Below are positions 1 through 39,809 of a stretch of DNA of 39,809 nt, in pieces. This stretch comes from a virus, in the IMG/VR virus record IMGVR_UViG_3300035034_001520, positions 1 through 39,809 of that record; one strand, written 5' to 3'. The first letter of the stretch is position 1. Each line of letters opens with the position of its first letter. Made by a program: the position numbers and the translations under genes. A model generated the notes under the pieces. It did not search any database, was not told where the DNA came from, and saw only the letters and a list, made by a program, of their open reading frames with translations.

Positions 1-24
1 TATCGGCGCTCGCTTATCTTGTGC
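1..24 (+). repeat. 3' end of the DGR variable repeat (VR)
   Basis: Bases 1-24 align without gaps to bases 298-321 of the template repeat. The differences are template A to G at window positions 8 and 12, template A to C at 18, and one template T to C at 24. The first three are the adenine-specific substitutions expected of mutagenic retrohoming. The rest of the VR lies left of the window, so its length and the position of the initiation-of-mutagenic-homology site cannot be read. Confidence 0.7.
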
Positions 25-160
25 GAAAAACGGTAAGCTGTATGTAGGAGCTTATCTAGGTACTACACAAGTTAGTAAATTAAGGAGTGTTAGCGGTACT
101 GTTATTAGTGGTAGTAAAACTATCGGAACATTCAGAACAGAAGCCCAAGCAAACGTATAA
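1..160 (+). CDS. DGR variable (target) protein, C-terminal end only
   Basis: The reading frame is open from base 2 to the TAA at 158-160, giving the last 52 residues of a protein that begins outside the window. It opens with IGARLSCAK, which matches the end of the frame encoded by the template repeat at about 190-321 (IGTHLYCVK). IGxRL-type endings are usual in the C-type-lectin-like variable domains of DGR targets. About 43 residues rich in Gly, Ser, Thr and Val follow the variable part, so variation is not at the extreme C-terminus. It is probably a tail or receptor-binding protein, inferred from the DGR and the late-gene position. Its domains cannot be seen here. Confidence 0.75.
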   Translation, partial: IGARLSCAKNGKLYVGAYLGTTQVSKLRSVSGTVISGSKTIGTFRTEAQANV

Positions 161-189
161 AAATATAGGCAATAAGACAAAAACAGTAA

Positions 190-321
190 TCTGAATTCTT
201 CTCGGGTGGCGTATTTCGGTGGTAATCTCTCGGTTGGGTCGAATGCGGGGTTCGCTAATCTCCAGTTGAATAATTCAGCGACGAATACGAATGCGAATAT
301 CGGCACTCACTTATATTGTGT
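190..321 (+). repeat. DGR template repeat (TR)
   Basis: Non-coding template for mutagenic reverse transcription. Read in the target's frame it encodes a typical DGR variable-domain pattern (FGG, then NAGF, then LNNS, then NIG) with many AAT and ACG codons, so adenine changes would fall on surface residues. Its 3' end matches the VR at the window start. It sits between the target gene and the reverse transcriptase on the same strand. The left boundary is approximate because the matching VR is off the window. A 72-codon frame runs through it but is best explained as the VR frame mirrored in the template, not as a separate protein. Confidence 0.75.
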
Positions 322-346
322 AAAAACAAAAAAACAAAAAGTCTTA

Positions 347-441
347 TTGCCTTGCCTCTCGGCAAAACACAAAACTAAAAAACATATTGTGTTGGTAGGT
401 TTACTCTCGAAAACTCAATTATAAAGCACAAGATTTGTGCT
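347..441 (+). other. Stem-loops between TR and reverse transcriptase
   Basis: Three consecutive perfect stems occur here: TTGCC/GGCAA at 347-351 and 361-365, AACACAA/TTGTGTT at 366-372 and 387-393, and AGCACAA/TTGTGCT at 425-431 and 435-441. In the Bordetella phage DGR, RNA downstream of the TR is structured and needed for priming cDNA synthesis. These stems are candidates for that function, by inference. The last stem ends three bases before the ribosome binding site of the reverse transcriptase and could also affect its translation. Confidence 0.5.
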
Positions 442-455
442 ACAAAGGATTAAAA

Positions 456-1817
456 ATGAAAAGATACGGTAATATTTACAGTAGTGTTTATACAATTGAA
501 AATCTTAGATTGGCACATAAACGAGCTAAAAAAGACAAGAGTTATTATAAAGAAGTTAAAATGATAGATTTAAATAAAGATTATTATTTAAAGCAAATTC
601 AATTAATGCTAAAAGAAAAAACTTACTATGTTTCTGATGTTGATTATACAATGTTTGAAAAAAGTGATAAAGGTAAAATAAGGCAAATATTCAAATTAGA
701 TTATTTTCCTCATAGAATCATTCAACACGCATTGCTTATCGCAATAGAGGGGGTTATGTTTAAAGATTTAATATCCAACACTTTTTCTTCGTTACCTACT
801 CGTGGGATTCATAAGGCGTTAAGTAAATTAGATTATGATTTAAAAAATTATAAGTGTGAAACAAAATATTGTTTGCAAATGGATATTAGAAAATTCTATC
901 CAAATATAAATCATAGCATTAATAAAGAACAATATCGCAGAAAATTTAAAGATAAAGATTTATTATGGTTAATTGACATGCTGATTGATAGTTTAGGGGA
1001 AGAATGTGGGATAGCAATTGGAGCCTTATTTTCTCAATGGGATGGCAATTTTAATCTATCAACGTTTGACCATTTTATAAAAGAAGAAATTGGAATTAGG
1101 TTTTATTATCGATACTGTGATGATTTAATAATATTGAGCAACGATAAGGAGCAATTGCATGCAATTAGAAAACAGATAGAGATATATTTACTTAATAACT
1201 TAAAACTACAACTTAAAAATAATTACAAGGTATATCCAGTTGATGTACAAGGGATAGATTTCGTTGGATATAGACATTTTAGAGACTATATATTACTTAG
1301 GAAATCTACAAGTAAAACCCTTATTAGAAAAATGAGAGATATAATGACAAAAATAGATAAAGAAGAAGTTTTTACTTATAGTGATTATTGTAGTATTAAT
1401 AGTTATAATGGGTGGTTAAAATGGTGTGATGGAAATAATTTATATAAAAAATGGGTTAAACCGTTAGAGATTTATAAAAATCAATATTATAATAGAGTGA
1501 TAAAAAATAAGAAAAGTGGAGGTATAGTCTTGCATAAATTCTCAGATATTAACAAAGGATGCCTAATTATGGCTGGAGAAAAAATAAAAATAGGAGAAGT
1601 ATTAGATAGAGATATCCAAGTAATTAGTTATAAAGTTAGCAAAAGCAAGTATAAAAAAGATGAACCTCTTTTAACTTTGAATATAATAATAGAGGGCACA
1701 CCTAGAATTATATTTACAGGTTCAAAAATACTACGACAACAGTGTGAGGAATATGATAATCATATGCCATTTGAAACAAAGATACGAAATTTTAATAAAT
1801 GTTATACATTTGTATAA
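456..1817 (+). CDS. DGR reverse transcriptase
   Basis: A 453-residue group II-intron-like reverse transcriptase that would copy the TR transcript into adenine-mutagenised cDNA for replacement of the VR. Palm motifs are visible: LQMDIRKFYP near residue 141 (first catalytic Asp), IGALFSQ at 188-194, and YCDD at 220-223. The (I/V/L)GxxxSQ motif in place of QGxxxSP is diagnostic of DGR enzymes. The ATG at 456 is preceded by AAAGGA at 444-449, a better start than the in-frame TTG at 435 inside a stem-loop. The C-terminal third (about 300-453) is basic and probably thumb plus a family-specific extension. No Avd-type accessory gene is recognisable beside it. Confident as a DGR RT. Confidence 0.93.
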   Translation: MKRYGNIYSSVYTIENLRLAHKRAKKDKSYYKEVKMIDLNKDYYLKQIQLMLKEKTYYVSDVDYTMFEKSDKGKIRQIFKLDYFPHRIIQHALLIAIEGVMFKDLISNTFSSLPTRGIHKALSKLDYDLKNYKCETKYCLQMDIRKFYPNINHSINKEQYRRKFKDKDLLWLIDMLIDSLGEECGIAIGALFSQWDGNFNLSTFDHFIKEEIGIRFYYRYCDDLIILSNDKEQLHAIRKQIEIYLLNNLKLQLKNNYKVYPVDVQGIDFVGYRHFRDYILLRKSTSKTLIRKMRDIMTKIDKEEVFTYSDYCSINSYNGWLKWCDGNNLYKKWVKPLEIYKNQYYNRVIKNKKSGGIVLHKFSDINKGCLIMAGEKIKIGEVLDRDIQVISYKVSKSKYKKDEPLLTLNIIIEGTPRIIFTGSKILRQQCEEYDNHMPFETKIRNFNKCYTFV

Positions 1818-1844
1818 TTATAAAATGTATAGGAAGGTGATAAT

Positions 1845-2084
1845 ATGAAAATTAGAGGTACACAAAAAGAAATAAAAAACATTGAAATTGGAATAGATAC
1901 AGTTTATATAAGGACTAATATTATTGCAATTGACGAAGAAGAGTTTAAAGGTTGGGAATATGATGAAATTCAGTATAGAAAAGATGATTATATTGAAATA
2001 ATTGCAGAGCAAAACCAATCCTTAGACATTCAAGTTTCTGAAACCCAATTGGCTTTGGTCGAGTTATATGAAAGTGTGGTGTAA
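1845..2084 (+). CDS. Small acidic tail-region protein (79 aa), unknown
   Basis: A 79-residue acidic protein preceded by GGAAGGTGATAATATG, a good ribosome binding site. It has no membrane segment and contains EEFKGWEYDEIQY and QVSETQLALVELYE. Small proteins with this kind of EFKGWEYDE/QLALVELYE pattern commonly follow tail-fibre genes in Firmicutes phages. Function is unknown. It starts 27 bases after the reverse transcriptase and ends 3 bases before the next gene, so the group is probably cotranscribed. It is much shorter than, and unlike, the four-helix Avd proteins of other DGRs. Confidence 0.75.
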   Translation: MKIRGTQKEIKNIEIGIDTVYIRTNIIAIDEEEFKGWEYDEIQYRKDDYIEIIAEQNQSLDIQVSETQLALVELYESVV

Positions 2085-2087
2085 TAT

Positions 2088-3071
2088 ATGGAAAAGATAT
2101 ATGCGAAACTCATAAATAAAGGGTTAAAAACCATTGAAGATGTCCCAAACAAACTATTAATGCAAACTAGATTGCTATTGCCAGAATATGAAGCTAATAT
2201 ATTAAAAGTATTTTATGATTCAACTGGTATAAATATTGATAAATTAAAAGATGAATTAGTTAATATTACAGAGTCATTTACCTTATTAAACAATGATGAT
2301 AAAATGACACTTTTATTCCAAGATATTAAAGAAGAAGTCAAAGAAATAAGAGAAGAAATTCTCATTCCTACTGATGTTGAAATTACACCTCAAGTTCTTA
2401 ATGAACTTGGGGAAGTAATTCAAGCTCCAGTTACTGAGGTTCAAGATGTCGTTACGTATGGAGAGGTAATAGACACAATTTATACCTACTACAGACGTGG
2501 TATAGAGTTGAAGGCTATCGAAAAGGTACACATTGAAAGTGTTGAAACAACTGTACCAATTAAAAATTTAAATGAATCTGAGACATCTGTGAGCGATGTG
2601 ATAGTAGAAGAAGTTGAGAAAATTTATACTCAAATAGAAGTACCTTATACAGAAGAAATTGAAGTTGAAGTATGGAATGAGTTTGATTTTCAAAGTGTTA
2701 AAGATGCTATTGATTTAGTTATTGAAAATCATGACCCACATAAGGGAGAAAAAGAAGAGAGTATAATTTTAGCTTCTCAACAGTGTCAAATTAAAATATT
2801 TGAGGGGTTTGAATCAGATTGTCTTGTAGAAGCTAAACATTTCGATTGTAGTATGACAGACCAAGCAAATATTCAAAGGCTTGCACTTACTGCTCTTATG
2901 GGTTTAAGTGGATATACTAGTGAAGAAACTCATTGGAAGGGCACTGGAGAATTAGAATGTTATAATTTTGAGTATGCTCAAATACTTCAATTGGCAACAG
3001 ATATGAAGAAACATATAGAACTATGTATTAATGAATTTAATGCAGAGAGGTTGGTTATATTAAATGCGTAA
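2088..3071 (+). CDS. Tail-end protein: XkdX-like N-terminus, DUF4376-like C-terminus
   Basis: A 327-residue acidic protein. The first 35 residues (MEKIYAKLINKGLKTIEDVP) resemble small XkdX-type phage proteins. The middle (about 60-225) is rich in Glu, Val and Ile. The last about 80 residues (FDCSMTDQANIQRLALTALMG, then THWKG, then LATDMKKHIELCINEFN) resemble the DUF4376/tail-fibre-assembly-like domain that closes many phage tail proteins. It may therefore be a fusion of usually separate small tail proteins. It starts 3 bases after the previous stop. A structural or chaperone role in tail-tip assembly is inferred from this resemblance and the late-gene position only. Confidence 0.65.
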   Translation: MEKIYAKLINKGLKTIEDVPNKLLMQTRLLLPEYEANILKVFYDSTGINIDKLKDELVNITESFTLLNNDDKMTLLFQDIKEEVKEIREEILIPTDVEITPQVLNELGEVIQAPVTEVQDVVTYGEVIDTIYTYYRRGIELKAIEKVHIESVETTVPIKNLNESETSVSDVIVEEVEKIYTQIEVPYTEEIEVEVWNEFDFQSVKDAIDLVIENHDPHKGEKEESIILASQQCQIKIFEGFESDCLVEAKHFDCSMTDQANIQRLALTALMGLSGYTSEETHWKGTGELECYNFEYAQILQLATDMKKHIELCINEFNAERLVILNA

Positions 3072-3107
3072 AATCATACTTAATATAATATTTAGGGCAT
3101 AGGTAGG

Positions 3108-3317
3108 TGGGTAGGGTTTTATCAACCTAAATGGATAGAAGAAGAAATTGACGAGAAGGTTGTTGGTAAATGGGTAGAAATGATTAGTGAAAAAGAATTA
3201 GACGAGATTGAAAACAAAAAAATTGAAGTCTTGCTTACTCCTACTCGAATAGAAATCAACAAAGCTTCAAGAGAAAATGAGATGCTTAATTTATTATTAG
3301 AATTAGAGGTTATATAA
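3108..3317 (+). CDS. Small acidic tail-region protein with GTG start (69 aa)
   Basis: A 69-residue frame beginning GTG at 3108 (MGRVYQPKWIEEEIDEKVVGKW) and ending TAA at 3315-3317, immediately followed by the ATG of the next gene at 3318. AGGTAGG lies just upstream of the GTG. The composition is strongly acidic/basic with few hydrophobic stretches, like its neighbours. It fills an otherwise empty 245-base gap in the operon. Function is unknown. The GTG is the only plausible start between the upstream in-frame TAG at 3105 and the middle of the frame. Confidence 0.6.
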   Translation, partial: WVGFYQPKWIEEEIDEKVVGKWVEMISEKELDEIENKKIEVLLTPTRIEINKASRENEMLNLLLELEVI

Positions 3318-3527
3318 ATGACAAATATTCAGAAAAGATTAGTAGGCAATTACGCTACTTTAGTCATGGGCAAGGCAATGAAGATTGATGAAGTTCCAGC
3401 TAAGTATAAGGAATGGGTTGAATTAGAAATTACTAGACGTGAGATTGAGATATTGGAAAGTTTAGAAGTTGTTGAAGAAGTTGTTATTGAGCCTACAATA
3501 GAAACTGTTGTTGAAGAAGTAGTATAA
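3318..3527 (+). CDS. Small tail-region protein (69 aa), XkdX-like context
   Basis: A 69-residue protein starting at the ATG abutting the previous stop codon, so translational coupling is likely. The first half has LVGNYATLVMGKAMKIDEVP followed by AKYKEWVELEI. The last 25 residues are a Glu/Val run (VVEEVVIEPTIETVVEEVV). Small proteins with a DEVPxKYKEWVE pattern occur at this place in clostridial phage tail operons, but their function is unknown to me. It is the last small tail-type gene before the protease and lysis genes. Confidence 0.7.
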   Translation: MTNIQKRLVGNYATLVMGKAMKIDEVPAKYKEWVELEITRREIEILESLEVVEEVVIEPTIETVVEEVV

Positions 3528-3584
3528 AAGTGGGGTTTTATCACACCACAATTCTAAAAGACAACCTTACAAAAGGAGGGTTAA

Positions 3585-4640
3585 ATGTTTAAACTAGACA
3601 AATTTACATCACAAAATGTTGGTGAACTTACAGATTTTGATATGATACCCTACAAACTAACAGGTGTGGACACTCTTCACGCCCAAGGCTTTACAGGACA
3701 AGATACGAAAGTTGCTGTAATAGACACAGGATGTGATTGGAACCACACTATGTTAAAAGACAACATAGTTATAAAAACTGAAAACCTTTGTGGTTCTTTA
3801 GGGGGGAGCATGGACGATGATGGACATGGAACTTGTGTTGCAAGTACTATTGTCACTCTTGCACCACAGTGTGAAATAATTCCTATTAAAGTTCTTATGC
3901 CTTACTATGGTGGAGAAAATGCTTGGGTTATAGCTGGTGTTCGTAGAGCAGTTGAGTTAGGTGCTGATGTTATAAACATGTCACTGTCTTCAAATATGAA
4001 AATAGGAAGTTCTGACCACATTGCTTTTGAAAACGCTATAGATTATGCAAACGAAAATAACATTTTCGTGGTTGTAGCTAGTGGGAACACAGGTAAAGAA
4101 ACTACTTTATTTCCAGCTTGTTTTGATAAAGTAACAACTGTTGGTGCTGTTGATGTAAATAAGCACGAAGCACTTTTCAGCACCTTAAGTGACAAAGTTG
4201 ACGTTTGTCAAGTTGGTGTGGATTTAGTAGGTGCAAAACTTAATGGTGGATATGTAAAAATGTCTGGAACTAGTATGGCTACACCTATGGTTACAGGAAT
4301 GACAACATGTCTTGTTGGTAAGTATAAAGAACAACACGATGGAAGACGTCCTACTGGGACTTTTGTTAATAACATGCTTCGTTTACTAGCTATGGATATT
4401 GGAGTTAAAGGCATTGACAACAAGAGTGGTGCTGGCTTCATTAGTTTTAATCCTAATGCTAAAATACTAGACTTTGAAACTGGAACTGATTTCTTCACAA
4501 GCAATGGTGAAAAAGTTCAAATGGACGTAATTACACAGAGAATCAACAATAGAAATATGCTACCCGTTAGATACGCAAATCATGGTAAGTTAGTTTGTTG
4601 GGATAAAAATGAACCTAACGAGTTTACTATTGTGGGATAG
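3585..4640 (+). CDS. Subtilisin-like serine protease (S8 family)
   Basis: A 351-residue peptidase with the complete subtilisin triad: Asp47 in VAVIDTG, His81 in DGHGT and Ser230 in SGTSMATP, with oxyanion Asn168 in ASGN. AAAGGAGGG precedes the ATG. No signal peptide or long propeptide is seen, so it is probably made in the cytoplasm, and export or virion packaging would need another route. After the catalytic domain, residues about 310-340 (ITQRINNRNMLPVRYA) resemble part of a copper-amine-oxidase N-terminal/stalk repeat, as in the papain-like protein downstream. It lies between tail and holin genes. Roles in virion maturation, tail processing or host surface digestion are all possible. Activity looks intact. 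Confidence 0.93.
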   Translation: MFKLDKFTSQNVGELTDFDMIPYKLTGVDTLHAQGFTGQDTKVAVIDTGCDWNHTMLKDNIVIKTENLCGSLGGSMDDDGHGTCVASTIVTLAPQCEIIPIKVLMPYYGGENAWVIAGVRRAVELGADVINMSLSSNMKIGSSDHIAFENAIDYANENNIFVVVASGNTGKETTLFPACFDKVTTVGAVDVNKHEALFSTLSDKVDVCQVGVDLVGAKLNGGYVKMSGTSMATPMVTGMTTCLVGKYKEQHDGRRPTGTFVNNMLRLLAMDIGVKGIDNKSGAGFISFNPNAKILDFETGTDFFTSNGEKVQMDVITQRINNRNMLPVRYANHGKLVCWDKNEPNEFTIVG

Positions 4641-4650
4641 GAGGTATGCT

Positions 4651-5169
4651 ATGGCTCCAGAAATGCTAGCATTCCAAAAGGAGTATGAAAAACGCCTTTC
4701 ACGCGTTGAGAATACTACAGACAACGCCCATCTAAGGTTAAATAATCAAGATGAGTTTATAAAGGAAATACGTGAGACAAATAGAGAGCTCGCTATAACT
4801 AATAAAGGTATGGCTGTTATGAATAGTAATGTTTTAGTTATAGCTGAGCAAATCAAAAACTTAAACCAAGGTTTCATTAGACACGAAAAAGCGATTGATG
4901 ATATACAAGGAAGCATGGAAACCAAAGACACGGTGCTATCTTTATACGCTACAATCAAAGACAACAACGAGCAGTATAAGAAAGGTATGGATGACATTAT
5001 GGACAAACTTAGAGCAACTGATAAGGTACTAGAAGACCATATAGAACAACCAGCCAAAGAAGCATTAGAAAGAGAAAAGTCTCTGAGGAAGTGGGTTGTT
5101 GTTGGTGTAGGCACAATTTTACTATCAATAGCAAGTGGTTTCATATTAATGTATCTAGGATTAAGATAA
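4651..5169 (+). CDS. XhlA-like coiled-coil membrane protein
   Basis: A 172-residue protein. The ATG at 4651 is chosen because AGGAGG at 4640-4645 sits at ideal distance; an in-frame ATG at 4609 lies inside the protease gene. Residues 1-145 are charged and predicted coiled coil. Residues about 146-168 (VVVGVGTILLSIASGFILMY) form one transmembrane helix near the C-terminus. This layout is that of XhlA/haemolysin-type lysis accessory proteins, although it is about twice their usual length. It lies directly before the holin gene, supporting a lysis role. Confidence 0.65.
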   Translation: MAPEMLAFQKEYEKRLSRVENTTDNAHLRLNNQDEFIKEIRETNRELAITNKGMAVMNSNVLVIAEQIKNLNQGFIRHEKAIDDIQGSMETKDTVLSLYATIKDNNEQYKKGMDDIMDKLRATDKVLEDHIEQPAKEALEREKSLRKWVVVGVGTILLSIASGFILMYLGLR

Positions 5170-5183
5170 TAGGAGGAGTAAAA

Positions 5184-5384
5184 ATGATTACAAATATAAC
5201 TTTAGATTGGGTAAAGAAAGCTGGAATCAGAGCAGTGAAAACGATGGCTCAGACAGCACTTAGTATGTTTGCTATAGGAGCAACAATGTCAGAAGTAAAT
5301 TGGTTGCAAGTGGGCTCAGTTGCGTTAGTGGCTGGTATTTTCTCATTGGTTACTAGTTTAGCTGGCTTACCAGAACTTAAATAG
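5184..5384 (+). CDS. Holin, r1t family
   Basis: A 66-residue protein preceded by AGGAGG at 5171-5176, with ATG at 5184. It has the r1t-holin pattern: an N-terminal amphipathic RAVKTMAQTALSMFAIGA helix, a short turn containing NW, and a second hydrophobic helix (VGSVALVAGIFSLVTSLAG) ending with charged residues. It would form membrane lesions that release or activate the endolysin. Gene order (XhlA-like protein, holin, amidase) is typical of phage lysis cassettes. Length and topology are normal for the family. Confidence 0.85.
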   Translation: MITNITLDWVKKAGIRAVKTMAQTALSMFAIGATMSEVNWLQVGSVALVAGIFSLVTSLAGLPELK

Positions 5385-5394
5385 TTTAAAATCT

Positions 5395-5433
5395 CCTATG
5401 TGTGGATTTGCACGTTTAAAATCCACACATAGG
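5395..5433. terminator. Strong 15-bp hairpin between holin and endolysin
   Basis: The arms at 5395-5409 (CCTATGTGTGGATTT) and 5419-5433 are perfectly complementary around a 9-base loop. No T-run follows, so it is not a standard intrinsic terminator. A weaker stem (ACTAAT/ATTAGT, about 5444-5459) follows. It could be a partial terminator, an RNA-processing or stabilising site, or an element setting the holin to endolysin ratio. Confidence 0.55.
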
Positions 5434-5489
5434 CGATAAAAGACTAATTTTAATTAGTACGTGCTTTATAAAAAAGAGGTGAGTTAAAC

Positions 5490-6239
5490 ATGGCACAAGA
5501 CAAGAAATTTTGCATTGATGTGGGACATGGTGGTTACGATGTTGGGGCTGTAAATGGATTACTTATAGAAAGAGATATGAACTTAGTGGTTGCACTAGAG
5601 GTTGATAGACTATTAAAATTCTATCAATGTGAGGTAATGCTTACAAGGTACAATGTTGGCACTTTTAAAAGTCCTACAGATAAGGCGAAAATGGCTAATG
5701 CTTTTAATGCTGACTTCTTATTGAGTATACATCATAATGCTGGTGGTGGAGATGGATACGATATAATTCACTCTGTCTTTACAAATGAGTCTTTTGGTGA
5801 CGAGTTTGCAAAGGTTTTGGCAGTAGAGTTTGAAAAGTTAGGACAAAACAGACACAATGTTTTTTCTAGATGGAATAGTTCATACAATGATGACTTTTAT
5901 GGTATTATAAGGAACGCTGACATGGATACAGTTATATCCGAGTTTGCTTTTATAGATTCAAAAGATAGAGAAGCAGTAGACACAGAATGCGAATTAAAAC
6001 AAGAGGGACAAGCAATAGTTAACGCAATGGTTAGTTATTTTAAACTTAAAAAAAGAGGTGTTGTAATGAAAACCTATAAAGAAATAATAAATGAAACAAC
6101 AACTAATCCTAGCGAGTGGATTAAAGCGGTAGACACAATGACGTCTATTGCAGAGCTTCCTTCAAATTTAGGAGAGTTAAACATTTTTAGATTTCTCCCT
6201 CTTTTGATTGAGAAGATTGGAAATAGCACTGAATCATAA
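5490..6239 (+). CDS. Endolysin: N-acetylmuramoyl-L-alanine amidase (Amidase_3)
   Basis: A 249-residue zinc amidase that cleaves the bond between N-acetylmuramic acid and L-alanine in peptidoglycan. Ligands are visible: His13 (DVGHGG), Glu27 (IERD), His81 (SIHHNA), with catalytic Glu151 (ISEFAFID). The catalytic domain spans residues 1-187. The last about 60 residues are a separate small domain, probably for wall binding, which is unlike common SH3 or LysM repeats. No signal peptide, as expected for a holin-dependent enzyme. AGAGGTGAG precedes the ATG. An in-frame ATG at codon 193 has its own ribosome binding site. Confidence 0.93.
   Translation: MAQDKKFCIDVGHGGYDVGAVNGLLIERDMNLVVALEVDRLLKFYQCEVMLTRYNVGTFKSPTDKAKMANAFNADFLLSIHHNAGGGDGYDIIHSVFTNESFGDEFAKVLAVEFEKLGQNRHNVFSRWNSSYNDDFYGIIRNADMDTVISEFAFIDSKDREAVDTECELKQEGQAIVNAMVSYFKLKKRGVVMKTYKEIINETTTNPSEWIKAVDTMTSIAELPSNLGELNIFRFLPLLIEKIGNSTES
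6054..6068 (+). promoter_or_regulatory. Internal ribosome binding site and start inside the endolysin
   Basis: AGAGGTG at 6054-6060 followed five bases later by an in-frame ATG at 6066 (Met193) at the junction of the catalytic and C-terminal domains. It closely resembles the gene's own start signal (AAAGAGGTG upstream of 5490). Separate translation of the C-terminal binding domain from an internal start is known for several clostridial phage endolysins. Here it is inferred from sequence. Confidence 0.6.
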
Positions 6240-6258
6240 AATGGCGATTTCATTCACC

Positions 6259-6298
6259 AAAAACTTATAATATACTACAAAAACTTATAATATATTAC
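6259..6298 (+). repeat. Tandem 20-bp repeat carrying two TATAAT boxes
   Basis: Two adjacent copies (6259-6278 and 6279-6298) differ at one base in 20, and each contains CTTATAATATA with TATAAT at 6266-6271 and 6286-6291. They lie in the 86-base gap before the papain-like gene. The -10-like boxes suggest a promoter region, but no good -35 element is seen at the usual distance. Confidence 0.55.
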
Positions 6299-6325
6299 TA
6301 TAAATAGAGTAAAAAAGGAGAAAAT

Positions 6326-7324
6326 ATGAGAGATTATAGACAAATACCATGTGATTTACAAGTCCTACCAAAAGACAAGAGAGACTACACACTAGAAATG
6401 TTCAAATTGAGTGAGGATAAACTTTATCCAAAAGAGTATGTAGTTCCTTTCAACACCCCAATCTTAGACCAAGGAAACTCTAGTATGTGCTTAGACTTTA
6501 CATATAGAAGTATAGAGGAAGAGCAATATGTAGCAAAGACTGGAGAATATAAAGAGTTTGCTAATGGCTTTATGTATGGACAGAAAATCTTTTCACACAT
6601 GGAGGGTATGATTGAGAAATTCGATGTAATTTCATATGTCAAAAAGGGTATCCCTTTCGCAGAGGATTTTAATATTGTTGGAACAGCTTTAGAGTGTGAA
6701 GCATATTTTAAGACAAATGCAACAAAAGAAGTGAAGAAGAAAGCAGAGCTTCATAGAAATAGAAGTTACTTAAGTGTTACTACACCAGAGGAAGTTATAA
6801 AAGGATTGGTTGAGTTTGGTACAAGTGGTTATATAGGAGTAATGGTTTACAATAACTTCTATGATAGTAAAGTTGGTGGTATGGTTCCAATGCCAAGTGG
6901 TAAAGAAATTGGTGGGCATGCTATGAAACTAAAAGGCGTCAAATTTATCAATGGTAAACAACATTATGTAGTTCAAAACTCATGGGGTGAGGGATTTGGG
7001 GACAATGGCTTTGTTTATATAGATTGTGAGAACCCTTGTATTTTAAACATGAGACTGTTTACAGATGCTACCCCAGAAAATGAAATCATAGAGTTGTCTA
7101 TTGGAGATAAAACTGTTGTGACATTAAAAGAAAACATAGAGCTAGACATTGCACCTTTTATAGTCAATGGCAACAGAACCGTTGTTCCTCTAAGATTTAT
7201 TAGTGAAGTATTGGGCTACGATGTTGAGTGGGCTAAAGGTGGGGGAACTAAAAAGCAAGGACTAGTAACAATAAGTAAGAAAGTATCTAGAAGTGATGAC
7301 TTGTATATAAAATCAAAACAATAA
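6326..7324 (+). CDS. Papain-like cysteine protease with C-terminal stalk domain
   Basis: A 332-residue C1-type peptidase: Gln49 (oxyanion) and Cys55 in DQGNSSMCLDF, His198 in GGHAM and Asn218 in QNSWGEGFG complete the site. Residues about 258-318 form a separate domain with the copper-amine-oxidase N-terminal (stalk) pattern IVNGNRTVVPLRFISEVLG, usual in secreted or surface proteins of Firmicutes. No signal peptide or inhibitory propeptide is evident. AAAAAGGAG precedes the ATG. It is the last gene of the rightward unit and ends just before a terminator. A role on the host surface or in the virion is inferred; the substrate is unknown. Confidence 0.88.
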   Translation: MRDYRQIPCDLQVLPKDKRDYTLEMFKLSEDKLYPKEYVVPFNTPILDQGNSSMCLDFTYRSIEEEQYVAKTGEYKEFANGFMYGQKIFSHMEGMIEKFDVISYVKKGIPFAEDFNIVGTALECEAYFKTNATKEVKKKAELHRNRSYLSVTTPEEVIKGLVEFGTSGYIGVMVYNNFYDSKVGGMVPMPSGKEIGGHAMKLKGVKFINGKQHYVVQNSWGEGFGDNGFVYIDCENPCILNMRLFTDATPENEIIELSIGDKTVVTLKENIELDIAPFIVNGNRTVVPLRFISEVLGYDVEWAKGGGTKKQGLVTISKKVSRSDDLYIKSKQ

Positions 7325-7331
7325 CAAATGT

Positions 7332-7376
7332 AAATACCTACACTCTCTTTAATTAGAGACTGTAGGTATTTTTTTT
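7332..7376 (+). terminator. Intrinsic terminator at the convergent junction
   Basis: Stem AAATACCTACA at 7332-7342 pairs with 7361-7371. After one mismatch an inner TCTCT/AGAGA stem continues. A run of eight T residues ends at 7376. It closes the rightward unit. The stem's own A/T ends may also let it work for the leftward nucleotidase transcript, whose stop codon lies at 7375-7377. Confidence 0.9.
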
Positions 7377-7998
7377 ATCTGTTTATTAAGTTGTAGTACA
7401 TTAAAGATTCGAACTCTTGTATTGTTGTCAATATTTTAGGCAGTTCGCTCCACTTTCTAAGTGTCATCTTCTCATTAGCAAAGTCTTTATTCCAATCAAC
7501 TTCTTGTTCTGACATTTTGGCACATATGTTATACATAGTGTTGTTACCAACTAGATTTTCTATATGGTCATCTATCATAATACCACCATCCATATTTAGA
7601 GAACTTTTACCCATTTTAACATCAGAACTTCCCATAAACACATGTGCATCAATATCTTTTCCCAATATGTTTTCCAACCACACACACTTTGAAGCAATAT
7701 TGGTTAGAGTTCCTTTAGAAAAAATTACTATTTTATATCCCATTTCTTTTGCTTTTTTTAATGATTCTTGAACCCCATCGTATAGTTCAATTTTAGAAGG
7801 GTCGTAAAAATCAATCCTTGAAAATATTTCACCAACAGTATCTTTGTCTATTCCAGCATTCCAAGACGTTATTTTTTTATAATCCATTGGATTTTCATTT
7901 GGTAACTTATAATGCTCATTCCAAATCTCAGCCATTCTTTTTTCTGCTGGAAATATTGTGTTGTCTACGTCTAAGTAGATTATTTTTTTGAATACCAT
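7375..7998 (-). CDS. 5'(3')-deoxyribonucleotidase (HAD superfamily, NT5C type)
   Basis: A 207-residue HAD phosphatase expected to dephosphorylate deoxynucleoside monophosphates. HAD motif I is YLDVDNTI (nucleophile Asp and acid/base Asp), motif II is KIVIFSKGT, motif III Lys lies near KMGKSS, and motif IV is MIDDHIEN. Length and motif spacing fit the NT5C family found in many large phages beside nucleotide genes. It is the last gene of the leftward nucleotide cluster and ends inside the terminator region. It starts 3 bases after the stop of the upstream 83-residue gene. Confidence 0.85.
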   Translation of the reverse strand: MVFKKIIYLDVDNTIFPAEKRMAEIWNEHYKLPNENPMDYKKITSWNAGIDKDTVGEIFSRIDFYDPSKIELYDGVQESLKKAKEMGYKIVIFSKGTLTNIASKCVWLENILGKDIDAHVFMGSSDVKMGKSSLNMDGGIMIDDHIENLVGNNTMYNICAKMSEQEVDWNKDFANEKMTLRKWSELPKILTTIQEFESLMYYNLINR

Positions 7999-8001
7999 AT
8001 T

Positions 8002-8253
8002 TTAACCTTTCTTTCTCTTAGTTGCTTTGGGCTTTGGCTTCTCCACCACGCTACTTTCAGACTTGCCAATTTTTTCAAAGGTTAAGCCCCAATGCAATAT
8101 ATCTTCTTCTGTTTCTTTTTCATGTTCCTTGTAAAACTCTTTTGCTTGACTTTCATTTTTTATTGTGGACATGTATCCCTTGCTTGGAATATCAGATAAA
8201 AAACAATCTCCGTCCCAACTATGAGTATGTCCTAATAACTTGTACTTAACCAT
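8002..8253 (-). CDS. Hypothetical small protein (83 aa)
   Basis: An 83-residue protein with a globular first part (YKLLGHTHSWDGDCFLSD) and a strongly basic tail (KPKPKATKRKKG). I recognise no family. The basic C-terminus could bind nucleic acid, but this is a guess. It overlaps the 3' end of the NMP kinase gene by 8 bases and is followed after 3 bases by the nucleotidase gene, so it is translated within the same operon. Confidence 0.7.
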   Translation of the reverse strand: MVKYKLLGHTHSWDGDCFLSDIPSKGYMSTIKNESQAKEFYKEHEKETEEDILHWGLTFEKIGKSESSVVEKPKPKATKRKKG

Positions 8254-8824
8254 TGTTGTTTATCCTTTCTATCTTTTCCATTATATCTAAAGCGGTTTCT
8301 TTTACACAATCATTCTTAACTATAAAATCAACCTCTTCCAATATAACACTATAGGAAAATCTTTTGATGTCATCTTCTAGTCTTCTCTGCCACTCTTGTT
8401 TGTCGAAGTCCCCTCTTTTCAAACACCTATTTCTTCTTACTTCCTCGTCTACATCTAAGAAGAAAGATACTACCTCTTCACCAAAATGTTTTTGGAATTC
8501 TCTTAGCCCAATCATATCTAAAACAACTACATAGTCCTTATTATCTTCAATAGCGTTATCTTCTACACCATAATACCACCTACTAGGTTTTCCGTCAACT
8601 ATTGTGTCGTATGCCCTATGTTCTACTAAAGAGTTGTTTTCTATTAGTAACTCAAACTTACTGTTCGATATAAAGTTATAGGGATTGCCTTGACACTCAC
8701 CAACTCTCATTGGTCTTGTTGTGGTACTTACTATGAAGTTGTAATTAAACTTACTCTCAATTTCTCTAGCTACGCTATCTTTACCACTGTTACTAAAACC
8801 ACATATAACTATTTTCTTACCCAT
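8246..8824 (-). CDS. Guanylate-kinase-like (d)NMP kinase
   Basis: A 192-residue kinase with P-loop GFSNSGKDS (residues 9-17), the guanylate-kinase signature STTTRPMRVGE with nearby YNFIS, and an acidic VVLDMIG strand. It probably phosphorylates dGMP or another dNMP using ATP. The length is close to bacterial Gmk. It sits between thyX and the nucleotidase gene, in keeping with remodelling of the host dNTP pool. A fold of this family seems sure, but specificity could have shifted in the phage. Confidence 0.85.
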   Translation of the reverse strand: MGKKIVICGFSNSGKDSVAREIESKFNYNFIVSTTTRPMRVGECQGNPYNFISNSKFELLIENNSLVEHRAYDTIVDGKPSRWYYGVEDNAIEDNKDYVVVLDMIGLREFQKHFGEEVVSFFLDVDEEVRRNRCLKRGDFDKQEWQRRLEDDIKRFSYSVILEEVDFIVKNDCVKETALDIMEKIERINNNG

Positions 8825-8828
8825 ATAT

Positions 8829-10568
8829 TTACCCCCTAAATATTTCTTCTTCTAAATCTAAGAAGATTTCTGGTAGGTGTTTTACAAACTCATCGTATAC
8901 TTGAATAGCCAACACTCTAATTTCTGGGTGGGCAAATTTACTAGCTCTCAGCTTAATAAAGTGTCTCCATTCTCTTAGATTACAAGTCATATTAATCTCA
9001 GTTTTTACACCAATAGGCAAAACACTTCTAGCTTCTTCTGGTTTCGCTTCTAGTTTTATTAGTTTTAGATAAGACATTTCTGCATTCTCCATGGCTTCTA
9101 ACCAACACTCATACTTTTCTAAATCTTTTTCATTGGCTAGGTCATATTTAAAACCGCTCGCTATGTCTAAAACATTGATACCATTACCACTTTTACTATG
9201 ATTGACGTAGCGTGTGCTCTCCTGAGCGTATGAGGCTAGTCTATGTCTAACAATTTCGTGGCTATTTCCGCACCATACAGGCTTTCCATTCCTCATAACA
9301 TAGAGTCTATGGTTGCTTTCGAGTTCTACGCAATAAACATAGCCATCATAATATTTAATATATTTTGTATCATCTTTCGCTCTAAATAAGTGTTCTCTCC
9401 TATCTTTTAGAGATATGACATATTGTTCTACGCATTTTGAAAGTATACCATTTGGAAAAACTCTATCTCTTCCCTCTTTGCGTGCATATGATGCATTTTT
9501 GCCAACCAATAATGCTAACTCCACTATATCTTCACAAAAATTTTCACTTGCTGAATATATTTGGAACCCATTTCCGTTCGTCATCTTACTGCCATCACCT
9601 ACAATTACGCCTTCTAAGAAAAAATCTAAATCAACTTTTGATAAGTCATGGAACATAAACCTAGGCATTTTTAAATCGTATGTTTTAGAGCAACGATACC
9701 CAATATTATACTCTTTTATAAAATGATAATGCAACCAATAAAATAATATCGGACTATTAATCAGAAACTCTGAATCATATTTAGTATAATCTAGCCCTAA
9801 ATCTTCTAATACATTTTCAATATATTCTCTGCCGCTTGGCTTTATTTGAGTTATAACTATTCTGTTTCCCCCACCATAATTTTTACCAAAACTTATACTA
9901 CCATCAGTTACCCATAATCCAAGGAATTTAAAAAAGGCATCTGATTTTAAATATATATTATCGTATTTTTTACTAGTTAGATTTTTTGAAAAATCCTCTA
10001 TTTTAAAAAAATCTGAGCCTTCATTTTTTATTGGATTAGCAGATTTATTAAATTTATAGGCTTTATTAGTCATGTCCTTTGATTGTATAAATTTCCATAC
10101 TCTTGTTTTCTCGCTTCTTTTATTGTAGTCATATACCCACATATTGTGATTTGGTGTAACAGCTAAATCAATTTGTGTTGTTTTATACATATCTAGATTT
10201 CCTCTAAATTTTTCCTTTATTTGTTTTTTTGATTTAGACCACACTATGTTGTTTTCTTCGTCCAATGTATAAAATTCGTCTTCCTTAGATGTGTTTTTAA
10301 ATAATTTCCAACCATCTTTTGTTAGTACTTTTGTTTCGTCATCATAACAACATCCCCTATTGGTGACGAATTTAATAGTCACATTGACATGCTCAATCAT
10401 GGCTTCGTGTCCTCTTAATACCAACATTTTTACAAACTTAGAAGCTGATTCATCTGTTATTTTATCCTCTGACTTATAACATGTTCTACCCACTTGCTCG
10501 ACTAGTTCTAGCGTTAAGTCTCTATTTATAGGAGTTAAAAACTCTACTTTCGGTTGAATTATATTCAT
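8829..10568 (-). CDS. thyX: Flavin-dependent thymidylate synthase ThyX, with intein
   Basis: A 579-residue precursor. Residues 1-73 and 436-579 join to a 217-residue ThyX, the normal size, making dTMP from dUMP with methylenetetrahydrofolate and FAD. The ThyX signature is RHRLASYAQESTRY, just after the intein. Residues 74-435 form an intein (separate entry) placed between TNRGC and SHEIVRHR, right before the active-site motif. A dUTPase gene nearby would supply dUMP. The upstream ClpP-like gene ends 48 bases away. ThyX function should depend on protein splicing. Confidence 0.93.
   Translation of the reverse strand: MNIIQPKVEFLTPINRDLTLELVEQVGRTCYKSEDKITDESASKFVKMLVLRGHEAMIEHVNVTIKFVTNRGCCYDDETKVLTKDGWKLFKNTSKEDEFYTLDEENNIVWSKSKKQIKEKFRGNLDMYKTTQIDLAVTPNHNMWVYDYNKRSEKTRVWKFIQSKDMTNKAYKFNKSANPIKNEGSDFFKIEDFSKNLTSKKYDNIYLKSDAFFKFLGLWVTDGSISFGKNYGGGNRIVITQIKPSGREYIENVLEDLGLDYTKYDSEFLINSPILFYWLHYHFIKEYNIGYRCSKTYDLKMPRFMFHDLSKVDLDFFLEGVIVGDGSKMTNGNGFQIYSASENFCEDIVELALLVGKNASYARKEGRDRVFPNGILSKCVEQYVISLKDRREHLFRAKDDTKYIKYYDGYVYCVELESNHRLYVMRNGKPVWCGNSHEIVRHRLASYAQESTRYVNHSKSGNGINVLDIASGFKYDLANEKDLEKYECWLEAMENAEMSYLKLIKLEAKPEEARSVLPIGVKTEINMTCNLREWRHFIKLRASKFAHPEIRVLAIQVYDEFVKHLPEIFLDLEEEIFRG
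9264..10349 (-). mobile_element. ThyX intein with LAGLIDADG endonuclease
   Basis: Codons 74-435 of the thyX ORF (362 residues). It begins with Cys in CYDDETKVLTKDGWK (block A) and ends VWCGN, followed by Ser as the +1 nucleophile. Block B includes LAVTPNHNM. Two LAGLIDADG-type helices are visible: FLGLWVTDGS and FLEGVIVGDGS. The penultimate residue is Gly rather than His, a known variation. Cys73 precedes Cys74, so the junction could be one residue earlier, but the host motif reads best with Cys74 as residue 1. Nothing suggests it is inactive. Confidence 0.9.
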
Positions 10569-10616
10569 ATACTACCTTTCTTTAGCCCTATTATACAAGG
10601 GCAGTATTTAGTCTAC

Positions 10617-11270
10617 CTAGATAAACTTTGTAACTATCTCGTCAATTATTCCATAGTCTAACATTTCTTGACTATCCATATACCATTGCTTAGAGTAGTT
10701 TTTATCATATACTTCCTCGCCTATTTTGGTTTTAGAAAGAACAAACTCCTTAACAGAAATTTCTCCTTTTTTTATAAAGTCAACAGTATCCATAACAGCT
10801 CTCACATCTCCTTGTGTACCAAATCCACCACTGTGGTATAGGAAGTTTGAGTGTTTGTAGCAAAATCTCTTATGTCCAGACATTAATATAAATCCACCAC
10901 CAGAATAAATTTTTGCTTGACCAATTGTATATATAGGTGTTTCTGACAGTTCGATTAAGTCACATATGTATAGTGTCTCATCTAAATTACCACCATTGGT
11001 ATTAATCATTATCTTGATAGGCACTCTGTCCTCTTTGTTAATTTTTAAATCACTGTCTTCTCTATTCCATTTTTCTATGTAATACCCAACGTACTCAAGA
11101 ATAGATTCGTCTATATCTGAGTTAATAAAAAGTCTTCTCTCATAGTTATCTTGCCACTCATTGACTAAATCTAAACTAGGAATACCACCTTTTCGTTGCA
11201 TTTCAACCAATGATGAAGGGAGCATAATTTCAAACTCCAAAAAGTCTTTGCTCTGTGTATTGTTTTTCAT
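10617..11270 (-). CDS. ClpP-like serine protease
   Basis: A 217-residue ClpP-fold protein. Strand and loop motifs match: IMINTNGGNLDETLYICDLI, then GQAKIYSGGGFILMSGHKRF holding the likely nucleophilic Ser, then LYHSGG holding the likely catalytic His, and EMLDYGIIDEI at the end. The serine loop has about two more residues than host ClpP, and an N-terminal extension of about 50 residues is present, as in phage ClpP or prohead-protease relatives. It lies among nucleotide genes, not capsid genes, so degradation or modulation of host proteins is more likely than capsid maturation. This is inference. Confidence 0.8.
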   Translation of the reverse strand: MKNNTQSKDFLEFEIMLPSSLVEMQRKGGIPSLDLVNEWQDNYERRLFINSDIDESILEYVGYYIEKWNREDSDLKINKEDRVPIKIMINTNGGNLDETLYICDLIELSETPIYTIGQAKIYSGGGFILMSGHKRFCYKHSNFLYHSGGFGTQGDVRAVMDTVDFIKKGEISVKEFVLSKTKIGEEVYDKNYSKQWYMDSQEMLDYGIIDEIVTKFI

Positions 11271-11290
11271 ATTTACTACCTTTCTAGTCT

Positions 11291-11437
11291 TTATATTTTT
11301 AAGTCGTCTGTTATCTCGAAGAGTATTGTTGCTATCTCCATTACGGAATTAGCCTCTCTTTCTATAATCTCTCCACTGTCTGTTGTCATTTTTAAAGTCC
11401 ATTTATCTTTTACTTTTTTTACAATAACTTCTCCCAT
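11291..11437 (-). CDS. Small hypothetical protein (48 aa)
   Basis: A 48-residue frame (MGEVIVKKVKDKWTLKMTTD at its start) with AGGAAAAC just before the ATG. It is the first gene after the strong promoter at 11458-11486, and the clpP-like gene follows 20 bases after its stop. Alternating hydrophobic and charged residues suggest a small beta-rich fold. Codon use and the operon position support it as real. Function is unknown. Confidence 0.65.
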   Translation of the reverse strand: MGEVIVKKVKDKWTLKMTTDSGEIIEREANSVMEIATILFEITDDLKI

Positions 11438-11457
11438 TGTTTTCCTTTCTTATTTAT

Positions 11458-11486
11458 ATTATACCACACTTCCACACATCTGTCAA
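11458..11486 (-). promoter_or_regulatory. Leftward sigma-A-type promoter
   Basis: TTGACA (-35, 11481-11486 on the complement), 17-base spacer, TATAAT (-10, 11458-11463). It is a perfect match to consensus, with TGTGG before the -10. It lies between dut and the 48-residue gene and would drive the clpP-like, thyX, kinase and nucleotidase genes. Confidence 0.88.
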
Positions 11487-11501
11487 GAGAAAGTGTGGTA
11501 T
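11461..11501. promoter_or_regulatory. Inverted repeat around the -35 box (possible operator)
   Basis: ATACCACACTT at 11461-11471 is perfectly inverted at 11491-11501, so 11-bp arms enclose the -35 box and overlap the -10. It could be a regulator site, or an RNA hairpin ending dut transcripts, though no T-run follows on the - strand. Confidence 0.5.
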
Positions 11502-11511
11502 AGTTCAAACT

Positions 11512-11991
11512 TTACTTACCACTTGCACCCAACATTCCCATTTTTCTTTCTGAGGGAATTTTCAATAATTGGTCATACGGTAGCTCTTCTACACTATCAA
11601 AGTCTGCCAATGGCACAAATACTACCTGTGCTATGGCTTTTGACTTCGGATATACTGTGACATTTGGTATTTGAAAATCTAAGTCGGTTATTAAAATAGG
11701 TCTATCACTAGTATTGTTTATAATAACCTTCCACTCGTTTCTAAAACCACTATCTATAACACCAGCAGCAACACGCATGTTTTTAATACCAGTACTTCCA
11801 CGCTCCTTTACAATTCCCACATAATCAGAACTGAAAGAACTAGCCACACCTATTGGAATCATTTCCATGCTGTGAGGGTTTATTTGAATATCACCCTCTA
11901 CACAAGCATAGAGGTCAAACCCACCATTTTCTTTTTTCTTTGTGGGAATTATTGCTTCTTTTTTAACTTTAGACCAATACAGTTTTTTCAT
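11512..11991 (-). CDS. dut: dUTPase
   Basis: A 159-residue trimeric-type dUTP pyrophosphatase, converting dUTP to dUMP. All five motifs are present: GGFDLYA, VKERGSTG, AAGVIDSGFRNEW with the catalytic Asp and uracil-binding Tyr replaced by Phe, KAIAQVVF, and the C-terminal RKMGMLGASGK arm. It lies between the ribonucleotide reductase gene and thyX, feeding ThyX with dUMP while keeping uracil out of DNA. The Tyr-to-Phe change in motif III is a tolerated difference in some families. Confident. Confidence 0.93.
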   Translation of the reverse strand: MKKLYWSKVKKEAIIPTKKKENGGFDLYACVEGDIQINPHSMEMIPIGVASSFSSDYVGIVKERGSTGIKNMRVAAGVIDSGFRNEWKVIINNTSDRPILITDLDFQIPNVTVYPKSKAIAQVVFVPLADFDSVEELPYDQLLKIPSERKMGMLGASGK

Positions 11992-12008
11992 TTTTATCCT
12001 TTCTAAAA

Positions 12009-14363
12009 CTATCTCACCGGACAGGCACCACTATAACAGTCTGAGTCTATGTCACTATCTTTATTTGTTTCATATTTTAACAATAATGAAGGTGAGAATC
12101 GTCTTTGCTTACTTGATAATTCTTCATACTGCTCTTTTGTAATAGCTTCGTAAGGAAGTAAGTCATAGAAACTATCGTCTAAAGGAAGAAATGAGATTGC
12201 TACAAGAATATCCCAATTTTCATAACACCACTTCTCAACCAAGCCCCACTCATTATCTCTAACATGAACTGTGATAGACACATTGTGGTCAGCATAGTCT
12301 TCCATAAACATCTTGTAAGTTTCTAGTTGTTCGATTGCTGAAACATCATACTTAGTCTTTCCATTTGGAGACTTTACATAAAATTCAATAACCATTGTTG
12401 ACATATCTTCTACGGTTTGCCCTACTTCTGGAGTCCAAGTCCAACCTAAGTCTTTTGCCACTCTAGCTAGTGGGTCTTGTGCTGATATTCTAACTCTTCT
12501 AATATAGTAAGGAGAGTGAGACCAATGCACACCATTAGAAACTGTTGGTAATTGACTTAATGTTCCAGAAGGTTTTATTGTTGTGTTTAATTTTGGTACG
12601 TTTGTTCCTAGTTCGTTTGCCAACTCTTTAGAAGCTTTTATAGAAATGTCTTTTAACTGTTTTAGTAAAGATGATTGTTTTTTCATTGTCATGTTTGTAG
12701 CAGAAACCATGTCTTGCCACCCAGTTAACGAACATCCTGTCAACATATCTTCTTTATTTATCTTGTTCCACTCCGATAGTTCAAACTCTATACTAGCCAT
12801 TCTGTATCCAGACCTAGCAGATATTCTTTGAGCCACAAGTAGGGCTTCTTCGTCTAAGACACCATTCTCAACAAAGCCAAGTACGTTTACCTCTGTCAAG
12901 TTGCACACACCTTTACTTCTTAAAATTATCTCCATACAAGGGTTTCCACCCTCTGCATCTATTCTTCTAAGTCTAGCCGCAACCATGTTTTGAAAACCAG
13001 GCTCTCCACTGTATCTCATCGCCTCAATGTGCTCGTGCCAAGATTGTTCAGTAGGTTTTTCCCAATATTGAATTGAGTTGTTACTCATCTGTCTGTGAAG
13101 AATGTCTGTGTTTACTACCCAATCACCCTCTTCATTTTGTTGATAAAGGTTTGATTTACAGTTCATTATTTCTTGGTCATCAGCATCAAAAAGACAAACC
13201 TCTGCCGTTCTTCTAACACCCCCAGAAACAACATTCTCACCAATAATATTTGCAATGTCAGAACACTCTAATGTTGTTAATTGTTTGAGTGTTTCAGTTC
13301 CACTTTTTAAGACAGTGTCAATCTTCAAAAGCATTTTTTGCATAGACTCATATCCACTACTATATCCACCAAAAGTAACCAAACGCTCACCTTTAGGTCT
13401 TATGTTGTTATAGTTTAACACTATAGCTTTGACTTTTTTATACTGTGGACTAAAGTGTAGTTCTAAAAACTTATAAAGTGAATCTGTCCAAGCCTCTTTT
13501 GAATCAGAAATAAATATTTCAGCAGTTTCTCCAGTAAAAACCAAAGAAGTATATTCCTGTCTTTTGTGTTTCTCTATAGGCGTATATGGATTATGGAAGA
13601 CTTGTATGTCAGTTCTTATCTTTGGCATATTCAAAACATCTTGTTTTAAAACTCTATATCCTACACCAGCACCTATCATTAATAAGTAAAATAAGTCTTT
13701 ATAAGCCTCAAAGCTATCTATAACGGTAAAAGAGCAGTTGTAATTTGACATACCATACTCTTTACTTACTTTGGTTCCACCAGTGAAAAGAGTTCTACCA
13801 GATAAAAACTGTTTTAAATGAAACATGTTGTCAAAAAGTAACTCTGCTTCTTCCACTGCTTTTGCGTGAGACTTGTGTTTTACTAATCCAATGTTGTAGT
13901 CTGTGGCTCTAGCAACAGTTTCCCACCAATCTTCTCTTCTACCTTGCTCTTCTAAGTATCTAGAGTACGTTCTGTAGTAAACAAATTCGCCTAGTTGGTT
14001 TATAAAGGGAGAGTCTGCATGCTTATATTTACTTATAAACTCTTTACTAAGATATTTGTAGGTTCGCCCTACCCCCATATTTCTAATCTTGGATTGTTTT
14101 TGTCTAAATAGGATATATTCCTTAGCCACTCTACCCAAACCAAACTCCATAAGCTTCATCTCAACTTCATCGCTTACGTCCTCAACACTCCAAACCTTGT
14201 CACTTTTTTCCATTAGAAATCTAACAGCTTCTTCTATTTCTAGTGCTTTAGATGGAATCCCACTATCAACATAGTCCACATCTTTCATTGCTTTTTGCAT
14301 CGCAAGAACAATCTTACTGCCATCATACTCAACCTCTAAACCATTTCTTTTCTTAACATTCAT
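12009..14363 (-). CDS. Adenosylcobalamin-dependent ribonucleotide reductase (class II, RTPR type)
   Basis: A 784-residue class II reductase making dNTPs with coenzyme B12 as radical source. It has an N-terminal ATP-cone-like region (about 1-90), the first redox Cys in YNCSFTVID, the radical Cys in NPCMEI, the second redox Cys 11 residues later in GVCNLTEV, and C-terminal shuttle cysteines in CYSGAC. These spacings match the Lactobacillus monomeric enzyme. NPCMEI replaces the usual NPCGEI. ATG at 14363 is chosen over the TTG at 14369 for its better spacing from AGGAG. The host must supply cobalamin. Confidence 0.92.
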   Translation of the reverse strand: MNVKKRNGLEVEYDGSKIVLAMQKAMKDVDYVDSGIPSKALEIEEAVRFLMEKSDKVWSVEDVSDEVEMKLMEFGLGRVAKEYILFRQKQSKIRNMGVGRTYKYLSKEFISKYKHADSPFINQLGEFVYYRTYSRYLEEQGRREDWWETVARATDYNIGLVKHKSHAKAVEEAELLFDNMFHLKQFLSGRTLFTGGTKVSKEYGMSNYNCSFTVIDSFEAYKDLFYLLMIGAGVGYRVLKQDVLNMPKIRTDIQVFHNPYTPIEKHKRQEYTSLVFTGETAEIFISDSKEAWTDSLYKFLELHFSPQYKKVKAIVLNYNNIRPKGERLVTFGGYSSGYESMQKMLLKIDTVLKSGTETLKQLTTLECSDIANIIGENVVSGGVRRTAEVCLFDADDQEIMNCKSNLYQQNEEGDWVVNTDILHRQMSNNSIQYWEKPTEQSWHEHIEAMRYSGEPGFQNMVAARLRRIDAEGGNPCMEIILRSKGVCNLTEVNVLGFVENGVLDEEALLVAQRISARSGYRMASIEFELSEWNKINKEDMLTGCSLTGWQDMVSATNMTMKKQSSLLKQLKDISIKASKELANELGTNVPKLNTTIKPSGTLSQLPTVSNGVHWSHSPYYIRRVRISAQDPLARVAKDLGWTWTPEVGQTVEDMSTMVIEFYVKSPNGKTKYDVSAIEQLETYKMFMEDYADHNVSITVHVRDNEWGLVEKWCYENWDILVAISFLPLDDSFYDLLPYEAITKEQYEELSSKQRRFSPSLLLKYETNKDSDIDSDCYSGACPVR

Positions 14364-14378
14364 AAACAAATTCTCCTT

Positions 14379-14987
14379 CTATTTGAATCTCCCTTTAGCT
14401 ACGTTTGACATATCAAGTCCTTCTTCTTTAAGTTTTTGAAGCACACCTTTCCAATTTCCAACTCTATTGAAAAATCTTTCCTCTTTATTGTAAGGCATGT
14501 CCACTAAAATCTTAACCTTTGATGAAAATCTACTCAGTAATTTAGGGTTTGCACTGATTACAAAATCAACCTTATGTCCATCTTGAAAATCACTGCTGTC
14601 TAATAAAATACTTCCCTTTAACTCATCTTTTACCCAAAGCTCAAACTTGTCTTTTTGAGGCATATCTGTATCTATTAAATAAATAACCTTAACGTCGTTT
14701 TTCTCTATAATATTAACAATATCCATTGGTGGATAAGTAGCTGTTTCAACAGAATTAAAAAAGTTAACCTCATTTTTAATTAACTCATCTAGTTCCTCTT
14801 GGTTTGTAAAATTCTCTTCGTAGTTATCTAACATGTAGACAATAACTTCGTCCTCAATTGTATCCATATGGTCAGACATTTTAGCAAACTCTTTTGATAT
14901 AACAGCAGTTTTTGTTGTTAGTGCTATTACGTCTTTAACATCAATTATAATTACCTTATCTCTATTCAATATCTTGTCCCCCTTCAA
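14379..14987 (-). CDS. Hypothetical protein, possibly HAD-like
   Basis: A 202-residue protein. VIIIDVKDVIAL near the N-terminus, VIYLIDTDMPQKDKFELWV in the middle and KILVDMPYN near the end recall HAD-like strands, but the canonical DxDxT is not intact, so it may be a degenerate nucleotidase-like protein. It lies 15 bases upstream of the reductase gene and overlaps the 77-residue gene upstream by 26 bases. Function is uncertain; the resemblance is weak. Confidence 0.6.
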   Translation of the reverse strand: MKGDKILNRDKVIIIDVKDVIALTTKTAVISKEFAKMSDHMDTIEDEVIVYMLDNYEENFTNQEELDELIKNEVNFFNSVETATYPPMDIVNIIEKNDVKVIYLIDTDMPQKDKFELWVKDELKGSILLDSSDFQDGHKVDFVISANPKLLSRFSSKVKILVDMPYNKEERFFNRVGNWKGVLQKLKEEGLDMSNVAKGRFK

Positions 14988-15195
14988 TTTCCTCTACTAT
15001 CCCAACTTCTTCTACCACTACAATTTCATTCCAATCTTTATCTACTTCACGAACATCTTCTTCTTTAAAATCCCACTTCTTGTTTATTTTTTGTTTCCTT
15101 AAGATGGAATAAGCGTTACGTTGATTGCTCGTCTCTACTCTTAATTCTCTATCTAATTCCCCTTGTTTTGCTACAACTGCAAAATTCTTTTGCAT
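14962..15195 (-). CDS. Small hypothetical protein (77 aa)
   Basis: A 77-residue charged protein: MQKNFAVVAKQGELDRELRV, a basic middle (SILRKQKINKKWDF) and an acidic tail (VVEEVGIVEEIEGGQ). It is the first gene after the promoter at 15228-15256, with GAAAGGAG before its ATG, so it starts the operon that includes the reductase and dUTPase. I recognise no family. Confidence 0.68.
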   Translation of the reverse strand: MQKNFAVVAKQGELDRELRVETSNQRNAYSILRKQKINKKWDFKEEDVREVDKDWNEIVVVEEVGIVEEIEGGQDIE

Positions 15196-15227
15196 TTTGT
15201 TTCTCCTTTCGTTTGTCTCTATACTTA

Positions 15228-15256
15228 ATTATAACACAAAACCCTACTTCTATCAA
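15228..15256 (-). promoter_or_regulatory. Leftward sigma-A-type promoter
   Basis: TTGATA (15251-15256 on the complement), 17-base spacer, TATAAT (15228-15233), with TGTG before the -10. The -35 box overlaps the stop codon of the RuvC-like gene. It drives the 77-residue gene, the hypothetical gene, the reductase and dut. Confidence 0.85.
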
Positions 15257-15744
15257 GTACTTTCTTCAATAATTTTTATAAATTTTTGAGAGTACTCGTT
15301 CATACATACTACATCAGCTGTGTCTTCTAATAGCTCTTCACCTATTAGTTCAAAAGCCAATTTTTTAGACCATTGTTTTGTGTTGGAGTATAGTTTTTTA
15401 TCGTAACCCATTTTACTCTGCCACGTACTAGGTGCGATTATTTGAAACAAGATGTGTTCTTCTATTAAATAGTTTACCAACACTCCTTGCAATATACCCA
15501 ATTGCTTCATTGTTTGCCTACTTAATCCCCCATAAATATCTTCCACAGTAACGAGGATTGGGTTAAATTTAGCTACTAACAACTTTAAAAAAATCTTTAT
15601 TTCATTTGAAGCGTCATGGTAGTCTTTTTCTTTGGTGATAAAAGTGCCATACAGCACTCTCTCATCACCAATAGACACACAAAAGCCACAACTTCTTGCT
15701 TGGTCTAAATTTATTATAACTCTATTATTCATAAGTTTTTCCAT
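15253..15744 (-). CDS. RuvC-like Holliday junction resolvase
   Basis: A 163-residue RNase H-fold nuclease of the RuvC type. Acidic residues fit the metal site: Asp in INLDQARSCGF, Glu in VTVEDIYGG, and Asp in EDTADVVCMNEY near the C-terminus. It would cut four-way junctions or branched replication intermediates before packaging. AAAGGATTTTTAA precedes the ATG at 15744. Its start overlaps the helicase gene by 20 bases, so the two are likely translated together. Confidence 0.82.
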   Translation of the reverse strand: MEKLMNNRVIINLDQARSCGFCVSIGDERVLYGTFITKEKDYHDASNEIKIFLKLLVAKFNPILVTVEDIYGGLSRQTMKQLGILQGVLVNYLIEEHILFQIIAPSTWQSKMGYDKKLYSNTKQWSKKLAFELIGEELLEDTADVVCMNEYSQKFIKIIEEST

Positions 15745-17998
15745 TTAAAAATCCTTTCAGAAAAGTTTGTTTATATTTTACTTTAGAGGTAGATATTGCG
15801 TAAGAAAAAGCCTTCGTTTCAGCACATATACAACAAAACTCTTTAGCTCTTGTCATGGCTGTATATATCCACTCTTTGCTAAGTATAGTATACCCACTAA
15901 AATCCATACCAACAATAATACATTTATTCTCACTACCTTGCATAGAGTGTCCTGTTATAGCATACCCAAGCAATATTGAAGACCAATATTTTTTATTAAC
16001 TACAACTCTGCCAACAATATCAAAATCAACAATTATATCTTTGGAAGATATTTCCACGATACTTCCTAAGAAGCCATTAAATATAAACGTAGGAACACCA
16101 TCTTCGTTTTTCGTATCGTAGTTATTTCTTTTAACTAGTATTCTATCACCCTCTCTTATGGTAAAATATACTTTATCGTACCCATTCAAAGTATAGATAG
16201 AAACTTCTTTTTTACTATTCGATTTTGGATTAACAAATTCTTGAATTTCAGAGTTTATGTCAAAAGCAGAAGCGTCCCCATTAAACCTAGTTGGTACAAC
16301 GACCGTAATGTCTCTAGGGTCTTTGTATTTGTCATACTGTTCTTTATAGTTCTCCATTATTCGAAGAGAAGTGAAAAGCTTATCGTTATATATGTCTAAT
16401 TTTAGGTCTTGTAGTATACCTCTAACTTCTTCTCCGCACCAACCTTTTCCAATAATATTCTTACCATGTCTAATACTTACACTGTCCATTATGATTGCAG
16501 ATTTTTTAGCTTGTCTATGTATCTCTGTCAGAGTTATTGCTTGAACAATATTACTATCCAACATATCTTTAAAAACATTAAGACTTCCTATACTCTCTAG
16601 TTGCCCTTCATCCCCTAAAACTACCAACTTGGCTCCAGTTCTTATTGATTTAATTAAGTCGTAAAATATCTCACCACCCACCATACTACACTCGTCTAAA
16701 ACTACTATGTCGTAAGGAAGTGGATTTTCAGCATTATAGGTGAAGCCTTTTTCTGGGTTGTATCCCAAAAGTTTGTGTATGGTAGAACCCTCTAAACCAG
16801 TTACCTCTTGCAACCTACTGCTAGCTTTTCCAGAAAGTGCCGTTTGAGCAACGGATAGGTTGTCTAGCACTGCCAATGTCGCACTAACAGAGCTTGTTTT
16901 TCCCGTACCACCAAAACCTGTTACTATACAAACATTGTTTTTTATAACTAATGATACAGCTCTTCTTTGCTCAACCGTATACTCCCAACCTTGTAGTAAC
17001 TCCATTTCTTTCAACACTTCTTCTGTTTTGCTAACCTCTACTTCACTTTTCTCTCCATTCATTATTCTCAAAAGCTCTTGAGACACTCTTTTTTCTAGTT
17101 CATAATAATATCTTAAGGCAACAAACGTTCTTTCTTCGTCCCAAACTAAAGTTGTTTTATCATATAGGTAATGCATTGATTCAGAAAAACCATTGCTGTC
17201 CACCTCTCCTATTGCTTCTACTAGATTGAAGTGTAGGTCATTTGGTGTTACCCAAGAGTATCCATTCTCAGCTCTTTCTCTTAGAAAGAACTCAATGAAA
17301 GACGATATTCTAAACACGCCATTAGTGGGATAACCCATAGCCATAGCCAAAGCATCGGCTTTTCCCCAACCTATTCCATCTATTTCAGAAGCCAACACAT
17401 AGGGATTAGTTTTTATTATGTTTACTATGGTTTCTGGATTTTTGTATCTATCTACTAATTTATTAAGCAGTGATTGAGTGAAGTTTATGTTTGGCAACTC
17501 TACAAAAATTTGACTAAAATCTTTATTGTTTTCATATTTGGAGATTATTTTATCAAAGGTAGACTCTCCAATCCCCTTAACACTCAAAAGAGCCTCTCTA
17601 TCTTCATTTACTATACAATCAAAAGGATTTTCTAACTCTAGGTATAGGTTTTCTACTTGTTTGCTTGTTAAGAATATAGATAAAAAGTCTTTCCTTTGCT
17701 CATCTGTTTCAATAGCATAGTCTGTAAAGGAGTAGTCTATTTCATACGATACACCATATTCGTTGTCTATTTCCTTTGCGTACACTATGTACTCAACATT
17801 GTCTTTTAAATCTAAACTAGGAAGCAGTCCCACAAGCTTATAACTTCCATACTTGTTTTTTCTAAACTTGCCGTCCATACTCTCTACAAGAGTGCAAAGG
17901 GCAACCCCCCAAGTGCCACTTTCGACACTTGAAGCTCCCTTTGGGTGCATAATTGAATTGACTTTAAACCTTCCTTTTAGCATTGGTCTTTTATTCAT
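15725..17998 (-). CDS. RecD-like superfamily 1 DNA helicase
   Basis: A 757-residue helicase of the RecD2/TraA kind. The N-terminal part (to about 300) includes helix-hairpin-helix-like segments (LSVKGIGESTFDKI and ASEIDGIGWGKADALA). Walker A is GFGGTGKTS, Walker B is VVLDECSMVG, motif III is VLGDEGQLESIG, motif IV is EIHRQAKKS, and motifs V-VI are ITGHSMQGSE and YTAMTRAKE. It probably unwinds 5' to 3' in recombination-dependent replication. ATG at 17998 follows AAAGG by 7 bases; an upstream in-frame TTG at 18004 fits less well. It overlaps the end of dnaE by 8 bases. Confidence 0.9.
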   Translation of the reverse strand: MNKRPMLKGRFKVNSIMHPKGASSVESGTWGVALCTLVESMDGKFRKNKYGSYKLVGLLPSLDLKDNVEYIVYAKEIDNEYGVSYEIDYSFTDYAIETDEQRKDFLSIFLTSKQVENLYLELENPFDCIVNEDREALLSVKGIGESTFDKIISKYENNKDFSQIFVELPNINFTQSLLNKLVDRYKNPETIVNIIKTNPYVLASEIDGIGWGKADALAMAMGYPTNGVFRISSFIEFFLRERAENGYSWVTPNDLHFNLVEAIGEVDSNGFSESMHYLYDKTTLVWDEERTFVALRYYYELEKRVSQELLRIMNGEKSEVEVSKTEEVLKEMELLQGWEYTVEQRRAVSLVIKNNVCIVTGFGGTGKTSSVSATLAVLDNLSVAQTALSGKASSRLQEVTGLEGSTIHKLLGYNPEKGFTYNAENPLPYDIVVLDECSMVGGEIFYDLIKSIRTGAKLVVLGDEGQLESIGSLNVFKDMLDSNIVQAITLTEIHRQAKKSAIIMDSVSIRHGKNIIGKGWCGEEVRGILQDLKLDIYNDKLFTSLRIMENYKEQYDKYKDPRDITVVVPTRFNGDASAFDINSEIQEFVNPKSNSKKEVSIYTLNGYDKVYFTIREGDRILVKRNNYDTKNEDGVPTFIFNGFLGSIVEISSKDIIVDFDIVGRVVVNKKYWSSILLGYAITGHSMQGSENKCIIVGMDFSGYTILSKEWIYTAMTRAKEFCCICAETKAFSYAISTSKVKYKQTFLKGFLNGKTYE

Positions 17999-19420
17999 AC
18001 TCAAACCTTTCTGTTGTTATTGAGGCTTCTCCATTTTCGTATATCTCCTCTATTTTTGCCACACTGTGCTGATACACACTATTGGCATAATTTCTAGGGA
18101 TAAATTGGTCGTCTCTTCTATACCCAACAACCATTATTTTAGCACCTCTTGTGAACCAAGATTTCTCCATAATTTTCTTCTTGCCACTATCTTCATTGTA
18201 AATTGACATTTGTTTGTCGTAATTGCTAAAAGCCCCTTGGTAGAACTTAACCTTAACTACTCCAAACTCTGTTAGTAATGTAACACTATGCTTCATCTTG
18301 TTTTTATCTAGCACAGTTCCACCTATTCTAGTTAATTGATACTTTTTAAACTCTTTGTTTTTTGTCCTTACCACTTCGAAAGCTTCCATAGATGGCAACT
18401 CAAAGAAGTTTGACAAGTCATAAACATCTTTATTTAACTTAGACATTTCATGCTCATGGTAGTAAAAACTCAAACTATCCATTTCCCATTTAGATATTGT
18501 TCCATTACAATACTTGTCCCAATCCCCACTCATTCCCAAACTTACAATATTATCCCTATACAGTTCCAACGTACTTTCTAAACCTAACCAATCAGATAGT
18601 TTTTCGATATGTTTGGAAACTACTTTCTCAATTGAACTTGTCCTATATTCTACTGTGCAGTCATCTGTATATTCAAAATCCTCTCCCTCTTTTAACTCAC
18701 CAACAAATATTTCAGAAAAATACTCTAGTACATCATCTCTGTTAGGCAAGACATTCCACTTTCTATTTCCCTTTTTACCAACAAAATACTCTTTTGTGTT
18801 TATGAGTTTTAGGAACATGTATTCCCTAACTTGACCTAATAATTCTTTTGGAATTAATTCCATCTCTACTAGCTTTGCTAAGTTGCCAAAGTCCAAAGGC
18901 TTCTCTCTGTTGTTTCCTAGTATATGTATATTATACAAGAAACTCTTCATAGTGTCAACCCTATTTCCATTTATTTTCTCAATTTCGTCAAAAGCACCAG
19001 CTTTTATTAGGTTTATCATAGCAAGTTTTGGTAAATTTGTCTTTTCTATAAAGTCGGCAAGAGATAAATATGGTCTATTCTCTATTATTAGGTTAGCAAC
19101 ATCATCTCCTATCCCATTTATACCTTTCAAACCAAAGACTATTGCATCGTTTTCAATATCTGGGTAAAAACTAAACTTAGCTTTGTTGATGTGTGGTAAT
19201 GAAATACTAACACCATTGCCTTGAATATCACCTATTGCGATTGCTATCTTGCCATAATTAGTAACCTTCTTTTTATTATTGATTGACTCATCTTCTATTG
19301 CCGATGCGTTAACAGTTAAAACAGAAGTGTTCCAATATAACTTGTTAAATCTGTGATATAAGTTCATCTCTTGTAATGCTATTGCAGAGTAAGGCACAGT
19401 GTGATTCCTAGAGAAACTAT
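17991..19420 (-). CDS. dnaE: DNA polymerase III alpha (DnaE type), exon 2
   Basis: The C-terminal 476 codons of the phage polymerase after the group I intron. It resumes with SFSRNHTVPYSAIALQEM, the conserved GYxFxxSHxxxY segment of DnaE. A helix-hairpin-helix region follows (FGLKGINGIGDDVANLI, then LADFIEKTN), and the last about 150 residues form an OB-like region (RIGGTVLDKNKMKHSVTLLT). Joining bases 20438 and 19420 keeps one reading frame. It has no credible start of its own, so function depends on intron splicing. Its stop overlaps the helicase start. Confidence 0.9.
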
Positions 19421-20437
19421 CATTTCTACCCTCGGTTTCCCGATATTTATTAGGGGATTAGACTATATCTTGTGTGTGGAAGATTTGTCTATAATATAAA
19501 TTTCCATTTGTAATTTAAGTGAGATTTTCTCTCTCCTTTGCAAACTCTAGTTATTGCACCGTTATCTTTTCTGTCTATTGCTTTGTAAGCACTTTTCAAG
19601 TTTTCGTAAGTTTCGATTAGACTACCTTGCATATCATATTGACCAACCTTAACATTTTTCATCATCCTACTCTTTTTAAAAACCCCATCGTTTGGTTCTA
19701 GTCTTGAGTAAGACCAAACATACCCACCACCAATTCCACCCTCAATAGCACAAATAGATATACTTTTTATTGAGACATTGGTTTTACTCTTAGCTTGTTG
19801 TGCACTACCATATTTTTCAACAAATGTTCCATCAATGTTGTATTGATAAACGTTTTTTGTTTTTAGTAGTTTTGTTCTCACGGCGTGTTGCATATTACCG
19901 CTTGCATCAACAACTTCCAAGTTTTCAAGCATGTTGTTTACTTTGTTGCCATCAATATGATTTATTTGAAGCTTGGTGTCTATATCCAACCTTAAAAAAT
20001 ACTCTCCTATTAATCTGTGAACATATCTTGTGTATTGTTTGTTTTTATGACTTAGAGTATAAGACTCATAGCCGTTTGTACGATTAAACTTTCTTTTTAA
20101 CAGTCTGTTTGTTTCTGTGTTTATACAGTCACCGTTACTATAAATCGAATACTTTGTTTCACTGTTGTTTAAAAAAACTCTTTTATTCATTTCACTACTC
20201 TCTCTACTTCCACACACTTAGCACTTCGAATGGTAGCCTATCTCCCACCCTACTCCCTTACGGGATAGTCGTTGCACCTTCCTCTTTCAAGGCTTGGCAC
20301 AGGATTATCATATTGTTTCCAACTTAGACTTCCCCTGTTAGCCTACTCATTAGTCATTATTTCCCATGACTCCAAAAGTTAAGTAGACACCGCTAGGCAA
20401 TAGCGTTCACAAAATTTTAATAGGGCATAATGTTTTT
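19421..20437 (-). mobile_element. Group I intron in dnaE
   Basis: A 1017-base insertion. The exon end TAGGGT (20443-20438) pairs with the guide GCCCTA (20426-20421) to form P1 with the usual U.G at the splice site. The intron's last base is G at 19421. The first exon bases ATAGT pair with ATTAT next to the guide (P10). Splicing gives LGYSFSRNH, the expected DnaE sequence, with no frame change. Conserved core blocks lie at 19427-19466 and 20267-20300 and recur in the intron at 29766-30352. It contains an HNH endonuclease gene. Confidence 0.9.
19489..20190 (-). CDS. HNH homing endonuclease in the dnaE intron
   Basis: A 233-residue protein. HNH motif: residues near INHIDGNKVNNMLENLEVV, followed by NMQHA. 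Two NUMOD1-like DNA-binding repeats follow (VYQYNIDGTFVEKYGSAQQA and VGQYDMQGSLIETYENLKSA). It would cut intronless dnaE alleles to spread the intron. The ATG at 20190 is preferred to an in-frame ATG nine codons upstream because a GAGAGTAG element lies close before it; this choice is not sure. It looks intact. Confidence 0.88.
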   Translation of the reverse strand: MNKRVFLNNSETKYSIYSNGDCINTETNRLLKRKFNRTNGYESYTLSHKNKQYTRYVHRLIGEYFLRLDIDTKLQINHIDGNKVNNMLENLEVVDASGNMQHAVRTKLLKTKNVYQYNIDGTFVEKYGSAQQAKSKTNVSIKSISICAIEGGIGGGYVWSYSRLEPNDGVFKKSRMMKNVKVGQYDMQGSLIETYENLKSAYKAIDRKDNGAITRVCKGERKSHLNYKWKFIL

Positions 20438-22943
20438 ACCCTAATTGGATACCAATACACTCTTTCCAAATATAGTTTAGGAAATTTGGTCTAGTTCCTA
20501 GCTTCTTACCCACTTCAAAGAACAGCACTGTCATTTCTTCTATGTCTTTTGTCTTCTTCTTTGCTATTATTTTACGAAGTTTGTTTGCACCAACCATATC
20601 GAAACCAACAATATCTTTATCCATTGTCAACTCCATTACGTCTTCTTGCTCTATAGCCATCATGTTTTTATCCAAAAGATGTCTCTCAACAACTGCTATT
20701 TCTTTTGCATTTAAGCCATACTTAGCCATATCCTTATACGCTTCTTTTATGTCGTTCTTATACCTAGCGAATTTGTCCATTGGTGTCTCTCCATCTGAAC
20801 TCATTAGTCTCATAACAGAGTTAGCAAGAGCTAGTTCTTTCAAACTTCTAGGCTTTATTTTCTTTTGTGCTTGGTTTCCAACGTCTGTATCAAATTGAAA
20901 CAGTGATATAATCTCACTATTGTCAAGATACTCCCACATTTTTTCATCATCGTATTCTAAAACGTCTGGATGAAGAATTTTATTATAGGTATCTCTTATA
21001 TTTCCACTATGTTCGACTACTTTATCAAGTATTAGTAGGTCTAACTCAGTTCTTATTTTGTCTAAACCCTCTATTGTTAAGAAGTCTACCTTTAGCCCAC
21101 CCATATCCTCTGAATCATTCATATCGAACGCAGTAACAAGCTTGCCATTTGGAGACGTCATTATGGAGTTGTAATCTAGTATTGTGGTTGGATATATAAT
21201 AACCCCACTAGCATGAGTAGAGCGACCAACTATCAAACCTTCTATCTTTCTAGCCGTTTCTTCTACATGTTCATATGCGTCTATCTTCTCTTTAAAACCA
21301 TCTACCTTTTTTCTTTCCTTTGCTTCATCTCCATATAAACATTCGTCTAGAGACCATTGTTGACCTCTTTCTGATTTTATGTAGTCTGCCAACTCTTGTG
21401 CTATGTCATTGTTTATTCCCAATCCCCTACATGCAGTTAATAAAGCAGAGCGACTTCCTTCTTTTTTAAACGTACATATGTTTATTGTTTTGTCATAACC
21501 ATATTCGTCACTACCAAATTCTTTTGCAACAGCTTGAAATATCTGCTCTCTTTTTGAGGCTTCTGTATCCAAGTCTATGTCAGCAAGTTCTATTTTTGTA
21601 TGGTGTATATGTCTCCACCAAGGAAGATTGTGCTCAATTGGATTTAATTGGGATATATCTGTTAGGTAGCATAGGTAAAATCCTGTAACTGACCCCCTAG
21701 CAACACCTACTAGTGAATTTCCTTTACTGTCATCCCACATAATATCAACAATAATATCAACTAGATTATAATAAGAGGATAAGCTTTGTCCCAACTCTTG
21801 ACTTATAAGTTTAATTTGTTCTAACTCTATATCTATTCTATCAATATTCTCTTTGTTAAATTCCTGTTTTTTCTCTGAGAACCCTTGCTCAATATTCCAA
21901 AGTAGAAACACATCACTACCACTTTCACTTTTACTAAAATAGTCTATGTTTTTATGACTGCTGTAGTAGTCTTTGAAAATGTGGTCTAGCTTAATATTAC
22001 TAGGTAGTGGTACATTTGGTATTGCTGTTGGTTGAAACAGATTAACATCAGAGCATTTGTCGTGTATTTCCATTGTTGCTCTTAGCCCAACTTCTACCTC
22101 TTCTTGTGATAGGTAAGGCATCCAATCATATATCTCACTAGCTGTTTTCAAAAAAGTACTGTTGTAAAACTCCTCTGTCTCCCTATCCCCATCTCTACTT
22201 CTTAAAAAAGCAGAGTGCAATTCCTTCTCTTCCTCATTGAGATAATGAACATCGTTTGCTATTACATATTTAATTCCATAAGCGTTTGCTATTTTTAAAA
22301 GAACTTTATTGTATTCTTTTTGTTCCTCTGACTTACCAGCTTGCATCTCTATGTAAAAATCTTCCCCAAGCACACTTGTCATATAGTTTAGAAAGCCATC
22401 TACATCATCTCTTATTTGCTCTTCATTTGGGTTTTCCATATAGAGTAGCTCTAATATCTTAGAGCCTAAAAAAGACCCTAGACAAGCAGTAGAGCCAATT
22501 AAATGACCCTTATCTTTACCAACGACCTCTTTTAATTTGTCATAGGTTGTGGTTGGTCTCTCCAAACCTCTGTCAAAAAAACTGTTTTTCCAAGCAAACG
22601 AACTAAGTTCTTTGAGTTGTCTGTAACCAATTTCATCTTTTGCTATTAGTATGAAGTGATTGTACCTCCTACTAGGTTCAAGGCTTTCGTTCAAATAAAT
22701 TTCATTACCTAAGAGAACTTTAAAATCAGTGTTTGGATTATCCTCTTTTATTTTATTATAAGCTCTTATGGCTCTCAAATGAGAGCCTAGAGCATCGTGA
22801 TTTGTTACTGCTATACCATTCAATCCAATATCAAAGGCTCTATTTATTAAATCTTCCACCCTAATATTGCAGTCAATTATTCTAAGATTACTCATTTCAT
22901 CATGAGCGTGTATTTCTGTTATTTTTTCATATCTTTCAGCCAT
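20438..22943 (-). CDS. dnaE: DNA polymerase III alpha (DnaE type), exon 1
   Basis: The N-terminal 835 codons of a polymerase of 1311 residues after splicing. A PHP domain begins at EIHAHDEMSNL and AVTNHDALGSH. Polymerase motifs include LADIDLDTEASKR with the catalytic aspartates, GGLKVDFLTIEGLDKI, LFQFDTDVGNQA and VGANKLRKII. GAGAGGAAG precedes the ATG at 22943; an in-frame start farther upstream overlaps the promoter and recJ and is rejected. The frame runs three codons into the intron before a stop, so unspliced RNA gives a truncated polymerase. It is the phage's replicative polymerase by context. Confidence 0.92.
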
Positions 22944-22956
22944 AATTACTTCCTCT

Positions 22957-24705
22957 CTAAAACCAAAACTCTGTCTTTCTTTTATTATAACACACAAAGT
23001 CATATTCGTCAATGATTAATTGATAAAAAGTTTTTCCAGCCCATTCATTTATATTAACTCTACCTATTATATTAATTGAGAGCTTATCACTATTTAAAAA
23101 TGCCTCATCTAGGTCTAGAACAGTCTTCTCTACATTCTTGAAAGATATGGCTAAGATGTCTTTTGAGTCGTTTATTTGGAACTTTACCATGGTTTTAGCC
23201 TCATTGTATAAAATGTGACTTTTATCCACTATAATGTCTTTCACACAAATACATGGAGCCTCAAAACCCTTGCCATAGTGTTGTTCGTGTCTTCCCACCA
23301 CAGACATAAAATCACTTTTTAAGTCTTTTGCTTGTATTTCGAAATCTACTTCATAAACCTTTCCCTCGACAGAACTTTCTAACTCTTCATTCATTGAATT
23401 AACAAAATCTTGTAGGTCTGAACTATTATTGATGTTTATTCCAAACGCACTTGCATGCCCTCTAGCCCAATTAACACTTGCCATACTATCACACTTCTCT
23501 CTCAAGTCTTCAATGGGAGAATTGCTAAAATTTCTACCACTTCCACTAAAACTAATGCCATCTTTGTTTTCAACCACTACGAACGTTGGTTTATTGTATT
23601 CACTTGCTATTGAGTTAGCCAAAAGTCCAGTAAAAGACCTTCTCTCAATTGGTATCACTAGACTAATTACTTTGTCTCTCAACTTACTCTCTATCTCACT
23701 TCTATTACTTTCCAACAATTCGTTTTTAATATCATCTTGTGCTTTTTTTATATCCATAAGTTTGGGAATTTGCGACTCTATAAAAGAATTAGGCTTGATA
23801 AACCCCTTCTTCTTACTCTTATTGGAGAATGGATTACTATTAAAAACAATGCTATTTTCATCAATAAGACATTTGAAGAGTAAATTCTTCTCCTCTAGCG
23901 TACCCATTCTGTGAACTGCGTTTATTAGTGGAGCTATATAGAAGCTAATACTATCCATTTGGAAGCTTTTTATCTTATTACCATAATAGTCAATCAGATG
24001 TTTTAGAAACAGATTGTTTACGTTGGATAGTCCCTCCATTATGTAGTATCTGTTTTCCAACACCGTGGTGTCCATTAAATCGCTAACCATTCCAACAGCC
24101 ACAAGGTCTAAGAAGTAGTCTGCGTGGTTCATATTGTAAGCTTCATCAATAGCTTTACAAAACTTGTGCGCAACAGACACACCAGAAAGCTCCTTATTTG
24201 GAGAGCTGTCCATTTTAGGATTTATAACCACTGCATCATCACTATATCTTTCTGCCTCATGATGGTCGCAAACAACAACTTTCTTACCCATTTCTTTTAA
24301 TATCTTATGTTGTTCATAGTCACTAGAACCAGCATCTGCTATTAACAACACATCGAAATCAAAATCTCCCATCTCCTCTATAATAATCCCATGTTTTTTA
24401 CCACTATGGTTTAACCAAGATATTTTATTCTTATCATACACCTTACAAAGGTAAAGGTAGAGTAGGGCTGAACTAGTACTACCGTCCACGTCAGAGTCTA
24501 TTATGAGCCTAATTTTCTCATCGTTTTTCATTGACTTGACTAGCAAATCAACCCCCTCTCTCATATTTTTGATTATAAAAGGACTATCTACATTGTCTTC
24601 ACTGTAGTTAATCAAACCATTTAAACTTTCAATGCCTCTATTTTTTGCAAGAGTTTTCATTGGAAGTGCTTTGTAATTGTTTGTGCCTATTCTTTTATAT
24701 TTCAT
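22957..24705 (-). CDS. RecJ-like single-strand DNA exonuclease (DHH family)
   Basis: A 582-residue DHH/DHHA1 protein. Acidic metal-binding motifs are LIIDSDVDGSTSSALL, ADAGSSD and VVCDHHEAE. The DHHA1 part carries FSGSGRNFS and WARGHASAFG. The C-terminal about 130 residues are OB-like (VDFEIQAKDLKSDFM). It should degrade single strands 5' to 3' in recombination or mismatch repair. It overlaps the primase gene by 11 bases and is followed by dnaE after 13 bases. The dnaE promoter lies inside its 3' end. Confidence 0.88.
   Translation of the reverse strand: MKYKRIGTNNYKALPMKTLAKNRGIESLNGLINYSEDNVDSPFIIKNMREGVDLLVKSMKNDEKIRLIIDSDVDGSTSSALLYLYLCKVYDKNKISWLNHSGKKHGIIIEEMGDFDFDVLLIADAGSSDYEQHKILKEMGKKVVVCDHHEAERYSDDAVVINPKMDSSPNKELSGVSVAHKFCKAIDEAYNMNHADYFLDLVAVGMVSDLMDTTVLENRYYIMEGLSNVNNLFLKHLIDYYGNKIKSFQMDSISFYIAPLINAVHRMGTLEEKNLLFKCLIDENSIVFNSNPFSNKSKKKGFIKPNSFIESQIPKLMDIKKAQDDIKNELLESNRSEIESKLRDKVISLVIPIERRSFTGLLANSIASEYNKPTFVVVENKDGISFSGSGRNFSNSPIEDLREKCDSMASVNWARGHASAFGININNSSDLQDFVNSMNEELESSVEGKVYEVDFEIQAKDLKSDFMSVVGRHEQHYGKGFEAPCICVKDIIVDKSHILYNEAKTMVKFQINDSKDILAISFKNVEKTVLDLDEAFLNSDKLSINIIGRVNINEWAGKTFYQLIIDEYDFVCYNKRKTEFWF
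22984..23012 (-). promoter_or_regulatory. Leftward promoter for dnaE, inside recJ
   Basis: TTGACG (23007-23012 on the complement), 17-base spacer, TATAAT (22984-22989), with TGTGTG before the -10. It lies within the recJ coding region 41 bases before the dnaE ATG and would allow independent polymerase expression. Confidence 0.82.
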
Positions 24706-25792
24706 AATCTATGTCTCCTTTTATCTCTACCTTGCTTTTCATTAGCTCTTCTAATATTTCCTTACCTTTGTCAGTAGGACTATCTTTTTCTAAGATTAGG
24801 TTCTTATCATCAACAATAACGTAAACAGTGCAATAGTTTATAAACTTATCAGCTATTCTGAGAACGTTTTTATTAAAAGCATCTATCTTACTATCTGTTT
24901 GTTCTGGTTTATCCAATGCTATTATAACCTCATTAACACCAAGTTCGACTATTTTGTCTCTTTGGTAGTTGCTGACACTACTTCCACTAACACCTAAAGT
25001 GAAGCTGTTTTCTCCGTAGTATGAATCACATTGCATTGTCGACTTCTCTGCTTCGACTATCATCACTTTTTTAATCCTTTTTATTGCATCTTTGTTGTGA
25101 TTTAACCCAAAAAGATTGTGTTTTGTTTGATGTCGATAGTCGATTTTTTCTATTTTTAATGGTAAATATTTAGCTCCGCTCTCTGCGTCTTCTTTAATTA
25201 ACGCTCTACCCCTAATTCCAATCAAATCTCCAAACTCATTGAAGTGTGGTATGACTATTCTTGACCTAGTTATGTCAACACTTATGTCATATTTCTCCAT
25301 AGTAGGAGCCTCTATATGCTCTTCTAACCAACCTTTATAGTATCCACTAGCAAATACACCTAAGATTTCTTTGTTAAACTTCTTTAAACTAACTACTTCT
25401 TTCTCTTCTATTAGTTTGAAGTATTTGTCTAATATATCCCAATCATTTATCTTCTTAACATCAAAAAAACCTATCTTTTTTGAATGAGTTGAATATCCTA
25501 ATAGATTAGAAACCCACATAAGAGATTCATAAAAACCTTCGTTGAGAGATTTCATAACCAATCCAAAAATATTAAAACTTTCTTGACAACCAGTGTAACA
25601 ATGGAAGAGTTTACTATCTGTGTAGTAGTATAGCTTTTTACTATCTCCATGGTGGCAAACAGTTGGAAACTTTATAGTTGTCACATCACCACCCTCAAAA
25701 ACTTCTTCGTGGTAATCTCCCCCAAGAGCTTCTACTATTTGGACAATATCTTCATTGGTAATCTTTTCCAATAGTAAATCCTTATCTACCAC
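24695..25792 (-). CDS. DNA primase (zinc finger plus Toprim)
   Basis: A 365-residue DnaG-like primase that would make RNA primers. The N-terminal zinc-binding site is CHHGD followed by FHCYTGC. The catalytic Toprim domain has MIVEAEKSTMQ (Glu) and EVIIALDKPEQTD (Asp). A basic RNA polymerase core lies between (IVIPHFNEFGDLIGIRGRAL). It lacks the long DnaB-interaction domain of bacterial DnaG. Its start overlaps the helicase gene by 7 bases, matching a primase-helicase pair, and its end overlaps recJ. Confidence 0.9.
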   Translation of the reverse strand: MVDKDLLLEKITNEDIVQIVEALGGDYHEEVFEGGDVTTIKFPTVCHHGDSKKLYYYTDSKLFHCYTGCQESFNIFGLVMKSLNEGFYESLMWVSNLLGYSTHSKKIGFFDVKKINDWDILDKYFKLIEEKEVVSLKKFNKEILGVFASGYYKGWLEEHIEAPTMEKYDISVDITRSRIVIPHFNEFGDLIGIRGRALIKEDAESGAKYLPLKIEKIDYRHQTKHNLFGLNHNKDAIKRIKKVMIVEAEKSTMQCDSYYGENSFTLGVSGSSVSNYQRDKIVELGVNEVIIALDKPEQTDSKIDAFNKNVLRIADKFINYCTVYVIVDDKNLILEKDSPTDKGKEILEELMKSKVEIKGDIDYEI

Positions 25793-28470
25793 TTAAAGCC
25801 CCCCTCTTCTTTTTCTTCTTCCATTGCTTCTATAGGAGCTTCTAATGCTTCCATTTCTTCTTTTGTGTACATATTACTATCTAGTATTTGTTCAACTGTG
25901 GTAGCTTCTATATCTATAACCTCATAGTCATTGTTTGTTAAAAACAAGTCTTTTGTTCGACAAGTTCCTAAGTCTATATAACACCAAAGCTTAACCCTAA
26001 CAAATCTACCTTTTCTTACTTTGTATATATTGTAAACAAGATTGGGAAGAACTGAAAAAGCTGGAAGTATGTTAGCTAGGCTTTCCAAGTCAGCTTTAGT
26101 AACTTGCATTGCTATCAATCCTATGTCAATCTTATCGGCAATTGACTTTGCTCCTCTAAGTACTGCCTCATCTGCTGTTTTTACATGTTTTATTTCCCCA
26201 TTTACTTGTGTAGCACTATATATAAACACATCTAATGTATTACATAGGTACTTCATTCTATCAGCAAATAAATACAAAACATTGTCTTCTCTAAGTTTCA
26301 TACCCCTTGTTTGACTAGCTATTTCCATTAACATCTTAGGAGAAGTAAAAATATAGTCAAAAAACACATACGACACATCGTGATTAACTTTGTATTTTTT
26401 TATAGCTCTCTCTATATCTGTCATATTGAAACTAGGAATATGCTCAATCCAAATAGGTGACTCTGCTATTATTTCTATTGCTCTATCAATTCTCTTTTCT
26501 TCTTCTTCATTATATGTAAAGGAGAGAAGTTTGTCCTCATCTACACCACTCACATAGGCAACCATGGGAGTTTGTATTTCATTTATTTCTAACTCTGTTG
26601 TTATAAATAGAGTAGGTTCACTATACTTCCTATCTATCCACTCTCCAAGCTCTGTATCGTATACATTTCTAATTGCTATTTTACAAGCATCACCAATTGC
26701 CAATCTCGTATTGTGCGTAACAATGAAATCACCCACTTGAAACAAAGCTTCTTCATTATCAACTGTAAAGCATGTCATGTCAACAAGTTTTTTTGTTCTC
26801 ACTATGTCAGATATAGCCAACCAATCGTTTGCTTCTGACCTTTTTTCTACACTTACATAGTCTATTGCTTTTTGTTTTTTAGGTGTATATGAGAACATAT
26901 TAACTTTCTCGCTCTTGGGCGTTAATATTCTAATTTCGTAGCAAACCCCATTTGTATATTTATCTTCTCTTGTGTCTTTAGAAAAATTTGCAACGTATCC
27001 AAGGCTTCTACAAAGTTCGATAATACCATCTTTCATCTTCTCACTTGTTGTCGAAAAACCCACTCTACCGCCTTTTTTAGAAATACTCCCATCTGTGTCT
27101 AGTAGACCTTGTAATAGAAATCTTCTCTGCTCTACATCCCCTAACAAATAGTGTTGTGGAATGAACTTGTCTCCACTTTTCACGTTCCATAGATTTGGAT
27201 AATCAGCCAAAGCCTCTTCAACCCAAACCATATTGTGATATCTTCCTACCTTAGCCACGTTTTTATGCTCAAAATGCCAAGTGTTGTTATTCGCATTAGA
27301 TTTACTAAAACCCCAATTTTCAAGATTAGCTATCTTAGAAACGATTTCCAAGTCATAGGAAGAGTACTCTAAAGACTTATTTTTAGCACTAGTCCTAAAA
27401 CTAGCATCTCCAAGCATTGTTCCCATTGTGTAGGGATGTAAACTAAACTCTTTTGTTGGATACTCTACAGCTTGGTTCATGGGAATTTTATATCTGAAAT
27501 CTCTACCACTTTTGAATCCACCCAAACCCTCAGCTCTATCTAGTAACTGCTTCGTTGTCTCAACAACTCTAGGTCTATCTTTTTGGTAAGAGTATTCCCA
27601 TAAATGGTCTTCACATGATTCGACTACTCTACCATCTTTAAAGTGAACCTCATACACTTCTTTTTTAGTAGGCTGTGGATGTATTTGTAACACTTTTGTT
27701 GTCTTACCATCTCTAGCAAAAAGCTCGTCTCCAACCTTTATATCCCCTATTGTTTTCCAACCACTAGGAGTTGGAATTTTAAAGTAGTTTGGAATAGCTT
27801 TTCCTAAACCACTTTCAGCCGACCTAATATAAAACTTCTTCTTCCTAGCCCCTCTAGTTATAGTTGTTAATATACCACTGTCTAAAGGTGCTCCCATTTC
27901 TGGAGTAAGTTTGAGTGTTTCTTTTAGTTCTTTCAGCTTCTTACCAGCTTGTTGTCCCTCTTGACCTAAGTTTTTTGCATACTCATCTCTAGACTGAATA
28001 ACAATGGTGTCAAAATAATCAATAATTTCGTCTATCTCTCTTGTGTCGAACTTAACTTGTTGCTCCTCTTGTTGTTTAGTGTCTAAGAGTTGGTCATTAT
28101 ATATGACCTTTGTATCAAAACCTTGGTCTCTATAAAATTTTAATAGGCTAAACTTCTTAAGTCTTTTGTAGTTATACTGAAAGTTTTCCACTTTTGCCAA
28201 CTGCATACATTTATCTATATATTCAATTCCATTATTATCTGTAAAAATAGTATAATTTTTATTATAAGAAGATAGAAAACTATCCACTTCCATAGGAGAT
28301 AAGTTTTTAACATTGCTTTTTATTAGGTTATGAATAGCTCCAAAAACAATTTGATGAAACTTTTCTGGAAAGTCTTCTACTCTTAAGTCTCCATATTCCT
28401 CTTCTAGTAGTAGGTTTGGTTCTAATAACAAACAACCAAAAACCTGTAATATCGTAGCTTTATCAAACAT
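25786..28470 (-). CDS. Replicative DNA helicase (DnaB type), with intein
   Basis: An 894-residue precursor; removal of residues 225-587 leaves a 531-residue helicase of normal size. The N-terminal domain starts ILQVFGCLLLEPNLLL. The RecA-like core has Walker A split by the intein, SGLGK joined to TRLAIGD, then ITTELE, the Walker B-like strand VSYVFFDYI, and SATQVNGEIKH. It would be the hexameric helicase moving the fork with the neighbouring primase. The C-terminal tail is Glu-rich. Helicase activity is impossible until the P-loop is restored by splicing. Confidence 0.92.
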   Translation of the reverse strand: MFDKATILQVFGCLLLEPNLLLEEEYGDLRVEDFPEKFHQIVFGAIHNLIKSNVKNLSPMEVDSFLSSYNKNYTIFTDNNGIEYIDKCMQLAKVENFQYNYKRLKKFSLLKFYRDQGFDTKVIYNDQLLDTKQQEEQQVKFDTREIDEIIDYFDTIVIQSRDEYAKNLGQEGQQAGKKLKELKETLKLTPEMGAPLDSGILTTITRGARKKKFYIRSAESGLGKAIPNYFKIPTPSGWKTIGDIKVGDELFARDGKTTKVLQIHPQPTKKEVYEVHFKDGRVVESCEDHLWEYSYQKDRPRVVETTKQLLDRAEGLGGFKSGRDFRYKIPMNQAVEYPTKEFSLHPYTMGTMLGDASFRTSAKNKSLEYSSYDLEIVSKIANLENWGFSKSNANNNTWHFEHKNVAKVGRYHNMVWVEEALADYPNLWNVKSGDKFIPQHYLLGDVEQRRFLLQGLLDTDGSISKKGGRVGFSTTSEKMKDGIIELCRSLGYVANFSKDTREDKYTNGVCYEIRILTPKSEKVNMFSYTPKKQKAIDYVSVEKRSEANDWLAISDIVRTKKLVDMTCFTVDNEEALFQVGDFIVTHNTRLAIGDACKIAIRNVYDTELGEWIDRKYSEPTLFITTELEINEIQTPMVAYVSGVDEDKLLSFTYNEEEEKRIDRAIEIIAESPIWIEHIPSFNMTDIERAIKKYKVNHDVSYVFFDYIFTSPKMLMEIASQTRGMKLREDNVLYLFADRMKYLCNTLDVFIYSATQVNGEIKHVKTADEAVLRGAKSIADKIDIGLIAMQVTKADLESLANILPAFSVLPNLVYNIYKVRKGRFVRVKLWCYIDLGTCRTKDLFLTNNDYEVIDIEATTVEQILDSNMYTKEEMEALEAPIEAMEEEKEEGGFKW
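26710..27798 (-). mobile_element. DnaB P-loop intein, Ala1, class 3 type, LAGLIDADG
   Basis: Codons 225-587 (363 residues), inserted between Lys and Thr of the Walker A motif. It begins AIPNYFKIPTPSGWKTIGD, with Ala where a Cys or Ser nucleophile is usual, and ends DFIVTHN with Thr as the +1 residue. Class 3 inteins carry a Trp in block B, Cys in block F and Thr in block G. Here these are Trp291 (CEDHLW), Cys567 (MTCFTVDN) and Thr585 (IVTHN). LAGLIDADG helices are YTMGTMLGDAS and LLQGLLDTDGS. It appears intact. Confidence 0.9.
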
Positions 28471-28483
28471 TGAAAATCCTCTC

Positions 28484-28984
28484 CTATAGGCTATCTATAT
28501 CTATTAAATAGACTTCTTCTTTTTTTTGAAGTGGCTTTACAACCAATCTCTGACTTACAGAGTGAGCCACATCTTTGTTTTTATTTGAGTCTATCGCTGT
28601 ATTTTTCCCCACCCAAAACCTCTGAGCGTCCATATAAACATGAGGAATTATCCCAATTCCATATTCACTGTTTACCTTATTATCCATTATATCATAAAAA
28701 TACTTCAACACTAAGAACATTTTAGTATATGTTAACTCATACTCTAAGTGGTATTTATCAACTTGTGCCATTATTTTAGGGTTTAGCTCTTTAGTGCCAT
28801 ATAATTCATTTATATAGTCATACAATTCTTGCTTTTCGTCCATCTCTTCTGTGTTCTTTTCATACTTTTCCCTTATGAAATCCTTATAACACTTGACATG
28901 ATACGTTGTATTTTTAAGCTTTTTAACCGCATCTGTTTTTAATATGTCTTCTCCACAGTACTTACACTTTTTATTAACACTCAT
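28484..28984 (-). CDS. Hypothetical zinc-finger protein upstream of helicase
   Basis: A 166-residue protein. Its N-terminus has CKYCGEDILKTD followed by YHVKC, a four-ligand zinc-binding pattern. The middle is alpha-helical (LTYTKMFLVLKYFYDIMDNK). The C-terminus is basic. It is 13 bases upstream of the DnaB gene, a place where helicase loaders or replisome accessory proteins are common, but no known loader motif is visible. It is the first gene after the terminator at 28997-29028. Function unknown. Confidence 0.72.
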   Translation of the reverse strand: MSVNKKCKYCGEDILKTDAVKKLKNTTYHVKCYKDFIREKYEKNTEEMDEKQELYDYINELYGTKELNPKIMAQVDKYHLEYELTYTKMFLVLKYFYDIMDNKVNSEYGIGIIPHVYMDAQRFWVGKNTAIDSNKNKDVAHSVSQRLVVKPLQKKEEVYLIDIDSL

Positions 28985-28996
28985 AGCTTCTCCTTT

Positions 28997-29028
28997 GAAA
29001 AATAGGTGGTAGTATTTCTACCACCTAT
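28997..29028 (-). terminator. Intrinsic terminator after the Sak4-like gene
   Basis: ATAGGTGGTAG and CTACCACCTAT (29028-29018 and 29012-29002, read leftward) form an 11-bp perfect stem with a 5-base loop, followed by five T residues. It sits 7 bases after the ATPase stop codon. The ribosome binding site of the next gene follows, so partial read-through probably feeds the helicase operon. Confidence 0.82.
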
Positions 29029-29034
29029 AGAACA

Positions 29035-29765
29035 TTAGGCTTCTAGTTCTTCTTTAAATGCGTCTTCTAAGTCATAAAGAACCATGTCTAATTGTTGTTT
29101 TTGATTCTTAGTTGCGGTTGAAGCACCATTACCTTTTCCTAAATGCTCCTCAACAATCGTTATATAGTCATCTATTTTACCTTTTTCATTTAAAAACATT
29201 GCGTACTTTTCAATCTCTTGCATGATTTCGTCAAATGTTTTCTCTTTAACTTTGGTTAACTCTTGATTTTCAGTGAAAGAAACAACAGAACCGACACCAC
29301 TAATTTTTTCTTCTTCATCTATTGCATCTGAGATTGCTTGCTCTAAGTTTTCTATACTAAACTCTTTCAAATAGTTAACCATATAATCAAATCTAGAACG
29401 AGCTAAATATTCTGGGGTGTTTACTATGAAAGCTGAACTAGGTATTTCCTTACCTGTTTCGTCAAGTCCATTTGGTTTTAAGTATAGAATAATATCACAG
29501 AGGTCACAAATTGGGTCAATTGAGCGTTTGTCCCCTTTAGGATAAATCTTTGTATACTCTTCGCCTTTGTCATTCAAAAACGTTCTTTGTCCCTCATGAG
29601 ATATAAAATAAACTGTAAAACCAGCAGAAGTTAACTTATTAATCTCTCTCCAAAACTCCACTTCATACATTTTATATCCACCACCATGAGGAATCTCACC
29701 AATTGTAGAAACACCTTCTCTTTGACAGATATAATCTTGACACAACTGTGCTGATGCTTCCGAAA
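29035..29765 (-). CDS. Sak4-like recombination ATPase, exon 2
   Basis: The C-terminal about 243 codons of an AAA_24/Sak4-type ATPase interrupted by a group I intron. It resumes EASAQLCQDYICQREGVSTI, then PHGGGYKMYEVEFWREINKL, VYFISHEGQ and ICDLCDIILYLKP, segments typical of RecA-fold single-strand annealing ATPases of phages. The last 90 residues are acidic and variable. The exact first base is uncertain (29760 to 29765). An in-frame ATG is absent near the beginning, so translation depends on splicing. A terminator follows. Confidence 0.82.
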
Positions 29766-30352
29766 TACCCTCGGTTTCCCGATATTTATTAGGGGACTAG
29801 ACTATCTCTTTATCCTTATTAAGGATAGATGGCACTTCGGTATGGGATTTTCACCCATAGCCTACAGGACACTACTCCTTAGTCGTTACACCTTCCTCCA
29901 TTGAGGCTTGGCACGGTATTAGCTTGTCCTTACTTAGGATTTAGCCTTCCTTACTCATAAACTATCTCTAGCTCTGAACCGTTAGCATGTCATATTGACA
30001 CACACCTTAGATTTCTAAGTTCACCATCTTCATTTCACGCATTACTACATGAATGGTCATTGGTATTTTCCATATTTATTTTATCAAAATAGCTTTCATT
30101 AAAGTGGAACTTTCTACTCTTTCTCATATTAACACTTAAGCTCAAACCTTGTTGTAGTATTATTCTTCTTATAACATAAACCCCAACATTTGTTCTTTTG
30201 GCTATTTGTGGAGGAGAAAGCTTTTCTTCCAAGTACCACCTAACTATCAATTTTTCTTGCTTCTTTGTAGTTTCATATTTATTGCTAGCATTTTTTACTA
30301 ATACAATTGTTTTTTCCACGCTACCTCAATCTACAAAGACTTTATGGTATTT
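29766..30352 (-). mobile_element. Group I intron in the Sak4-like ATPase gene
   Basis: A roughly 587-base insertion just after the Walker B strand. Its 3' core block 29766-29805 matches the dnaE intron block 19427-19466 at 39 of 40 bases, and 29881-29914 matches 20267-20300 closely. The exon end AAGGGT can pair with GTCTTT (30340-30335) as P1 with U.G at the splice site. The 3' splice base is less clear: an end at 29766 keeps the frame but gives a terminal A, whereas an end at G 29761 needs a different 5' site. It carries a truncated endonuclease ORF. Confidence 0.82.
30035..30319 (-). pseudogene. Truncated homing-endonuclease ORF in the intron
   Basis: A 94-residue frame from a GTG with GAGG at good distance. 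It contains a helix-turn-helix segment (LSPPQIAKRTNVGVYVIRRI) and then FHFNESYFDKIN, which in many endonucleases precedes the LAGLIDADG core. The frame then ends in unrelated residues (MENTNDHSCSNA) with no catalytic motif. It is therefore best read as the N-terminal remnant of a deleted endonuclease, though the HTH piece might still be made and bind DNA. Confidence 0.62.
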
Positions 30353-30653
30353 ACCCTTTAACAGTATCAAAAATTATAGTTGAGTATTGCTCTCTTGCTT
30401 GGTCAACAGTTTTTTCTGATGTTAACTGCTTATTAATTTTCTTAAAGTTTGCCCATCTACTATTCATAGGTAGAAACGGAACATTTGCAATAGCATTAAT
30501 TCCTGCTTCGAAACCTAAGTAAAAAGGTTTTTTTGCTCTAGTTGCTTGCTTTGTCTTACCAGTTGAGTTACTAGCATAAACAAGAATAGTCTTACCTTCT
30601 AATCCTCTAGTAACCTTACTAATATTTGGATTAAATATATCTAAAATTGCCAT
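30353..30653 (-). CDS. Sak4-like recombination ATPase, exon 1
   Basis: The N-terminal 100 codons. It starts MAILDIFNPN and has Walker A YASNSTGKTKQA (about residues 27-38), a strand FYLGFEAGIN and Walker B STIIFDTV just before the intron. Together with exon 2 the protein has about 343 residues, normal for this family. It would load on single-stranded DNA, often with an SSB, to anneal strands. The SSB-like gene directly upstream fits. Unspliced RNA would give a useless 100-residue ATP-binding fragment. Confidence 0.82.
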
Positions 30654-30671
30654 TTTTTTCTCCTTTTCATA

Positions 30672-30695
30672 CCCACGTATTAAACAATACGTGGG
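30672..30695 (-). other. Perfect hairpin between the SSB-like and ATPase genes
   Basis: CCCACGTATT and AATACGTGGG form a 10-bp stem with a 4-base loop, ending about 10 bases before the ATPase ribosome binding site. No T-run follows on the - strand. It is probably an RNA processing, stability or translation-control element rather than a terminator. Confidence 0.55.
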
Positions 30696-30726
30696 GGTTT
30701 TGTTATTTTACTAAACTACTGCTATA

Positions 30727-31656
30727 TTACCAACTTACTTTTTTCTGAGTGTTGTTTTGACTTGGTGCTTGATTAGGTTGAGAGAAACCTTTTTTTACAT
30801 CACTGCCACTCTCGCCATCAGACTTCATTTTCTCTAAAACAATTTCTCTATTAGCCAAGGCAGTTTTAACAGCTTCTACGTTATAGGCTTTTGAATCGTC
30901 TTCGTCATATTGTTCTGGTTTACCAGAAAGAATGAGCATTTCATTAGTAATGTTTTCAAAAGTTTGTGTCTTGGAACTACCAAACCCTTCTTTCTCTTGA
31001 ACTACTACATCTATCGTAGACACTAACTCACCCCAAAGATTTGAAGTTTTTCCAATTTCATAGTTAGCTTCAAGATAACTTCCTGCCTCTTGACTTGTTA
31101 CAAATTCGAAAGGCATTGCATTACCATGGTAATCAAAACTAACAACAGTCATTCTAAGTCTACCAGTTTCTTCTTCATCTTTAATTTCTGGAGTCATCTT
31201 AGTAACTACTCCCTCGATATCAAAGAATGCTTGAGGAGTAAACTCTTTCTTAACAGTCTCTATGAAACTAAAGCTAATTTCTGGATAGCTAGAGATGTCT
31301 TTTTTATTACTATTGTAATAGTCATTCATTTTTAATTTTGCACCATTAACAACTACCTTAGAAGCTTGCTCTAAAGCGTCTTCTTTAGAAATCCCAGAAA
31401 CCATAAGTGTAGCTAGTGAAGTATAAGACATAGCCTTTTCAAGTGAGTTAAAAGAAGGATTGACCTTACCTTTAGAAGTAATCTCACCTGCGTAACACTT
31501 TAACTTATGCTCTGAATTTTCTCCAGTTTTAATAACTAAGTCACCACGAACTGCTCTTCTACCTTCTTTTTCGTAGTACTCTAAATTATTTTCTTTCACA
31601 ACACCAACGATTGATACCTTGTTAAAACTTTCTCTTAACGTTGTCTTATTTTCCAT
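30727..31656 (-). CDS. Probable single-stranded DNA-binding protein
   Basis: A 309-residue protein with beta-rich segments that look like OB folds (FNKVSIVGVVKENNLEYYE, then RGDLVIKTGENSEHKLKCYA; later DIEGVVTKMTPEIKDEEETG). A disordered Gln/Asn/Ser-rich tail ends KKVSW, recalling SSB C-termini, although it is basic rather than acidic. Its place directly before the Sak4-like ATPase and after Gp157 supports a recombination SSB. The family assignment rests on pattern and context, not on a diagnostic motif. Confidence 0.55.
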   Translation of the reverse strand: MENKTTLRESFNKVSIVGVVKENNLEYYEKEGRRAVRGDLVIKTGENSEHKLKCYAGEITSKGKVNPSFNSLEKAMSYTSLATLMVSGISKEDALEQASKVVVNGAKLKMNDYYNSNKKDISSYPEISFSFIETVKKEFTPQAFFDIEGVVTKMTPEIKDEEETGRLRMTVVSFDYHGNAMPFEFVTSQEAGSYLEANYEIGKTSNLWGELVSTIDVVVQEKEGFGSSKTQTFENITNEMLILSGKPEQYDEDDSKAYNVEAVKTALANREIVLEKMKSDGESGSDVKKGFSQPNQAPSQNNTQKKVSW

Positions 31657-31707
31657 TTTATTTCTCCTTTTTCAATTTAGTATTTGTGTTTTTGTTTGTA
31701 TGTTTTC

Positions 31708-31932
31708 TTAAATTTTTTCCATAGTTCCTTCGATAACGTCTACTAAGAGCCATTTTTCAGAGTTTAAAGACTCGCTATTTCTAACTATCTCAACTACTTT
31801 TTGACTAACGTTGATTAAGTATCCTTTGACAGTTGAGCCATCCGAGACTTCGAAGCTAATCTTATCTCCAACAGAAATCGTCTTTTTGTCAAATGTTTCA
31901 AATGATTTGTAAGGTTTTCTTAAAAATTTCAT
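31708..31932 (-). CDS. Small hypothetical beta-rich protein (74 aa)
   Basis: A 74-residue protein with a KOW/SH3-like pattern: TISVGDKISFEVSDGSTVKGYL followed by SQKVVEIV. It is the first gene after the promoter at 31966-31994, with AGGAG before the ATG. No specific family is recognised; a role in nucleic-acid binding is only a guess. The SSB-like gene follows after 51 bases that hold only its ribosome binding site. Confidence 0.7.
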   Translation of the reverse strand: MKFLRKPYKSFETFDKKTISVGDKISFEVSDGSTVKGYLINVSQKVVEIVRNSESLNSEKWLLVDVIEGTMEKI

Positions 31933-31965
31933 ATTTTATTTCTCCTTTCTTATTGGTCTTACTAT

Positions 31966-31994
31966 AGTATAACATATAAAACTGTATCCGTCAA
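31966..31994 (-). promoter_or_regulatory. Leftward sigma-A-type promoter
   Basis: TTGACG (31989-31994 on the complement), 17-base spacer, TATACT (31966-31971), with TATGT before the -10. It drives the 74-residue gene, the SSB-like gene and the Sak4-like gene. Confidence 0.82.
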
Positions 31995-32001
31995 GTCTTT
32001 T

Positions 32002-32502
32002 TTAGGATATTTTTAAAGTATTTCCTAAACTCTTGTATTCTACACCATCAACCACTTCTCCACGCTTAATTGCATCTGCCACAGCCTTTTTATCAACTTT
32101 GGGTTCTGGAATAGGTGTATTGATATATATTTTAGGAACTAAATCTTGATTTAAAATAATAACACTTTTTGGTCTTTTTCTCAATTTAGCTGTGAACAAA
32201 TCTCCACCTACAGAATCATTACTTGTAATCTCCATAGCGTTTTGAAGACCTTTGAGCATACTCTCTTTCTTCTTAGCCATTTCAGACTTTCTAGTGTTCA
32301 GTCTATCAATCTCACTTTTAATTGCATTTTCTTGAGACTCAAGGTTTTTAATAAACTTCATATACCCCTCTGCCTTTACATCTAAATCTTTGAGAACGTC
32401 TGCAATAGCTTCTTGAATGGCTTCTTCGTCAAACTCTCCCTCTTCCAACATAAATTCTAACTTTTTAAAGTCGTCTGTTATTTCATAAAGCGATTTAATC
32501 AT
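32002..32502 (-). CDS. Gp157-like phage protein
   Basis: A 166-residue protein of the Siphovirus Gp157 family: N-terminal helical part (SLYEITDDFKKLEFMLEEGE), a coiled-coil centre (NLESQENAIKSEIDRLNTRK), and a C-terminal segment with FTAKLRKRPKSVIILN, then VPKIYINTPIPEPKVDKKAV. Family members lie next to recombination genes of Gram-positive phages and have been linked to phage resistance in streptococci. The exact role is unknown. Its neighbours here are the SSB-like and Sak4-like genes, in line with a recombination role. Confidence 0.85.
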   Translation of the reverse strand: MIKSLYEITDDFKKLEFMLEEGEFDEEAIQEAIADVLKDLDVKAEGYMKFIKNLESQENAIKSEIDRLNTRKSEMAKKKESMLKGLQNAMEITSNDSVGGDLFTAKLRKRPKSVIILNQDLVPKIYINTPIPEPKVDKKAVADAIKRGEVVDGVEYKSLGNTLKIS

Positions 32503-32536
32503 TCTAATTCCTCTCTTTTATTTATCTTATAGTTAT

Positions 32537-32565
32537 ATTATACCACACAATAGTGGTTTCATCAA
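32537..32565 (-). promoter_or_regulatory. Leftward promoter for Gp157
   Basis: TTGATG (32560-32565 on the complement), 17-base spacer, TATAAT (32537-32542), with TGTGTGG before the -10. The spacer contains the small inverted repeat ACCAC/GTGGT. Confidence 0.83.
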
Positions 32566-32568
32566 GTA

Positions 32569-32892
32569 CTATTTACAATCTTTTAAATCTTTTGAATTAA
32601 AAATCCAAGGCTCCACTCCATCAAAAGAGTAGAAATTTTTAAGTTTGGTGTCCTTCCTTGCTACAAATACCTCTTCTCCATGTTCTTCAAGCCAATTTAC
32701 GAACTCTTTAGACAACTCTTCGTTTTGAGCTCTCATTACAAAGTCGTCCAATACTAACTTTACAAGATGTCCATCATAGTCTCTTTCTTTTTCTCCAACT
32801 GCATCCATAAAAGAAAGCATTGCTTTGGCTTTATTTTGTTTTGCTTTTTGTTTTAATTGCCTCATCATCTCGTTTTTTGTTCTACTTTTCAC
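32569..32892 (-). CDS. Hypothetical protein (107 aa)
   Basis: A 107-residue protein starting with GTG at 32892 after AAGGAG. The N-terminus is very basic and helical (MKSRTKNEMMRQLKQKAKQN), followed by an acidic part (NEELSKEFVNWLEEHGEEVF). It could bind nucleic acid, but no family is recognised. A weak hairpin (ACAGAA/TTCTGT) lies in the 56 bases upstream. It ends 4 bases before the -35 box of the Gp157 promoter. Confidence 0.68.
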   Translation of the reverse strand: MKSRTKNEMMRQLKQKAKQNKAKAMLSFMDAVGEKERDYDGHLVKLVLDDFVMRAQNEELSKEFVNWLEEHGEEVFVARKDTKLKNFYSFDGVEPWIFNSKDLKDCK

Positions 32893-32948
32893 TTTATTTC
32901 TCCTTATATAAACCCCAGTACTACAGAATTTTTTCTGTTAGTAGTAAA

Positions 32949-33248
32949 TTACTTATGAGCATTGTCCCAAACCTTGTTTGTAAACTCTATTGAGTCCTCA
33001 GTCATTTTACCATCTTCTAATTGATAATCAATACTAATTCTAGCTTTCATAGGTCTAGGGTCGTTTGCCAATTGCATAATAATTTGTTTAAATTGTATCT
33101 CTGCCATTTGCTCAGATGTTTGCATTTGTTGATTGTCAACTAGAGCATCTCCTAGCCAAATTTGAATTTTAAACAGAAGTAAGACTTGTTGTTGAAACCC
33201 ACTAAACTCCTCAAAGCCATTGAAGAAACCTTCCATATTTATATTCAT
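32949..33248 (-). CDS. Hypothetical protein (99 aa)
   Basis: A 99-residue protein: MNINMEGFFNGFEEFSGFQQ, a helical centre, then MKARISIDYQLEDGKMTEDS. The ATG at 33248 is chosen because seven G residues just upstream act as ribosome binding site; an in-frame start farther upstream lies inside the preceding gene. No family is recognised. The hydrophobic FQQQVLLLFKIQIWLG segment is too polar at its ends to be a sure membrane helix. Confidence 0.68.
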   Translation of the reverse strand: MNINMEGFFNGFEEFSGFQQQVLLLFKIQIWLGDALVDNQQMQTSEQMAEIQFKQIIMQLANDPRPMKARISIDYQLEDGKMTEDSIEFTNKVWDNAHK

Positions 33249-33261
33249 ATCGTCCCCCCCT

Positions 33262-33615
33262 CTACCAATCCCAAGTTTGCAATAACAACTCATCAAAGTC
33301 TCTTGGAACTTTACTACAAATAGTCATTTGCCACATCAAACTCACAATTGTTTGAATTTCTTCGTTGGTTTTGTCATCGAATATAGATGGTTCATAAATG
33401 ACTTGGTCAAACCTATATCCCATTAAGTTTTCTACAGACGTTACTGTTACACCCCTATACTCAACCACGTTATCTGTAGGTTCACGAATAATTTGGATAG
33501 AAACACACCTTTCGTATACAGTCATAGCATCTTCATTTAGGTAGTTCTCACTAATCACTCTCATCATTTGTGTTAAGCTTGTTTTATTTTTCGCTAAAAT
33601 TCCTATTTTAAACAT
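33262..33615 (-). CDS. Hypothetical protein (117 aa)
   Basis: A 117-residue protein with alternating strands and helices: FKIGILAKNKTSLTQMMRVI, then YRGVTVTSVENLMGYRFDQV. This alpha/beta layout resembles small P-loop-less Rossmann-like phage proteins, and the 105-residue protein at 34170-34487 looks related in plan (MKVLVLADNLKDLYNLFSQV). Function unknown. AGAGAGG precedes the ATG, and its start overlaps the preceding gene by 8 bases. Confidence 0.7.
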   Translation of the reverse strand: MFKIGILAKNKTSLTQMMRVISENYLNEDAMTVYERCVSIQIIREPTDNVVEYRGVTVTSVENLMGYRFDQVIYEPSIFDDKTNEEIQTIVSLMWQMTICSKVPRDFDELLLQTWDW

Positions 33616-33781
33616 ATTGGTTCCTCTCTAGCTCTTTTTTTAGCTCTTCTTTGAGTTTCTGTCTAGCCTCTTTTCTATTTTGCTTCTTAGCTTTAGACCA
33701 ACCATCATGATTGTTCGCCCAACAAGCAAATTTTCTATCAAATTTATCCTCATATGTTAGTTTTTTGAACTCACTTCTCAT
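33608..33781 (-). CDS. Small basic protein (57 aa)
   Basis: A 57-residue protein rich in Lys and Arg (CWANNHDGWSKAKKQNRKEA then LKEELKKELERN), with a helical C-terminus. ATG at 33781 has GGGGA seven bases upstream and is preferred to an in-frame start 11 codons earlier that lies in a hairpin. Possibly nucleic-acid binding, by composition only. It overlaps the next gene by 8 bases. Confidence 0.65.
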   Translation of the reverse strand: MRSEFKKLTYEDKFDRKFACWANNHDGWSKAKKQNRKEARQKLKEELKKELERNQYV

Positions 33782-33796
33782 AGTAATCCCCTTTTT

Positions 33797-33839
33797 TATA
33801 CCCCACAAATCCATTTATATTGTATTTTTGTGGGGTATA
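33797..33839. other. Perfect 13-bp inverted repeat between early genes
   Basis: TATACCCCACAAA (33797-33809) is inverted perfectly at 33827-33839 around a 17-base loop. On the - strand it follows the stop of the 66-residue gene and precedes the ribosome binding site of the 57-residue gene; A residues, not T, follow. It suggests an RNA processing or stability hairpin, or a protein-binding site. Confidence 0.55.
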
Positions 33840-33841
33840 GG

Positions 33842-34042
33842 CTACTTATACAGTATAAGAAACTCACTCCACGAACCAACATCTACAACATATTTATCTT
33901 CTAGTTCAGTCCATATTTTATAGTATGACTTATAGTTTTTATCGGCTAGGAACTTAACAATCGCATCAGAGGCACTTTCAACACTGTCAACCTCACGTAA
34001 AAAATACTCTTCGCCATTTGACCGTTGAAAAAACAATTTCAT
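33842..34042 (-). CDS. Small hypothetical protein (66 aa)
   Basis: A 66-residue protein (MKLFFQRSNGEEYFLREVDS, then VVDVGSWSEFLILYK) with a mixed alpha/beta pattern. GGAGGGGGA precedes the ATG, a very strong ribosome binding site. Small early proteins of this look (N-terminal MxLFFxRSNGEEYFL) occur in other Firmicutes phages without known function. It starts 12 bases after the stop of the 52-residue gene. Confidence 0.7.
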   Translation of the reverse strand: MKLFFQRSNGEEYFLREVDSVESASDAIVKFLADKNYKSYYKIWTELEDKYVVDVGSWSEFLILYK

Positions 34043-34054
34043 AAAATCCCCCTC

Positions 34055-34213
34055 CTATCCGTTCTCTTCTTCGTATACGCACTCAACATCAACTAAAGCC
34101 TCTGCTATAGCCTCTATAACATGGTTTAAATCAACTGTGTGGTCGCTTACTAATACTTCTTCCACTAACTCATACAGAGTACCCCAAATCCTTATTTGGT
34201 TTGATTTGTTCAC
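34055..34213 (-). CDS. Small acidic protein with GTG start (52 aa)
   Basis: A 52-residue frame starting GTG at 34213 (MNKSNQIRIWGTLYELVEEV) and ending at TAG 34055-34057. AGAGAGGG lies 6-8 bases before the GTG. It overlaps the end of the 105-residue gene by 44 bases in another frame and fills the gap before the 66-residue gene. Its regular amphipathic helix (DLNHVIEAIAEALVDV) argues for a real protein. Function unknown. Confidence 0.62.
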   Translation of the reverse strand: MNKSNQIRIWGTLYELVEEVLVSDHTVDLNHVIEAIAEALVDVECVYEEENG

Positions 34214-34487
34214 TGTTTTTCCCTCTCTTTACTTTTTTAATCCTATGGTTAATAGGAACACAAGAATACAATAATATTCTATCTGAAATAAGAAGTAAAT
34301 CCCTATCTGATTCTATTGAGTATATTATTTGGTCTGCTCTAACACTATTTAGATTATCTTTATCAAATAACCTAACATCGTACTGAATACTCTTATTTTC
34401 GTCTACAGCCACCTGTGAAAACAAATTATATAAGTCTTTTAAATTATCTGCCAATACTAAAACCTTCATATTAAAACCATTAACCAC
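34170..34487 (-). CDS. Hypothetical alpha/beta protein (105 aa)
   Basis: A 105-residue protein with a Rossmann-like opening (MKVLVLADNLKDLYNLFSQV) and later strands DQIIYSIES and DLLLISDRILLYSC, ending in a basic tail. A GTG at 34487 overlaps the preceding stop and suggests coupling, while an internal ATG six codons later is an alternative start without a good ribosome binding site. It resembles in plan the 117-residue protein at 33262-33615, so the two may be distant paralogues. Function unknown. Confidence 0.65.
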   Translation of the reverse strand: MVNGFNMKVLVLADNLKDLYNLFSQVAVDENKSIQYDVRLFDKDNLNSVRADQIIYSIESDRDLLLISDRILLYSCVPINHRIKKVKRGKNSEQIKPNKDLGYSV

Positions 34488-34686
34488 TATATACTTCCAC
34501 TACTTCCTCACCTCTACTGTTTACATAAGGTTTTGAACTAGTAGTATAAACTCCCCTACCTCTTTCGTCGACCACTTTTCTTCCGTCTCTAACAAATCTA
34601 ACCATTTTTCCTTTTTCCAACTCTGAAAAATCAACCGTCTTCCATATACCTTTTACATTAACTTGAACAATATCATTCGTCTTCAT
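34480..34686 (-). CDS. Small hypothetical protein (68 aa) after the large RNA region
   Basis: A 68-residue basic protein (MKTNDIVQVNVKGIWKTVDF, then MVRFVRDGRKVVDERGRGVY). The ATG at 34686 has AAGGAGG at ideal distance. A longer frame extending 31 codons upstream runs into the structured RNA region and is rejected. It is the first coding gene after about 700 gene-free bases, so it may be expressed from the same promoter by read-through. No family is recognised. Confidence 0.68.
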   Translation of the reverse strand: MKTNDIVQVNVKGIWKTVDFSELEKGKMVRFVRDGRKVVDERGRGVYTTSSKPYVNSRGEEVVEVYSG

Positions 34687-34699
34687 ATAAAACCTCCTT

Positions 34700-35386
34700 A
34701 TATATATTATTGTGGACTGAAAGCCTAAGAGCGAGCATTTTACTTTTGAGGGCTTATAGCGTTTAATCCATATCACCATAGAATAGAAGTAAAACCTGTG
34801 TCTTTCAAGGTTACTCGTTTGCTTTCAATTTAAACTTGTAGTACTACAAACCTTTATTCTTACTTGTTCCACAATGCACACTGCCTCGCACGGATTACGC
34901 TTCCACGTTTGAGCTATAATTTTAGCATTGTACTTCTACAATATCGGCAGTGTATAAGTGAGTACCAAGGTCTCGAACCTCTATAAGTTTTTCAGTCAGC
35001 AGTATACGTTTGTCTCATTAATGAGATTTTTTCCGAACTGACATCTTACAATCTCCATAAGAATGTACTCATATTAATTATCAGCCTTGACCAACCACTA
35101 CTGATTTGAGCCTACCTACTATATTAGCTCCACCATACCAATTCTCATTTATTTATGGCGATGAGTAAACACCTTCTATGTATTGGTATGTACACTGCAT
35201 TTGACTTATCGGCACAAATGAGACCATTATTGGAGGTAGGTTTCACGTCTCTACCTCGACATGTATTACAGCCCCACCGAACTTTACTCTGTAATACTTG
35301 TATAAGCCCTTAAGTAATTGTTCGCTTAAGCTTGCTTAACGCCCCATGTTTTTTATTATTGGGAACATGTAACCAATCTACCTTAT
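34700..35386 (-). ncRNA. Large structured non-coding RNA candidate (ROOL/GOLLD-like)
   Basis: About 690 bases without a credible gene on either strand, directly after a consensus promoter (35393-35421). Perfect stems include GTATTACAG/CTGTAATAC (35297-35289 with 35271-35263), GAGGTAG/CTACCTC (35257-35251 with 35239-35233), CATTTG/CAAATG (35220-35215 with 35203-35198), CATACCAAT/ATTGGTATG (35190-35182 with 35142-35134), ACACTGCC/GGCAGTGT (34953-34946 with 34885-34878) enclosing ATTGTA-GAAG-TACAAT, and AAGGTT/AACCTT enclosing a 14-base palindrome at 34836-34849. ROOL and GOLLD are large RNAs known in phages, and size and setting fit, but I cannot confirm either family. No terminator is seen; the 3' end is approximate. 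Confidence 0.7.
34959..35071 (-). other. tRNA-like fold inside the large RNA
   Basis: A 113-base segment can fold like a tRNA: a 7-bp acceptor-like stem (TGAGTAC at 35071-35065 with GTACTCA at 34965-34959), a 4-bp D-like arm (TCTT/AAGA, loop with GG), a 5-bp stem GTCAG/CTGAC (35042-35038 with 34999-34995) whose long loop holds TCTCATTAATGAGA, and a T-like arm with loop TTCGAGA at 34977-34971. It lacks U8, a normal 7-base anticodon loop and an encoded CCA, so it is not a normal tRNA gene. Confidence 0.45.
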
Positions 35387-35392
35387 AGTACT

Positions 35393-35421
35393 ATTATACC
35401 ACACCTCAACACTTCTGTCAA
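35393..35421 (-). promoter_or_regulatory. Leftward promoter of the large RNA region
   Basis: TTGACA (35416-35421 on the complement), 17-base spacer, TATAAT (35393-35398), with TGTGG before the -10. The -35 box lies between AACACTT and AAGTGTT (35408-35414 and 35420-35426), a small inverted repeat. It points into about 700 bases without a gene. Confidence 0.88.
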
Positions 35422-35494
35422 GTGTTTTGAGAAAGTTTTTACTATTTTAAATTTTGCTATAAAATATCGTTTTCATTCATAATTTTCTACACTT

Positions 35495-35665
35495 CTATCT
35501 ACCTTCATAATTACAATCATCGTTCTCACAGTAATCAAAAGGTACACCACCTTGGTCACCACCATCAAAATGCTTTATGTCTGCGCCACATTTTGGGCAT
35601 TTCTTATCGGTTTCCCATATACCTTACTCTTGGTCGATTTGTTTTCTACTACGCATACCACTCAT
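35495..35665 (-). pseudogene. Zinc-ribbon protein gene with a frameshift
   Basis: From the ATG at 35665 (AGGAGG upstream) a frame reads MSGMRSRKPNRPRVRYMGNR and stops. In the +1 frame the sequence continues KKCPKCGADIKHFDGGDQGG, then YCENDDCNYEGR and a TAG at 35495-35497. The second part has two CxxC/CxxxxC zinc-binding pairs but no start codon of its own. One base has probably been gained near 35612, splitting an about 56-residue zinc ribbon. Programmed +1 frameshifting is an alternative. Confidence 0.6.
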
Positions 35666-35689
35666 TCATTTATCCTCCTTCTGAATATC

Positions 35690-35701
35690 TCGCAATTGCG
35701 A
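35690..35701. repeat. 12-bp perfect palindrome
   Basis: TCGCAATTGCGA lies in the 54 bases between two small zinc-binding genes, 15 bases before the ribosome binding site of the frameshifted zinc ribbon. It could be a regulator site or a short hairpin. Confidence 0.4.
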
Positions 35702-35719
35702 ATTAACTATTTAGTATTT

Positions 35720-35860
35720 TTAACTTTGTTTTTTACAGTCATTTAATTTTAATTTCCCACTAATTTTACATTTAAAACAAACTACTCCTAGTTGATGTGT
35801 TTTTTTAAGCATATATATTGAATTACTTTTTGTGTTATTTAAACATAATAAACATTTCAT
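35720..35860 (-). CDS. Small zinc-finger-like protein (46 aa)
   Basis: A 46-residue protein with CLLC near the N-terminus and CFKC in the middle (MKCLLCLNNTKSNSIYM, then GVVCFKCKISGKLKL), a likely four-cysteine zinc knuckle, plus many lysines. GAGGGAAG precedes the ATG. It sits between the dam gene and the frameshifted zinc ribbon. It may bind nucleic acid. Too short for family assignment. Confidence 0.62.
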   Translation of the reverse strand: MKCLLCLNNTKSNSIYMLKKTHQLGVVCFKCKISGKLKLNDCKKQS

Positions 35861-35919
35861 ACAACTTCCCTCGTCCTTCGTAATAATCTCGGTTTGTGAA
35901 TATAAAACTAATATTTTAA

Positions 35920-36798
35920 CTAGTAGTTAGTTATATACACTTCTACAGTCTTATTACTTTTCTCTTTTAAGAGTTCGCTACTCATTGTTCTATTTAAGTT
36001 GTTATAGTCATAGTTCAAATAGTTTACATTGTGTTTTCTACTGAACTCAATCAACTCACTATTAATAATACCTTTGTGCTCAAACACATTACTCATTCCC
36101 CATTGTACACCTAGCTCATCAAGTTTATTTAAAATTACAAATAGGTCAAAGTCATTATAGTCAGACTTATATCCATTTATTCTAGTAATACTATAAGGGC
36201 AGTCCACATATATAAAAACGTCTTTAAAGTCCATTTTTGAGCTATTCACTATATCAACTATATGGTCTACATATAATTTATAATCCATCTCAGACACTTG
36301 TAAATTCGTTTTTTTATCCTTCTCTTTAAAGTCAACTAGAATTTGCTCAACTACTTTTCTTCTGTTCCTTTTCCCAAAGCTAGAAGTTAGTCCTTTTTGC
36401 ATATTAAACTCCAAAGAGCCATTAAATGCAAACAACGATATAGTAAATAAATCTAAGTAATAAGAATCATCTCTGAGTTTTCTATCTGTTATTGTTCTCT
36501 TAAAATTATAATACCCCTCTTTATTGGAGCTTGATAAATTAAATTCTAATATTCTACTATCGACATGGTCTAATATTTCCATTACACTCGTCTCCAATAC
36601 TACACGTATTAAAGTTCCCATAAACAAATCGTTGTACATGTTTATTTCGTATTCTGAATTTATTGCCACACTACCACTACCACCAAACAAATCTACAAAT
36701 AATTTAGCTTTTGGAAACAACGGTTTCAACTGTGGAAGCAATTTTGTCTTCTTTCCAGACCAAAGAAAAGGACTGTCTACTATATTACTGTTTTCCAT
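35920..36798 (-). CDS. Adenine-specific DNA methyltransferase (D12/Dam class)
   Basis: A 292-residue enzyme expected to methylate adenine N6 in phage DNA. Early residues SPFLWSGKKTKLLPQLKPLF and FVDLFGGSGSVA form the AdoMet-binding motif I of D12 enzymes. The catalytic DPPY motif appears as DCPY in VFIYVDCPYSI, a change of the second residue that may still allow activity. ATG at 36798 follows AAGGAG. The target site (often GATC) cannot be read from sequence. No paired restriction gene is nearby, so protection against host restriction or replication timing is likely. Confidence 0.85.
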   Translation of the reverse strand: MENSNIVDSPFLWSGKKTKLLPQLKPLFPKAKLFVDLFGGSGSVAINSEYEINMYNDLFMGTLIRVVLETSVMEILDHVDSRILEFNLSSSNKEGYYNFKRTITDRKLRDDSYYLDLFTISLFAFNGSLEFNMQKGLTSSFGKRNRRKVVEQILVDFKEKDKKTNLQVSEMDYKLYVDHIVDIVNSSKMDFKDVFIYVDCPYSITRINGYKSDYNDFDLFVILNKLDELGVQWGMSNVFEHKGIINSELIEFSRKHNVNYLNYDYNNLNRTMSSELLKEKSNKTVEVYITNY

Positions 36799-36843
36799 TA
36801 AATAATCTCCTTTTTTGCACAATTAACCTCATTTTTACTCAAA

Positions 36844-36929
36844 ATAACGTAATATAATGATGTTTTTAGGTAAATATTAACGTTTTTTGACCTATTTTCG
36901 ACCATAAAATCTGTCTTTTATTACGTTAT
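36844..36929. repeat. Distant inverted repeat upstream of the methylase gene
   Basis: ATAACGTAAT (36844-36853) is perfectly inverted at 36920-36929, with 66 bases between. It covers most of the 135-base leader before the methylase gene. It could fold as a long RNA stem in the leader or bind a regulator as two half-sites. No promoter is certain here. Confidence 0.45.
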
Positions 36930-36933
36930 GTAA

Positions 36934-37518
36934 TTATAATTCCTCATACTCTTTTAGCAATTCTTTTAGAGTTTCGTCGCTTTCTGATAATAATTTATAA
37001 ATTGCAATATTTTGTAATTTTTTTACTCTTTCATCCATTTCAATTTTTATCTCAGATTTTCTCTGTCTATTTTTGGCTCTGCTATCAAATTCGCTTGTAT
37101 CTACAATGGATACTATCTCTTTTGTGTACTTTGTAGGCTCGCCAATTGGCTGTATTTGTAAATCAATTACTTTGGCTAAGTTAAGTCCGAATCTAGTATC
37201 ACATACAACTATATCTCCTATTTTAATATCTTTTTGATATGAAATAAAACTATATTGCTTATAAGTATTTGAACCTTGTATAAAATTAACGCCTACTATA
37301 TTTATAGTGTTTTCGCTATCTACTATTTCTTTGGTAATATTTAACTTATTCAGTGAGTCACCTTGGTATACTTGTACGGTTTTTACACCCTCTATTTTTA
37401 AAGTAACATACGTTTTGCCATGTTTTTGAGTTATTTTTGTTATTACTCCGCTCATACCATTTGTTTGACACTCAGAATTCACAAAAACAACTTCTCCTAT
37501 TTTTAAATCATATCTCAT
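36934..37518 (-). CDS. Hypothetical phage protein (194 aa), KOW-like segments
   Basis: A 194-residue protein. Two beta-rich segments open with LKIGEVVFVNSECQTNGMSG and KDIKIGDIVVCDTRFGLNLA, both of the KOW/SH3 look (positive G-D-x-V pattern). The C-terminus is a charged helix (RAKNRQRKSEIKIEMDERVK then KELLKEYEEL). Proteins with the VVCDTRFGxxxxKVxD segment are widespread in Firmicutes phages without known function. AGGAG precedes the ATG. It lies between the zinc-ribbon gene at 37560 and the methylase gene. Confidence 0.75.
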   Translation of the reverse strand: MRYDLKIGEVVFVNSECQTNGMSGVITKITQKHGKTYVTLKIEGVKTVQVYQGDSLNKLNITKEIVDSENTINIVGVNFIQGSNTYKQYSFISYQKDIKIGDIVVCDTRFGLNLAKVIDLQIQPIGEPTKYTKEIVSIVDTSEFDSRAKNRQRKSEIKIEMDERVKKLQNIAIYKLLSESDETLKELLKEYEEL

Positions 37519-37559
37519 ATATTTCTCCTTTTATTATAAAACTCTTCTTTTATTATGAG

Positions 37560-37784
37560 TTAAACAGTTTCCCATGCTTCATATTTTGTTTCTATTTTTT
37601 TAATTTCAGCTCCAATGTCGTTTGCTGATTTCCCACATTTTTTGCACTTCATGTTTGGAATAACATTGTCATGGAAATTTCTATCGTCATATCCGCTATT
37701 ATTTACAATATCACCACAATTTTCACATTCATAATCTGCCCAAAAATCTCTTCTGTTTTGACTTGTAATTTTAATAATCTTCAT
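37560..37784 (-). CDS. Small zinc-ribbon protein (74 aa)
   Basis: A 74-residue protein with two CxxC pairs (YECENCGDI and MKCKKCGKS), a classic zinc ribbon, between a basic N-terminus and an acidic helix. AAGGAG precedes the ATG, and the gene is first after the promoter at 37815-37843. Such zinc ribbons are frequent among early phage genes and may bind nucleic acid or host polymerase, but the partner is unknown. Confidence 0.75.
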   Translation of the reverse strand: MKIIKITSQNRRDFWADYECENCGDIVNNSGYDDRNFHDNVIPNMKCKKCGKSANDIGAEIKKIETKYEAWETV

Positions 37785-37814
37785 ACAATTCTCCTTTGTT
37801 TATTAATATAATTA

Positions 37815-37843
37815 ATTATAGCATATATACCTACAATTGTCAA
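37815..37843 (-). promoter_or_regulatory. Leftward sigma-A-type promoter
   Basis: TTGACA (37838-37843 on the complement), 17-base spacer, TATAAT (37815-37820), with TATGC before the -10. It drives the zinc ribbon, the 194-residue gene and probably the methylase. Confidence 0.86.
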
Positions 37844-37879
37844 GTATATTTTATAATAATAATTGATAAAATCCTAATT

Positions 37880-38095
37880 TTATTCATCTTCCTCGTCTAT
37901 TTCTACTTCCCATTTTGAATTATAACTCAAACATTCTTGAGTATACACGCTTATAAATTGAGCGTTTACTCTATAAGAAGCGCAATATTTTTTAGTTGTA
38001 TAATTATGACTCTTACAAATAGGACAAGTATTCATTGCATTATAAATTTCTTTTCTGCTATCAAATATAACTCTTACTCCTAACAATTTTGCCAT
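37880..38095 (-). CDS. Small cysteine-rich protein (71 aa)
   Basis: A 71-residue protein with CPICKSHNYTTKKYC in the middle and a later Cys (TQECLS), consistent with one degenerate zinc site, and an acidic end (VEIDEEDE). The start could also be an internal ATG just before TCPICK; the longer form is kept because a GGAAATGAG element precedes the ATG at 38095. No family is recognised. Confidence 0.6.
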   Translation of the reverse strand: MAKLLGVRVIFDSRKEIYNAMNTCPICKSHNYTTKKYCASYRVNAQFISVYTQECLSYNSKWEVEIDEEDE

Positions 38096-38176
38096 TTATA
38101 TCTCATTTCCGTGTTAAAATTGGCGTTTTATTTATTTGGTTACTAAAACTATATAGAATTAGTGACAAAATAAATA

Positions 38177-38404
38177 TTAATTTTTACACACAATCCATGT
38201 CCCCAAAGTTAACATCTCTTCTGCTTGTTTTTTGCTAGAAGAGTTAAACCCAAAATATTCATGACCATCTTCTTCTAGCCAAAAAATCATAACTTCTCCC
38301 ATGAGTACAATGGTAGTATATTCTGTATCTTTTCCACGGACTGTAAATCTAAAATCTTCAAAGTCTTCCAATTCAACCTCTCCAATATTTTTAAATTCTA
38401 CCAT
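38177..38404 (-). CDS. Hypothetical protein (about 75 aa), start uncertain
   Basis: A protein of about 75 residues (MVEFKNIGEVELEDFEDFRF, then EYTTIVLMGEVMIFWLEEDG) with an acidic beta-rich pattern and a C-terminal helix. The frame stays open upstream to 38491, but that part overlaps the end of the preceding gene, so the ATG at 38404 is favoured even though its ribosome binding site is weak. A non-ATG start near AGGTGAG at about 38426 is possible. Function unknown. Confidence 0.55.
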   Translation of the reverse strand: MVEFKNIGEVELEDFEDFRFTVRGKDTEYTTIVLMGEVMIFWLEEDGHEYFGFNSSSKKQAEEMLTLGTWIVCKN

Positions 38405-38432
38405 TTGAAAACATCTAATAATCTCACCTACT

Positions 38433-38699
38433 TCAACTTCCCAATATTTTTTTAGATGGGACAATAGTCCAATCATTATACATGTTACCATCTAAAGAGC
38501 CATTTTTTAGTCCCATTGAACGATAGTAACCATCACCTTCAACTATAAATGTTTCTCCACAAACACCACTAATATCTCTTGTATTTATTACTACGTCTCC
38601 AACTTGCACATGAGTACCATCTTTATATAGTAAAGGCGTAATATCACCAACTATACCACATTTATTCCCATCCATATCAATTATTTCTCTTGTATTCAT
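38433..38699 (-). CDS. Hypothetical protein (88 aa)
   Basis: An 88-residue protein: MNTREIIDMDGNKCGIVGDI, then VGDVVINTRDISGVCGETFI, ending SKKILGS. A beta-rich KOW-like pattern is visible (VQVGDVV). ATG at 38699 follows AGGAG; an in-frame start 28 codons upstream is inside the preceding gene. It starts 7 bases after the stop of the repeat protein. Two conserved-looking cysteines occur, but no zinc motif. Function unknown. Confidence 0.66.
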   Translation of the reverse strand: MNTREIIDMDGNKCGIVGDITPLLYKDGTHVQVGDVVINTRDISGVCGETFIVEGDGYYRSMGLKNGSLDGNMYNDWTIVPSKKILGS

Positions 38700-38706
38700 T
38701 TTTTTT

Positions 38707-39447
38707 TTATTTCTCCTCACTTTTGTGAATTTTCTTAATAATTTCCCCACCAAATTCATCTTTAACAATATCAATAAATTCAAAAACCGTAAATAAGTCA
38801 GTCATTTCTAAACCTTTTTCTTTTAATAAATTGTCTCTACCCATTTTACAACTTCCTGTTAATTTGTTATGCCAATCGTAAAACTCATCAACTTCATATT
38901 TATCTATCTTATTGAAATGATTATTAAACTCTTCAATACGTTCTTCTTCCGACTTCTCTTGAAATGCTTTAGAGTAAGCATCTCTCATGGCTTGCTTTAC
39001 TGTTTTACCATGCGCAAAACTATTATCGACTTTAGCTATAAAACATTTTTCTAAGGCTAGATTATCTTTTAATATACATCCTATTGCTATATTCCCCTTG
39101 ATTGAAATTAAAACAGTGGGTATTCTATCTATTTTATATATTATATGCCCACTGATTGATTTTATGCCATAACTATAACCAGAACCAGAACCATCACCAT
39201 CACCATCACCATAACCATTACCATCACCAGAACCATCACCATAACCATTACCATCACCAGAACCAGAACCATTACCAGAACCAGAATCATTACCAGAACC
39301 ATTACCATAACCAGAACCATTACCAGAACCATTACCATTACCATAACCAGAACCATTACTAGAACCAGAACCATTACCAGAACCAGAACCATTACCAGAA
39401 CCAGAAATAATACTTAAAAAAACAGCAATTTTATCTATTTTTTCCAT
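38707..39447 (-). CDS. Phage protein with Gly-Ser/Asp repeat region
   Basis: A 246-residue protein. Residues about 15-93 are an almost pure Gly alternation with Ser, Asn, Asp and Tyr (GSGNGSGSGNGSG style, turning Asp-rich toward its end). The C-terminal 150 residues are globular: KIDRIPTVLISIKGNIAIG, then VDNSFAHGKTVKQAMRDAYS and WHNKLTGSCKMGRDNLLKEK. Proteins with this C-terminal module after a Gly-rich repeat are widespread in gut Firmicutes phages but have no known function. The repeat may be a flexible linker or calcium-binding stretch. It overlaps the upstream gene by 13 bases. Confidence 0.75.
   Translation of the reverse strand: MEKIDKIAVFLSIISGSGNGSGSGNGSGSSNGSGYGNGNGSGNGSGYGNGSGNDSGSGNGSGSGDGNGYGDGSGDGNGYGDGDGDGSGSGYSYGIKSISGHIIYKIDRIPTVLISIKGNIAIGCILKDNLALEKCFIAKVDNSFAHGKTVKQAMRDAYSKAFQEKSEEERIEEFNNHFNKIDKYEVDEFYDWHNKLTGSCKMGRDNLLKEKGLEMTDLFTVFEFIDIVKDEFGGEIIKKIHKSEEK
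39168..39411 (-). repeat. Coding tandem repeat (6-base units)
   Basis: Imperfect hexamer-based repeats (complement of ATTACC, AGAACC, ATCACC, ATAACC) encode the Gly-x dipeptides of the repeat protein. Such DNA is prone to slipped-strand length change, and every sixth base step keeps the frame. It is not a CRISPR array: no regular spacers. Confidence 0.9.
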
Positions 39448-39725
39448 TCCTTCACACTTTCAATGCTTTCAATAGCCCTATCTGTGCATTTAATTACCTC
39501 AACAACATCTAATATCTCAATATTATCAACAGACACCGTAAACTTACAACTGTCTGAATTATTCGTACCATCTTTTGCGAGTTGACTAATAGAATTAGCA
39601 CCACTCCAATACCAAATACGTCTACAATTAGATAGTTCTACTTCTTGACCTACTCTATTTTCTAATGTTCCAAAAAATACTCCACTTCTGTCGCCTCTGA
39701 TAATTACTTTAGTTCCTTTTTTCAT
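39435..39725 (-). CDS. DUF6948-like hypothetical protein (96 aa)
   Basis: A 96-residue protein with MKKGTKVIIRGDRSGVFFGT, then EVELSNCRRIWYWSGANSIS and CKFTVSVDNIEILDVVEVIK. This RGDRSGVF...RRxWYWSGAxSxSQLA pattern is frequent in phage and bacterial small proteins that I associate with DUF6948; function unknown. AGGAG precedes the ATG, and it is the first gene after the promoter at 39762-39790. It overlaps the repeat protein by 13 bases. Confidence 0.75.
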   Translation of the reverse strand: MKKGTKVIIRGDRSGVFFGTLENRVGQEVELSNCRRIWYWSGANSISQLAKDGTNNSDSCKFTVSVDNIEILDVVEVIKCTDRAIESIESVKEWKK

Positions 39726-39761
39726 TTTTTATTTCTCCTTTTCTATTTGTTTTATAATACT

Positions 39762-39790
39762 ATTATAGCATATCTATAATAGGGCGTCAA
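39762..39790 (-). promoter_or_regulatory. Leftward sigma-A-type promoter at the right edge
   Basis: TTGACG (39785-39790 on the complement), 17-base spacer, TATAAT (39762-39767), with TATGC before the -10. It drives the DUF6948-like gene, the repeat protein and those following. Confidence 0.85.
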
Positions 39791-39809
39791 GTGTTTTATT
39801 GATAAAAGA

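Follow-up and report, generated by a model that had tools for sequence, protein, structure and literature searches.

A phage diversity-generating retroelement with an OB-like domain fused to its reverse transcriptase and a lectin segment displaced beyond the VR

The locus described here raises two questions: whether a reverse transcriptase (RT) gene preceded by only the last codons of its target belongs to a genuine diversity-generating retroelement (DGR), a device that lets a phage randomly rewrite a portion of a tail protein, and what to make of a target gene that runs on well past its variable part. The window, by which we mean the whole stretch of DNA analysed, is an entire linear IMG/VR record, 39,809 bases long and probably a fragment, that starts inside the variable repeat (VR). 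The element that it contains is a genuine phage DGR of a known kind, cut off at the contig end, and what sets it apart from known ones is the fusion of its RT to an OB-like domain and a displaced lectin segment after the VR. For the working model as a whole, a DGR that with its RNA, RT and OB-like domain hypermutates the C-type-lectin tip of a phage protein, we would give a probability of about 0.88. The features on which the argument turns are as follows.

1..28, + strand: 3' end of the VR, cut by the contig start, encoding IGARLSC-
2..160, + strand: C-terminal end of the DGR target, 52 codons visible with no start, an open frame in phase with the reading of the template repeat (TR)
32..157, + strand: post-VR tail, which a profile shows to be homologous to the C-type-lectin domain's beta1-alpha1 segment in DGR targets
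167..178, + strand: 5' arm of the TR-enclosing helix (AGGCAATAAGAC), in perfect 12-bp pairing with 341-352
190..325, + strand: TR
341..352, + strand: 3' arm of the helix (GTCTTATTGCCT), pairing with 167-178 and directly abutting the RT-17 hairpin
348..433, + strand: RT-17 spacer RNA (RF03020), starting with the hairpin TTGCC-TCTC-GGCAA
456..1487, + strand: DGR RT core (AIGALFSQ, YCDD), matching PF00078, phrog_1423 and an HMM of relatives (E 5e-157)
1512..1814, + strand: OB-like domain fused to the C-terminal end of the RT; homologues exist as free-standing ORFs next to DGR RTs
2088-3071, downstream of the RT: DUF4376 tail-fibre-like gene

The first 23 nt of the window are identical to TR 298-320 at 20 of 23 positions, a level that 2000 shuffles of the region do not approach (at most 15). 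The TR has five adenines in this stretch, and all three mismatches (two A>G, one A>C) are at these positions (chance 0.006); this is the adenine-specific change that the initial annotation had read in the VR tail. The match extends over TR 298-325 and about 28 nt of VR are in the record, so the bias seen here amounts to three changes, and there is one additional, non-adenine difference (T>C at position 24). The TR was delimited from the VR match, from its in-frame reading and by analogy with the TRs of relatives, which are 75-140 nt long; its 5' boundary is approximate because the VR is truncated. Read in frame it gives VAYFGGNLSVGSNAGFANLQLNNSATNTNANIGTHLYCVK, a typical C-type-lectin variable stretch whose eight AAY codons are the asparagine-rich codons remarked on earlier. 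When viral contigs were searched with the TR pattern, its adenines replaced by N, for the missing VR-bearing contig, no match was found. A search after the VR for an IMH and a stem-loop of the type found in BPP-1 gave a 6-bp stem at 34-54, which is no better than those of shuffled sequences (p 0.2).

The RT ORF (456-1817, 453 aa from MKRYG) is intact, carries the IGxxxSQ and YCDD motifs on which the initial annotation had relied, and matches PF00078 (E 5.7e-11) and phrog_1423 (E 6e-94). Its nearest neighbours in sequence are all DGR RTs, the closest being those of Psychrobacillus phage Perkons, L002 and L003 (50% identity each) and L004 (47%), and a further contig scan with the window RT added ten distant relatives at 27-35% identity. 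The relatives fetched were nine viral contigs, Perkons, the archaeal-virus records vir525 and ANMV-1, and one Bacteroides phage. The 12 RT relatives first examined all have the same VR-TR-RT order and nearly pure adenine changes; across the relatives analysed the order is target-VR-TR-RT, each pair showing as many as 32 changes at adenines and 0-2 at other bases, and in the four closest there are 24-32 adenine changes per pair and not one at another base. Near-purity also holds across the 31 relatives' TR/VR pairs that were scored, where the highest count of non-adenine changes in a single pair is three. The original assignment to DGRs is thus borne out by the complete VR-TR-RT cassettes in which the closest RT relatives all sit and by the adenine specificity of the changes, and we infer that the DGR has been active in the phage of the window.

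Several features lie beyond that first reading: a spacer RNA of the RT-17 family, a helix that encloses the TR, the OB-like domain fused to the RT, and the recognition of the 43-residue tail as a displaced C-type-lectin segment. Rfam RT-17 is a family of RNAs upstream of reverse transcriptases (RF03020). Its covariance model is matched over its whole length in the window at 43.3 bits, above the gathering cut-off of 40.4, and the spacer RNA is therefore a member of a known family; in relatives the same place is occupied by an RT-17, RT-18 or RT-3 match. The RT-17 region overlaps the last bases of the helix 3' arm, and the Rfam model begins inside that arm, leaving the TR-enclosing helix outside it.

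Folding of 155-456 gives a z-score of -3.4, with the 12-bp helix 167-178/341-352 closing over the TR. General duplex folding of the TR flanks gave a blurred signal, which became clear once the 3' arm was anchored at the hairpin. In this anchored test the 3' arm is fixed by the adjacent hairpin and the TR 5' flank is scored for pairing against shuffled flanks; the window's helix has p 0.003. An analogous, strongly covarying helix adjoins the same hairpin in most relatives. Under the same test the pairing beats 95% of shuffles in 22 of 26 loci (Fisher 1e-23). In 16 of 26 no 5' flank from any locus pairs better than the locus's own (expected 1). Independence is overstated in these figures, the loci being partly related. 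Among 13 gapless helices, stem positions 3-12 show three to five standard pair types and most positions are paired in 12-13 of the 13, although these arms were chosen for pairing and the anchored test is the fair one; the outer AGG/CCT end of the helix is constant in all 13. We infer that the helix may serve to bound the copied template or to stop the RT and terminate the cDNA. In BPP-1, cDNA synthesis is primed in the spacer 3' of the TR and ends at a motif in the adjoining 5' RNA (PMC12875486).

The RT continues after about residue 350 into a C-terminal domain of about 95 residues that finds no family match in Pfam or NCBIfam, only unnamed families among the PHROGs, and nothing when its profile is searched by sequence against solved structures. 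An AF2 model (pLDDT 87) suggests, as a moderate call, an OB fold: its structural neighbours are SSB, PriB, LEF-3 and RuvB-like domain II at Z 5-7, and the best of them, RuvB-like domain II, reaches Z 6.9, below 8. These neighbours are OB-fold nucleic-acid binders, and the domain may bind single-stranded nucleic acid; OB folds bind proteins and sugars too. In vir525 and ANMV-1 the homologue is a small gene of its own immediately next to the RT, and in L003 it lies slightly further off. A three-sequence profile of the domain alone, run against viral loci, returned 29 loci, 27 of which have a DGR RT within the fetched flanks; with L042, whose contig has its RT elsewhere, the count becomes 28 of 29, and the remaining locus (L039) has its OB copy near the contig end and no RT on the contig. 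The L042 contig carries the OB gene twice (8565-8858 and 24706-24876), one copy beside the RT and the other about 15 kb from it. The gene is mostly downstream of the RT, and in L016 and L033 it lies upstream, where avd sits in BPP-1. Two RTs carry the domain as a fusion, that of the window and that of Bacteroides phage BX-TP1 (E 3.9e-9), and RTs of other phages come up in structure searches; the fusion in BX-TP1 may be independent of that in the window, a point that the tree does not decide. No OB gene is detectable in the sequence examined of the close RT relatives L002, L004 and Perkons, and the domain is therefore not universal even within the clade.

The Avd accessory is present in many, not all, DGRs. 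Beside the window's RT there is no Pfam or PHROG match to it, and PF05635 is silent throughout the record, a result to be read with the silence of the control and the fragmentary contig in mind. The survey of Wu et al. 2018 reportedly described two DGR accessory genes. One of the DGR-associated proteins of Wu et al. is without a Pfam family (PMC10053308), and the OB protein may be this accessory gene, already noted there. The 2015 paper on ANMV-1 draws an Avd ORF, and its companion nanoarchaeal figure uses size and pI to match ORFs to Avd (PMC4372165).

Set beside known systems, the window resembles the DGR of Perkons (MT325768, L011), with its RT of 50% identity, VR-TR-RT order, C-type-lectin target, adenine-only changes (32 of 42) and enclosing helix (16 pairs in Perkons), but in Perkons the RT is unfused, no OB gene was found in the whole genome, and the target runs only 0.3 residues past the VR. 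With two archaeal viruses, ANMV-1 (KP703175) and Caudoviricetes vir525 (BK063673), the window shares the VR-TR-RT order and an OB homologue at the RT, which in them is a separate gene beside it whereas the window's is part of the RT. BX-TP1 (PQ571284) has, like the window, an RT with a C-terminal OB-like domain and a DUF4376 gene after it, but its RT is only 27% identical, its spacer RNA is RT-3 and its target ends 20 residues after the VR. The prototype, Bordetella phage BPP-1, has the same VR-TR-RT logic, a C-type-lectin target and the RT motifs; in contrast to the window, it has Avd and no OB domain, and the same anchored test finds in it no comparable TR-enclosing helix (p 0.93).

The open frame of the target stops at 160, about 43 residues past the VR as initially described, and the accompanying judgement that such an extension is less common agrees with the 31 relatives that have a detectable VR, in which the frame runs on for a median of 2.3 residues and for about 25 at most; the window's tail is the longest among 32 loci. 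That the tail might be a unique extra domain is ruled out by its match to a lectin segment. A beta1-alpha1 profile built from six relatives, with the window excluded, has this ORF as its sole match among 1014 in six frames (E 2.4e-13). In targets with the VR in view this segment normally lies about 170-200 residues before the VR, and the match therefore means that the lectin's first segment here follows its last. Together, the IGARLSC end and the segment match mark the variable domain of the target as a C-type lectin, the rest of the target being outside the contig; the protein is most likely a tail fibre. The displaced segment could be part of a permuted domain, the remnant of a truncated second copy, or an assembly artefact. 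The two ends of the C-type-lectin fold lie side by side.

The contig ends of the group bear directly on how this tail is to be read. Of 37 contigs, eight have their end at most 500 nt upstream of the RT, near the VR and TR, where 1.5 would be expected (p 6e-5), an approximately fivefold excess to which L015, L018, L022, L024, L027, L028, L029 and the window contribute. DGR repeats are where assemblies break, with loss of the target, and the excess both explains the missing target and keeps in play a chimera in which the first ~28 nt, the VR end, were joined to the lectin segment of another target, while the DGR itself would stand. Such a join would lie where assembly fails far more often than expected, and other contigs searched for the VR end followed by KLRSVSG gave four chance matches only, none with both VR and segment. 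However, the frame is open across the junction, the preceding residues AKNGK look natural for the segment, and no long repeat that might mislead an assembler is seen there; we consider the chimera unlikely. A decayed, inactive DGR, its target truncated or rearranged and its tail left over from a second copy of the target that a deletion had fused to the first, would account for a tail that is an N-terminal lectin segment stopping abruptly at AQANV* where homologues continue, and for the absence of the target's remaining parts from the window. It sits poorly with an RT ORF complete with its catalytic motifs, an RT-17 RNA and a perfect enclosing helix, all intact, and with a VR that in its first 23 nt differs from the TR at adenines alone, as after DGR activity, and is in our estimation distinctly improbable.

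An origin outside the DGRs altogether, as a retron, group II intron or defence RT beside a chance repeat, could point to NCBIfam matches of the RT to group II, retron and Drt models, but all of these are below cut-off, whereas the close relatives, like phrog_1423, are without exception DGR RTs with TR/VR pairs and the repeat identity in the window exceeds that of shuffles; we regard this origin as hardly credible. A genuine DGR remains our reading of the element. It is tempting to extend it, and to see in the OB protein, across phage and archaeal-virus DGRs, an alternative to Avd that works on a template presented as the loop of a covarying stem beside an RT-17 or RT-18 hairpin, with in this phage a circularly permuted lectin domain whose first strand follows the VR, but we hold this combination to be tentative and on the whole doubtful.

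The placement of the DGR at the end of a tail operon, also proposed at the outset, is at most plausible, the upstream tail genes lying outside the contig. Three divergent phages have a DUF4376 gene after the DGR RT (window 2088-3071; L014 5302-5787; L003 7006-7575, the last DUF4376-like by eye), and it may encode a tail-fibre protein that partners the target. In the window, genes for a subtilase, a holin and an amidase come next, and then replication genes on the other strand. Near the lysis genes are two proteases on the + strand, a subtilase (S8, 3585-4640) and a papain-like C1 protease (6326-7324) that carries a copper-amine-oxidase-N-like repeat. On the - strand, ThyX (8829-10568) and a DnaB-like helicase (25786-28470) each have an intein-like insertion with LAGLIDADG/homing endonuclease domains, and DNA polymerase III alpha (17991-23012) is split in two ORFs with a NUMOD1/HNH homing endonuclease ORF between them (19489-20217); no Rfam intron was detected. 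A further - strand gene (38707-39447) encodes a protein with a long low-complexity (G/S/N)-rich repeat and no Pfam match.

How the parts might work together can be outlined. In the transcript a long stem (167-178/341-352) would hold the TR in its loop, and the spacer hairpin of RT-17 would come next. The RT would bind this TR-spacer RNA, prime in the spacer and copy the TR with random bases at adenines, and it should come to a halt at the enclosing stem or close to it; the cDNA would then take the place of the target gene's terminal VR. We propose that the C-terminal OB-like domain keeps hold of the template RNA or of the cDNA being made, as the separate OB protein might do in relatives and Avd in BPP-1.

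For metagenomics, the excess of contig ends upstream of the RT is a warning that assemblies tend to lose DGR targets. For the mechanism, knowledge of DGRs rests almost wholly on the Avd-dependent BPP-1. If the RT's partner in DGRs that lack Avd is the OB protein, and if the stem defines the part that is copied, then one domain and one helix would be simple handles with which to test how template choice and cDNA ends are set outside BPP-1, and the RT-OB fusion would be a compact, single-protein version for laboratory use.
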